Shown: positions 1-64,000 of the stretch, in pieces
Position numbering within the stretch: position 1 is the first letter of the stretch
Layout: each line of letters starts with the position of its first letter
Assembly: GCA_947568835.1 (NCBI GenBank)
Contig: CANOQG010000002.1
Span: forward strand, 620,001 to 684,000
From: Protonemura montana
Taxonomy: Eukaryota; Arthropoda; Insecta; Plecoptera; Nemouridae
DNA length: 64,000 nucleotides
Reading direction: 5' to 3'
Made by a program: the position numbers and the translations under genes
The notes under the pieces: generated by a model
The model's input: only the letters and a program-made list of their open reading frames with translations
What the model was told of the DNA's origin: nothing
The model's database searches: none

Positions 1-296
1 TTGAGTATTAAAAGAATTATAAAAATTGAGCTGCAACGCCTGGCTCTGAGATATCTTGCCGTCATATTTAGCAACTTTTCACCATGAAAACGATTTTAAA
101 TCGCTGTGATCATATCGCCTGGTAATGTAAAAGTTAATTCTGAAAAATTATATCCCATTTCCGTACGTTTTGAGTCTCATTTCGCAATTTCTATAAAGAG
201 TAGAGCGGCCGGTTACATCCCAGCCACCCATCCACCCACCCAGCCACAAACTAAAAAGTTGAACATCGCCAAATTAAGGCTTTTATATAAGGTTAA
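1..296 (-). mobile_element. 5' end of a Helitron-type element continuing left of the window
   Basis: Reading the minus strand from 296, the sequence starts TTAACC, has the TATA box CTTATATAAAAGC at 279-291, then a CCAC/CAGCC-rich short repeat (about 215-247) and the block found at the 5' end of every autonomous copy. It matches about 10170-10465, 14160-14461 and 63360-63658 with scattered substitutions. It abuts the CTAG 3' terminus of copy 1 at 297, so the array continues to the left. No gene is visible here; the 64-aa open frame on the plus strand lies in terminal repeat sequence and is not credited. Confidence 0.8.
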
Positions 297-308
297 CTAG
301 CAGTACCC

Positions 309-324
309 GATGCCTAACGGCACC
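309..324 (-). terminator. Helitron 3' terminal hairpin (copy 1)
   Basis: On the minus strand GGTGCC-GTTA-GGCATC forms a 6-bp stem with a 4-nt loop. One pair is a G-T wobble that exists only on this strand. It ends 8 nt before CTAG (297-300). A short hairpin followed by CTRR is the known Helitron 3' signal, thought to end the rolling-circle reaction; it is not a transcription terminator. Confidence 0.8.
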
Positions 325-346
325 TGTTGTTCTTATCCCTAGTGGT

Positions 347-352
347 TTTATT
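347..352 (-). promoter_or_regulatory. Candidate poly(A) signal near the 3' end of copy 1
   Basis: The minus strand reads AATAAA here, about 50 nt before the element's 3' terminus. Other AATAAA hexamers downstream of the RepHel stop are at 780-785 and 833-838. None is placed just after the stop codon, so the true end of the transcript is undecided. Confidence 0.25.
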
Positions 353-1154
353 TTAGTATTAGTATTGTCTTTGAACTTGGATTAACAATAACAAATAGCT
401 CACTACTGTTTTTCTAGTACCCTATGCCCATAGGGCATATGCCGATAGGATAGATCATGACAAAAATATATGGGCCTAGGCCAAAATCTAGTCCCTAAGC
501 CCTGGGACCGAACTGAGACTTTACACTTAATGTAGCCTCTACGCATACATTTAAGAAACTTTTATGGGACAACAAAATAAAGTACTGAGAAAATGTCAAG
601 AAAACATAGTATTATGCCCTTACGACTTGATATACCATACTATACCTGATTTCCGCCAGTACCTTCAACGATGATGGCTAACCAGCAGCATTGCTTATAA
701 GGACACAACCATTTGGTGTGCTTTTTGGACAGAAAGGAATCATTACAAATATTTTTGGTTTGGTTTCAGTGACGAAGGTTTTATTTTGAAGATTAAACAA
801 CAAAAAAAATGTACCTATTAATTATTGTAATTTTTATTTGCCAATATTATGATCATTCTTACAAATATAAGAAATATTCACATGTTTACGACGATTTGCG
901 TTGAAAACTTTGACCATTTGAAAGCAACAGTCAATGCAGACCAGCCATGTCGCAGTATCGCCACTGTTCATTCGTAATTGAAAGAAATCTCCGCAATGGT
1001 GCCATGAAGAAGTTCCTTCTCTACGATTGGCAGGGGGAGGGGGTCTAAAACAAAATAAAAAAGACGGCAAGAGAGAGGCACCATTCTTGGAAAAATGAAA
1101 AGTTTCTAAATGTATTCAAGCTGTTAATTGAGAGAATTTTAAAAATAATTGTTA

Positions 1155-1181
1155 TGCCGGGGCCCCCATCCCGCCCCGGCA
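1155..1181. repeat. GC-rich perfect hairpin in the 3' region (copy 1)
   Basis: TGCCGGGGC at 1155-1163 and its exact complement GCCCCGGCA at 1173-1181 enclose a 9-nt loop. The hairpin stands out from AT-rich surroundings and is kept without change in all four autonomous copies (15321-15347, 25420-25446, 34689-34715). It lies about 1.2 kb past the RepHel stop. Its role is unknown. Confidence 0.75.
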
Positions 1182-1273
1182 GCATGGCGATCGTCGCACA
1201 CTACATCGCCTCTGCCTTACACTATCAAAGATTGTGCAGCCCGTTGCAAGCAACAGGAATCTCTGATGTGCGG

Positions 1274-1668
1274 ACATGCAAGGATTCGTGCAAGGATCAA
1301 CTGTGTCGGATAGGTAGGATGCATTGTTCAGTTTTTAGACTGATGCAATGCTATCATGCTTGGTAGTTAGTTGGTTTGACATTCCAAGATGGAATCAAGA
1401 AGAGACATGCAAGGATTCATGCAAGGATCAACTGTGTCGGATAGGTAGGATGCATTGTTCAGTTTTTAGACTGGTGCAATGCTATCATGCTTGGTGGTTA
1501 GTTGGTTTGACATTCCAAGATGGAATCAAGAAGAGAGATGCAAGGATTCATGCAAGGATCAACTGTGTCGGATAGGTAGGATGCATTGTTCAGTTTTTAG
1601 ACTGGTGCAATGCTATCATGCTTGGTGGTTAGTTGGTTTGGCATTCCAAGATGGAATCAAGAAAAGAG
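1274..1668. repeat. 131-bp tandem repeat, 3 units (copy 1)
   Basis: Units containing GCAAGGATCAACTG recur near 1290, 1421 and 1552, a period of 131 bp, with a few substitutions between them. The unit is non-coding. Short open frames across it on the plus strand exist because 131 is not a multiple of three and stops are scarce; they are not credited. Confidence 0.85.
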
Positions 1669-1731
1669 AAACATGCAGTAAAAAGACCGACACGAAAGTA
1701 AGATTGTGACCTTAAAAAAATTGCAAACACG

Positions 1732-2060
1732 CAGATAGAAAACAGCAGGTTGCATAACTATTAACTACTTACTAACCAACTACTACTACTTACTACTTAG
1801 TAACTACTTTACTAAATCTATGATTTTTTTTTTTTTTTTTTTTTGAACATGCATGACATGCAGATGGAAAACAGCAGGTTGCATAACTATAAACTACTTG
1901 CTTACCAACTACTACTAATTACTACTTAGTAACTACTTTACTAAATCTATGATTTTTTTTTTTTTTTTTTTTTGAACATGCATGACATGCAGATGGAAAA
2001 CAGCAGGCTGCATTTCTAATACTATTAGTTAGAAGTAACTACTTTACTAAATGTATGTAC
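1732..2060. repeat. About 129-bp poly-T-containing tandem repeat, 2.5 units (copy 1)
   Basis: CAGATRGAAAACAGCAGG recurs at 1732, 1861 and 1990. Between repeats lie CTACTACTTACTACTTAG-like runs and a poly-T tract of about 20 bases. The last unit is shortened and ends near the RepHel 3' flank. Confidence 0.8.
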
Positions 2061-2355
2061 AATATAATCTATCAATTAATTTACATGCATAATTGTCTAG
2101 CTCTGGGAGGAGCAGTTCCGTTAGAGTGTCCACATGCGAGCGCAATGGTCGTGAAGTTAAAGGGCTATGCGGCGTCCGGTGCTTTATACCTGCAGCAGAA
2201 AAGCGTGTCAGCATGGTGAAATATATGGGAATTGGGTTGCTACCTGCCGTGCTAGTCACGGTTCCTGGTCTGCCCTACCTAGCCTTACTGAATTTAAATT
2301 TATCTAGGAAATGTTACCGCTATTGCAAATGTAAGGAATAGAACAATGATAGGAT

Positions 2356-5300
2356 TTAGGAGGAGGAGGTGTCCATTGGAACTTCTTCATCCGCATCCGA
2401 TACAGCGAGTTGACTAAGCGACTGCTCAAGGGCCTGCTGGTCAGCCTCTTGATAGCCACTACGCGAGGAAGGATCCGCTGCCTGGTGGTTCGGCGCATGA
2501 ATCTCGAGCACCTCCTGGTACACGATGTTCTTGGTGAAGGTGGTGTTGCTCGAGACGATCAACTTGCCCTGCGCCTCGTTACCGGCGACTGCCACGAAGA
2601 TCGAGTCCAAAGAGCGAGCCCGAGAAAGCGCCACGTATAGCTGACCGTGTCCGAATACTGGTTTTTCTAAATGAATTCCCACCCTCTTTAAAGATTGACC
2701 CTGGGCTTTGTTGATGGTCATGGCGAATGCCAGACGGATCGGAAACTGGCGCCTTGTCATCGTAAAGGGCATGCCAATGTCCGAGGGAGTTAGGTTGACT
2801 CTACATAGGAAAGTGCGTCGTCCCGCACAGCGCCCTCCGATGATCCTGCAGTCGATCACGTGCTCGTGGAGTGCAACAACGCTGAGTCGAGTCCCATTGC
2901 AAAGGCCGGCTCTCACGTTGACGTTCCTCATGAGCATCACGATTGCATGAACTTTCAGACGAAGCTTGTGCGGTGGCATCCCGGATGGCGTTAATGAATT
3001 TAGATATTCTACGGGATAATCGGTAGCCAAAACGTCGCCATCTTCGCCTTCACTGACATCGACAGTGTCGGCGCTGCAGTATTCGAACACGTCACCTTCG
3101 AGGCGCTCAAGAACGTTGTCATTGATGTTCAAAGACTCCACGTTCTTCGGGCAGAGGATGGCATGGTCTTGCATCACGGCCATCTCGGCAGCACTAATGC
3201 TCGTGCCGAAGACGGCGTCAATGACGCAGTCCACGACGCATTGGACAGGTAATGCGATGGTGTCATCCGGGAGGTGGCAGTCATTCAAAATCTCGCCGTT
3301 TCCGACACGCAAGAGCCACTCGACGAACTCTACTTCGCCTGGGTTGGCGCGCATGTTCGCGCGCAGCTCGAGGGTGCGGAACAACGACCAAAGCGCGCCA
3401 CGCTTAATGCATTGCTCGACAATGGTCGTTCGGTTGCCATTTCGAACGACTGGGAGGCACTGCCTAAAATCCCCGCCGATAACGATCACCTTTCCGCCGA
3501 ACGGACGCTCATCGTTTGTCACGTCTCTTAGCGTCCGCTCGATCACGTTCAGGGCCAGCAGAGGCGCCATGGGTCCTTCATCCAAGATGATGACCTTGGC
3601 CGCCCTCAGCGAAGCGCCCTCGGCGGAGTTGGGCTTCACGCCAGACGTGCTGTTTTCCACAATCGGAACAGGCAATCGAAATCGCGAGTGGCAGGTCCTC
3701 CCTCCCTTCAGTAACGTCGCCGCAATGCCCGTCCACGCGACGGCCACGGCTCGCTCGCCTCGGGCTCGCAGCGTGCTGATGAGGGTGTTGTATAGGAAGG
3801 TCTTCCCGCTGCCGCCCGGGCCGTCCAGGTAGAAGCACCTCTGCTCGGCGTTCGGGTCGTCGATTGCTGCCATCACCGCGTCGAATGCCACGCGCTGCCT
3901 GCCGTTGAGCTTCACCAAGTTCTCCTCGGCCTCTTCCCTTTTGGCGGTCTGGTCGAACTGCTCGTTGACAGCAACGATGACTGGCACTCGAGGCGCCGGC
4001 AAACCGATTTCGGCGTTGGTCAGGCGGTGTAGGGCAAGGACGGACTGGATGGAATTCAGGGCCAACTGTTCTGCCTCGATGGGGTCGTGTTCTCGGGCGA
4101 AATCTTCGCAGAAATCGCCCTTGAAACGCTCCCATAGAGACAGCGGGTCAAGAGGCTGACAGAACGCGCAAATGATAGCAAACAGCTGACGAAGTTCGTT
4201 TGGCATCTTTATAGCAACCACCTCCTGCAGACATTTCTGCCACTCGTCGTCGTCCATTAGCAGGTTGCGTGCGATGGCAGCTTCCTTGAAGGTAGCGTAA
4301 ACCCTACCCTGGAACGTGCGCACGTCCTCGAATGAGGTGGCGCCGGCGACGTGTAGCAAAAGGAGACGAAGATGGTATCGCTCGATCTGCCGGGGCGTCA
4401 CGGAGTACATTCGGCTGATGATGGAGCCGGCACCTCGCTTTCGTGGCTTCCACGCTTTGCCCTCGAAACGGAAGTGGTACGGGATGTCGATGTACTTGTA
4501 CTGCCGTGCCGCCGGGTTGCTACTATTCAGCGCAAACCATGCCGTCAGCGTAGTCAGCGCAGCCCTGCCGCGTTCTGCTGCGGCTTCCTCGTCTCCAGGA
4601 CGGAACGTGACCATGTGGTCACCCTCGAGGTGGATCGCCAAACGGATGATAGTGTGCGACTTTTCGTGCATTTCAAATCCGAAAATTCTCCACGCAGCCT
4701 CTTGGGGACTCACGTAGCGAGAGTCGATGAACTGTGAGACCTCGTCCCACACCAACTCTTGCTGGGCACCGTGCGCTGGACGTGGCTCATGATCGCCCTC
4801 CGCGGGGACAGAGACGCGGAGCTGGACCCTGGCACAGTCGTGACCTTTGTACACGTACTTGCACAGGTACTTGACCGTCTTCGCGGATCCACAGTGCTCG
4901 ATGTTCAGGTGGCAGTCAAACTTGGAGCTTAAGTACTTGTTGTAAGGCACTACGTCTCGGTTGTCGACCACTCTTCCTGAGATGGAATGCGTCTGCCCGC
5001 TCTCTCGACGGCGATAGACGGTGAAACCCCCCTCGTTGACCACAGTCACATCTGTGAACGACTTGGGGAACTTCTTCTTACACTTTCCGTCCTCCATGCA
5101 CACAGAGGACATGTTCCGAGCGCCGCACGGGCCGTGGATCATCGACGACACGATGACCTTGTGCAGTCTCTCCTCGGTCACCGGATCGGGCAACTCGGCA
5201 CAGATAAGTGCGTCTACCTCCTCGGGAGTGCGGATCTTGTCCTCGTCGCGAAGGATTACCAGGATGTGAGCGTGAGGGAGTCCACGTTTTTGGAACTCGA

Positions 5301-8037
5301 TCACGTGGAAGTGAGCCATGGGAACGCCCAGCACGTGCCTCTTGGTGAGATCAGACATGAGCTCCTTGAGTTTAAGTTGGAATACTCGCGCGGTGAGATC
5401 GGGTCGGTCTTCTGCCCTTTCGTACGCCGCTAGGCTCGTCTGAATCTCAGGCCACTTCGGATTACACGTCATAGTAAGGAAAAGATCGGGTTTTCCAAAC
5501 TTGGTGACGATACTCATAGCGTCTTGATATAGCTGCTGGCAATGCCTGGGGCTTCCGATGAAACTGGAAGGCAGAATCACCATCTTCCCGACATTGCAGC
5601 CCTGCCGCTCAGCACGGTTCGCCAAGTGGTCCATGAGCCCACTGTAGAGTTCGGCGCGCAGCGTTTTCTGGTTCCTGATGACGAACTCAAGGCGATTGCC
5701 CTCAACCTTGATATAGGCGTCTACCATAAACTGCTGCGTCAGCTTGCCGGCGTGCAGCACTGGATGGAAGGCGCCGACACGCTCGTGGAGTCGATGGCTA
5801 TAAAACTCCATTAGAGTGACGACGCTGTGCTTAGATTGCCTGGTGTGCGGCATACCTCGTTGCCAGCCGGGTTCTCCACGCGGGAACAACAGCACGTAGC
5901 TGAGCGGATCCGTGTTGGGCGACAGGACAGACAGCTGCTCAATAAATCCGCCACGAGTATGGATACGAATATCACGTCCTAGAGGAGGCATGCCACCGTC
6001 AACGCTCTGATAGACAACGGCCACCTCGTGGGCCGTAGGATTTTCGTACAGCCGCCGTCGGTCATCCACGAAACGCAGTTCGGCCATGACCTCGGGTCGC
6101 CCCTCGGCAGCTGCACGTATCCTGTCGTCGGCCTCCACCTGACCTAACGTTTTAAGCCCTTGGGCAAAAGGATTTATTTCGCGAACCAGCGCGTCCAGCT
6201 CATGAAGCAGGTTGGGTAGCAGATTAGCATTCTGGCGCCTGTCCATTCGATGCGTCTTCGCTTGTTCCGCGTCAAGAAAGTACAGGTGCGAATAGAGGGG
6301 CTTCTGCACCGCCTGCCCCATATGGCCGATCCTATGCTGGATGTTGCCATGGACACGAAAACAGTATGTGCCACGGCCCTGGGGGATGTCCGTCTTAACT
6401 CCGACTGAAGCGAAGGAGAGCGAACTGTTGTACGACCGGATGTTTTTGCGGAAGTTCTTAGACTCGCAATGGTCTCCGGTCAGCAACGCATGCATTAAAT
6501 CGGGATACGCGAGGAGAGGCTCGAGGATTACGTTGCCCGAGTGACAACAGAGTTTGTAAATTTTGTCAGAAGGACGCTCTCCTGCGAAGTACAGAGCGCC
6601 GCACACCCTGCATACTTCGTCCATGCTGCCGCAGTGAAATACGGCGACGCCAGTGACGTCTTGCCGGGCAGCCTCCAAGTGCAAAGGGTGAAGGTTCACT
6701 GGAGCAAGATCAGGTTCGAACTGATCGTCTGCCACGTCAATTGCCTCGACCACGACTCGCTGGCTTTGCTCTAGTTCAGCCTCTTGGGCGCGTTGAGACG
6801 CCTCCTCCTCAGCGCGCTGAGAGACTTCCACTTCGAACGCCGCGAGCTGATCCCTGGTCTCGGCATTTCGACGCTGCTGAGATCGCTCCCGCGCGGCGAC
6901 TATACGGCTCTCGCGCGCCTCTGGAGTCTCATGCTGCCTTTCAGACTGCGTTTGAACTGCCTTCTGGCTTAATCGCTGAAGGCGCTGTTCCTCAGATTCG
7001 TCACTCAAGCGGCGACGCTTGGACTCTGCCATAAGGGCTAGTCGCTGAAGGCGCTGTTGGTCAGCTTCGTCACTCAAGCGGCGACGCTCTGACTCTGCCT
7101 TAAGGGCTAGTCGCTGAAGGCGCTGTTCGTCAGCTTCGTTACTCAAGCGGCGACGCTTTGACTCTGCCTTAAGGGCTAGTCGCTGAAGGCGCTGTTCGTC
7201 AGCTTCGTCACTCAAGTGGCGACGCTTTGACTCTGCCTTAAGGGCTAGTCGCTGAAGGCGCTGTTGGTCAGCTTCGTCACTCAAGCGGCGACGCTCTGCC
7301 TCAGCCTTAAGGGCCAATCGCTGAAGGCGCTGTTGGTCAGCTTCGCCACTCAAGCGGCGACGCTCTGCCTCTGCCTTAAGGGCCAGTCGCTGAAGGCGCT
7401 GTTCTTCCGTACATTTTGCCAAGCGGAGGCGCTCAGACTCAGCCTTTTCAGCAAGAAGCTGTAGGCGTCGTCCCTCAGAAGCTTCGTCTAGTCGTCGACG
7501 CTTCGACTCGGCAACCTGGGCCAGACGCAGAAGACGCTGGGCCTCATCCTCAGCCTTTCTGCGCTGGCGAGCATTTCTAGCTTTTTCCGCTAGTCGGGCA
7601 CTCCGTTCGTTTGCTGCTACTTGCACATTCTTGTCCTCTTGTAGCTGGCCAACTGAATTTTCCAGGATCTGAGTCTGGTCAAGGGATGGGAGTCCAGATG
7701 GCACATTGTCTGGAAATGAATGCATATAGCGGCTTGTAGAGGGTTGATCATAAAAAGCTGGAATAAAAGCGGGGGCGGCCTGTTCTAATAATGAATCATG
7801 CTTTAAGACACTCACCGGGGCTTCTCTGAGAACAGCGGAAATAAAAGGACGCTGCTCGTCAAGCGTCGACGTCGACGGGCTAGCAGTCGCCTGATGGTCG
7901 GCGTGCTCGGCCGTCTCTCTCGTCCTCGCTCTCTCGTCAGCAGCAGCCCTTTTCTTCGCCGCCGCGCTCTCCGCTCTTGCCGTTGCACCTTTCCCGCCCT
8001 TCCGAGACGTCAGATTTACACGCTTCTTGGGTGGCAT
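2356..8037 (-). CDS. RepHel: Helitron Rep endonuclease / Pif1-like helicase, copy 1 (1893 aa)
   Basis: This is the only plausible protein-coding gene of the element, probably nuclear, catalysing nicking, strand transfer and unwinding in rolling-circle transposition. A basic N-terminus (MPPKKR) precedes a charged coiled coil at about 150-375 built of 23-residue units. A CxxC pair (C476, C479) followed by a CC pair begins a zinc-finger-like segment. The Helitron_like_N region includes DPLSYVLLFPRGEPGW. The HUH motif is H922-A-H924 in EFQKRGLPHAHIL. The two Rep tyrosines are Y1057 and Y1061 in KYLCKYVYKG. The helicase has Walker A GPGGSGKT (1406-1413), Walker B D1486-E1487 in LDEGPM, and C-terminal INKAQGQS and YVALSRARS motifs. 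No RPA, OTU or endonuclease domain is recognised. All catalytic residues are present and the frame is unbroken, so it may be active. The ATG follows an apparent splice acceptor directly; an upstream coding exon cannot be excluded. Confidence 0.95.
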   Translation of the reverse strand: MPPKKRVNLTSRKGGKGATARAESAAAKKRAAADERARTRETAEHADHQATASPSTSTLDEQRPFISAVLREAPVSVLKHDSLLEQAAPAFIPAFYDQPSTSRYMHSFPDNVPSGLPSLDQTQILENSVGQLQEDKNVQVAANERSARLAEKARNARQRRKAEDEAQRLLRLAQVAESKRRRLDEASEGRRLQLLAEKAESERLRLAKCTEEQRLQRLALKAEAERRRLSGEADQQRLQRLALKAEAERRRLSDEADQQRLQRLALKAESKRRHLSDEADEQRLQRLALKAESKRRRLSNEADEQRLQRLALKAESERRRLSDEADQQRLQRLALMAESKRRRLSDESEEQRLQRLSQKAVQTQSERQHETPEARESRIVAARERSQQRRNAETRDQLAAFEVEVSQRAEEEASQRAQEAELEQSQRVVVEAIDVADDQFEPDLAPVNLHPLHLEAARQDVTGVAVFHCGSMDEVCRVCGALYFAGERPSDKIYKLCCHSGNVILEPLLAYPDLMHALLTGDHCESKNFRKNIRSYNSSLSFASVGVKTDIPQGRGTYCFRVHGNIQHRIGHMGQAVQKPLYSHLYFLDAEQAKTHRMDRRQNANLLPNLLHELDALVREINPFAQGLKTLGQVEADDRIRAAAEGRPEVMAELRFVDDRRRLYENPTAHEVAVVYQSVDGGMPPLGRDIRIHTRGGFIEQLSVLSPNTDPLSYVLLFPRGEPGWQRGMPHTRQSKHSVVTLMEFYSHRLHERVGAFHPVLHAGKLTQQFMVDAYIKVEGNRLEFVIRNQKTLRAELYSGLMDHLANRAERQGCNVGKMVILPSSFIGSPRHCQQLYQDAMSIVTKFGKPDLFLTMTCNPKWPEIQTSLAAYERAEDRPDLTARVFQLKLKELMSDLTKRHVLGVPMAHFHVIEFQKRGLPHAHILVILRDEDKIRTPEEVDALICAELPDPVTEERLHKVIVSSMIHGPCGARNMSSVCMEDGKCKKKFPKSFTDVTVVNEGGFTVYRRRESGQTHSISGRVVDNRDVVPYNKYLSSKFDCHLNIEHCGSAKTVKYLCKYVYKGHDCARVQLRVSVPAEGDHEPRPAHGAQQELVWDEVSQFIDSRYVSPQEAAWRIFGFEMHEKSHTIIRLAIHLEGDHMVTFRPGDEEAAAERGRAALTTLTAWFALNSSNPAARQYKYIDIPYHFRFEGKAWKPRKRGAGSIISRMYSVTPRQIERYHLRLLLLHVAGATSFEDVRTFQGRVYATFKEAAIARNLLMDDDEWQKCLQEVVAIKMPNELRQLFAIICAFCQPLDPLSLWERFKGDFCEDFAREHDPIEAEQLALNSIQSVLALHRLTNAEIGLPAPRVPVIVAVNEQFDQTAKREEAEENLVKLNGRQRVAFDAVMAAIDDPNAEQRCFYLDGPGGSGKTFLYNTLISTLRARGERAVAVAWTGIAATLLKGGRTCHSRFRLPVPIVENSTSGVKPNSAEGASLRAAKVIILDEGPMAPLLALNVIERTLRDVTNDERPFGGKVIVIGGDFRQCLPVVRNGNRTTIVEQCIKRGALWSLFRTLELRANMRANPGEVEFVEWLLRVGNGEILNDCHLPDDTIALPVQCVVDCVIDAVFGTSISAAEMAVMQDHAILCPKNVESLNINDNVLERLEGDVFEYCSADTVDVSEGEDGDVLATDYPVEYLNSLTPSGMPPHKLRLKVHAIVMLMRNVNVRAGLCNGTRLSVVALHEHVIDCRIIGGRCAGRRTFLCRVNLTPSDIGMPFTMTRRQFPIRLAFAMTINKAQGQSLKRVGIHLEKPVFGHGQLYVALSRARSLDSIFVAVAGNEAQGKLIVSSNTTFTKNIVYQEVLEIHAPNHQAADPSSRSGYQEADQQALEQSLSQLAVSDADEEVPMDTSSS
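6985..7398 (-). repeat. In-frame 69-bp repeat coding 23-aa coiled-coil units, 6 units (copy 1)
   Basis: Six full units start at 7398, 7329, 7260, 7191, 7122 and 7053 (residues 214, 237, 260, 283, 306 and 329). A partial seventh starts at 6984. Each unit begins RLQRLALKAE and ends near SDEADEQ. Two diverged units of the same 23-residue length precede them at residues 168 and 191. The heptad-like pattern of Leu and Ala among Arg, Glu and Lys predicts a long charged coiled coil. Confidence 0.9.
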
Positions 8038-8064
8038 CTGTGTGAAGAAAGCGAGGCTTTAGTA
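8038..8064 (-). promoter_or_regulatory. Candidate 3' splice site directly before the RepHel ATG (copy 1)
   Basis: On the minus strand the 14 bases before the ATG read CTTTCTTCACACAG, a pyrimidine tract ending in CAG. TACTAAA lies at 8058-8064, at a branch-point-like distance. Perfect donor-like sites lie upstream: CAG|GTGAGT with the intron starting at 9744, and AAG|GTGAGT with the intron starting at 9804. This suggests a 5' UTR intron of about 1.7 kb. It is inferred from consensus alone. Confidence 0.5.
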
Positions 8065-8110
8065 ATGCCTAGCGTCGCCGAGCTGAAGCGGAGCGTGGCT
8101 GAGCACGAAC

Positions 8111-8760
8111 CAACCGCCATGTTTTGTAAAAATGACCTCACTCAAATATCATGCCAGGCTAAATGTATGCTTTAATATGCACAACAATCACTTCAGTTTC
8201 TTTACAAAGAAATATGCTAATTTGCTTCGAATGCGAGCTTGGACGCCATGTTGAACACACTTCTAATTGTTGGAACGGTGGGCATGGGTGGGTTGGGGAG
8301 GGGGATGAGAATCGCGTCGAGCGATTGCATCATGTTACGTAAAAGTGACGTCATGGAAATATCCACAAGACGGGCAAAATGTATGCTTTCCAGTCTTGAT
8401 GATGAAAGATAATTTTAATAATAATTTAGAAGCTAAACGCTATAAAATCACTATAAATAATTGAATCACTTGATGATATTAGTGGTTGACTATTACTGGA
8501 TATTGTGACATGCAAATTAAATCTGAAATAAGATTACCTTGAATAGCGACGGAATTCTTCCCCACAAGAGTGTTTCGCCGTGTAGGTAATCCGCACTCTC
8601 ATGCTAGACTAACTGCTTTAGCAAATGGCGGTTGGCGAGCTTTGGGAGTGTGACTAATTGCCGAGCGTGGATGCCGATCAAAAAGCGCTAAACCAACTAC
8701 CCGCTACGTAAAATGACGTCACGCAAATTCAAACTTTTACACCACGCGCGACGATTTAAA
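8111..8760 (-). promoter_or_regulatory. Three diverged bZIP/YY1-like modules in the RepHel leader (copy 1)
   Basis: Perfect CRE palindromes TGACGTCA lie at 8346-8353 and 8714-8721. Each has TACGTAAAA just to its left, including a full TTACGTAA at 8335-8342. A third, degenerate version (TTTTGTAAAAATGACCTCA) is at about 8122-8140. The modules share further wording, such as AATGTATGCTTT after modules 1 and 2 and GCCATGTT (YY1-like) before them. An octamer ATGCAAAT is at 8510-8517. Both CREs are kept in all four copies. Binding is inferred from motif match only. Confidence 0.45.
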
Positions 8761-8943
8761 TTACGTGCCATAAGAAGCTGTCAATGCTACACGCTGTAAA
8801 TGAATGAAACCAGAAGCCAAATTATTGTGGTCAGTGATCATAATAATGTGTCTTTAGAGGTTCGCAAATTAATTACGGTTTAAATCATTACTAAATATTT
8901 CTGAAAACTCATTAAAGAAACACAATTGAACACAAAATGTGCA

Positions 8944-9693
8944 CCTGTGCCTTTTTAAAGCCTTTCATGGGACCACCACCCAAAGAACTAAGAAAATGAA
9001 TAAGAAAATATAGTTTTTGGCCCTTTCGATTTAAATAAGCATTTTGCCAAACATAATATGCAAACAAACAAACACAAAATATGCAATAAAAATACAATTT
9101 GTACGCCTGTAAAAAACCATACAATACCAATGAATACCATTGAATAACATTTCCATACAATATCATAGAATACCATAGAATACCATACAATACAATACCA
9201 TACAAAACCATACAATTTCATATAAAACCATAGATTGCGTATTTGGATTAGATTTGATAAAACTGCACTCTGTCATTAATGACGTTTTGAATTTAAATAC
9301 CTGTTGAATGATCACGGCAGACTCGAAAATAAAATAAATATCCACGGCGTCCTGAGTCGATGAAAAACATCCATCAAATGTTTATCTTTGATCTGTCAAT
9401 GTCACTTTAAATCTAGTTTTGGCAAAATTATCAATAAAAAACTAATCAAGTGTGTCTTAGTTGTTGAAAAAACTATATTTTATGCCTGTAAAGCTTGCGA
9501 AATCCGTTAAAGTTACTGATAATTTGCATTAATGCCGCAAATATCATTGATCGCTTGGAATCAACTGCGTGATCTTGTCTAGGCTGGGGATGGAGTAAAA
9601 TCGTCGTATTTTAAAGAATTTTTTGTCTTTTGTATACAATACAATAAAATAAAATATTTATATTTAATATTTATACATATTACATGCAATACG
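8944..9693 (-). repeat. Decamer-element fragment in the leader of copy 1
   Basis: Relative to copies 3 and 4, about 750 bp are extra here. The block has a short degenerate decamer run (about 9110-9230, units like ATAGAATACC) and then sequence beginning AGATTGCGTATTTGGATTAG, which is the block that follows the decamer arrays in the non-autonomous elements. It is flanked by related runs of AAAAATACRATTTKTACGCC. It lies within the proposed 5' intron. Confidence 0.7.
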
Positions 9694-10447
9694 TAAAAAT
9701 ACGATTTTTACGCCTGTTATAAGTCAAACTTTTTCCTAACTCACCTGTTTCCTTTGAAGTTTAATTTAAAATCCTGTTTAAATCGCCGTATCCCATCAAC
9801 TCACCTTAAAAATGTCGCGTTTCATAAAGTGCTTAGAAGTCAGGTACAAATGATAACCATTTCCTGTCGTTTTTGACAGATTTTCGCCAGAAACAAAGGG
9901 GTTTTAGTTGAGAGTTTGACATTTCAACCCATTTTGACGTTTAATTTGGCCTGATGATCCACTGCTGAAAAGATACATTCACGATTTCGTACACCTTGCC
10001 GTGGTGTCAAAATAGCAAACAATTGATCAAAGCTGTCAGTTTATTAGCAAAATTAATTCTTTTTGCACTTAAAACGATCGCAATTGAATGTGTTTTCGCT
10101 CAATTACATCAACAACTTTAATACGAATGCATGAAAAATCACCGTGGAGCTCGAGGCTAGAAAAACTTGAGTATTAAAAGAATTATAATATCGAGCTGCA
10201 TCGCCTGGCTCTGAGATATCTTGCCGTCATATTTAGCAACTTTTCACCATGAAAAAACTTTCAAATCGCTGTGAAAATGTCGCCTGCCAATGGAAAAGTT
10301 AATACCGAAAAATTCTAGCCCATTTTCGTACGTTTTGAGTCTCATTTCACAATTTCCATAACGAGTAGAGCGGCCGGTTACATCCCAGCCAGCCATCCAC
10401 CCACCCATATACCCACAAACTAAAAAGTTGAACATCACAATTTTAAA

Positions 10448-10460
10448 GCTTTTATATAAG
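10448..10460 (-). promoter_or_regulatory. TATA box at the 5' terminus of copy 1
   Basis: CTTATATAAAAGC, on the minus strand, lies 5 nt inside the element's 5' end and points inward. It recurs at nearly every element 5' end in the window. With the donor sites near 9744 and 9804 it gives a model of terminal promoter, exon 1 of about 0.6-0.7 kb, intron, then the RepHel exon. The model is inferred. Confidence 0.45.
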
Positions 10461-10465
10461 GTTAA

Positions 10466-13400
10466 TAGCAGTACCCGCTGCCTAACGGCACCTTACGATT
10501 TTGAGGGTGTGGGCATTTTGGTTTAAACGTGTCTCGAGTTTTCTTTGATGCCCTATCCAAAGCCTCTTAAAAGGACCACAGCCATGCAATACCATACAAT
10601 ACCATAGAATATCATAAAATACCTTAGAAAACCATTCAATACCAAAGAAACCCTAAGAAAAATATAAAATTCCATTCAATACAATACCATCAAATGCCAT
10701 AGAATACCAAACCAACCCATATAATACCAAACAAACCCATAAAATACGAAACAATATCATCCAATACCAATGAGTACCTGGAATACCATACAATACCATA
10801 CAATACCATAGAATACATAAAAATGCGAAACTATATCATCAAATACCATTCAATTCCTAACAACACCATAAAGTATCTTATAATACCATAGAAATCCATT
10901 GAAACTAAAAAAATACCAGAGGATACCAAACAATACCATAAAATAATAAATAAACCCATAGAAACATCATAGAATACCAAATAATACTATCGAATACCTG
11001 CAAATACCATGGAGAACCATCTTATATCAAAGAAATCCATAAAATTTTATAGAATACCATCCAAAAACATTTAATACCATACACTCCCAAACAAAACCAA
11101 ACTATACCATACAATACCATAGAATACCATAGAATACCCTAGAATACCATAAAATACCATAAAATACCATAGAATACCATAAAATACCATAGTATATCAT
11201 AGAACTCCATAGAATACCATAGAATACCAAACAATATCATAGAATATCATAGAACACCATAGAATACCAAACAATACCATAGAATACCATAGGATACCAT
11301 AGAATACCATAGAATACAATGGCACTCCAAAGAATACCACAGCATATTATAGAATACCATAGAATACCATAGAATACCCTAGAATACAATCGAATACCAA
11401 AGAATACCATAGAATACCATAAAATACCATAGAATACCATAGAATACCATAGAATATCATAGAATACCATAGCACTCCATAGATTTCCATTGAATACCAT
11501 AGAATACCAAAGAATACCATAGAATACCAAACAATACCAAACAATACCATAGAATACCATAGGATACCATAGAATACAATGGCACTCCATAGAATACCAC
11601 AGCATATCATAGAAAACCATAGAATACCATAGAATACCCTAGAATACAATAGAATACCAAAGAATACCATAGAATACCATAAAATACCATAGAATACCAT
11701 GGAATACCATAGAATACCATAGAATATCATAGAATACCATAGCACTCCATAGAATTCCATTGAATACCATAGAATACCAAAGAATACCATAGAATACCAA
11801 ACAATACCATAGAATATCACAGGATACCATAGAATATCATATAATACCATAGCATTCCATAGAATACCATATCATACCATAGAATACCATATAATACCAT
11901 ATAATACCATAGAATACTTTAGAATATCATAGAATACCATAGAATACCATAGAATACCATCGAATACCATCGAGTACCATAGAATATCATAGAATACCAT
12001 AGCACTCCATAGAATTCCATTGAATACCATAGAATAGCAAAGAATACCATAGTAAACCATAGAATACCATAGAATACCATAGGATACCATAGAATATCAT
12101 AGAATACCATGGCTCTCCATAGAATACCATAGCATACCATAGAATACCATAGAATACCATAGAATACCATAGAATACCATAGAATACAATCGAATACCAT
12201 CAAATACCATAGAATACCATAAAATACCATAAAATACCATAGAATACCATAGAATATCATAGAATACCATAGCACTCCATAGAATACCATAGCATACCAT
12301 AGAAGACCACAAAATATCATAGAATACCAAGGAATACCATAGAATTCCATTGAATATCATAAAATACTATAGAATACCAAAGAATACCATACAATATCGT
12401 AGAATACCATAGAACTCAATAGAATACCATAGAATACCATAGTTTACCATAGAATACTATAGTATACCATACAATATCATAGAATACCATTGAACTCCAT
12501 ACAATACCAGAGAACACCATAGAATACCAAACAATACCATAGAATACCACAGAACCCCATAAAATACCATAGAATACCATAGAATATCAATGTATATACC
12601 AAAGAATACCATAGAATATCATAGAATACCATAGAACACCATAGAATTTCATTGAATACCATAAAAATACAAAAAATACCATAGAATACCATTGAATACC
12701 ATTAAACTCCATAGAATACCAAAGAATACCATAGAACACCATAGAATACCAAAGAAGACCATAGCATACTATAGAATACCATATAACTCCAAAGAATACC
12801 ATAAAATACTATATAACTCCATAGAATACCATAGAATACCATAAAATACCATAGAATACCAAAGAATACCATAGAATACCATAGAATACCATAAAATACA
12901 ATATAATTCCATAGAATACTATAGAATACCATAGAATACCATAGAACTCCATAGAATACCATAGAATACCATAGAATACCATACAATATCGTAGAATACC
13001 ATAGAACTCAATAGAATACCATAGAATACCATAGAATACCATAGTATACCATAGAAAACCATAGTATACCATACAATATCAAAGAATACTATAGAACTCC
13101 AAAGAATACCATAGAATACCATAGAATACCATAGAATACCATAGAATACCATAGAATACCATAGAATACCATAGAATACCATGGAATAACATAGACTACC
13201 ATATAACACTAAAAGTACTATACAATATTATACAATTCCATAGAAAACTATATTAAACTTAGATTGCGTATTTGGATTAGATTTGATAAAACTGCACTCT
13301 GTCATTTATGACGTTTTGAATTTAAATACCTGTTGAATGATCAAGGCTTCCTCGAAAATAAAATTAATATCCACGGCGTCCTGATTCGATGAAAGATATC

Positions 13401-14461
13401 TGTCAAATGTTTATCTTTGATCTGTCAATGTCACTCTAAATCTAGTTTTGGCAAAATCACGAATAAAAAACTAATCAAGTGTGTTTTGTTTGTTTAAAAA
13501 CCCTATTAAATGTCTTAAAGACCTGCATAGAAAGTTAGGATTGCTATTGATTTACATAATTGTCACAAATATCATTGATAGCTTGGAATCAACTGTGTGA
13601 TCTTGTCTAGGCTAGGGATGGAAAAAAATCGTCGTATTTTAAGAAATTTCTTAGATTTTTTAACTTTCCAAACCTTTTTGACGTGTAAATAACCTCCACA
13701 AGAATTCCACGGGCTTGTCAAGTGGCTATTTTTCATCTTGCTAGCCAAGACACCAACAATATTTTTGATACTTTACTATAATAATAATAATGCACTTTAA
13801 AATCACCGTGACGTAGCGGGATGTAAAACTGTATTTGAACAATAGAAGCCAATTTCACACGTTTTTCCTTCAGTTCTGGATATTTCGAAAATAATTTGAC
13901 ATTGACGTTGACTTTGACGTTTGAATTTGACGTTTAATTTGGCCTGATAATCCACTGCTGAGAAGATACATTCACGATTTCGTACACCTTGCTGTGGTGT
14001 CAAAATAGCAAACAATTGATCAAAGCTGTCAGTTTATTAGCAAAATTAATTCTTTTTGCACTTAAAACGTTCGCAATTGAATGTGTTTTCGCTCAATTAC
14101 ATCAACAACTTTAATACGAATGCATGAAAAATCACCGTGGAGCTCGAGGCTAGAAAAACTTGAGTATTAAAAGAATTATAAAATCGAGCTGCATCGCCTG
14201 GCTCTGAGATATCTTGCCGTCATATTAAGCAACTTTTCACCATGAAAACGATTTCAAATCGCTTTGAAAATGTCGCCTGCCAATGGAAAAGTTAATTCTG
14301 AAAAATTCTAGCCCATTTCCGTACGTTTTCAGTCGCATTTCGCAATTTCCATAACCAGTAGAGCGGCCGGTTACATCCCAGCCAGCCAGCCATCCACCCA
14401 CCCATATACCCACAAACTAAAAAGTTGAACATCGCATTTTAAAGCTTTTATATAAGGTTAA
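10466..14461 (-). mobile_element. Non-autonomous Helitron with decamer minisatellite (4.0 kb)
   Basis: The 5' end (about 13935-14461) matches the 5' end of the autonomous copies closely, including the TATA box at 14444-14456. The 3' end has the terminal hairpin in variant form at 10477-10492. The 3' terminus has lost one base of CTAG (plus strand GTTAATAGCAG instead of GTTAACTAGCAG). The interior is a 2.7 kb array of 10-bp units, followed by about 0.7 kb of AT-rich unique sequence with a short TTGACGTTGACTTTGACG run near 13895-13930. No protein gene is present; it would depend on RepHel supplied by neighbours. Confidence 0.85.
10583..13253 (-). repeat. Decamer minisatellite array 1
   Basis: The plus-strand consensus is ATAGAATACC with variants such as ATAGAACTCC and ACAATATC. 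Because 10 is not divisible by 3, all three minus-strand frames read the same decapeptide cycle, MVFYGILWYS. This explains many overlapping open frames up to 167 aa with no coding value. The first 0.5 kb is more degenerate than the rest. Confidence 0.95.
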
Positions 14462-14473
14462 CTAGCAGTACCC

Positions 14474-14489
14474 GATGCCTAACGGCACC
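14474..14489 (-). terminator. Helitron 3' terminal hairpin (copy 2)
   Basis: GGTGCC-GTTA-GGCATC on the minus strand, 12 nt (including CTAG) from the element end at 14462. Confidence 0.8.
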
Positions 14490-15320
14490 TGTTGTTCTTA
14501 TCCCTAGTGGTTTTATTTTAGTATATTAGTATTGTCTTTGAACTTGGATTAACAATTACAATAGCTCACTACTATTTTTCTAGTACCCTATGCCCATAGG
14601 GCATATGCCGATAGGATAGATCATGACAAAAATATATGGGCCTAGGCCAAAATCTAGTCCCTAAGCCCTGGGATCGAACTGAGACTTTACACTTAATGTA
14701 GCCTCTACGCATACATTTAAGAAACTTTTATGGGACAACAAAATAAAGTACTGAGAAAATGTCAAGAAAACAAAGTATTATGCCATTACGACTTGATGTA
14801 CCATACTATACCTGATTTCCGCCAGTACCTTCAACGATGATGGCTAACCAGCAGCATTGCTTATAAGGACACAACCATTTGGTGTGCTTTTTGGACAGAA
14901 AGGAATCATTACAAATATTTTTGGTTTGGTTTCAGTGACGAAGGTTTTTTTTTTGAAGATTAAACAAAAAAAAATGTACCTATTAATTATTGTAATTTTT
15001 ATTTGCCAATATTATGATCATTCTTACAAATATAAGAAATATTCACATGTTTACGACGATTTGCGTTGAAAACTTTGACCATTTGAAAGCAACAGTCAAT
15101 GCAGACCTGCCATGTCGCAGTATCGCCACTGTTCATTCGTAATTGAAAGTAATCTCCGCAATGGTGCCATGAAGAAGTTCCTTCTCCACGATTGGCAGGG
15201 GGAGGGGGTCTAAAACAAAATAAAAATAGACGGCAAGAGAGAGGCACCATTCTTGGAGAAATGAAAAGTTTCTAAATGTATTCAAGCTGTTAAGTGAGAG
15301 AATTTTAAAAATATTTGTTA

Positions 15321-15347
15321 TGCCGGGGCCCCCATCCCGCCCCGGCA
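15321..15347. repeat. GC-rich hairpin in the 3' region (copy 2)
   Basis: Stem TGCCGGGGC/GCCCCGGCA with a 9-nt loop, identical to the hairpin in copy 1. Confidence 0.75.
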
Positions 15348-15438
15348 GCATGGCGATCGTCGCACACTACATCGCCTCTGCCTTACACTATCAAAGATTG
15401 TGCAGCCCGTTGCAAGCAACAGGAATCTCTGATGTGCG

Positions 15439-15840
15439 GACATGCAAGGATTCATGCAAGGATCAACTGTGTTGGATAGGTAGGATGCATTGTTCAGTTT
15501 TTAGACTGATGCAATGCTATCATGCTTGGTGGTTAGTTGGTTTGACATTCCAAGATGGAATCAAGAAGAGAGATGCAAGGATTCATGCAAGGATCAACTG
15601 TGTCGGATAGGTGGGATGCATTGTTCAGTTTTTAGACTGATGCAATGCTATCATGCTTGGTGGTTAGTTGGTTTGACATTCCAAGATAGAATCAAGAAGA
15701 GAGATGCAAGGATTCATGCAAGGATCAACTGTGTCGGATAGGTGGGATGCATTGTTCAGTTTTTAGACTGGTATAATGCTGTCATGCTTGGTTGGTAGTT
15801 GGTTTGACATTCCAAGATAGAATCAAGAAGAGAGAAACAT
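15439..15840. repeat. 131-bp tandem repeat, 3 units (copy 2)
   Basis: Three units share diagnostic variants with copy 3 (for example TTGGATAGG in the first unit, GGTGGGATGC in later ones) and differ from copy 1. Confidence 0.85.
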
Positions 15841-15896
15841 GCAGTAAAAAGACCGACACGAAAGTAAGATTGTGACCTTAAAAAAATTGCAAACAT

Positions 15897-16130
15897 GCAG
15901 ATAGAAAACAGCAGGTTGCATAACTATTAACTTCTTACTAACCAACTTCTACTACTTACTACTTAGTAACTACTTTACTAAATCTACGATATGTTTTTTT
16001 ATTTTTATTTTTTTTTTGGAACATGCATGACATGCAGATAGAAAACAGCAGGCTGCATTTCTAATACTATAAGTTAGAAGTAACTACTTTACTAAATGTA
16101 TGTACAGTATTATTTTTTTTAATTTTTTTT
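15897..16130. repeat. Poly-T tandem repeat, shortened form (copy 2)
   Basis: There is about one and a half units of the CAGATAGAAAACAGCAGG repeat. It ends in a second T-rich run and the sequence AAACAGCATTCAAATTTG, which copies 1 and 4 lack. Confidence 0.75.
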
Positions 16131-16449
16131 TAAACAGCATTCAAATTTGAAGTACCTTTACCAAATCAATTAATTTACATGCATTATTGTCTAGCTCTAA
16201 GAGGAGCAGTTCCGTTAGAGTGTCCACATGCGAGCGCAATGGTCGTGAAGTTAAAGGGCTATGCGGCGTCCGGTGCTTTAAACCTGCAGCAGAAAAGCGT
16301 GTCAGCATGGTGAAATATATGGGAATTGGGTTGCTACCTGCCGTGCTAGTCACGGTTCCTGGTCTGCCCTACCTAGCCTTACTGAATTTAAATTTATCTA
16401 GGAAATGTTACCGCTATTGCAAATGTAAGGGATAGTACAATGATGGGAT

Positions 16450-19400
16450 TTAGGAGGAGGAGGTGTCCATTGGAACTTCTTCATCCGCATCCGATACAGC
16501 GAGTTGACTAAGCGACTGCTCAAGGGCCTGCTGGTCAGCCTCTTGATAGCCACTACGCGAGGAAGGATCCGCTGCCTGGTGGTCCGGCGCATGAATCTCG
16601 AGCACCTCCTGGTACACGATGTTCTTGGTGAAGGTGGTGTTGCTCGAGACGATCAACTTGCCCTGCGCCTCGTTACCGGCGACTGCCACGAAGATCGAGT
16701 CCAAAGAGCGAGCCCGAGAAAGCGCCACGTATAGCTGACCGTGTCCGAATACTGGTTTTTCTAAATGAATTCCCACCCTCTTTAAAGATTGACCCTGGGC
16801 TTTGTTGATGGTCATGGCGAATGCCAGACGGATCGGAAACTGGCGCCTTGTCATCGTAAAGGGCATGCCAATGTCCGAGGGAGTTAAGTTGACTCTACAT
16901 AGGAAAGTGCGTCGTCCCGCACAGCGCCCTCCGATGATCCTGCAGTCGATCACGTGCTCGTGGAGTGCTACAACGCTTAGTCGAGTCCCATTGCATAGGC
17001 CGGCTCTCACGTTGACGTTCCTCATGAGCATCACGATTGCATGAACTTTCAGACGAAGCTTGTGCGGTGGCATCCCGGATGGCGTTAATGAATTTAGATA
17101 TTCTACGGGATAATCGGTAGCCAAAACGTCGCCATCTTCGCCTTCACTGACATCGACAGTGTCGGCGCTGCAGTATTCGAACACGACACCTTCGAGGCGC
17201 TCAAGAACGTTGTCATTGATGTGCAAAGACTCCACGTTCTTCGGGCAGAGGATGGCATGGTCTTGCATCACGGCCATCTCGGCAGCACTAATGCTCGTGC
17301 CGAAGACGGCGTCAATGACGCAGTCCACGACGCATTGGACAGGTAATGCGATGGTGTCATCCGGGAGGTGGCAGTCATTCAAAATCTCTCCGTTTCCGAC
17401 ACGCAAGAGCCACTCGACGAACTCTACTTCGCCTGGGTTGGCGCGCATGTTCGCGCGCAGCTCGAGGGTGCGGAACAACGACCAAAGCGCGCCACGCTTA
17501 ATGCATTGCTCGACAATGGTCGTTCGGTTGCCATTTCGAACGACTGGGAGGCACTGCCTAAAATCCCCGCCGATAACGATCACCTTTCCGCCGAACGGAC
17601 GCTCATCGTTGGTCACGTCTCTTAGCGTCCGCTCGATCACGTTCAGGGCCAGCAGAGGCGCCATGGGTCCTTCATCCAAGATGATGACCTTGGCCGCCCT
17701 CAGCGAAGCGCCCTCGGCGGAGTTGGGCTTCACGCCAGACGTGCTGTTTTCCACAATCGGAACAGGCAATCGAAATCGCGAGTGGCAGGTCCTCCCTCCC
17801 TTCAGTAACTTCGCCGCAATGCCCGTCCACGCGACGGCCACGGCTCGCTCGCCTCGGGCTCGCAGCGTGCTGATGAGGGTGTTGTATAGGAAGGTCTTCC
17901 CGCTGCCGCCTGGGCCGTCCAGGTAGAAGCACCTCTGCTCGGCGTTCGGGTCGTCGATTGCTGCCATCACCGCGTCGAATGCCACGCGCTGCCTGCCGTT
18001 GAGCTTCACCAAGTTCTCCTCGGCCTCTTCCCTTTCGGCGGTCTGGTCGAACTGCTCGTCGACAGCAACGATGACTGGCACTCGAGGCGCCGGCAAACCG
18101 ATTTCGGCGTTGGTCAGGCGGTGTAGGGCAAGGACGGACTGGATGGAATTCAGGGCCAACTGTTCTGCCTCGATGGGGTCGTGTTCTCGGGCGAAATCTT
18201 CGCAGAAATCGCCCTTGAAACGCTCCCACAGAGACAGCGGGTCAAGAGGCTGACAGAACGCGCAAATGATGGCAAACAGCTGACGAAGTTCGTTTGGCAT
18301 CTTTATAGCAACCGCCTCCTGCAGACATTTCTGCCACTCGTCGTCGTCCATAAGCAGGTTGCGTGCCACGGCAGCTTCCTTGAAGGTAGCGTAAACCCTA
18401 CCCTTGAACGTGCGCACGTCCTCGAATGAGGTGGCGCCGGCGACGTGTAGCAAAAGGAGACGAAGATGGTATCGCTCGATCTGCCGGGGCGTCACGGAGT
18501 ACATTCGGCTGATGATGGAGCCGGCACCTCGCTTTCGTGGCTTCCACGCTTTGCCCTCGAAACGGAAGTGGTACGGGATGTCGATGTACTTGTACTGCCG
18601 TGCCGCCGGGTTGCTACTATTCAGCGCAAACCATGCCGTCAGCGTAGTCAGCGCAGCCCTGCCGCGTTCTGCTGCGGCTTCCTCGTCTCCAGGACGGAAC
18701 GTGACCATGTGGTCACCCTCGAGGTGGATCGCCAAACGGATGATAGTGTGCGACTTTTCGTGCATTTCAAATCCGAAAATTCTCCACGCAGCCTCTTGGG
18801 GACTCACGTAGCGAGAGTCGATGAACTGTGAGACCTCGTCCCACACCAACTCTTGCTGGGCACCGTGCGCTGGACGTGGCTCACGATCGCCCTCCGCGGG
18901 GACAGAGACGCGGAGCTGGACCCTGGCACAGTCGTGACCTTTGTACACGTACTTGCACAGGTACTTGACCGTCTTCGCGGATCCACAGTGCTCGATGTTC
19001 AGGTGGCAGTCAAACTTGGAGCTTAAGTACTTGTTGTAAGGCACTACGTCTCGGTTGTCGACCACTCTTCCTGAGATGGAATGCGTCTGCCCGCTCTCTC
19101 GACGGCGATAGACGGTGAAACCCCCCTCGTTGACCACAGTCACATCTGTGAACGACTTGGGGAACTTCTTCTTACACTTTCCGTCCTCCATGCACACAGA
19201 GGACATGTTCCGAGCGCCGCACGGGCCGTGGATCATCGACGACACGATGACCTTGTGCAGTCTCTCCTCGGTCACCGGATCGGGCAACTCGGCACAGATA
19301 AGTGCGTCTACCTCCTCGGGAGTGCGGATCTTGTCCTCGTCGCGAAGGATTACCAGGATGTGAGCGTGAGGGAGTCCACGTTTTTGGAACTCGATCACGT

Positions 19401-22131
19401 GGAAGTGAGCCATGGGAACGCCCAGCACGTGCCTCTTGCTGAGATCAGACATGAGCTCCTTGAGTTTAAGTTGGAATACTCGCGCGGTGAGATCGGGTCG
19501 GTCTTCTGCCCTTTCGTACGCCGCTAGGCTCGTCTGAATCTCAGGCCACTTCGGATTACACGTCATAGTAAGGAAAAGATCGGGTTTTCCAAACTTGGTG
19601 ACGATACTCATAGCGTCTTGATATAGCTGCTGGCAATGCCTGGGGCTTCCGATGAAACTGGAAGGCAGAATCACCATCTTCCCGACATTGCAGCCCTGCC
19701 GCTCAGCACGGTTCGCCAAGTGGTCCATGAGCCCACTGTAGAGTTCGGCGCGCAGCGTTTTCTGGTTCCTGATGACGAACTCAAGGCGATTGCCCTCAAC
19801 CTTGATATAGGCGTCTACCATAAACTGCTGCGTCAGCTTGCCGGCGTGCAGCACTGGATGGAAGGCGCCGACACGCTCGTGGAGTCGATGGCTATAAAAC
19901 TCCATGAGAGTGACGACGCTGTGCTTAGATTGCCTGGTGTGCGGCATACCTCGTTGCCAGCCGGGTTCTCCACGCGGGAACAACAGCACGTAGCTGAGCG
20001 GATCCGTGTTGGGCGACAGGACAGACAGCTGCTCAATAAATCCGCCACGAGTATGGATACGAATATCACGTCCTAGAGGAGGCATGCCACCGTCAACGCT
20101 CTGATAAACAACGGCCACCTCATGGGCCGTAGGATTTTCGTACAGCCGCCGTCGGTCATCCACGAAACGCAGTTCGGCCATGACCTCGGGTCGCCCCTCG
20201 GCAGCTGCACGGATCCTGTCGTCGGCCTCCACCTGACCTAGCGTTTTAAGCCCTTGGGCAAAAGGATTTATTTCGCGAACCAGCGCGTCCAGCTCATGAA
20301 GCAGGTTGGGTAGCAGATTAGCATTCTGGCGCCTGTCCATTCGATGCGTCTTCGCTTGTTCCGCGTCAAGAAAGTACAGGTGCGAATAGAGGGGCTTCTG
20401 CACCGCCTGCCCCATATGGCCGATCCTATGCTGGATGTTGCCATGGACACGAAAACAGTATGTGCCACGGCCCTGGGGGATGTCCGTCTTAACTCCGACT
20501 GAAGCGAAGGAGAGCGAACTGTTGTACGACCGGATGTTTTTGCGGAAGTTCTTAGACTCGCAATGGTCTCCGGTCAGCAACGCATGCATTAAATCGGGAT
20601 ACGCGAGGAGAGGCTCGAGGATTACGTTGCCCGAGTGACAACAGAGTTTGTAAATTTTGTCAGAAGGACGCTCTCCTGCGAAGTACAGAGCGCCGCACAC
20701 CCTGCATACTTCGTCCATGCTGCCGCAGTGAAATACGGCGACGCCAGTGACGTCTTGCCGGGCAGCCTCCAAGTGCAAAGGGTGAAGGTTCACTGGAGCA
20801 AGATCAGGTTCGAACTGATCGTCTGCCACGTCAATTGCCTCGACCACGACTCGCTGGCTTTGCTCTAGTTCAGCCTCTTGGGCGCGTTGAGACGCCTCCT
20901 CCTCAGCGCGCTGAGAGACTTCCACTTCGAACGCCGCGAGCTGATCCCTGGTCTCGGCATTTCGACGCTGCTGAGATCGCTCCCGCGCGGCGACTATACG
21001 GCTCTCGCGCGCCTCTGGAGTCTCATGCTGCCTTTCAGACTGCGTTTGAACTGCCTTCTGGCTTAATCGCTGAAGGCGCTGTTCCTCAGATTCGTCACTC
21101 AAGCGGCGACGCTTGGACTCTGCCATAAGGGCTAGTCGCTGAAGGCGCTGTTGGTCAGCTTCGTCACTCAAGCGGCGACGCTCTGACTCTGCCTTAAGGG
21201 CTAGTCGCTGAAGGCGCTGTTCGTCAGCTTCGTTACTCAAGCGGCGACGCTTTGACTCTGCCTTAAGGGCTAGTCGCTGAAGGCGCTGTTCGTCAGCTTC
21301 GTCACTCAAGTGGCGACGCTTTGACTCTGCCTTAAGGGCTAGTCGCTGAAGGCGCTGTTGGTCAGCTTCGTCACTCAAGCGGCGACGCTCTGCCTCAGCC
21401 TTAAGGGCCAATCGCTGAAGGCGCTGTTGGTCAGCTTCGCCACTCAAGCGGCGACGCTCTGCCTCTGCCTTAAGGGCCAGTCGCTGAAGGCGCTGTTCTT
21501 CCGTACATTTTGCCAAGCGGAGGCGCTCAGACTCAGCCTTTTCAGCAAGAAGCTGTAGGCGTCGTCCCTCAGAAGCTTCGTCTAGTCGTCGACGCTTCGA
21601 CTCGGCAACCTGGGCCAGACGCAGAAGACGCTGGGCCTCATCCTCAGCCTTTCTGCGCTGGCGAGCATTTCTAGCTTTTTCCGCTAGTCGGGCACTCCGT
21701 TCGTTTGCTGCTACTTGCACATTCCTCTCCTCTTGTAGCTGGCCAACTGAATTTTCCAGGATCTGAGTCTGGTCAAGGGATGGGAGTCCAGATGGCACAT
21801 TGTCTGGAAATGAATGCATATAGCGGCTTGTAGAGGGTTGATCATAAAAAGCTGGAATAAAAGCGGGGGCGGCCTGTTCTAATAATGAATCATGCTTTAA
21901 GACACTCACCGGGGCTTCTCTGAGAACAGCGGAAATAAAAGGACGCTGCTCGTCAAGCGTCGACGTCGACGGGCTAGCAGTCGCCTGATGGTCGGCGTGC
22001 TCGGCCGTCTCTCTCGTCCTCGCTCTCTCGTCAGCAGCAGCCCTTTTCTTCGCCGCCGCGCTCTCCGCTCTTGCCGTTGCACCTTTCCCGCCCTTCCGAG
22101 ACGTCAGATTTACACGCTTCTTGGGTGGCAT
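16450..22131 (-). CDS. RepHel, copy 2 (1893 aa)
   Basis: This copy has the same length and domain order as copy 1: coiled coil at about 150-375, CxxC at 476-479, HUH at 922-924, tyrosines 1057 and 1061, Walker A 1406-1413 and Walker B 1486-1487. The frame is unbroken. It differs from copy 1 at roughly a dozen residues. One is in the helicase: IAAKLL replaces IAATLL shortly after Walker A, near motif Ia, where copies 1, 3 and 4 all have Thr. Residue 898 is Ser. Whether the Thr-to-Lys change affects helicase activity is unknown. Confidence 0.95.
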   Translation of the reverse strand: MPPKKRVNLTSRKGGKGATARAESAAAKKRAAADERARTRETAEHADHQATASPSTSTLDEQRPFISAVLREAPVSVLKHDSLLEQAAPAFIPAFYDQPSTSRYMHSFPDNVPSGLPSLDQTQILENSVGQLQEERNVQVAANERSARLAEKARNARQRRKAEDEAQRLLRLAQVAESKRRRLDEASEGRRLQLLAEKAESERLRLAKCTEEQRLQRLALKAEAERRRLSGEADQQRLQRLALKAEAERRRLSDEADQQRLQRLALKAESKRRHLSDEADEQRLQRLALKAESKRRRLSNEADEQRLQRLALKAESERRRLSDEADQQRLQRLALMAESKRRRLSDESEEQRLQRLSQKAVQTQSERQHETPEARESRIVAARERSQQRRNAETRDQLAAFEVEVSQRAEEEASQRAQEAELEQSQRVVVEAIDVADDQFEPDLAPVNLHPLHLEAARQDVTGVAVFHCGSMDEVCRVCGALYFAGERPSDKIYKLCCHSGNVILEPLLAYPDLMHALLTGDHCESKNFRKNIRSYNSSLSFASVGVKTDIPQGRGTYCFRVHGNIQHRIGHMGQAVQKPLYSHLYFLDAEQAKTHRMDRRQNANLLPNLLHELDALVREINPFAQGLKTLGQVEADDRIRAAAEGRPEVMAELRFVDDRRRLYENPTAHEVAVVYQSVDGGMPPLGRDIRIHTRGGFIEQLSVLSPNTDPLSYVLLFPRGEPGWQRGMPHTRQSKHSVVTLMEFYSHRLHERVGAFHPVLHAGKLTQQFMVDAYIKVEGNRLEFVIRNQKTLRAELYSGLMDHLANRAERQGCNVGKMVILPSSFIGSPRHCQQLYQDAMSIVTKFGKPDLFLTMTCNPKWPEIQTSLAAYERAEDRPDLTARVFQLKLKELMSDLSKRHVLGVPMAHFHVIEFQKRGLPHAHILVILRDEDKIRTPEEVDALICAELPDPVTEERLHKVIVSSMIHGPCGARNMSSVCMEDGKCKKKFPKSFTDVTVVNEGGFTVYRRRESGQTHSISGRVVDNRDVVPYNKYLSSKFDCHLNIEHCGSAKTVKYLCKYVYKGHDCARVQLRVSVPAEGDREPRPAHGAQQELVWDEVSQFIDSRYVSPQEAAWRIFGFEMHEKSHTIIRLAIHLEGDHMVTFRPGDEEAAAERGRAALTTLTAWFALNSSNPAARQYKYIDIPYHFRFEGKAWKPRKRGAGSIISRMYSVTPRQIERYHLRLLLLHVAGATSFEDVRTFKGRVYATFKEAAVARNLLMDDDEWQKCLQEAVAIKMPNELRQLFAIICAFCQPLDPLSLWERFKGDFCEDFAREHDPIEAEQLALNSIQSVLALHRLTNAEIGLPAPRVPVIVAVDEQFDQTAEREEAEENLVKLNGRQRVAFDAVMAAIDDPNAEQRCFYLDGPGGSGKTFLYNTLISTLRARGERAVAVAWTGIAAKLLKGGRTCHSRFRLPVPIVENSTSGVKPNSAEGASLRAAKVIILDEGPMAPLLALNVIERTLRDVTNDERPFGGKVIVIGGDFRQCLPVVRNGNRTTIVEQCIKRGALWSLFRTLELRANMRANPGEVEFVEWLLRVGNGEILNDCHLPDDTIALPVQCVVDCVIDAVFGTSISAAEMAVMQDHAILCPKNVESLHINDNVLERLEGVVFEYCSADTVDVSEGEDGDVLATDYPVEYLNSLTPSGMPPHKLRLKVHAIVMLMRNVNVRAGLCNGTRLSVVALHEHVIDCRIIGGRCAGRRTFLCRVNLTPSDIGMPFTMTRRQFPIRLAFAMTINKAQGQSLKRVGIHLEKPVFGHGQLYVALSRARSLDSIFVAVAGNEAQGKLIVSSNTTFTKNIVYQEVLEIHAPDHQAADPSSRSGYQEADQQALEQSLSQLAVSDADEEVPMDTSSS
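21079..21492 (-). repeat. In-frame 69-bp coiled-coil repeat, 6 units (copy 2)
   Basis: The unit number and order match copy 1 exactly, including the single SGEAD and single SNEAD variants. This agrees with a recent common origin of copies 1 and 2 in this segment. Confidence 0.9.
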
Positions 22132-22158
22132 CTGTGTGAAGAAAGCGAGGCTTTAGTA
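22132..22158 (-). promoter_or_regulatory. Candidate 3' splice site before RepHel ATG (copy 2)
   Basis: CTTTCTTCACACAG abuts the ATG and TACTAAA is at 22152-22158, identical to copy 1. Confidence 0.5.
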
Positions 22159-22204
22159 ATGCCTAGCGTCGCCGAGCTGAAGCGGAGCGTGGCTGAGCAC
22201 GAAC

Positions 22205-22854
22205 CAACCGCCATGTTTTGTAAAAATGACCTCACTCAAATATCATGCCAGGCTAAATGTATGCTTTAATATGCACAACAATCACTTCAGTTTCTTTACA
22301 AAGAAATATGCTAATTTGCTTCGAATGCGAGCTTGGACGCCATGTTGAACACACTTCTAATTGTTGGAACGGTGGGCATGGGTGGGTTGGGGAGGGGGAT
22401 GAGAATCGCGTCGAGCGATTGCATCATGTTACGTAAAAGTGACGTCATGGAAATATCCACAAGACGGGCAAAATGTATGCTTTCCAGTCTTGATGATGAA
22501 AGATAATTTTAATAATAATTTAGAAGCTAAACGCTATAAAATCACTATAAATAATTGAATCACTTGATGATATTAGTGGTTGACTATTACTGGATATTGT
22601 GACATGCAAATTAAATCTGAAATAAGATTACCTTGAATAGCGACGGAATTCTTCCCCACAAGAGTGTTTCGCCGTGTAGGTAATCCGCACTCTCATGCTA
22701 GACTAACTGCTTTAGCAAATGGCGGTTGGCGAGCTTTGGGAGTGTGACTAATTGCCGAGCGTGGATGCCGATCAAAAAGCGCTAAACCAACTACCCGCTA
22801 CGTAAAATGACGTCACGCAAATTCAAACTTTTACACCACGCGCGACGATTTGAA
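22205..22854 (-). promoter_or_regulatory. CRE-type leader modules (copy 2)
   Basis: TGACGTCA is at 22440-22447 and 22808-22815, each next to TACGTAAAA, with the degenerate third module nearer the ATG. Spacing is the same as in copy 1. Confidence 0.45.
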
Positions 22855-23037
22855 TTACGTGCCATAAGAAGCTGTCGATGCTACACGCTGTAAATGAATG
22901 AAGTCAGAAGTCAAATTATTGCGGACAGTGATCATAATAATGTGTCTTTAGAGGTTAGCTTATTAATTACGGTTTAAATCATTACTAAATATATCTGAAA
23001 ACTCATTAAAGAAACACAATTGAACACAAAATGTGCA

Positions 23038-23787
23038 CCTGTGCCTTTTTAAAGCCTTTCATGGGACCACCACCCAAAGAACTAAGAAAATGAATAAGAA
23101 AATATAGTTTTTGGCCCTTTCGATTTAAATAAGCATTTTGCCAAACATAATATGCAAACAAACAAACACAAAATATGCAATAAAAATACAATTTGTACGC
23201 CTGTAAAAAACCATACAATACCAATGAATACCATTGAATAACATTTCCATACAATATCATAGAATACCATAGAATACCATACAATACAATACCATACAAA
23301 ACCATACAATTTCATATAAAACCATAGATTGCGTATTTGGATTAGATTTGATAAAACTGCACTCTGTCATTAATGACGTTTTGAATTTAAATACCTGTTG
23401 AATGATCACGGCAGACTCGAAAATAAAATAAATATCCACGGCGTCCTGAGTCGATGAAAAACATCCATCAAATGTTTATCTTTGATCTGTCAATGTCACT
23501 TTAAATCTAGTTTTGGCAAAATTATCAATAAAAAACTAATCAAGTGTGTCTTAGTTGTTGAAAAAACTATATTTTATGCCTGTAAAGCTTGCGAAATCCG
23601 TTAAAGTTACTGATAATTTGCATTAATGCCGCAAATATCATTGATCGCTTGGAATCAACTGCGTGATCTTGTCTAGGCTGGGGATGGAGTAAAATCGTCG
23701 TATTTTAAAGAATTTTTTGTCTTTTGTATACAATACAATAAAATAAAATATTTATATTTAATATTTATACATATTACATGCAATACG
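23038..23787 (-). repeat. Decamer-element fragment in the leader of copy 2
   Basis: This is the same insert as in copy 1 at an offset of 14094, with the short decamer run at about 23204-23324. Confidence 0.7.
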
Positions 23788-24541
23788 TAAAAATACGATT
23801 TTTACGCCTGTTATAAGTCAAACTTTTTCCTAACTCACCTGTTTCCTTTGAAGTTTAATTTAAAATCCTGTTTAAATCGCCGTATCCCATCAACTCACCT
23901 TAAAAATGTCGCGTTTCATAAAGTGCTTAGAAGTCAGGTACAAATGATAACCATTTCCTGTCGTTTTTGACAGATTTTCGCCAGAAACAAAGGGGTTTTA
24001 GTTGAGAGTTTGACATTTCAACCCATTTTGACGTTTAATTTGGCCTGATGATCCACTGCTGAAAAGATACATTCACGATTTCGTACACCTTGCCGTGGTG
24101 TCAAAATAGCAAACAATTGATCAAAGCTGTCAGTTTATTAGCAAAATTAATTCTTTTTGCACTTAAAACGATCGCAATTGAATGTGTTTTCGCTCAATTA
24201 CATCAACAACTTTAATACGAATGCATGAAAAATCACCGTGGAGCTCGAGGCTAGAAAAACTTGAGTATTAAAAGAATTATAATATCGAGCTGCATCGCCT
24301 GGCTCTGAGATATCTTGCCGTCATATTTAGCAACTTTTCACCATGAAAACGCTTTCAAATCGCTGTGAAAATGTCGCCTGCCAATGGAAAAGTTAATACC
24401 GAAAAATTCTAGCCCATTTTCGTACGTTTTGAGTCTCATTTCACAATTTCCATAACCAGTAGAGCGGCCGGTTACATCCCAGCCAGCCATCCACCCACCC
24501 ATATACCCACAAACTAAAAAGTTGAACATCACAATTTTAAA

Positions 24542-24554
24542 GCTTTTATATAAG
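24542..24554 (-). promoter_or_regulatory. TATA box at the 5' terminus of copy 2
   Basis: CTTATATAAAAGC on the minus strand, just inside the TTAACC end and next to the 3' CTAG of copy 3. Confidence 0.45.
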
Positions 24555-24571
24555 GTTAACTAGCAGTACCC

Positions 24572-24587
24572 GATGCCTAACGGCACC
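24572..24587 (-). terminator. Helitron 3' terminal hairpin (copy 3)
   Basis: GGTGCC-GTTA-GGCATC on the minus strand, 12 nt (including CTAG) from the element end at 24560. Confidence 0.8.
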
Positions 24588-25419
24588 TGTTGTTCTTATC
24601 CCTAGTGGTTTTATTTTAGTATATTAGTATTGTCTTTGAACTTGGATTAACAATTACAATAGCTCACTACTATTTTTCTAGTACCCTATGCCCATAGGGC
24701 ATATGCCGATAGGATAGATCATGACAAAAATATATGGGCCTAGGCCAAAATCTAGTCCCTAAGCCCTGGGATCGAACTGAGACTTTACACTTAATGTAGC
24801 CTCTACGCATACATTTAAGAAACTTTTATGGGACAACAAAATAAAGTACTGAGAAAATGTCAAGAAAACAAAGTATTATGCCATTACGACTTGATGTACC
24901 ATACTATACCTGATTTCCGCCAGTACCTTCAACGATGATGGCTAACCAGCAGCATTGCTTATAAGGACACAACCATTTGGTGTGCTTTTTGGACAGAAAG
25001 GAATCATTACAAATATTTTTGGTTTGGTTTCAGTGACGAAGGTTTTTTTTTTTGAAGATTAAACAAAAAAAAATGTACCTATTAATTATTGTAATTTTTA
25101 TTTGCCAATATTATGATCATTCTTACAAATATAAGAAATATTCACATGTTTACGACGATTTGCGTTGAAAACTTTGACCATTTGAAAGCAACAGTCAATG
25201 CAGACCTGCCATGTCGCAGTATCGCCACTGTTCATTCGTAATTGAAAGTAATCTCCGCAATGGTGCCATGAAGAAGTTCCTTCTCCACGATTGGCAGGGG
25301 GAGGGGGTCTAAAACAAAATAAAAATAGACGGCAAGAGAGAGGCACCATTCTTGGAGAAATGAAAAGTTTCTAAATGTATTCAAGCTGTTAAGTGAGAGA
25401 ATTTTAAAAATATTTGTTA

Positions 25420-25446
25420 TGCCGGGGCCCCCATCCCGCCCCGGCA
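25420..25446. repeat. GC-rich hairpin in the 3' region (copy 3)
   Basis: Stem TGCCGGGGC/GCCCCGGCA with a 9-nt loop. Confidence 0.75.
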
Positions 25447-25537
25447 GCATGGCGATCGTCGCACACTACATCGCCTCTGCCTTACACTATCAAAGATTGT
25501 GCAGCCCGTTGCAAGCAACAGGAATCTCTGATGTGCG

Positions 25538-25939
25538 GACATGCAAGGATTCATGCAAGGATCAACTGTGTTGGATAGGTAGGATGCATTGTTCAGTTTT
25601 TAGACTGATGCAATGCTATCATGCTTGGTGGTTAGTTGGTTTGACATTCCAAGATGGAATCAAGAAGAGAGATGCAAGGATTCATGCAAGGATCAACTGT
25701 GTCGGATAGGTGGGATGCATTGTTCAGTTTTTAGACTGATGCAATGCTATCATGCTTGGTGGTTAGTTGGTTTGACATTCCAAGATAGAATCAAGAAGAG
25801 AGATGCAAGGATTCATGCAAGGATCAACTGTGTCGGATAGGTGGGATGCATTGTTCAGTTTTTAGACTGGTATAATGCTGTCATGCTTGGTTGGTAGTTG
25901 GTTTGACATTCCAAGATAGAATCAAGAAGAGAGAAACAT
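25538..25939. repeat. 131-bp tandem repeat, 3 units (copy 3)
   Basis: Three units, nearly base-identical to copy 2. Confidence 0.85.
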
Positions 25940-25995
25940 GCAGTAAAAAGACCGACACGAAAGTAAGATTGTGACCTTAAAAAAATTGCAAACAT

Positions 25996-26230
25996 GCAGA
26001 TAGAAAACAGCAGGTTGCATAACTATTAACTTCTTACTAACCAACTTCTACTACTTACTACTTAGTAACTACTTTACTAAATCTACGATATGTTTTTTTA
26101 TTTTTATTTTTTTTTTGGAACATGCATGACATGCAGATAGAAAACAGCAGGCTGCATTTCTAATACTATAAGTTAGAAGTAACTACTTTACTAAATGTAT
26201 GTACAGTATTATTTTTTTTTATTTTTTTTT
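25996..26230. repeat. Poly-T tandem repeat, shortened form (copy 3)
   Basis: Same arrangement as copy 2, with a one-base length difference in the final T-rich run. Confidence 0.75.
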
Positions 26231-26549
26231 TAAACAGCATTCAAATTTGAAGTACCTTTACCAAATCAATTAATTTACATGCATTATTGTCTAGCTCTAA
26301 GAGGAGCAGTTCCGTTAGAGTGTCCACATGCGAGCGCAATGGTCGTGAAGTTAAAGGGCTATGCGGCGTCCGGTGCTTTATACCTGCAGCAGAAAAGCGT
26401 GTCAGCATGGTGAAATATATGGGAATTGGGTTGCTACCTGCCGTGCTAGTCACGGTTCCTGGTCTGCCCTACCTAGCTTTACTGAATTTAAATTTATCTA
26501 GGAAATGTTACCGCTATTGCAAATGTAAGGGATAGTACAATGATAGGAT

Positions 26550-29500
26550 TTAGGAGGAGGAGGTGTCCATTGGAACTTCTTCATCCGCATCCGATACAGC
26601 GAGTTGACTAAGCGACTGCTCAAGGGCCTGCTGGTCAGCCTCTTGATAGCCACTACGCGAGGAAGGATCCGCTGCCTGGTGGTCCGGCGCATGAATCTCG
26701 AGCACCTCCTGGTACACGATGTTCTTGGTGAAGGTGGTGTTGCTCGAGACGATCAACTTGCCCTGCGCCTCGTTACCGGCGACTGCCACGAAGATCGAGT
26801 CCAAAGAGCGAGCCCGAGAAAGCGCCACGTATAGCTGACCGTGTCCGAATACTGGTTTTTCTAAATGAATTCCCACCCTCTTTAAAGATTGACCCTGGGC
26901 TTTATTGATGGTCATGGCGAATGCCAGACGGATCGGAAACTGGCGCCTTGTCATCGTAAAGGGCATGCCAATGTCCGAGGGAGTTAGGTTGACTCTACAT
27001 AGGAAAGTGCGTCGTCCCGCACAGCGCCCTCCGATGATCCTGCAGTCGATCACGTGCTCGTGGAGTGCAACAACGCTGAGTCGAGTCCCATTGCATAGGC
27101 CGGCTCTCACGTCGACGTTCCTCATGAGCATCACGATTGCATGAACTTTCAGACGAAGCTTGTGCGGTGGCATCCCGGATGGCGTTAATGAATTTAGATA
27201 TTCTACGGGATAATCGGTAGCCAAAACGTCGCCATCTTCGCCTTCACTGACATCGACAGTGTCGGCGCTGCAGTATTCGAACACGTCACCTTCGAGGCGC
27301 TCAAGAACGTTGTCATTGATGTTCAAAGACTCCACGTTCTTCGGGCAGAGGATGGCATGGTCTTGCATCACGGCCATCTCGGCAGCACTAATGCTCGTGC
27401 CGAAGACGGCGTCAATGACGCAGTCCACGACGCATTGGACAGGTAATGCGATGGTGTCATCCGGGAGGTGGCAGTCATTCAAAATCTCGCCGTTTCCGAC
27501 ACGCAAGAGCCACTCGACGAACTCTACTTCGCCTGGGTTGGCGCGCATGTTCGCGCGCAGCTCGAGGGTGCGGAACAACGACCAAAGCGCGCCACGCTTA
27601 ATGCATTGCTCGACTATGGTCGTTCGGTTGCCATTTCGAACGACTGGGAGGCACTGCCTAAAATCCCCGCCAATAACGATCACCTTTCCGCCGAACGGAC
27701 GCTCATCGTTTGTCACGTCTCTTAGCGTCCGCTCGATCACGTTCAGGGCCAGCAGAGGCGCCATGGGTCCTTCATCCAAGATGATGACCTTGGCCGCCCT
27801 CAGCGAAGCGCCCTCGGCGGAGTTGGGCTTCACGCCAGACGTGCTGTTTTCCACAATCGGAACAGGCAATCGAAATCGCGAGTGGCAGGTCCTCCCTCCC
27901 TTCAGTAACGTCGCCGCAATGCCCGTCCACGCGACGGCCACGGCTCGCTCGCCTCGGGCTCGCAGCGTGCTGATGAGGGTGTTGTATAGGAAGGTCTTCC
28001 CGCTGCCGCCCGGGCCGTCCAGGTAGAAGCACCTCTGCTCGGCGTTCGGGTCGTCGATTGCTGCCATCACCGCGTCGAATGCCACGCGCTGCCTGCCGTT
28101 GAGCTTCACCAAGTTCTCCTTGGCCTCTTCCCTTTCGGCGGTCTGGTCGAACTGCTCGTCGACAGCAACGATGACTGGCACTCGAGGCGCCGGCAAACCG
28201 ATTTCGGCGTTGGTCAGGCGGTGTAGGGCAAGGACGGACTGGATGGAATTCAGGGCCAACTGTTCTGCCTCGATGGGGTCGTGTTCTCGGGCGAAATCTT
28301 CGCAGAAATCGCCCTTGAAACGCTCCCATAGAGACAGCGGGTCAAGAGGCTGACAGAACGCGCAAATGATAGCAAACAGCTGACGAAGTTCGTTTGGCAT
28401 CTTTATAGCAACCGCCTCCTGCAGACATTTCTGCCACTCGTCGTCGTCCATTAGCAGGTTGCGTGCCACGGCAGCTTCCTTGAAGGTAGCGTAAACCCTA
28501 CCCTGGAACGTGCGCACGTCCTCGAATGAGGTGGCGCCGGCGACGTGAAGCAAAAGGAGACGAAGATGGTATCGCTCGATCTGCCGGGGCGTCACGGAGT
28601 ACATTCGGCTGATGATGGAGCCGGCACCTCGCTTACGTGGCTTCCACGCTTTGCCCTCGAAACGGAAGTGGTACGGGATGTCGATGTACTTGTACTGCCG
28701 TGCCGCCGGGTTGCTACTATTCAGCACAAACCATGCCGTCAGCGTAGTCAGCGCAGCCCTGCCGCGTTCTGCTGCGGCTTCCTCGTCTCCAGGACGGAAC
28801 GTGACCATGTGGTCACCCTCGAGGTGGATCGCCAAACGGATGATAGTGTGCGACTTTTCGTGCATTTCAAATCCGAAAATTCTCCACGCAGCCTCTTGGG
28901 GACTCACGTAGCGAGAGTCGATGAACTGTGAGACCTCGTCCCACACCAACTCTTGCTGGGCACCGTGCGCTGGACGTGGCTCATGATCGCCCTCCGCGGG
29001 GACAGAGACGCGGAGCTGGACCCTGGCACAGTCGTGACCTTTGTACACGTACTTGCACAGGTACTTGACCGTCTTCGCGGATCCACAGTGCTCGATGTTC
29101 AGGTGGCAGTCAAACTTGGAGCTTAAGTACTTGTTGTAAGGCACTACGTCTCGGTTGTCGACCACTCTTCCTGAGATGGTATGCGTCTGCCCGCTCTCTC
29201 GACGGCGATAGACGGTGAAACCCCCCTCGTTGACCACAGTCACATCTGTGAACGACTTGGGGAACTTCTTCTTACACTTTCCGTCCTCCATGCACACAGA
29301 GGACATGTTCCGAGCGCCGCACGGGCCGTGGATCATCGACGACACGATGACCTTGTGCAGTCTCTCCTCGGTCACCGGATCGGGCAACTCGGCACAGATA
29401 AGTGCGTCTACCTCCTCGGGAGTGCGGATCTTGTCCTCGTCGCGAAGGATTACCAGGATGTGGGCGTGAGGGAGTCCACGTTTTTGGAACTCGATCACGT

Positions 29501-32162
29501 GGAAGTGAGCCATGGGAACGCCCAGCACGTGCCTCTTGATGAGATCAGACATCAGCTCCTTGAGTTTAAGTTGGAATACTCGCGCGGTGAGATCGGGTCG
29601 GTCTTCTGCCCTTTCGTACGCCGCTAGGCTCGTCTGAATCTCAGGCCACTTCGGATTACACGTCATAGTAAGGAAAAGATCGGGTTTTCCAAACTTGGTG
29701 ACGATACTCATAGCGTCTTGATATAGCTGCTGGCAATGCCTGGGGCTTCCGATGAAACTGGAAGGCAGAATCACCATCTTCCCGACATTGCAGCCCTGCC
29801 GCTCAGCACGGTTCGCCAAGTGGTCCATGAGCCCACTGTAGAGTTCGGCGCGCAGCGTTTTCTGGTTCCTGATGACGAACTCAAGGCGATTTCCCTCAAC
29901 CTTGATATAGGCATCTACCATAAACTGCTGCGTCAGCTTGCCGGCGTGCAGCACTGGATGGAAGGCGCCGACACGCTCGTGGAGTCGATGGCTATAAAAC
30001 TCCATTAGAGTGACGACGCTGTGCTTAGATTGCCTGGTGTGCGGCATACCTCGTTGCCAGCCGGGTTCTCCACGCGGGAACAACAGCACGTAGCTGAGCG
30101 GATCCGTGTTGGGCGACAGGACAGACAGCTGCTCAATAAATCCGCCACGAGTATGGATACGAATATCACGTCCTAGAGGAGGCATGCCACCGTCAACGCT
30201 CTGATAAACAACGGCCACCTCGTGGGCCGTAGGATTTTCGTACAGCCGCCGTCGGTCATCCACGAAACGCAGTTCGGCCATGACCTCGGGTCGCCCCTCG
30301 GCAGCTGCACGGATCCTGTCGTCGGCCTCCACCTGACCTAGCGTTTTAAGCCCTTGGGCAAAAGGATTTATTTCGCGAACCAGCGCGTCCAGCTCATGAA
30401 GCAGGTTGGGTAGCAGATTAGCATTCTGGCGCCTGTCCATTCGATGCGTCTTCGCTTGTTCCGCGTCAAGAAAGTACAGGTGCGAATAGAGGGGCTTCTG
30501 CACCGCCTGCCCCATATGGCCGATCCTGTGCTGGATGTTGCCATGGACACGAAAACAGTATGTGCCACGGCCCTGGGGGATGTCCGTCTTAACTCCGACT
30601 GAAGCGAAGGAGAGCGAACTGTTGTACGACCGGATGTTTTTGCGGAAGTTCTTAGACTCGCAATGGTCTCCGGTCAGCAACGCATGCATTAAATCGGGAT
30701 ACGCGAGGAGAGGCTCAAGGATTACGTTGCCCGAGTGACAACAGAGTTTGTAAATTTTGTCAGAAGGACGCTCTCCTGCGAAGTACAGAGCGCCGCACAC
30801 CCTGCATACTTCGTCCATGCTGCCGCAGTGAAAGAGGGCGACGTCAGCGACGTCTTGCCGTGCAGCCTCCAAGTGGAAAGGATGAAGGTTCACTGGAGCA
30901 AGATCAGGTTCGAACTGATCGTCTGGCGCGTCAATAGCCTCGACCGCGACTCGCTGGCTTTGCTCTAGTTCAGCCTCTTGGGCGCGTTGAGACGCCTCCT
31001 CCTCAGCGCGCTGAGAGACTTCCACTTCGAACGCCGCGAGCTTATCCCTGGTCTCGGCATTTCGACGCTGCTGAGATTGCTCCCTCGCGGCGACTATACG
31101 GCTCTCGCGCGCCTCTGTAGTCTCATGCTGCCTTTCAGACTGCGTTTGAACTGCCTTCTGGCTTAATCGCTGAAGGCGCTGTTCCTCAGATTCGTCCCTT
31201 AAGCGGCGACGCTTGGACTCTGCCATAAGGGCTAGTCGCTGAAGGCGCTGTTCGTCAGCTTCGTCACTCAAGCGGCGACGCTCTGACTCTGCCTTAAGGG
31301 CTAGTCGCTGAAGGCGCTGTTCGTCAGCTTCGTCACTCAAGCGGCGACGCTTTGACTCTGCCTTAAGGGCAAGTCGCTGAAGGCGCTGTTCGTCAGCTTC
31401 GTCACTCAAGTGGCGACGCTTTGACTCTGCCTTAAGGGCAAGTCGCTGAAGGCGCTGTTGGTCAGCTTCGTCACTCAAGCGGCGACGCTCTGCCTCTGCC
31501 TTAAGGGCCAGTCGCTGAAGGCGCTGTTCTTCCGTACATTTTGCCAAGCGGAGGCGCTCAGACTCGGCCTTTTCAGCAAGAAGCTGTAGGCGTCGTCCCT
31601 CAGAAGCTTCGTCTAGTCGTCGACGCTTCGACTCGGCAACCTGGTCCAGACGCAGAAGACGCTGGGCCTCATTCTCAGCCTTTCTGCGCTGGCGAGCATT
31701 TTTAGCTTTTTCCGCTAGTCGGGCACTCCGTTCGTTTGCTGTTACTTGCACGTTCTTGTCCTCTTGGAGCTGGCCAACTGAATTTTCTAGGATCTGAGTT
31801 TGGTCAAGGGATGGGAGTACAGATGGCACATTGTCGGAAAAGGAATGCATATAGCGGCTTGTAGAGGGTTGATCATAAAAAGCTGGAAGAGAAGCGGGGG
31901 CGGCCTGTTCTAATAATGAATCATGCTTTAAGACACTCACCGGGGCTTCTTCGAGAATAGCGGAAAGAAAAGGACGCTGCTCGTCAAGCGTCGACGTCGA
32001 CGGGCTAGCAGTCGCCTGATGGTCGGCGTGCTCGGCCGTCTCTCTCGTCCTCGCTCTCTCGTCAGCAGCAGCCCTTTTCTTCGCCGCCGCGCTCTCCGCT
32101 CTTGCCGTTGCACCTTTTCCGCCTTTCCGAGACGTCAGATTTACACGCTTCTTAGGTGGCAT
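26550..32162 (-). CDS. RepHel, copy 3 (1870 aa)
   Basis: The frame is unbroken and exactly 23 residues shorter than copies 1 and 2, through loss of one coiled-coil unit. Key residues shift accordingly: HUH at 899-901, tyrosines 1034 and 1038, Walker A 1383-1390, Walker B 1463-1464. Residue 875 (equivalent to 898) is Ile. The N-terminal 470 residues differ more from copies 1 and 2 than the rest does (for example QRPFLSAILEEAP, AIDAPDD, DVADVALFHCG). Other single changes include a Val at WFVLNSS and EEAKEN before the helicase. All catalytic motifs are intact. Confidence 0.95.
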   Translation of the reverse strand: MPPKKRVNLTSRKGGKGATARAESAAAKKRAAADERARTRETAEHADHQATASPSTSTLDEQRPFLSAILEEAPVSVLKHDSLLEQAAPASLPAFYDQPSTSRYMHSFSDNVPSVLPSLDQTQILENSVGQLQEDKNVQVTANERSARLAEKAKNARQRRKAENEAQRLLRLDQVAESKRRRLDEASEGRRLQLLAEKAESERLRLAKCTEEQRLQRLALKAEAERRRLSDEADQQRLQRLALKAESKRRHLSDEADEQRLQRLALKAESKRRRLSDEADEQRLQRLALKAESERRRLSDEADEQRLQRLALMAESKRRRLRDESEEQRLQRLSQKAVQTQSERQHETTEARESRIVAAREQSQQRRNAETRDKLAAFEVEVSQRAEEEASQRAQEAELEQSQRVAVEAIDAPDDQFEPDLAPVNLHPFHLEAARQDVADVALFHCGSMDEVCRVCGALYFAGERPSDKIYKLCCHSGNVILEPLLAYPDLMHALLTGDHCESKNFRKNIRSYNSSLSFASVGVKTDIPQGRGTYCFRVHGNIQHRIGHMGQAVQKPLYSHLYFLDAEQAKTHRMDRRQNANLLPNLLHELDALVREINPFAQGLKTLGQVEADDRIRAAAEGRPEVMAELRFVDDRRRLYENPTAHEVAVVYQSVDGGMPPLGRDIRIHTRGGFIEQLSVLSPNTDPLSYVLLFPRGEPGWQRGMPHTRQSKHSVVTLMEFYSHRLHERVGAFHPVLHAGKLTQQFMVDAYIKVEGNRLEFVIRNQKTLRAELYSGLMDHLANRAERQGCNVGKMVILPSSFIGSPRHCQQLYQDAMSIVTKFGKPDLFLTMTCNPKWPEIQTSLAAYERAEDRPDLTARVFQLKLKELMSDLIKRHVLGVPMAHFHVIEFQKRGLPHAHILVILRDEDKIRTPEEVDALICAELPDPVTEERLHKVIVSSMIHGPCGARNMSSVCMEDGKCKKKFPKSFTDVTVVNEGGFTVYRRRESGQTHTISGRVVDNRDVVPYNKYLSSKFDCHLNIEHCGSAKTVKYLCKYVYKGHDCARVQLRVSVPAEGDHEPRPAHGAQQELVWDEVSQFIDSRYVSPQEAAWRIFGFEMHEKSHTIIRLAIHLEGDHMVTFRPGDEEAAAERGRAALTTLTAWFVLNSSNPAARQYKYIDIPYHFRFEGKAWKPRKRGAGSIISRMYSVTPRQIERYHLRLLLLHVAGATSFEDVRTFQGRVYATFKEAAVARNLLMDDDEWQKCLQEAVAIKMPNELRQLFAIICAFCQPLDPLSLWERFKGDFCEDFAREHDPIEAEQLALNSIQSVLALHRLTNAEIGLPAPRVPVIVAVDEQFDQTAEREEAKENLVKLNGRQRVAFDAVMAAIDDPNAEQRCFYLDGPGGSGKTFLYNTLISTLRARGERAVAVAWTGIAATLLKGGRTCHSRFRLPVPIVENSTSGVKPNSAEGASLRAAKVIILDEGPMAPLLALNVIERTLRDVTNDERPFGGKVIVIGGDFRQCLPVVRNGNRTTIVEQCIKRGALWSLFRTLELRANMRANPGEVEFVEWLLRVGNGEILNDCHLPDDTIALPVQCVVDCVIDAVFGTSISAAEMAVMQDHAILCPKNVESLNINDNVLERLEGDVFEYCSADTVDVSEGEDGDVLATDYPVEYLNSLTPSGMPPHKLRLKVHAIVMLMRNVDVRAGLCNGTRLSVVALHEHVIDCRIIGGRCAGRRTFLCRVNLTPSDIGMPFTMTRRQFPIRLAFAMTINKAQGQSLKRVGIHLEKPVFGHGQLYVALSRARSLDSIFVAVAGNEAQGKLIVSSNTTFTKNIVYQEVLEIHAPDHQAADPSSRSGYQEADQQALEQSLSQLAVSDADEEVPMDTSSS
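31179..31523 (-). repeat. In-frame 69-bp coiled-coil repeat, 5 units (copy 3)
   Basis: Five full units precede the partial last one. The unit with SGEAD found in copies 1 and 2 is missing, and the fifth unit carries RRRLRDESEEQ. The loss is exactly one unit and keeps the frame. Confidence 0.9.
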
Positions 32163-32189
32163 CTGTGTGAAGAAAGCGAGGCTTTAGTA
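32163..32189 (-). promoter_or_regulatory. Candidate 3' splice site before RepHel ATG (copy 3)
   Basis: CTTTCTTCACACAG abuts the ATG and TACTAAA lies upstream. Donor-like CAG|GTAGGT is near 33113 where copies 1 and 2 have CAG|GTGAGT, so the site is kept while its sequence varies within donor consensus. Confidence 0.5.
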
Positions 32190-32239
32190 GTGCCTAGCGT
32201 CGCCGAGCTGAAGCGGAGCGTGGCTGAGCACGAACCAAC

Positions 32240-32880
32240 CGCCATGTTTTGTAAAAATGACCTCACGCAAATATCATGCCAGGCTAAATGTATGCTTTAA
32301 TATGCACAACAATCAATTCAGTTTCTTAACAAAGAATTATGCTAATTTGCTTCGAATGCGAGCTTTGACGCCATGTTGAACACACTTCTAATTGTTGGAA
32401 TGGTGTGTATGGGTGGGTTGGGGAGGGGGATGAGAATCGCGTAGAGCGATTGCATCATGTTACGTAAAAGTGACGTCACGGAAACTTCCACAAGACGGGC
32501 AAAATGTATGCTTTCCAGTCTTGATGATGAACGATAATTTTAATAATTAAGAAGCTAAACGCTATAAAATCACTATAAATAATTGAATCACTTGATGATA
32601 TTAGGGGTTGACTATTACTGGATATTGTGACATGCAAATTAAATCTGAAATAAGATTACCTTGAATAGCGACGAAATTCTTCCCCACAAGAGTGTTTCGC
32701 CGTGTAGGTAATCCGCACTCTCATGCTCGACTAACTGCTTTAGCAAATGGCGGTTGGCGGGCGTTGGGAGTGTGATTAATTGCCGAGCGTGGATGCCGAT
32801 CAAAAAGCGCTAAACCATCATCCCGCTACGTAAAATGACGTCACGCAAATTCAAACTTTACACCACGCGCGACGATTTAA
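32240..32880 (-). promoter_or_regulatory. CRE-type leader modules (copy 3)
   Basis: TGACGTCA is at 32471-32478 and 32836-32843, and TTACGTAA at 32460-32467. A GCGGTTGGCGGGC run (E2F-like) lies between modules in this copy. Confidence 0.45.
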
Positions 32881-33812
32881 ATTACGTGCCGTAAGAAGCT
32901 GTCGAAGCTACACGCTGTAAATAAATAAAGCCAGAAGTCAAATTATTGCGGTCAGTGATGATAATAATGTGTCTTTAGAAGTTAGCTAATTACTTACGGG
33001 TTAAATCATTACTAAATATATCTGAAAACTTATTAAAGAAACACAATTGAACACAAAATGTGCAATAAAAATACAATTTTTACGCCTGTAAAGAGTCAAA
33101 CTTTTTCTTTACCTACCTGTTTCATCCGAAGTTGCTTTTAAAATCCTGTTTAAATCGCCGTATCACATCAACTCACTTTAAAATGTCGCGTTTCATATAG
33201 TGCTTTGAAATCATGTCCAAATTATAACCATTTCCTGTTGTTTTTGACCGATTTTCGCCAGAAACAAAGGGGTTTTAGTAGATAGTTTGACATTTCAACC
33301 CATTTTGACGTTTAATTTGGCCTGATGATCCACTGCTGAGAAGATACATTCACGATTTCGTACACCTTGCCGTGGTGACAAAAAAGCAAACAATTGATCA
33401 AAGCTGTCAGTTTATTAGCAAAATTAATTCTTTTTCACGTAAAACGATCGCAATTAAATGTGTTTTCGCTCAATTACATCAACAACTTTAATACGAATGC
33501 ATGAAAAATCACCGAGAAGCTCCAGGCTAGAAAAACTTGAGTAGTAAAAGAATTTTTTAATCGAGCTGCATCTCCTGGCTCTGAGATATCTTGCCGTCAT
33601 ATTTAGCAACTTTTCACCATGAAAACGATTTAAAATCGCTGTGAAAATGTCGCCTGCCAATGGAAAAGTTAATTCTGAAAAATTCTAGCCCATTTCGGTA
33701 CGTTTAGAGTCGCATTTCGCAATTTCCATAACCAGTAGAGCGGCCGGTTACATCCCAGCCATCCACCCACCCATATACCCACAAACTAAAAAGTTGAACA
33801 TCGCAATTTAAA

Positions 33813-33825
33813 GCTTTTATATAAG
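33813..33825 (-). promoter_or_regulatory. TATA box at the 5' terminus of copy 3
   Basis: CTTATATAAAAGC on the minus strand, next to the 3' CTAG of copy 4. Confidence 0.45.
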
Positions 33826-33842
33826 GTTAACTAGCAGTACCC

Positions 33843-33858
33843 GATGCCTAACGGCACC
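33843..33858 (-). terminator. Helitron 3' terminal hairpin (copy 4)
   Basis: GGTGCC-GTTA-GGCATC on the minus strand, 12 nt (including CTAG) from the element end at 33831. Confidence 0.8.
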
Positions 33859-34688
33859 TGTTGTTCTTATCCCTAGTGGTTTTATTTTAGTATATTAGTA
33901 TTGTCTTTGAACTTGGATTAACAATTACAATAGCTCACTACTATTTTTCTAGTACCCTATGCCCATAGGGCATATGCCGATAGGATAGATCATGACAAAA
34001 ATATATGGGCCTAGGCCAAAATCTAGTCCCTAAGCCCTGGGATCGAACTGAGACTTTACACTTAATGTAGCCTCTACGCATACATTTAAGAAACTTTTAT
34101 GGGACAACAAAATAAAGTACTGAGAAAATGTCAAGAAAACAAAGTATTATGCCATTACGACTTGATGTACCATACTATACCTGATTTCCGCCAGTACCTT
34201 CAACGATGATGGCTAACCAGCAGCATTGCTTATAAGGACACAACCATTTGGTGTGCTTTTTGGACAGAAAGGAATCATTACAAATATTTTTGGTTTGGTT
34301 TCAGTGACGAAGGTTTTTTTTTTGAAGATTAAACAAAAAAAAATGTACCTATTAATTATTGTAATTTTTATTTGCCAATATTATGATCATTCTTACAAAT
34401 ATAAGAAATATTCACATGTTTACGACGATTTGCGTTGAAAACTTTGACCATTTGAAAGCAACAGTCAATGCAGACCAGCCATGTCGCAGTATCGCCACTG
34501 TTCATTCGTAATTGAAAGTAATCTCCGCAATGGTGCCATGAAGAAGTTCCTTCTCTACGATTGGCAGGGGGAGGGGGTCTAAAACAAAATAAAAAAGACG
34601 GCAAGAGAGAGGCACCATTCTTGGAGAAATGAAAAGTTTCTAAATGTATTCAAGCTGTTAATTGAGAGAATTTTAAAAATAATTGTTA

Positions 34689-34715
34689 TGCCGGGGCCCC
34701 CATCCCGCCCCGGCA
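34689..34715. repeat. GC-rich hairpin in the 3' region (copy 4)
   Basis: Stem TGCCGGGGC/GCCCCGGCA with a 9-nt loop. Confidence 0.75.
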
Positions 34716-34806
34716 GCATGGCGATCGTCGCACACTACATCGCCTCTGCCTTACACTACCAAAGATTGTGCAGCCCGTTGCAAGCAACAGGAATCTCTGA
34801 TGTGCG

Positions 34807-34943
34807 GACGTGCAAGGATTCATGCAAGGATCAACTGTGTCGGATAGGTAGGATGCATTGTTCAGTTTTTAGACTGATGCAATGCTATCATGCTTGGTGG
34901 TTAGTTGGTTTGACATTCCAAGATGGAATCAAGAAGAGAGAAA
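34807..34943. repeat. 131-bp repeat, single unit (copy 4)
   Basis: Only one unit is present, against three in copies 1-3, so copy 4 shows either the ancestral state or a contraction. Confidence 0.8.
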
Positions 34944-35003
34944 CATGCAGTAAAAAGACCGACACGAAAGTGAGATTGTGACCTTAAAAAAATTGCAAAC
35001 ATG

Positions 35004-35090
35004 CAGATAGAAAACAACAGGTCGCATAACTATTAACTACTTACTTACCAACTACTACTACTTACTACTTAGTAACTACTTTACTAAATA

Positions 35091-35121
<31 letters not shown>

Positions 35122-35450
35122 GAACATGCATGACATGCAGATGGAAAACAGCAGGTTGCATAACTATTAACTACTTACTAACCAACTACTACTACTTACT
35201 ACTAAGTAACTACTTTACTAAATCTATGATTTTTTTTTTGTTTTTTTGTTTTTTTGAACATGCATGACATGCAGATGGAAAACAGCAGGTTGCATAACTA
35301 TTAACTACTTACTTACCAACTACTACTACTTACTACTTAGTAACTACTTTACTAAATCTATGATTTTTTTTTGTTTTTTTGTTTTTTTGAACATGCATGA
35401 CATGCAGATGGAAAACAGCAGGCTGCATTTCTAATACTATTAGTTAGAAG
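35004..35450. repeat. Poly-T tandem repeat, expanded form (copy 4)
   Basis: CAGATRGAAAACARCAGG recurs at 35004, 35138, 35272 and 35404 (period 132-134 bp). The T-tracts are of different make-up (pure T in the first, TTTTTTTG-interrupted in the later ones). Confidence 0.85.
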
Positions 35451-35770
35451 TAACTACTTCACTAAATGTATGTACAATATAATCTATCAATTAATGTACA
35501 TGCATAATTATCTAGCTCTGGGAGGAGCAGTTCCGTTAGAGTGTCCACATGCGAGCGCAATGGTCGTGAAGTTAAAGGGCTATGCGGCGTCCGGTGCTTT
35601 ATACCTGCAGCAGAAAAGCGTGTCAGCATGGTGAAATATATGGGAATTGGGTTGCTACCTGCCGTGCTAGTCACGGTTCCTGGTCTGCCCTACCTAGCCT
35701 TACTGAATTTAAATTTATCTAGGAAATGTTACCGCTATTGCAAATGTAAGGGATAGTACAATGATAGGAT

Positions 35771-38700
35771 TTAGGAGGAGGAGGCGTCCATTGGAACTTC
35801 TTCATCCGCATCCGATACAGCGAGTTGACTAAGCGACTGCTCAAGGGCCTGCTGGTCAGCCTCTTGATAGCCACTACGCGAGGAAGGATCCGCTGCCTGG
35901 TGGTCCGGCGCATGAATCTCGAGCACCTCCTGGTACACGATGTTCTTGGTGAAGGTGGTGTTGCTCGAGACGATCAACTTGCCCTGCGCCTCGTTACCGG
36001 CGACTGCCACGAAAATCGAGTCCAAAGAGCGAGCCCGAGAAAGCGCCACGTATAGCTGACCGTGTCCGAATACTGGTTTTTCTAAATGAATTCCCACCCT
36101 CTTTAAAGATTGACCCTGGGCTTTATTGATGGTCATGGCGAATGCCAGACGGATCGGAAACTGGCGCCTTGTCATCGTAAAGGGCATGCCAATGTCCGAG
36201 GGAGTTAGGTTGACTCTACATAGGAAAGTGCGTCGTCCCGCACAGCGCCCTCCGATGATCCTGCAGTCGATCACGTGCTCGTGGAGTGCAACAACGCTGA
36301 GTCGAGTCCCATTGCATAGGCCGGCTCTCACGTCGACGTTCCTCATGAGCATCACGATTGCATGAACTTTCAGACGAAGCTTGTGCGGTGGCATCCCGGA
36401 TGGCGTTAATGAATTTAGATATTCTACGGGATAATCGGTAGCCAAAACGTCGCCATCTTCGCCTTCACTGACATCGACAGTGTCGGCGCTGCAGTATTCG
36501 AACACGTCACCTTCGAGGCGCTCAAGAACGTTGTCATTGATGTTCAAAGACTCCACGTTCTTCGGGCAGAGGATGGCATGGTCTTGCATCACGGCCATCT
36601 CGGCAGCACTAATGCTCGTGCCGAAGACGGCGTCAATGACGCAGTCCACGACGCATTGGACAGGTAATGCGATGGTGTCATCCGGGAGGTGGCAGTCATT
36701 CAAAATCTCGCCGTTTCCGACACGCAAGAGCCACTCGACGAACTCTACTTCGCCTGGGTTGGCGCGCATGTTCGCGCGCAGCTCGAGGGTGCGGAACAAC
36801 GACCAAAGCGCGCCACGCTTAATGCATTGCTCGACAATGGTCGTTCGGTTGCCATTTCGAACGACTGGGAGGCACTGCCTAAAATCCCCGCCGATAACGA
36901 TCACCTTTCCGCCGAACGGACGCTCATCGTTGGTCACGTCTCTTAGCGTCCGCTCGATCACGTTCAGGGCCAGCAGAGGCGCCATGGGTCCTTCATCCAA
37001 GATGATGACCTTGGCCGCCCTCAGCGAAGCGCCCTCGGCGGAGTTGGGCTTCACGCCAGACGTGCTGTTTTCCACAATCGGAACAGGCAATCGAAATCGC
37101 GAGTGGCAGGTCCTCCCTCCCTTCAGTAACGTCGCCGCAATGCCCGTCCACGCGACGGCCACGGCTCGCTCGCCTCGGGCTCGCAGCGTGCTGATGAGGG
37201 TGTTGTATAGGAAGGTCTTCCCGCTGCCGCCCGGGCCGTCCAGGTAGAAGCACCTCTGCTCGGCGTTCGGGTCGTCGATTGCTGCCATCACCGCGTCGAA
37301 TGCCACGCGCTGCCTGCCGTTGAGCTTCACCAAGTTCTCCTCGGCCTCTTCCCTTTCGGCGGTCTGGTCGAACTGCTCGTCGACAGCAACGATGACTGGC
37401 ACTCGAGGCGCCGGCAAACCGATTTCGGCGTTGGTCAGGCGGTGTAGGGCAAGGACGGACTGGATGGAATTCAGGGCCAACTGTTCTGCCTCGATGGGGT
37501 CGTGTTCTCGGGCGAAATCTTCGCAGAAATCGCCCTTGAAACGCTCCCATAGAGACAGCGGGTCAAGAGGCTGACAGAACGCGCAAATGATAGCAAACAG
37601 CTGACGAAGTTCGTTTGGCATCTTTATAGCAACCGCCTCCTGCAGACATTTCTGCCACTCGTCGTCGTCCATTAGCAGGTTGCGTGCGATGGCAGCTTCC
37701 TTGAAGGTAGCGTAAACCCTACCCTGGAACGTGCGCACGTCCTCGAATGAGGTGGCGCCGGCGACGTGTAGCAAAAGGAGACGAAGATGGTATCGCTCGA
37801 TCTGCCGGGGCGTCACGGAGTACATTCGGCTGATGATGGAGCCGGCACCTCGCTTTCGTGGCTTCCACGCTTTGCCCTCGAAACGGAAGTGGTACGGGAT
37901 GTCGATGTACTTGTACTGCCGTGCCGCCGGGTTGCTACTATTCAGCGCAAACCATGCCGTCAGCGTAGTCAGCGCAGCCCTGCCGCGTTCTGCTGCGGCT
38001 TCCTCGTCTCCAGGACGGAACGTGACCATGTGGTCACCCTCGAGGTGGATCGCCAAACGGATGATAGTGTGCGACTTTTCGTGCATTTCAAATCCGAAAA
38101 TTCTCCACGCAGCCTCTTGGGGACTCACGTAGCGAGAGTCGATGAACTGTGAGACCTCGTCCCACACCAACTCTTGCTGGGCACCGTGCGCTGGACGTGG
38201 CTCATGATCGCCCTCCGCGGGGACAGAGACGCGGAGCTGGACCCTGGCACAGTCGTGACCTTTGTACACGTACTTGCACAGGTACTTGACCGTCTTCGCG
38301 GATCCACAGTGCTCGATGTTCAGGTGGCAGTCAAACTTGGAGCTTAAGTACTTGTTGTAAGGCACTACGTCTCGGTTGTCGACCACTCTTCCTGAGATGG
38401 TATGCGTCTGCCCGCTCTCTCGACGGCGATAGACGGTGAAACCCCCCTCGTTGACCACAGTCACATCTGTGAACGACTTGGGGAACTTCTTCTTACACTT
38501 TCCGTCCTCCATGCACACAGAGGACATGTTCCGAGCGCCGCACGGGCCGTGGATCATCGACGACACGATGACCTTGTGCAGTCTCTCCTCGGTCACCGGA
38601 TCGGGCAACTCGGCACAGATAAGTGCGTCTACCTCCTCGGGAGTGCGGATCTTGTCCTCGTCGCGAAGGATTACCACGATGTGGGCGTGAGGGAGTCCAC

Positions 38701-41314
38701 GTTTTTGGAACTCGATCACGTGGAAGTGAGCCATGGGAACGCCCAGCACGTGCCTCTTGTTGAGATCAGACATGAGCTCCTTGAGTTTAAGTTGGAATAC
38801 TCGCGCGGTGAGATCGGGTCGGTCTTCTGCCCTTTCGTATGCCGCTAGGCTCGTCTGAATCTCAGGCCACTTCGGATTACACGTCATAGTAAGGAAAAGA
38901 TCGGGTTTTCCAAACTTGGTGACGATACTCATGGCGTCTTGATATAGCTGCTGGCAATGCCTGGGGCTTCCGATGAAACTGGAAGGCAGAATCACCATCT
39001 TCCCGACATTGCAGCCCTGCCGCTCAGCACGGTTCGCCAAGTGGTCCATGAGCCCACTGTAGAGTTCGGCGCGCAGCGTTTTCTGGTTCCTGATGACGAA
39101 CTCAAGGCGATTGCCCTCAACCTTGATATAGGCGTCTACCATAAACTGCTGCGTCAGCTTGCCGGCGTGCAGCACTGGATGGAAGGCGCCGACACGCTCG
39201 TGGAGTCGATGGCTATAAAACTCCATTAGAGTGACGACGCTGTGCTTAGATTGCCTGGTGTGCGGCATACCTCGTTGCCAGCCGGGTTCTCCACGCGGGA
39301 ACAACAGGACGTAGCTGAGCGGATCCGTGTTGGGCGACAGGACAGACAGCTGCTCAATAAATCCGCCACGAGTATGGATACGAATATCACGTCCTAGAGG
39401 AGGCATGCCACCGTCAACGCTCTGATAGACAACGGCCACCTCGTGGGCCGTAGGATTTTCGTACAGCCGCCGTCGGTCATCCACGAAACGCAGTTCGGCC
39501 ATGACCTCGGGTCGCCCCTCGGCAGCTGCACGGATCCTGTCGTCGGCCTCCACCTGACCTAGCGTTTTAAGCCCTTGGGCAAAAGGATTTATTTCGCGAA
39601 CCAGCGCGTCCAGCTCATGAAGCAGGTTGGGTAGCAGATAAGCATTCTGGCGCCTGTCCATTCGATGCGTCTTCGCTTGTTCCGCGTCAAGAAAGTACAG
39701 GTGCGAATAGAGGGGCTTCTGCACCGCCTGCCCCATATGGCCGATCCTGTGCTGGATGTTGCCATGGACACGAAAACAGTATGTGCCACGGCCCTGGGGG
39801 ATGTCCGTCTTAACTCCAACTGAAGCGAAGGAGAGCGAACTGTTGTACGACCGGATGTTTTTGCGGAAGTTCTTAGACTCGCAATGGTCTCCGGTCAGCA
39901 ACGCATGCATTAAATCGGGATACGCGAGGAGAGGCTCAAGGATTACGTTGCCCGAGTGACAACAGAGTTTGTAAATTTTGTCAGAAGGACGCTCTCCTGC
40001 GAAGTACAGAGCGCCGCACACCCTGCATACTTCGTCCATGCTGCCGCAGTGAAAGAGGGCGACGTCAGCGACGTCTTGCCGTGCAGCCTCCAAGTGGAAA
40101 GGATGAAGGTTCACTGGAGCAAGATCAGGTTCGAACTGATCGTCTGGCGCGTCAATAGCCTCGACCGCGACTCGCTGGCTTTGCTCTAGTTCAGCCTCTT
40201 GGGCGCGTTGAGACGCCTCCTCCTCAGCGCGCTGAGAGACTTCCACTTCGAACGCCGCGAGCTTATCCCTGGTCTCGGCATTTCGACGCTGCTGAGATCG
40301 CTCCCGCGCGGTGACTATACGGTTCTCGCGCGCCTCTGTAGTCTCATGCTGCCTTTCAGACTGCGTTTGAACTGCCTTCTGGCTTAATCGCTGAAGGCGC
40401 TGTTCCTCAGATTCGTCACTCAAGTGGCGACGCTTTGACTCTGCCTTAAGGGCTAGTCGCTGAAGGCGCTGTTGGTCAGCTTCGTCACTCAAGCGATGAC
40501 GCTCTGCCTCTGCCTTAAGGGCCAATCGCTGAAGGCGCTGTTCGTCAGCTTCGTCACTCAAGCGGCGACGCTTTGACTCTGCCTTAAGGGCTAGTCGCTG
40601 GAGGCGCTGTTCGTCAGCTTCGTCACTCAAGCGGCGACGCTTTGACTCTGCCTGAAGGGCTAGTCGCTGAAGGCGCTGTTCTTCGGTACATTTTGTCAAG
40701 CGGAGGCGCTCAGACTTAGCCTTTTCAGCAAGAAGCTGTAGGCGTCGTCCCTCAGAAGCTTCGTCTAGTCGTCGACGCTTCGACTCGGCAACCTGGGCCA
40801 GACGCAGAAGATGCTGGGCCTCATCCTCAGCCTTTCTGCGCTGGCGAGCATTTCTAGCTTTTTCCGCTAATCGGGCACTCCGTTCGTTTGCTACTATTTG
40901 CACATTCTTGTCCTCTTGGAGCTGGCCAACTGAATTTTCTAGGATCTGAGTCTGGTCAAGGGATGGGAGTACAGATGGCACATTGTCGGGAAATGAATGC
41001 ATATAGCGGCTTGTAGAGGGTTGATCATAAAAAGCTGGAAGAGAAGCGGGGGCGACCTGTTCTAATAATAATTCATGCTCGATGACACTTACCGGGGCTT
41101 CTCTAAGAACAGCGGAAAGAAAAGGACGCTGCTCGTCGAGCGTCGACGTCGACGGGCTAGCAGTCGCCTGGTGGTCGGCGTGCTCGGCCGTCTCTCTCGT
41201 CCTCGCTCTCTCGTCAGCAGCAGCCCTTTTCTTCGCCGCCGCGCTCTCCGCTCTTGCCGTTGCACCTTTTCCGCCTTTCCGAGACGTCAGATTTACACGC
41301 TTCTTAGGTGGCAT
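35771..41314 (-). CDS. RepHel, copy 4 (1847 aa)
   Basis: The frame is unbroken and exactly 46 residues (two coiled-coil units) shorter than copies 1 and 2. HUH is at 876-878 and is followed by IVVIL where the others have ILVIL. Tyrosines are at 1011 and 1015, Walker A at 1360-1367 and Walker B at 1440-1441. Residue 852 (equivalent to 898) is Asn. The segment around residues 75-90 is the most distinct of the four (VIEHELLLEQVAP). Near the Rep core it has NAYLL where the others have NANLL. The C-terminus reads PMDASSS rather than PMDTSSS. All motifs needed for activity are present. Confidence 0.95.
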   Translation of the reverse strand: MPPKKRVNLTSRKGGKGATARAESAAAKKRAAADERARTRETAEHADHQATASPSTSTLDEQRPFLSAVLREAPVSVIEHELLLEQVAPASLPAFYDQPSTSRYMHSFPDNVPSVLPSLDQTQILENSVGQLQEDKNVQIVANERSARLAEKARNARQRRKAEDEAQHLLRLAQVAESKRRRLDEASEGRRLQLLAEKAKSERLRLTKCTEEQRLQRLALQAESKRRRLSDEADEQRLQRLALKAESKRRRLSDEADEQRLQRLALKAEAERHRLSDEADQQRLQRLALKAESKRRHLSDESEEQRLQRLSQKAVQTQSERQHETTEARENRIVTARERSQQRRNAETRDKLAAFEVEVSQRAEEEASQRAQEAELEQSQRVAVEAIDAPDDQFEPDLAPVNLHPFHLEAARQDVADVALFHCGSMDEVCRVCGALYFAGERPSDKIYKLCCHSGNVILEPLLAYPDLMHALLTGDHCESKNFRKNIRSYNSSLSFASVGVKTDIPQGRGTYCFRVHGNIQHRIGHMGQAVQKPLYSHLYFLDAEQAKTHRMDRRQNAYLLPNLLHELDALVREINPFAQGLKTLGQVEADDRIRAAAEGRPEVMAELRFVDDRRRLYENPTAHEVAVVYQSVDGGMPPLGRDIRIHTRGGFIEQLSVLSPNTDPLSYVLLFPRGEPGWQRGMPHTRQSKHSVVTLMEFYSHRLHERVGAFHPVLHAGKLTQQFMVDAYIKVEGNRLEFVIRNQKTLRAELYSGLMDHLANRAERQGCNVGKMVILPSSFIGSPRHCQQLYQDAMSIVTKFGKPDLFLTMTCNPKWPEIQTSLAAYERAEDRPDLTARVFQLKLKELMSDLNKRHVLGVPMAHFHVIEFQKRGLPHAHIVVILRDEDKIRTPEEVDALICAELPDPVTEERLHKVIVSSMIHGPCGARNMSSVCMEDGKCKKKFPKSFTDVTVVNEGGFTVYRRRESGQTHTISGRVVDNRDVVPYNKYLSSKFDCHLNIEHCGSAKTVKYLCKYVYKGHDCARVQLRVSVPAEGDHEPRPAHGAQQELVWDEVSQFIDSRYVSPQEAAWRIFGFEMHEKSHTIIRLAIHLEGDHMVTFRPGDEEAAAERGRAALTTLTAWFALNSSNPAARQYKYIDIPYHFRFEGKAWKPRKRGAGSIISRMYSVTPRQIERYHLRLLLLHVAGATSFEDVRTFQGRVYATFKEAAIARNLLMDDDEWQKCLQEAVAIKMPNELRQLFAIICAFCQPLDPLSLWERFKGDFCEDFAREHDPIEAEQLALNSIQSVLALHRLTNAEIGLPAPRVPVIVAVDEQFDQTAEREEAEENLVKLNGRQRVAFDAVMAAIDDPNAEQRCFYLDGPGGSGKTFLYNTLISTLRARGERAVAVAWTGIAATLLKGGRTCHSRFRLPVPIVENSTSGVKPNSAEGASLRAAKVIILDEGPMAPLLALNVIERTLRDVTNDERPFGGKVIVIGGDFRQCLPVVRNGNRTTIVEQCIKRGALWSLFRTLELRANMRANPGEVEFVEWLLRVGNGEILNDCHLPDDTIALPVQCVVDCVIDAVFGTSISAAEMAVMQDHAILCPKNVESLNINDNVLERLEGDVFEYCSADTVDVSEGEDGDVLATDYPVEYLNSLTPSGMPPHKLRLKVHAIVMLMRNVDVRAGLCNGTRLSVVALHEHVIDCRIIGGRCAGRRTFLCRVNLTPSDIGMPFTMTRRQFPIRLAFAMTINKAQGQSLKRVGIHLEKPVFGHGQLYVALSRARSLDSIFVAVAGNEAQGKLIVSSNTTFTKNIVYQEVLEIHAPDHQAADPSSRSGYQEADQQALEQSLSQLAVSDADEEVPMDASSS
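40400..40675 (-). repeat. In-frame 69-bp coiled-coil repeat, 4 units (copy 4)
   Basis: Four full units precede the partial last one. The last full unit is a hybrid (SKRRHLSDESEEQ), combining the start of one unit type with the end of another, as expected of unequal exchange within the repeat. Confidence 0.9.
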
Positions 41315-41338
41315 CTGTGTGAAGAAAGGGAGGTTTTA
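41315..41338 (-). promoter_or_regulatory. Candidate 3' splice site before RepHel ATG (copy 4)
   Basis: CCCTTTCTTCACACAG abuts the ATG and CACTAAAAC lies upstream. A small deletion shifts the branch-like site, but pyrimidine tract and CAG are kept. Confidence 0.45.
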
Positions 41339-41394
41339 GTGCCTAGCGTCGCCGAGCTGAAGCGGAGCGTGGCTGAGCACGAACCAACCGCCAT

Positions 41395-42035
41395 GTTTTG
41401 TAAAAAGTACCTCACGCAAATATCAAGCCAGGCTAAATGTATGCTTTAATATGCACAACAATCACTTCAGTTTCTTTACAAAGAAATATGCTAATTTGCT
41501 TCGAATGCGAGCTTGGACGCCATGTTGAACACACTTCTAATTGTTGGAACGGTGGGCATGGGAGGGTTGGGGGGGGGGGGGGATGAGAATCGCGTCGAGC
41601 GATTGCATCATGTTACGTAAAAGTGACGTCATGGAAATATCCACAAGACGGGCAAAATGTATGCTTTCCAGTCTTGATGATGAACGATAATTTTAATAAT
41701 AATTTAGAAGCTAAACGCTATAAAATCACTATAAATAATTGAATCACTTGATGATATTAGGGGTTGACTATTAGTGGATATTGTGACATGCAAATTAAAT
41801 CTGAAATAAGATTACCTTGAATAGCGACGAAATTCTTCCCCACAAGAGTGTTTCGCCGTGTAGGTAATCCGCACTCTCATGCTAGACTAACTGCTATAGC
41901 AAATGGCGGTGGCGGGCGTTAGGAGTGTGACTAATTGCCGAGCGTGGATGCCGATCAAAAAGCGCTAAACCATCATCCCGCTACGTAAAATGACGTCACG
42001 CAAATTCAAACTTTTACACCACGCGCGACGATTTA
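41395..42035 (-). promoter_or_regulatory. CRE-type leader modules (copy 4)
   Basis: TGACGTCA is at 41624-41631 and 41991-41998, each beside TACGTAAAA. The module nearest the ATG is further decayed (AAGTACCTCACGC). Confidence 0.45.
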
Positions 42036-42966
42036 AATTACGTGCCATAAGAAGCTGTCGATGTTACACGCTGTAAATGAATGAAGTCAGAAGTCAAATT
42101 ATTGCGGACAGTGATCATAATAATGTGTCTTTAGAGGTTAGGTAATTAATGACGGGTTAAATCATTACTAAATATATCTGCAAACTCATTAAAGAAACAC
42201 AATTGAACGCAAAATGTGCAATAAAAATACAATTTTTACGCCTGTAAAGAGTCAAACTTTTTCTTTACCTACCTGTTTCATATGAAGTTGCTTTTAAAAT
42301 CCTGTTTTAATCGCCGTATGCCATCAACTCACCTTAAAAATGTAGCGTTTCATATAATGCTTCGAAATCATGTACAAATTATAACCATTTCCTGTCGCTT
42401 TTGACCGATTTTCGCCAGAAACAAAGGGTTTTTAGTAAATAGTTTGACATTTCAACCCATTTTGACGTTTAATTTGGCCTGATGATCCACTGCTGAGAAG
42501 ATACATTCACGATTTCGTACACCTTGCCGTGGTGTCAAAAAAGCAAACAATTGATCAAAGATGTCAGTTTATTAGCAATATTAATTCTTTTTCACGTAAA
42601 ACGATCGCAATTGAATGTGTTTTCGCTCAATTACATCAACAACTTTATTACAAATGCATGAAAAATAACCGTGGAGCTCAAGGCTAGAAAAACTTTGGTA
42701 TAAAAAGAGTTTTAAAAATCGAGCTGCATCGCCTGGCTCTGAGATATCTTGCCGTCATATTTAGCAACTTTTCACCATGAAAACGATTTTAAATCGCTGT
42801 GAAAATGTCGCCTGCCAATGGAAAAGTTAATTCTGAAAAATTCTAGCCCATTTTCGTACGAATTGAGTCGCATTTCGCAATTTCCATAACCAGTAGAGCG
42901 GCCGGTTACATCCCAGAGACCCACCCATCCACCCACAAACTAAAAAGTTGAACATCACATTTTAAG

Positions 42967-42979
42967 GCTTTTATATAAG
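42967..42979 (-). promoter_or_regulatory. TATA box at the 5' terminus of copy 4
   Basis: CCTTATATAAAAGCC on the minus strand contains the TATA box, next to the CTAG of the following non-autonomous element. Confidence 0.45.
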
Positions 42980-42984
42980 GTTAA

Positions 42985-45900
42985 CTAGCAGAACCCGATG
43001 CCTAACGGCACCTTAAGATTTTGAGGGAGTGGGCATTTTGATTTATATTTTACTTGACTTGAAGCATATTTTAAAAAGTTTTCGAAATTTGTCAGATGCC
43101 GTTCCAAAAGTTTTAAATAGGGCCACAACCAAAAGTGCCAAACAACACCTAACAATATTGTTAAATACCATACAATTCCATAAAATACCATAGAATACCA
43201 TAGAATACCATAGAATACCATAGAATACCATAGAACACCATAGAATACCTAACAATACCATAGAATACCATAGAACTCCATACAATACCATAGAACACCA
43301 TAGAATATCATAGAACTCCATAGAATACCATAGAATACCATATAACTCAATAGAATTTCATAGAATATCATAGAACTCCAAAGAATACCATAGAATACCA
43401 AACAATATCATAGAATACCAAAGAACTCCATAGAATACCATAGAATACCATAGAATACCATAGAATACCAAAGAATACCAAATAATATCATCGACTACCA
43501 TAGAACTCCATAGAATACCAAAGAATACCAAACAAAATCATAGAATACCAAAGAACTCCAAAGAATACCATAGAATACCATAGAATACCATAGAACTCCA
43601 TAGAATACCATACAATATCATAGAATACAAAAAAAAATATCATAGAATACCCTAGAACTCACTAGAATATCATAAAATACCGAACAATGTCATAGAATAC
43701 CATAGAATACCATAGAATACCATATAATATCATAGAATACCAAAAAATATAATAGAGTACCATAGAACTCCATAGAATACCATAGAATACCAAACAATAT
43801 CATAGAATACCATAGATCACCAAACAATACCATAGAATACCATAAAATACCAAACAATATCATAGAATACCATAGAACTCAATAGAATATCATAAAATAC
43901 CAAACAATGCCATAGAATACCATAGAATACCATAGAATACCATACAATACCATACAATACCATACAATATCATAGAATACCAAAAAATATAATAGAGTAC
44001 CATAGAACTCCATAGAATACCATAGTACACGATAGAATGCCATAGAATACCATAGAATACCAAACAATATCATAGAATACCATAGAATACCATAGAATAC
44101 CAAACAATATCATAGAATACCATAGAATACCATAGAATACCATAGAATACCATAAAATATCATAGAATACAAAAAATACAATAGAGTACCAAGGAACTCC
44201 ATAGAATACCATAGAATACCATAGAATACCATAGAACTTAATAGAATATCATAGAATACCATACAATATCATAGAATACAAAAAAATATCAAAGAATACC
44301 ATAGAACTCAATAGAATATCATAAAATACCAAACAAAATCATAGAATACCAAAGAACTCCAAAGAATACCATACAATACCATACAATACCATACAATACC
44401 ATCCAATATCATAGAATACCAAAAAATATAATAGAGTACCATAGAACTCCATAGAATACCATAGTACACGATAGAATACCATAGAATACCATAGAATACC
44501 ATAGAATATCAAACAATATCATAGAATACCATAGAATACCATAGAATACAATAGAACTCCATAGAATACCATAGAATACCATAGAATACCATAGAATACC
44601 ATACAATATCATAGAATACCAAAAAATATCATAGAATACCATAGAACTCCATAGAATACCATAGAATACCATGGAACTCCATAGAATACCATAGAATACC
44701 ATACAATATCATAGAATACCAAACAATATCATAGAATACCATAGAACTCCATAGAATACCATAGAATACCATAGAATACCATAGAATACCATAGAATACC
44801 ATAGAATACCATACAATATCATAGAATACAAAAAAATATCAAAGAATACCATAGAACTCAATAGAATATCATAAAATACCAAACAAAATCATAGAATACC
44901 AAAGAACTCCAAAGAATACCATACAATACCATACAATACCATACAATACCATACAATATCATAGAATACCAAAAAATATAATAGAGTACCATAGAACTCC
45001 ATAGAATACCATAGTACACGATAGAATACCATAGAATACCATAGAATACCATAGAATATCAAACAATATCATAGAATACCATAGAATACCATAGAATACA
45101 ATAGAACTCCATAGAATACCATAGAATACCATAGAATACCATAGAATACCATACAATATCATAGAATACCAAAAAATATCATAGAATACCATAGAACTCC
45201 ATAGAATACCATAGAATACCATGGAACTCCATAGAATACCATAGAATACCATACAATATCATAGAATACCAAACAATATCATAGAATACCATAGAACTCC
45301 ATAGAATACCATAGAATACCATAGAATACCATAGAATACCATAGAATACCATAAAATACCATAGAATACCATAGAATACCAAACTATATCATAGATTACC
45401 ATAGAACACCATAGAATACCAAACAATACCATAAAATACCATAAAATACCATAGAATACCAAACTATATAATAGAATACCAAACAATACCATAGAATACC
45501 AAACAATACCATAGAATACCATATAACTCTAAATAATACCATATAATACCATACAAAATCATAAAATACCAAACAATATCATAGAATACCATATAACTCC
45601 ATAGAATACCATAGAATACCTTGGAATACCATAGTTTACCATAGAATACCATAGAATACTATAGAATACCATAGAATACCATAGAATACCATAGAATATC
45701 ATAGAATACCATAGAATACCATAGAATACCATAGAACTCCATAGAATACCATAGAATACCACAGAATAACATAGACTACCATGTAACACCATAAATTACT
45801 ATACAATAATATACAATTCCATAGAGAACCATATTAAACTTAGATTGCTTATTTGGATTAGTTTTGATAAAACTGCACTCTGTCATTAATGACGTTTTGA

Positions 45901-47108
45901 ATTTTAAAACCTGTTGAATGATCACGGCATTCTCGAAAATAAAATAAATATCCACGGTGTCCTGATTTGATGAAAGATATCTGTCAAATGTTTATCTTTA
46001 ATCTGTCAATGTCACTCTAAATCTAGTTTTGGCAAAATTATCAATAAAAAACTAATCAAGTGTGTTTGGTTTGTTTAAAAACCCTATTTAATGTCTTAAA
46101 GACCTGCAAAGAAAGTTAGGATTGTTATTGATTTACATCATTGTCACAAATATCATTGATGGCTTGGAATCAACTGTGATCTTGTCTAGGCTGGGGATGG
46201 AGAAAAATCGTCGTATTTTAAGAAATTTCTTGTCTTTCGTATACTATTTACAATAAATATCTTTAAATATGTTTACAAAAGATTCCAATAGTTGTGTTAA
46301 TAGATTGTTTAACTTTCCAAACCCTTTTTGACGTGTAAATAACCTTCACAAGAATGCCACGGGCTTGTCAAGTGGCTATTTTTCATCTTGCTAGCCAAGA
46401 TACCAACAATATTTTTGATACTTTACTATAAAAATGCACTTTAAAATCACCGTGAAAAAGACGAAGCGGGATTAAATCCTGAATAAAGAACCAAAATAAG
46501 CCAATTTCACACGTTTTTCCTTCAGTTCTAGAGATTTTGAAAAGAATTTGACATTGACGTTGACATTGACATTGACGTTTAAAAATCCTGAATGCACTGA
46601 CACAAAGATAAGTTTAAGAATTCGTTCACCCTGCAGTGGTCAAAAAACCAAACAAATGAATGCATCTGTCAAACTTTTTGCAAAATTATTTCTATTTCAC
46701 TTAAAACGAACGTAAATAACAGCGTTTGTGCTCAATTTCTTCAATAACTTTCATAGGCATGCATAAACAGTATTACCAAACTGCTGCAGGTCATTTAAAG
46801 GCAAGTTTTGAATGAAATAAAAATCGAACTGTGAGACATGGCTCCAATTTTCCTAGGCAGGAAATTTCAAACACAATTATCAATATTTCACCAAAAAAAC
46901 GCTTTCAAATCACCCTCAAAGTGTCACAATAGGATAGAGATTTTAATTTTGAACAATTATAACCCAATTGCACACGTTTTTAACCAAATTTCGCAATTTA
47001 AATCAACATGTACAGAAAAATGTTACCCCAGCTGGTCAGCTGGTCAGCTGGTCAGATACAAACTAAAAAGTTGAACATCGCAATTTTAAAGCTTTTATAT
47101 AAGGTTAA
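42985..47108 (-). mobile_element. Non-autonomous decamer Helitron (4.1 kb)
   Basis: The 3' CTAG is at 42985-42988 with the hairpin at 42997-43012, then a subterminal block (GATTTTGAGGGAGTGGGC), a 2.7 kb decamer array, about 1 kb of AT-rich 5' sequence, and a 5' end of a second type. That second type has three CAGCTG E-boxes in a 9-bp repeat (about 47028-47055) instead of the CCAC-rich run, but the same TATA box and TTAACC end. No gene is present; a 78-aa plus-strand frame at 46838-47074 runs against the element and is simply copied with it. Confidence 0.82.
43165..45832 (-). repeat. Decamer minisatellite array 2
   Basis: 10-bp units as in array 1. It contains a higher-order duplication: a block from about 44270 recurs 550 bp later (about 44820-45370), with matching variant units such as ATAGTACACG. 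Confidence 0.95.
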
Positions 47109-47699
47109 CTAGCAGAACCCGATGCCTAACGGCACCTTAAGATTTTGAGGGAGTGGGCATTTTGATTTATATTTTACTTGACTTGAAGCATATTTTAAAA
47201 AGTTTTCGAAATTTGTCAGATGCCGTTCCAAAAGTTTTAAATAGGGCCACAACCAAAAGTGCCAAACAACACCTAACAATATTGTTAAATACCATACAAT
47301 TCCATAAAATACCATAGAATACCATAGAATACCATAGAATACCATAGAATACCATAGAACACCATAGAATACCTAACAATACCATAGAATACCATAGAAC
47401 TCCATACAATACCATAGAATACCATAGAATATCATAGAACTCCATAGAATACCATAGAATACCATATAACTCAATAGAATTTCATAGAATATCATAGAAC
47501 TCCAAAGAATACCATAGAATACCAAACAATATCATAGAATACCAAAGAACTCCATAGAATACCATAGAATACCATAGAATACCATAGAATACCAAAGAAT
47601 ACCAAATAATATCATCGACTACCATAGAACTCCATAGAATACCAAAGAATACCAAACAAAATCATAGAATACCAAAGAACTCCAAAGAATACCATAGAA
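47109..47699 (-). mobile_element. Truncated decamer Helitron, 3' end only
   Basis: The 3' end, hairpin (47121-47136) and first 0.4 kb of decamers repeat 42985-43575 almost exactly (offset 4124). The array then stops abruptly at AGAAT and meets the TTAACC 5' end of a plus-strand element at 47700. It is the left side of an orientation flip. Confidence 0.8.
47289..47699 (-). repeat. Decamer minisatellite array 3 (truncated)
   Basis: 10-bp units, the start of the same array as array 2, cut off by the next element. Confidence 0.9.
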
Positions 47700-48788
47700 T
47701 TAACCTTATATAAAAGCTTTAAAATGGCGATGTTCAACTTTTTAGTTTGTATCTGACCAGCTGACCAGCTGACCAGCTGGGGTAACATTTTTCTGTACAT
47801 GTTGATTTAAATTGCGAAATTTGGTTAAAAACGTGTGCAATTGGGTTATAATTGTTCAAAATTAAAATCTCTATCCTATTGTGACACTTTGAGGGTGATT
47901 TGAAAGCGTTTTTTTGGTGAAATATTGATAATTGTGTTTGAAATTTCCTGCCTAGGAAAATTGGAGCCATGTCTCACAGTTCGATTTTTATTTCATTCAA
48001 AACTTGCCTTTAAATGACCTGCAGCAGTTTGGTAATACTGTTTATGCATGCCTATGAAAGTTATTGAAGAAATTGAGCACAAACGCTGTTATTTACGTTC
48101 GTTTTAAGTGAAATAGAAATAATTTTGCAAAAAGTTTGACAGATGCATTCATTTGTTTGGTTTTTTGACCACTGCAGGGTGAACGAATTCTTAAACTTAT
48201 CTTTGCGGCAGTGCATTCAGGATATTTAAACGTCAAAAAGGATTAGAACATCAAATACTTTTTAGAAATCAATCAAACATTGCTTGGAATAATTTTAAAT
48301 CTTACATGACTTCAGAGCACGACCCAACGCAACATTTCTATGCTGATTTGATGGGATTTTCATTATAAATTTTATTTAAAACTGGCTGGCAAGGAAAGGT
48401 TTTGACAGTTCTCAAACAATGTCAAACAACTTAATTACCGAAGAAACTTACATTTTGTCAATTTTAAGTGCTTATCCGTTCATTTAACAGGTTTTTAGTC
48501 AGATCTGGTGGAGATGTAAAAGGTATTTCACAAGTTTCACTCTCTAGGAAATATTTCACGGAAATCTTTTGACAGCCAACTTCGTTTGTTTTCGAAATTG
48601 TCATCGTGGTCACTTTGGAATTCACAGAGTTTCCACAATGCAGTGACCCCAAGTGAAATAAGCGGCAAATTTCAAATAAAATAAATGGGGGTACTTTTGG
48701 TTGTGGTCCCATTAGAGGCTTTACATTAAAACCAAAATGCACAATCCCTCAAAATCTTAAGGTGCCGTTAGGCATCGGGTTCTGCTAG
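47700..48788 (+). mobile_element. Short non-autonomous Helitron without decamers (1.09 kb)
   Basis: The 5' TTAACCTTATATAAAAGC end abuts decamer sequence, an independent view of the terminus. Three CAGCTG repeats are at about 47754-47780. The 3' end has hairpin GGTGCC-GTTA-GGCATC at 48761-48776 and CTAG at 48785-48788. Its interior from about 48235 differs from that of decamer elements (GGATTAGAACATCAAATAC and onward). Antisense frames at 47734-47970 and 48464-48742 are not credited. Confidence 0.82.
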
Positions 48789-49715
48789 TTAACCTTATAT
48801 AAAAGCCTTAAATTTGCGATGTTCAACTTTTTAGTTTGTATCTGGCGACCAGCTGGGGTAACATTTTTCTGTACATGTTGATTTAAATTGCGAAATTTGG
48901 TTAAAAACGTGTGCAATTGGGTTATAATTGTTCAAAATTAAAATCTCTATCCTATTGTGACACTTTGAGGGTGATTTGAAAGCGTTTTTTTTGGTGAAAT
49001 ATTGATAATTGTGTTTGAAATTTCCTGCCTAGGAAAATTGGAGCCATGTCTCACAGTTCGATTTTTATTTCATTCAAAACTTGCCTATTACTCACCCGCA
49101 GCAGCTCGGTAATACTCTTCATGCATGCCTATGAAAGTTATTGAAGAAATTGAGCCCAAACGCTGTTAATTAAGTTCGTTTTACGTGAAATAGAAATGAT
49201 TTTGCAAAAAGAGTGACAGATGCATTCATTTGTTTGGTTTTTTGACCACTGCAGGGTGAACGAATTCTTAAACTTATCTTTGTGGCAGTGCATTCAGGAT
49301 ATTAAAACGTCAATGTCAATGTCAACGTCAATGTCAAATTCTTTTCAATATCTCTAAAACTGAAGGGAAATAAATGACAAAACTGATATATTGTTGGTGT
49401 CTTGGCTAGCAAGATTGGTAAGCCCAGATTCTAAAAGGTATTTCACAAGTTTCACTCTCTAAAAAATATTTCAAGAAATCATACACGAAAGACTTTTGAC
49501 AGCCAACTTCGTTTGTTTTCGAAATTGTCATCGTGGTCTCTTTGGAATTCACAGAGTTTCCACAATGCAGTGACCCCAAGTGAAATAAGCGGCAAATTTC
49601 AAATAAAATAAATGGGGGTACTTTTGGTTGTGGTCCCATTAGAGGCTTTACATTAAAACCAAAATGCACAATCCCTCAAAATCTTAAGGTGCCGTTAGGC
49701 ATCGGGTTCTGCTAG
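48789..49715 (+). mobile_element. Short non-autonomous Helitron (0.93 kb)
   Basis: It runs from TTAACC at 48789 to CTAG at 49712-49715, with the hairpin at 49688-49703. The 5' repeat is contracted to one CAGCTG. The interior joins the GTCAATGTCAATGTCAACG run (about 49311-49340) to a fragment ending CTTGGCTAGCAAGATTG (about 49400) and then the shared 3' third, so it looks recombined. Confidence 0.8.
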
Positions 49716-50781
49716 TTAACCTTATATAAAAGCCTTAAATTGCGATGTTCAACTTTTTAGTTTGTATCTGACCAGCTGACCAGCTGACCAGCTGGGGTAA
49801 CATTTTTCTGTACATGTTGATTTAAATTGCGAAATTTGGTTAAAAACGTGTGCAATTGGGTTATAATTGTTCAAAATTAAAATCTCTATCCTATTGTGAC
49901 ACTTTGAGGGTGATTTGAAAGCGTTTTTTTGGTGAAATATTGATAATTGTGTTTGAAATTTCCTGCCTAGGAAAATTGGAGCCATGTCTCACAGTTCGAT
50001 TTTTATTTCATTCAAAACTTGCCTTTTACTCACCCGCAGCAGTTTGGTAATACTGTTTATGCATGCCTATGAAAGTTATTGAAGAAATTGAGCACAAACG
50101 CTGTTATTTACGTTCGTTTTAAGTGAAATAGAAATAATTTTGCAAAAAGTTTGACAGATGCATTCATTTGTTTGGTTTTTTGACCAAAGCAAGGTGAACG
50201 AATTCTTGAACTTATCTTTGCGGCAGTGCATTCAGGATATTCAAACGTCAAAAAGGATTAGAACATCAAATACTTTTTAGAAACCAGTCAAACATTGCTG
50301 GGAATAATTTTAAATCTTACATGACTTCAGAGCACGACCCAACGCGACATTTATACGGTGATTTGATGGGATTTTCGTTTTGAATTTTATTTAAAACTGG
50401 CTGGCAAGGGAAGGTTTTGACAGTTCTCAAACAATGTCAAACAACTTAATTACCGAAGAAACTTACATTTTGTCAATTTTAAGTGCTTATCCGTTCATTT
50501 AACAGGTTTTTAGTCAGATCTGGTGGAGATGTAAAAGGTATTTCACAAGTTTCACTCTCTAGGAAATATTTCACGGAAATCTTTTGACAGCCAACTTCGT
50601 TTGTTTTCGAAATTGTCATCGTGGTCACTTTGGAATTCACAGAGTTTCCACAATGCAGTGACCCCGAGTGAAATAAGCGGCAAATTTCAAATAAAATAAA
50701 TGGGGGTACTTTTGGTTGTGGTCCCCAAAATGCACACTCCCTCAAAATCTTAAGGTGCCGTTAGGCATCGGGTTCTGCTAG
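49716..50781 (+). mobile_element. Short non-autonomous Helitron (1.07 kb)
   Basis: It runs from TTAACC at 49716 to CTAG at 50778-50781, with the hairpin at 50754-50769. Same type as 47700-48788, but with a short deletion before the 3' end (GTCCCCAAAATGCACAC in place of the longer stretch). Confidence 0.82.
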
Positions 50782-52376
50782 TTAACCTTATATAAAAGCC
50801 TTAAATTGCGATGTTCAACTTTTTAGTTTGTATCTGACCAGCTGACCAGCTGACCAGCTGGGGTAACATTTTTCTGTACATGTTGATTTAAATTGCGAAA
50901 TTTGGTTAAAAACGTGTGCAATTGGGTTATAATTGTTCAAAATTAAAATCTCTATCCTATTGTGACACTTTGAGGGTGATTTGAAAGCGTTTTTTTGGTG
51001 AAATATTGATAATTGTGTTTGAAATTTCCTGCCTAGGAAAATTGGAGCCATGTCTCACAGTTCGATTTTTATTTCATTCAAAACTTGCCTTTTACTCACC
51101 CGCAGCAGTTTGGTAATACTGTTTATGCATGCCTATGAAAGTTATTGAAGAAATTGAGCACAAACGCTGTTATTTACGTTCGTTTTAAGTGAAATAGAAA
51201 TAATTTTGCAAAAAGTTTGACAGATGCATTCATTTGTTTGGTTTTTTGACCACTGCAGGGTGAACGAATTCTTAAACTTATCTTTGCGGCAGTGCATTCA
51301 GGATATTCAAACGTCAATGTCAATGTCAACGTCAATGTCAAATTCTTTTCAAAATCTCTAGAACTGAAGGAAAAACGTGTGAAATTGGCTTATTTTGGTT
51401 CTTTATTCAGGATTTAATCCAACTACGTCTTTTTCACGGTGATTTTAAAGAGCATTATTATAGTAAAGTATCAAAAATATTGTTGGTGTCTTGGCTAGCA
51501 AGATGAAAAATAGCCACTTGACAAGCCCGTGGCATTCTTGTGGAGGTTATTTACACGTCAAAAAGGTTTGGAAAGTTAAACAATCTATTAACACAACTAT
51601 TGGAATCTTTTGTAAACATATTTAAAGATATTTATTGTAAATAGTATACGAAAGACAAGAAATTTCTTAAAATACGACGATTTTTCTCCATCCCCAGCCT
51701 AGACAAGATCACACAGTTGATTCCAAGCCATCAATGATATTTGTGACAAATATGTAAATCAATAACAATCCTAACTTTCTTTGCAGGTCTTTTACACATT
51801 AAATAGGGTTTTTAAACAAACAAAACACACTTGATTAGTTTTTTATTGATAATTTTGCCAAAACTAGATTTAAAGTGACATTGACAGATCAAAGATAAAC
51901 ATTTGACAGATATCTTTCATCGAATCAGGACGCCGTGGATACTTATTTTATTTTCGAGGATGCCGTGATTATTCAACAGGTATTTAAATTCAAAACGTCA
52001 TTAATGACAGAGTGCAGTTTTATCAAATCTAATCCAAATAAGCAATCTAAGTTTAATACGGTTTTCTATGGAAGTGTTTAATATTGTATAGTACTTTATG
52101 GTGTTACATGGTAGTCTATGTTATTCTATGGTATTCTATGGTATTCTATGGTATTCTATGGAGTTCTATGGTATTCTATGGTATTCTATGGTATTCTATG
52201 ATATTCTATGGTATTCTATGGTATTCTATGGTATTCTATAGTATTCTATGGTATTCTATGGTAAACTATGGTATTCCAAGGTATTCTATGGTATTCTATG
52301 GAGTTCTATGGTATTCTATGATATTGTTTGGTATTTTATGATTTTGTATGGTATTATATGGTATTATTTAGAGTTA
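50782..52376 (+). mobile_element. Decamer Helitron, 5' part only
   Basis: The 5' end and about 1.28 kb of 5' sequence of a decamer element are followed by 0.3 kb of decamers. The array stops at TTTAGAGTTA and is met by the CTAG end of a minus-strand element. It is the reverse complement of sequence at about 53690-54840, so the two form a large inverted repeat. Confidence 0.8.
52061..52371 (+). repeat. Decamer minisatellite array 4
   Basis: 10-bp units in the GGTATTCTAT reading on the plus strand, in keeping with the element's flipped orientation. The apparent 85-aa open frame at 52084 is a by-product. Confidence 0.9.
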
Positions 52377-54840
52377 CTAGCAGAACCCGATGCCTAACGG
52401 CACCTTAAGATTTTGAGGGAGTGGGCATTTTGATTTATATTTTACTTGACTTGAAGCATATTTTAAAAAGTTTTCGAAATTTGTCAGATGCCGTTCCAAA
52501 AGTTTTAAATAGGGCCACAACCTAAAGTGCCAAACAACACCTAACAATATTGTTAAATACCATACAATTCCATAAAATACCATAGAATACCATAGAATAC
52601 CATATAACTCAATAGAATTTCATAGAATATCATAGAACTCCAAAGAATACCATAGAATACCAAACAATATCATAGAATACCAAAGAACTCCATAGAATAC
52701 CATAGAATACCATAGAATACCATAGAATACCATAGAATACTAAATAATATCATCGACTACCATAGAACTCCATAGAAAACCAAAGAATACCAAACAAAAT
52801 CATAGAATACCAAAGAACTCCAAAGAATACCATAGAACTCCATAGAATACCATACAATATCATAGAATACAAAAAAAATATCATAGAATACCCTAGAACT
52901 CACTAGAATATCATAAAATACCGAACAATGTCATAGAATACCATAGAATACCATAGAATACCATATAATATCATAGAATACCAAAAAATATAATAGAGTA
53001 CCATAGAACTCAATAGAATACCATAGAATACCATAGAATACCAAACAATATCATAGAATACCATAGATCACCAAACAATACCATAGAATACCATAAAATA
53101 CCAAACAATATCATAGAATACCATAGAACTCAATAGAATATCATAAAATACCAAACAATGCCATAGAATACCATAGAATACCATAGAATACCATAGAATA
53201 CCATAGAATACCATACAATACCATACATTACCATACAATATCATAGAATACCAAAAAATATAATAGAGTACCATAGAACTCCATAGAATACCATAGTACA
53301 CGATAGAATACCATAGAATACCATAGAATACCATAGAATATCAAACAATATCATAGAATACCATAGAATACCATAGAATACAATAGAACTCCATAGAATA
53401 CCATAGAATACCATAGAATACCATAGAATACCATACAATATCATAGAATACCAAAAAATATCATAGAATACCATAGAACTCCATAGAATACCATAGAATA
53501 CCATGGAACTCCATAGAATACCATAGAATACCATACAATATCATAGAATACCAAACAATATCATAGAATACCATAGAACTCCATAGAATACCATAGAATA
53601 CCATAGAATACCATAGAATACCATAGAATACCATAGAATACCATAAAATACCATAGAATACCATAGAATACCAAACTATATCATAGAATACCATAGAACT
53701 CCATAGAATACCATAGAATACCTTGGAATACCATAGTTTACCATAGAATACCATAGAATACTATAGAATACCATAGAATACCATAGAATACCATAGAATA
53801 TCATAGAATACCATAGAATACCATAGATTACCATAGAACTCCATAGAATACCATAGAATACCATAGAATAACATAGACTACCATGTAACACCATAAAGTA
53901 CTATACAATATTAAACACTTCCATAGAAAACCGTATTAAACTTAGATTGCTTATTTGGATTAGATTTGATAAAACTGCACTCCGTCATTAATGACGTTTT
54001 GAATTTAAATACCTGTTGAATAATCACGGCATCATCGAAAATAAAATAAGTATCCACGGCGTCCTGATTCGATGAAAGATATCTGTCAAATGTTTATCTT
54101 TGATCTGTCAATGTCACTTTAAATCTAGTTTTGGCAAAATTATCAATAAAAAACTAATCAAGTGTGTTTTGTTTGTTTAAAAACCCTATTTAATGTGTAA
54201 AAGACCTGCAAAGAAAGTTAGGATTGTTATTGATTTACATATTTGTCACAAATATCATTGATGGCTTGGAATCAACTGTGTGATCTTGTCTAGGCTGGGG
54301 ATGGAGAAAAATCGTCGTATTTTAAGAAATTTCTTGTCTTTCGTATACTATTTACAATAAATATCTTTAAATATGTTTACAAAAGATTCCAATAGTTGTG
54401 TTAATAGATTGTTTAACTTTCCAAACCTTTTTGACGTGTAAATAACCTCCACAAGAATGCCACGGGCTTGTCAAGTGGCTATTTTTCATCTTGCTAGCCA
54501 AGACACCAACAATATTTTTGATACTTTACTATAATAATGCTCTTTAAAATCACCGTGAAAAAGACGTAGTTGGATTAAATCCTGAATAAAGAACCAAAAT
54601 AAGCCAATTTCACACGTTTTTCCTTCAGTTCTAGAGATTTTGAAAAGAATTTGACATTGACGTTGACATTGACATTGACGTTTGAATATCCTGAATGCAC
54701 TGCCGCAAAGATAAGTTTAAGAATTCGTTCACCCTGCAGTGGTCAAAAAACCAAACAAATGAATGCATCTGTCAAACTTTTTGCAAAATTATTTCTATTT
54801 CACTTAAAACGAACGTAAATAACAGCGTTTGTGCTCAATT
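52377..54840 (-). mobile_element. Decamer Helitron, 5' end missing
   Basis: 3' CTAG is at 52377-52380 and the hairpin at 52389-52404. A 1.38 kb decamer array and about 0.9 kb of 5' sequence follow, ending within GTGCTCAATTT. A 12-bp filler resembling a Helitron 3' end (AGTACCCGCT) then joins it to a plus-strand fragment. The complete form of the same element is 57825-60658. Confidence 0.8.
52556..53935 (-). repeat. Decamer minisatellite array 5
   Basis: 10-bp units. It matches array 7 unit for unit at an offset of 5448 bp, with only a few substitutions (for example near 53730-53830). Confidence 0.92.
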
Positions 54841-54852
54841 TAGTACCCGCTA

Positions 54853-55163
54853 GCTAGCAAGATTGGTAAGCCCAGATTCTAAAAGGTATTTCACAAGTTT
54901 CACTCTCTAAAAAATATTTCAAGAAATCATACACGAAAGACTTTTGACAGCCAACTTCGTTTGTTTTCGAAATTGTCATCGTGGTCTCTTTGGAATTCAC
55001 AGAGTTTCCACAATGCAGTGACCCCAAGTGAAATAAGCGGCAAATTTCAAATAAAATAAATGGGGGTACTTTTGGTTGTGGTCCCATTAGAGGCTTTACA
55101 TTAAAACCAAAATGCACAATCCCTCAAAATCTTAAGGTGCCGTTAGGCATCGGGTTCTGCTAG
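54853..55163 (+). mobile_element. 3' fragment of a short non-autonomous Helitron
   Basis: This equals 49405-49715 and ends in the hairpin (55136-55151) and CTAG (55160-55163). It opens the second copy of the 5448-bp duplication. Confidence 0.8.
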
Positions 55164-56229
55164 TTAACCTTATATAAAAGCCTTAAATTGCGATGTTCAA
55201 CTTTTTAGTTTGTATCTGACCAGCTGACCAGCTGACCAGCTGGGGTAACATTTTTCTGTACATGTTGATTTAAATTGCGAAATTTGGTTAAAAACGTGTG
55301 CAATTGGGTTATAATTGTTCAAAATTAAAATCTCTATCCTATTGTGACACTTTGAGGGTGATTTGAAAGCGTTTTTTTGGTGAAATATTGATAATTGTGT
55401 TTGAAATTTCCTGCCTAGGAAAATTGGAGCCATGTCTCACAGTTCGATTTTTATTTCATTCAAAACTTGCCTTTTACTCACCCGCAGCAGTTTGGTAATA
55501 CTGTTTATGCATGCCTATGAAAGTTATTGAAGAAATTGAGCACAAACGCTGTTATTTACGTTCGTTTTAAGTGAAATAGAAATAATTTTTCAAAAAGTTT
55601 GACAGATGCATTCATTTGTTTGGTTTTTTGACCAAAGCAAGGTGAACGAATTCTTGAACTTATCTTTGCGGCAGTGCATTCAGGATATTCAAACGTCAAA
55701 AAGGATTAGAACATCAAATACTTTTTAGAAACCAGTCAAACATTGCTGGGAATAATTTTAAATCTTACATGACTTCAGAGCACGACCCAACGCGACATTT
55801 ATACGGTGATTTGATGGGATTTTCGTTTTGAATTTTATTTAAAACTGGCTGGCAAGGGAAGGTTTTGACAGTTCTCAAACAATGTCAAACAACTTAATTA
55901 CCGAAGAAACTTACATTTTGTCAATTTTAAGTGCTTATCCGTTCATTTAACAGGTTTTTAGTCAGATCTGGTGGAGATGTAAAAGGTATTTCACAAGTTT
56001 CACTCTCTAGGAAATATTTCACGGAAATCTTTTGACAGCCAACTTCGTTTGTTTTCGAAATTGTCATCGTGGTCACTTTGGAATTCACAGAGTTTCCACA
56101 ATGCAGTGACCCCGAGTGAAATAAGCGGCAAATTTCAAATAAAATAAATGGGGGTACTTTTGGTTGTGGTCCCCAAAATGCACACTCCCTCAAAATCTTA
56201 AGGTGCCGTTAGGCATCGGGTTCTGCTAG
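55164..56229 (+). mobile_element. Short non-autonomous Helitron (1.07 kb), duplicate
   Basis: This is the duplicate of 49716-50781, with hairpin at 56202-56217 and CTAG at 56226-56229. At least one base differs (TTTTTCAAAAAG for TTTTGCAAAAAG). Confidence 0.82.
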
Positions 56230-57824
56230 TTAACCTTATATAAAAGCCTTAAATTGCGATGTTCAACTTTTTAGTTTGTATCTGACCAGCTGACCAGCTG
56301 ACCAGCTGGGGTAACATTTTTCTGTACATGTTGATTTAAATTGCGAAATTTGGTTAAAAACGTGTGCAATTGGGTTATAATTGTTCAAAATTAAAATCTC
56401 TATCCTATTGTGACACTTTGAGGGTGATTTGAAAGCGTTTTTTTGGTGAAATATTGATAATTGTGTTTGAAATTTCCTGCCTAGGAAAATTGGAGCCATG
56501 TCTCACAGTTCGATTTTTATTTCATTCAAAACTTGCCTTTTACTCACCCGCAGCAGTTTGGTAATACTGTTTATGCATGCCTATGAAAGTTATTGAAGAA
56601 ATTGAGCACAAACGCTGTTATTTACGTTCGTTTTAAGTGAAATAGAAATAATTTTGCAAAAAGTTTGACAGATGCATTCATTTGTTTGGTTTTTTGACCA
56701 CTGCAGGGTGAACGAATTCTTAAACTTATCTTTGCGGCAGTGCATTCAGGATATTCAAACGTCAATGTCAATGTCAACGTCAATGTCAAATTCTTTTCAA
56801 AATCTCTAGAACTGAAGGAAAAACGTGTGAAATTGGCTTATTTTGGTTCTTTATTCAGGATTTAATCCAACTACGTCTTTTTCACGGTGATTTTAAAGAG
56901 CATTATTATAGTAAAGTATCAAAAATATTGTTGGTGTCTTGGCTAGCAAGATGAAAAATAGCCACTTGACAAGCCCGTGGCATTCTTGTGGAGGTTATTT
57001 ACACGTCAAAAAGGTTTGGAAAGTTAAACAATCTATTAACACAACTATTGGAATCTTTTGTAAACATATTTAAAGATATTTATTGTAAATAGTATACGAA
57101 AGACAAGAAATTTCTTAAAATACGACGATTTTTCTCCATCCCCAGCCTAGACAAGATCACACAGTTGATTCCAAGCCATCAATGATATTTGTGACAAATA
57201 TGTAAATCAATAACAATCCTAACTTTCTTTGCAGGTCTTTTACACATTAAATAGGGTTTTTAAACAAACAAAACACACTTGATTAGTTTTTTATTGATAA
57301 TTTTGCCAAAACTAGATTTAAAGTGACATTGACAGATCAAAGATAAACATTTGACAGATATCTTTCATCGAATCAGGACGCCGTGGATACTTATTTTATT
57401 TTCGAGGATGCCGTGATTATTCAACAGGTATTTAAATTCAAAACGTCATTAATGACAGAGTGCAGTTTTATCAAATCTAATCCAAATAAGCAATCTAAGT
57501 TTAATACGGTTTTCTATGGAAGTGTTTAATATTGTATAGTACTTTATGGTGTTACATGGTAGTCTATGTTATTCTATGGTATTCTATGGTATTCTATGGT
57601 ATTCTATGGAGTTCTATGGTATTCTATGGTATTCTATGGTATTCTATGATATTCTATGGTATTCTATGGTATTCTATGGTATTCTATAGTATTCTATGGT
57701 ATTCTATGGTAAACTATGGTATTCCAAGGTATTCTATGGTATTCTATGGAGTTCTATGGTATTCTATGATATTGTTTGGTATTTTATGATTTTGTATGGT
57801 ATTATATGGTATTATTTAGAGTTA
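56230..57824 (+). mobile_element. Decamer Helitron, 5' part only, duplicate
   Basis: This is the duplicate of 50782-52376. With 57825-60658 it forms a near-palindrome: arms of about 1.55 kb (56230-57785 against about 59105-60658) around about 1.3 kb. Confidence 0.8.
57509..57819 (+). repeat. Decamer minisatellite array 6
   Basis: 10-bp units, duplicate of array 4. Confidence 0.9.
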
Positions 57825-60658
57825 CTAGCAGAACCCGATGCCTAACGGCACCTTAAGATTTTGAGGGAGTGGGCATTTTGATTTATATTTTACTTGACTT
57901 GAAGCATATTTTAAAAAGTTTTCGAAATTTGTCAGATGCCGTTCCAAAAGTTTTAAATAGGGCCACAACCTAAAGTGCCAAACAACACCTAACAATATTG
58001 TTAAATACCATACAATTCCATAAAATACCATAGAATACCATAGAATACCATATAACTCAATAGAATTTCATAGAATATCATAGAACTCCAAAGAATACCA
58101 TAGAATACCAAACAATATCATAGAATACCAAAGAACTCCATAGAATACCATAGAATACCATAGAATACCATAGAATACCATAGAATACTAAATAATATCA
58201 TCGACTACCATAGAACTCCATAGAAAACCAAAGAATACCAAACAAAATCATAGAATACCAAAGAACTCCAAAGAATACCATAGAACTCCATAGAATACCA
58301 TACAATATCATAGAATACAAAAAAAATATCATAGAATACCCTAGAACTCACTAGAATATCATAAAATACCGAACAATGTCATAGAATACCATAGAATACC
58401 ATAGAATACCATATAATATCATAGAATACCAAAAAATATAATAGAGTACCATAGAACTCAATAGAATACCATAGAATACCATAGAATACCAAACAATATC
58501 ATAGAATACCATAGATCACCAAACAATACCATAGAATACCATAAAATACCAAACAATATCATAGAATACCATAGAACTCAATAGAATATCATAAAATACC
58601 AAACAATGCCATAGAATACCATAGAATACCATAGAATACCATAGAATACCATAGAATACCATACAATACCATACATTACCATACAATATCATAGAATACC
58701 AAAAAATATAATAGAGTACCATAGAACTCCATAGAATACCATAGTACACGATAGAATACCATAGAATACCATAGAATACCATAGAATATCAAACAATATC
58801 ATAGAATACCATAGAATACCATAGAATACAATAGAACTCCATAGAATACCATAGAATACCATAGAATACCATAGAATACCATACAATATCATAGAATACC
58901 AAAAAATATCATAGAATACCATAGAACTCCATAGAATACCATAGAATACCATGGAACTCCATAGAATACCATAGAATACCATACAATATCATAGAATACC
59001 AAACAATATCATAGAATACCATAGAACTCCATAGAATACCATAGAATACCATAGAATACCATAGAATACCATAGAATACCATAGAATACCATAAAATACC
59101 ATAGAATACCATAGAATACCAAACTATATCATAGAATACCATAGAACTCCATAGAATACCATAGAATACCTTGGAATACCATAGTTTACCATAGAATACC
59201 ATAGAATACTATAGAATACCATAGAATACCATAGAATACCATAGAATATCATAGAATACCATAGAATACCATAGAATACCATAGAACTCCATAGAATACC
59301 ATAGAATACCATAGAATAACATAGACTACCATGTAACACCATAAAGTACTATACAATATTAAACACTTCCATAGAAAACCGTATTAAACTTAGATTGCTT
59401 ATTTGGATTAGATTTGATAAAACTGCACTCCGTCATTAATGACGTTTTGAATTTAAATACCTGTTGAATAATCACGGCATCATCGAAAATAAAATAAGTA
59501 TCCACGGCGTCCTGATTCGATGAAAGATATCTGTCAAATGTTTATCTTTGATCTGTCAATGTCACTTTAAATCTAGTTTTGGCAAAATTATCAATAAAAA
59601 ACTAATCAAGTGTGTTTTGTTTGTTTAAAAACCCTATTTAATGTGTAAAAGACCTGCAAAGAAAGTTAGGATTGTTATTGATTTACATATTTGTCACAAA
59701 TATCATTGATGGCTTGGAATCAACTGTGTGATCTTGTCTAGGCTGGGGATGGAGAAAAATCGTCGTATTTTAAGAAATTTCTTGTCTTTCGTATACTATT
59801 TACAATAAATATCTTTAAATATGTTTACAAAAGATTCCAATAGTTGTGTTAATAGATTGTTTAACTTTCCAAACCTTTTTGACGTGTAAATAACCTCCAC
59901 AAGAATGCCACGGGCTTGTCAAGTGGCTATTTTTCATCTTGCTAGCCAAGACACCAACAATATTTTTGATACTTTACTATAATAATGCTCTTTAAAATCA
60001 CCGTGAAAAAGACGTAGTTGGATTAAATCCTGAATAAAGAACCAAAATAAGCCAATTTCACACGTTTTTCCTTCAGTTCTAGAGATTTTGAAAAGAATTT
60101 GACATTGACGTTGACATTGACATTGACGTTTGAATATCCTGAATGCACTGCCGCAAAGATAAGTTTAAGAATTCGTTCACCCTGCAGTGGTCAAAAAACC
60201 AAACAAATGAATGCATCTGTCAAACTTTTTGCAAAATTATTTCTATTTCACTTAAAACGAACGTAAATAACAGCGTTTGTGCTCAATTTCTTCAATAACT
60301 TTCATAGGCATGCATAAACAGTATTACCAAACTGCTGCGGGTGAGTAAAAGGCAAGTTTTGAATGAAATAAAAATCGAACTGTGAGACATGGCTCCAATT
60401 TTCTTAGGCAGGAAATTTCAAACACAATTATCAATATTTCACCAAAAAAACGCTTTCAAATCACCCTCAAAGTGTCACAATAGGATAGAGATTTTAATTT
60501 TGAACAATTATAACCCAATTGCACACGTTTTTAACCAAATTTCGCAATTTAAATCAACATGTACAGAAAAATGTTTCCCCAGCTGGTCAGCTGGTCAGCT
60601 GGTCAGATACAAACTAAAAAGTTGAACATCGCAATTTAAGGCTTTTATATAAGGTTAA
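57825..60658 (-). mobile_element. Decamer Helitron, both ends present (2.8 kb)
   Basis: 3' CTAG is at 57825-57828 with the hairpin at 57837-57852. A 1.38 kb decamer array and a complete 5' region with the triple CAGCTG run (near 60580-60605), TATA box and TTAACC follow. It is complete at both ends and is the shortest complete decamer element here. No gene is present. Confidence 0.82.
58004..59383 (-). repeat. Decamer minisatellite array 7
   Basis: 10-bp units, duplicate of array 5. Confidence 0.92.
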
Positions 60659-63658
60659 CTAGCAGTACCCGCTGCCTAACGGCACCTTAAGATTTTTAGG
60701 GAGTGGGCATTTTGATTTATATTTTACTTGACTTGAAGCTTATTTTAAAAAGTTTTCGAAATTTGTCAGATGCCGTTCCAAAAGTTTTAAATAGAGCCAC
60801 AACCAAAAGTGCCAAACAACACATAATAATATTGTTAAATACCATACAATTCCATACAATACAATAGAATACCATAGAATACCATAGAACACCATAGAAT
60901 ACCAAACTATATCATAGAATACCATATAACTCCATTGAATACCATAGAATACCATAGAATACCATACAATATCATAGAATACCATAGAACACCATAGAAT
61001 ACCATAGAATACCATAGAATACCATATAACTCAATAGAATTTCAAAGAATACCAAACAGTATCATAGAATACCATAGAACTCCAAAGAATACCATAGAAA
61101 ACCAACCAATATCATTGGATACCAAAGAACTCCATAGAATACAATAGAATACCATAGAATACCATAGAATACCAAACAATACCATCGAATACCATAGAAC
61201 TCCATAGAATACCAAAGAATACCAAACAAAATCATAGAATACCAAAGAACTCCAAAGAATACCAAAGAATACCATAGAATACCATAGAACTTAAAAGAAT
61301 ATAATAGAATACCAAACAATATCATAGAATACCATAGAATACCAAACAATATCAAACAATACCATAGAACACCAAACAATACCATAGAATACCATAGAAC
61401 TCCATATAATACCATAGCATACCATAGAATACCATAATATACGATAGAATACCATAGAATACCAAAGAATACCATAGAATACCAAACAATATAGAATACC
61501 ATAGAACACCATAGAATATCATAGAATACCATAAAATATCATGGAATAACATAGAACTCGATAGAATACCATAGAATACCATAAAATATCATAGAAGACC
61601 ATAGGAATCCATAGAATACCATAGAATACCATACCATACAATAAAATACCATAAATATCATAGAATACCAAACAAAATCATAGAATACCATAGAACTCTA
61701 TAGAATACCATATGATACCATAAAACACCATGGAATACCATAGAATATTCATATAATACCATAGAATACCAAAGAATACCATAGAATACCAGAGAACTCC
61801 ATATAATACCATATAATACCATATAATATTATAGAATACCATATAATACCTTACAATACCATACAATATCATAGAATACCAAAGAGTACCATACCATACC
61901 ATAGAATACCAAACAATATCATAGAACACCATATAATACCATAGAATACCATAGAACTCACTAGAATACCATAAAATACCATAGAATCTTCATAGTATAA
62001 CATAGAATATCATAGAATACCATGGAATACCATATAATACCATAGAATATTATAGAATTCCTAGAATACCTTACAATACTATACAATATCATAGAATACC
62101 AAAGAATATCATAGAATACCATAGAACACAATAGAATATTCATAGAATACCATAGAATACCATAGAATACCATAGAATTCCATAGAATACCATAGAACTC
62201 CATAGGATACCAAATAATACCATAGAATATTATAGAATACCATATAATACCAAAGATTACCATAGAATACCATATAACTCCATAGATTACCATAGAATAC
62301 CATAGAATAACATAGACTACCATATAACACCATAAAGTACTATACAATACCATACAATTCCATAGAAAACCATATTAAACTTAGATTGCGTATTTGGATT
62401 AGATTTGATAAAACTGCACTCTGTCATTAATGACGTTTTGAATTCTAATACCTGTTGAATGATCACGGCATCCTCGAAAATAAAATAAATATCCACGGCG
62501 TCCTGATTCGATGAAAGATATCTGTCAAATGTTTATCTTTGATCTGTCAATGTCACTTTTAATATAGTTTTGGCAAAATTATCAATAAAAAACTAATTAA
62601 GTGTGTTTTGTTTGTTTAAAAACCCTGTTTAATGTCTTAAAAACCTGCAAAGAAAGTAAGGATTGCTATTGATTTACATAATTGTCACAAATATCATTGA
62701 TGGCTTGGAATCAACTGTGTGATCTTGTCTAGGCTGGGGATGAAGAAAAATCGTCGTATTTTCACGACATTTCTCGTCTTTCGTATACTATTTACAATAA
62801 ATCTATTTAAATATGTTTACAAAAGATTCCAATAAATGTGTTAATAGATTATTTAACTTTCCAAACCTTTTTGACGTGTAAATAACCTCCACAAGAATGC
62901 CACGGGCTTGTCAAGTGACTATTTTTCATCTTGCTAGCCAAGACACCAACAATATTTTTGATACTTTACTATAATAATAATAATACACTTTAAATTACCG
63001 TGAAAAAGACGTAGCGGGATTATATCCTGAATTATGAACCAATATAAGCCAATTTCACACGTTTTTTATTTAGTTCTGGAGATTTTGAAAATAATTTGAC
63101 ATTGACGTTGACTTTGACGTTGACTTTGACGTTTGAATAGCCTAGGTTCACTGCCGAAAAGATACATTCACGATTTCGTACACCTTGCCGTGGTGTCAAA
63201 AAAGCAAACAATTGATCAAAGCTGTCAGTTTATTAGCAAAATTAATTATTTTTGCACGTAAAACGATCGAAATTGAATGTGTTTTCGCTCAATTACATCA
63301 ACAACTTTAAAACGAATGCATGGAAAATCACCGTGGAGATCCAGGCTAGAAAAACTTGAGTATTAAAAGAGTTTTAAAAATCGAGCTGTATCGCCTGGCT
63401 CTGAGATATCTTGCCGTCATATTTAGCAACTTTTCACCATGAAAACGATTTTAAATCGCTGTGAAAATGTCGCCTGCCAATGGAAAAGTTAATACTGAAA
63501 AATTCTAGCCCATTTTCGTACGTTTTCAGTCGCATTTCGCAATTTCCATAACCAGTAGAGCGGCCGGTTACATCCCAGCCACCCATCCACCCAGCCAGCC
63601 ACCCAGCCACAAACTAAAAAGTTGAACATCGCAATTTAAAGCTTTTATATAAGGTTAA
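60659..63658 (-). mobile_element. Decamer Helitron with autonomous-type 5' end (3.0 kb)
   Basis: CTAG is at 60659-60662. The hairpin at 60671-60686 has a weakened stem (GCTGCC instead of GATGCC on the plus strand). The decamer array is of independent make-up. The 5' 0.5 kb (about 63140-63658) is of the autonomous type, with the CGGCCGG block and CCAC/CAGCC run (about 63575-63609). It resembles 10466-14461 in plan. Confidence 0.82.
60838..62374 (-). repeat. Decamer minisatellite array 8
   Basis: 10-bp units, more degenerate than arrays 2-7, with several 9- or 11-bp steps that shift frame. Confidence 0.92.
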
Positions 63659-64000
63659 CTAGCAGTACCCGATGCCTAACGGCACCTGTTGTTCTTATCC
63701 CTAGTGGTTTTATTTTAGTATTAGTATTGTCTTTGAACTTGGATTAACAATTACAAAAAGCTCACTACTGTTTTTCTAGTACCCTATGCCCATAGGGCAT
63801 ATGCCGATAGGATAGATCATGACAAAAATATATGGGCCTAGGCCAAAATCTAGTCCCTAAGCCCTGGGACCGAACTGAGACTTTACACTTAATGTAGCCT
63901 CTACGCATACATTTAAGAAACTTTTATGGGACAACAAAATAAAGTACTGAGAAAATGTCAAGAAAACAAAGTATTATGCCCTTACGACTTGATATACCAT
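63659..64000 (-). mobile_element. 3' end of a fifth autonomous Helitron, continuing right
   Basis: CTAG is at 63659-63662 and the hairpin at 63671-63686, followed by the 3' block specific to autonomous copies (GTTGTTCTTATCCCTAGTGG). At diagnostic sites it agrees with copy 1 (GGGACCGAAC, CCTTACGACTTGATATACC) rather than with copies 2-4. The RepHel gene, if present, lies beyond the window. Confidence 0.82.

Follow-up and report, generated by a model that had tools for sequence, protein, structure and literature searches.

How can one nucleotide of four closely related Helitron genes carry all four bases? The question is raised by a stretch of 64,000 nucleotides of the Protonemura montana genome (C7:620001-684000, contig CANOQG010000002.1; here called the window) that contains four RepHel open reading frames (ORFs). 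At the second position of codon 898 (numbering of copy 1), the plus strand reads G, C, A and T in copies 1 to 4, and the encoded residue is Thr, Ser, Ile or Asn (Table 1). Rereading of all positions and codons gave an exact match to the preliminary description of the site. The ORFs differ by 0.5-1.7% in pairwise comparison, which makes the earlier figure of about 1% a fair one. In their alignment of 5682 columns, 132 are variable, namely 131 with two states and a single one, the second position of codon 898, with four. The flanking sequence had been called the same in all copies; over 60 bases on each side this is not fully so, as copy 3 differs 14 bases away from the site.

The RepHel genes and their Rep domain

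Pfam domains of the ORF comprise Helitron_like_N, PIF1, Pif1_2B and N-terminal STPRs. The Helitron-type Rep domain (PF14214, E 5.7e-61) covers residues 745-927 and is fused in one ORF to a Pif1-like helicase (PF05970, E 2.3e-56; PF21530, E 5.6e-18). As described previously, residue 898 is found 11 residues ahead of the HFH stretch, located in the translation as H909-F-H911. The HAH at 922-924 and the stretch KYLCKY, which we take to be the catalytic HUH and two-tyrosine motifs, are both present and both align with Helraiser. Helitrons carry TC at their 5' end and a hairpin followed by CTRR at their 3' end, and insert in AT. No clear CTRR end was seen at the limits of the shared unit.

Judged from its sequence, the protein is a canonical-looking Helitron RepHel with about 160 close copies, many of them in long arrays, an abundance that is counted among its differences from Helraiser. 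The likeness to Helraiser (PDB 7lcc) concerns the Rep domain with its HUH and two-tyrosine region (E 1.4e-144 over 458 query residues). Helraiser, compared over the Rep stretch only, differs in having Cys opposite Thr898, and the P. montana protein carries N-terminal STPR repeats in variable number. A tolerance of position 898 across families is suggested by this one solved relative with its Cys. Relatives were found neither in viral_contigs with the whole ORF as query nor in phages with the Rep stretch as query. A single-sequence AlphaFold model of the Rep domain had a mean pLDDT of 38.8 and was not used.

The ORF is full length in all eight copies with a derived base, so that the changes at the site leave the frame unbroken, and in 9 of 12 other fully read copies. 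The STPR repeats are 69 bases (23 aa) each, and their varying number results in ORFs of 1847-1893 aa in the window and in full-length ORFs of 1825-1916 aa elsewhere.

Table 1. Features of the window and their coordinates.
Feature	Position	Strand	Details
RepHel ORF copy 1, 1893 aa	2356..8037	-	Site G, Thr898, ancestral; ORF and Pfam
RepHel ORF copy 2, 1893 aa	16450..22131	-	Site C, Ser; ORF and alignment
RepHel ORF copy 3, 1870 aa	26550..32162	-	Site A, Ile; ORF and alignment
RepHel ORF copy 4, 1847 aa	35771..41314	-	Site T, Asn; ORF and alignment
Codon 898 second position, copy 1	5345	-	G on plus strand, ACC
Equivalent position, copy 2	19439	-	C on plus strand, AGC; duplicate C8:607426 likewise C
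Equivalent position, copy 3	29539	-	A on plus strand, ATC; duplicate C8:617394 likewise A
Equivalent position, copy 4	38760	-	T on plus strand, AAC; duplicate C8:626615 is G
Block duplicated on C8 (603826-630000)	15840..42148		99.81-99.91% identity, three pieces read
STPR repeats, copies 1 to 4	6973-7404, 21067-21498, 31167-31529, 40388-40681
Codon 1018 of copy 1	4984-4986		Thr to Ser through position 1 in 15/44 copies, through position 2 in 1/44
Direct tandem duplication	49405-54841, 54853-60289		5437 bases, 99.963% identity
Arrays of a degenerate 10-base unit	10588-13203, 43164-45782, 52556-53884, 58004-59332, 60838-62374

Distribution and age of the four bases

The assembly (258 Mb, 34 contigs) was searched with a 33-base site in which any base was allowed at the variable position, and exact matches were counted. 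Genome-wide, 159 copies were obtained, 151 with G and eight with another base; the G state was seen for 97 of the 151 among the first 100 listed places and follows for the remainder from a listing that begins with the non-G copies. The eight are confined to C7 (639439 C, 649539 A and 658760 T, consecutive units that are the three derived copies of the window) and C8 (572320, 593340, 607426 and 745278, all C, and 617394 A). In all of them, the 13 or more bases next to the site on either side are unchanged. No extra non-G copy appeared when one further mismatch was allowed in the 27-base core, the total remaining 159. With up to three mismatches 172 copies were retrieved, and the base counts refer to the 159 exact ones, without the 13 that have 1-3 mismatches. 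The tally of bases across the genome covers this site, and other columns were compared in subsets of copies. The larger pool of variants that had been suggested as a source is found for C (five copies) and A (two), all of them on C7 or C8, but not for T, present in one copy only.

Both scaffolds are rich in RepHel copies. C7 (925000 bases) has 51 exact copies among the first 100 of the 159 matches. On both scaffolds the many copies form blocks that switch strand; among the matches listed, these extend over 13.8-914.7 kb of C7 and, on C8 (890000 bases), from 181 kb as far as 783 kb or beyond. A degenerate pattern of the HUH region, starting with GAA, occurs at 13 places with identical letters, two of which are known RepHel copies.

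A segmental duplicate on C8 allowed dating of the base changes. C8:603826-613726, 613794-623694 and 623695-630000 are 99.85, 99.91 and 99.81% identical to successive parts of the window block; these values cover the pieces read and leave out 67 C8 bases between two of them, which face 200 window bases. The site bases in the duplicate are, in order, C, A and G. As C and A are present in the blocks of both scaffolds, both alleles predate the block duplication, and T is younger than it. The T copy (C7_658k) and its C8 counterpart (C8_626k) show 5 differences in 5.6 kb. When seven other copies are considered, C7_658k alone differs at the third position of codon 545 and at the site, codon 372 being ambiguous, and at the site it is the derived member of the pair. 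Four different bases need at least three substitutions, here of different ages, which bears out the earlier claim of repeated changes at one second-codon position.

Over about 6.1 kb, any two of the C, A and T copies of the window are separated by 85-105 differences. For most C and A copies a partner exists at 4-14 differences; that nearest to C8_745k is at 30. In parallel, the five C copies are separated from one another by at most 14 differences, except for C8_745k at 30-35. A G copy on C5 (C5_20946k) shows only 2 differences from the window C copy (C7_639k) over the 5.69 kb ORF, one of which is the site. That so similar a copy has G implies that the site has either changed once more or undergone gene conversion by a G copy; a converted stretch would lie between the clade markers at -467 and +1034.

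Trees were built without C8_626k. The tree of the whole stretch places the T copy as sister to the two A copies (support 0.926); all three join the C group (0.757), which also holds the G copies C7_625k and C5_20946k. In the core tree, the T copy groups with C7_716k (0.759) and the A copies with C8_403k (0.809), C7_625k falls outside the C group, and the T, A and C lineages are separated on weak support (0.76-0.88). This conflict is as expected from recombination between copies. The T, A and C lineages may therefore not be fully independent as judged from these trees; the count of bases still demands three substitutions.

Chance expectation and competing explanations

The preliminary description held that uniform mutation would very rarely produce such a column, and for one window this is supported. 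When the branch events are derived from the four window copies themselves, these copies are expected to show 0.00062 (uniform rates) to 0.028 (gamma 0.25) four-state columns in the ORF, and 0.00007 to 0.0032, respectively, in the conserved core. Two larger sets deliberately contain all eight derived copies, together with 12 of the 151 G copies over the full ORF or 36 around the site, the latter hand-picked and non-random. The first (20 copies, 4212 core columns) has 125 two-state columns, one three-state column and the four-state column, against 0.0046-0.21 four-state columns expected. The second (44 copies, 1201 columns, C5_17369k being left out as it fails to align across the whole stretch) has 48 two-state columns and the four-state one. 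Among its 36 ancestral-state copies, 42 of 1201 columns are variable and none has three states. The many three- and four-state columns that had been named as a refutation were not seen in these sets, and with so few three-state columns it is less likely that rates vary strongly enough among sites to ease a triple hit.

Extrapolation to 159 copies and 4212 core columns gives, from a coalescent to a star genealogy, 0.017-0.57 four-state columns with uniform rates, 0.10-3.4 with gamma 1 and 0.25-8.6 with gamma 0.5. The wide spread makes the extrapolation rough, and on this rough basis a four-state column somewhere among the 159 copies ranges from unremarkable to moderately unusual. If only chance is at work, the oddity of the window (less than 1 in 1000 with uniform rates) thus shrinks once the whole repeat family is counted, and the site serves as an example in which a segmental duplicate dates each base change.

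The explanation that we favour, with a probability of about 0.6, is recurrent substitution at a tolerated Rep residue, multiplied by duplication and exchange in the arrays and requiring no special mechanism. An ancestral ACC (Thr, G on the plus strand) would have changed to AGC, ATC and AAC at separate times. The spread of the C and A alleles would then be due not to transposition but to segmental duplication, unequal exchange and short gene conversion, and conversion is possibly also the source of the G in C5_20946k. With many copies and a tolerant residue, three hits would be rare yet plausible. This reading is drawn from the purifying selection on the core, the 17 codons with shared nonsynonymous alleles described below, the intact ORFs and the lack of a hairpin or mutable context. 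The window probably stood out because all three derived alleles adjoin in it. Their side-by-side position is poorly explained by recurrent substitution and is left as an odd remainder. The chance that three derived copies are consecutive on C7 is 0.24% (3 of 51 exact copies drawn), and 0.70% for any four consecutive copies. These low values are partly a selection effect, since windows with such clusters get noticed, and local relatedness of copies may contribute to the clustering.

It is unlikely, in our estimation, that residue 898 is instead recurrently altered, through selection on Rep or a mutable base, with a minimum of three hits, perhaps four or five, in a young array; a second hit was seen at almost no other core column of the copies read. 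Recurrent change of 898 in relatives would make it a functional or mutational hot position of the Helitron Rep. Diversifying selection had been proposed. In this or a copy-specific form, by which the loss of Thr would alter Rep activity or allow escape from a host or self interaction, selection appears distinctly improbable. The three derived alleles are all nonsynonymous, no synonymous change was found at codon 898 in 44 copies, the eight derived copies have intact ORFs and at codon 1018, too, Ser replaced Thr through two distinct codon changes. Nevertheless, any change at the second position of codon 898 is nonsynonymous and gives by itself no sign of selection. Moreover, the RepHel core is under purifying selection overall, with a pN/pS of (53/3225)/(77/987) = 0.21 from 53 nonsynonymous alleles at 3225 sites and 77 synonymous ones at 987 sites in 20 copies, and 898, with two such alleles, is one of 17 codons at which at least 2 of the 20 copies share a nonsynonymous allele. 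The restriction of derived alleles to 8 of 159 copies on two scaffolds fits duplication.

A hypermutable base, another of the earlier proposals, or a persistent lesion copied repeatedly during rolling-circle replication would leave different bases in successive tandem copies, as is the case for the three consecutive derived ones. The site is also among the few differences in the pairs C7_658k/C8_626k and C5_20946k/C7_639k, and the whole-stretch tree places T next to A. Multiallelic variation is attributed to persisting lesions in a study of lesion segregation (PMC11186772), and the likeness to it is that related lineages have more than two bases at the same site. However, one lesion predicts otherwise identical copies of the same age, whereas the RepHel copies have diverged by 0.5-1.7% and T arose later than C and A; a single rolling-circle lesion event was rejected on these grounds. 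A hairpin hot spot was rejected, since local folding is no stabler than that of shuffled sequences on either strand (z 0.33 and -0.86); the site is weakly paired in the best plus-strand fold only and unpaired in the centroid folds. A motif hot spot was rejected as well, because one of the seven CACCA contexts of the core is polymorphic in 20 copies, the site itself, and the other six are invariant. A mutable base or lesion is thus given a very low probability. In addition, a diverged donor that would have converted the site to the three alleles was looked for in a narrow search, and none was found.

An error of assembly or base calling in a collapsed or badly resolved repeat, at least for the lone T, is about equally hard to believe. 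T is found in one copy only, and C7 and C8 are repeat-rich scaffolds of round length. On the contrary, five copies have C and two have A, across two scaffolds and with other linked differences, and it would be odd for miscalls at a single position to yield three different bases.

Neighbouring repeats

Other repeats were observed in this genome and in the window. Five-unit TTAGG has 15,571 overlapping matches in the genome, which are internal on C1 among the matches listed, and no three-unit TTAGG run occurs within the 64 kb of the window. Beyond the RepHel genes, the window contains a nearly perfect direct tandem duplication and five long arrays whose degenerate unit has 10 bases. These arrays sit between or beside the Helitrons; the unit of the first is AATACCATAG, and the others read have the same leading 10-mers.
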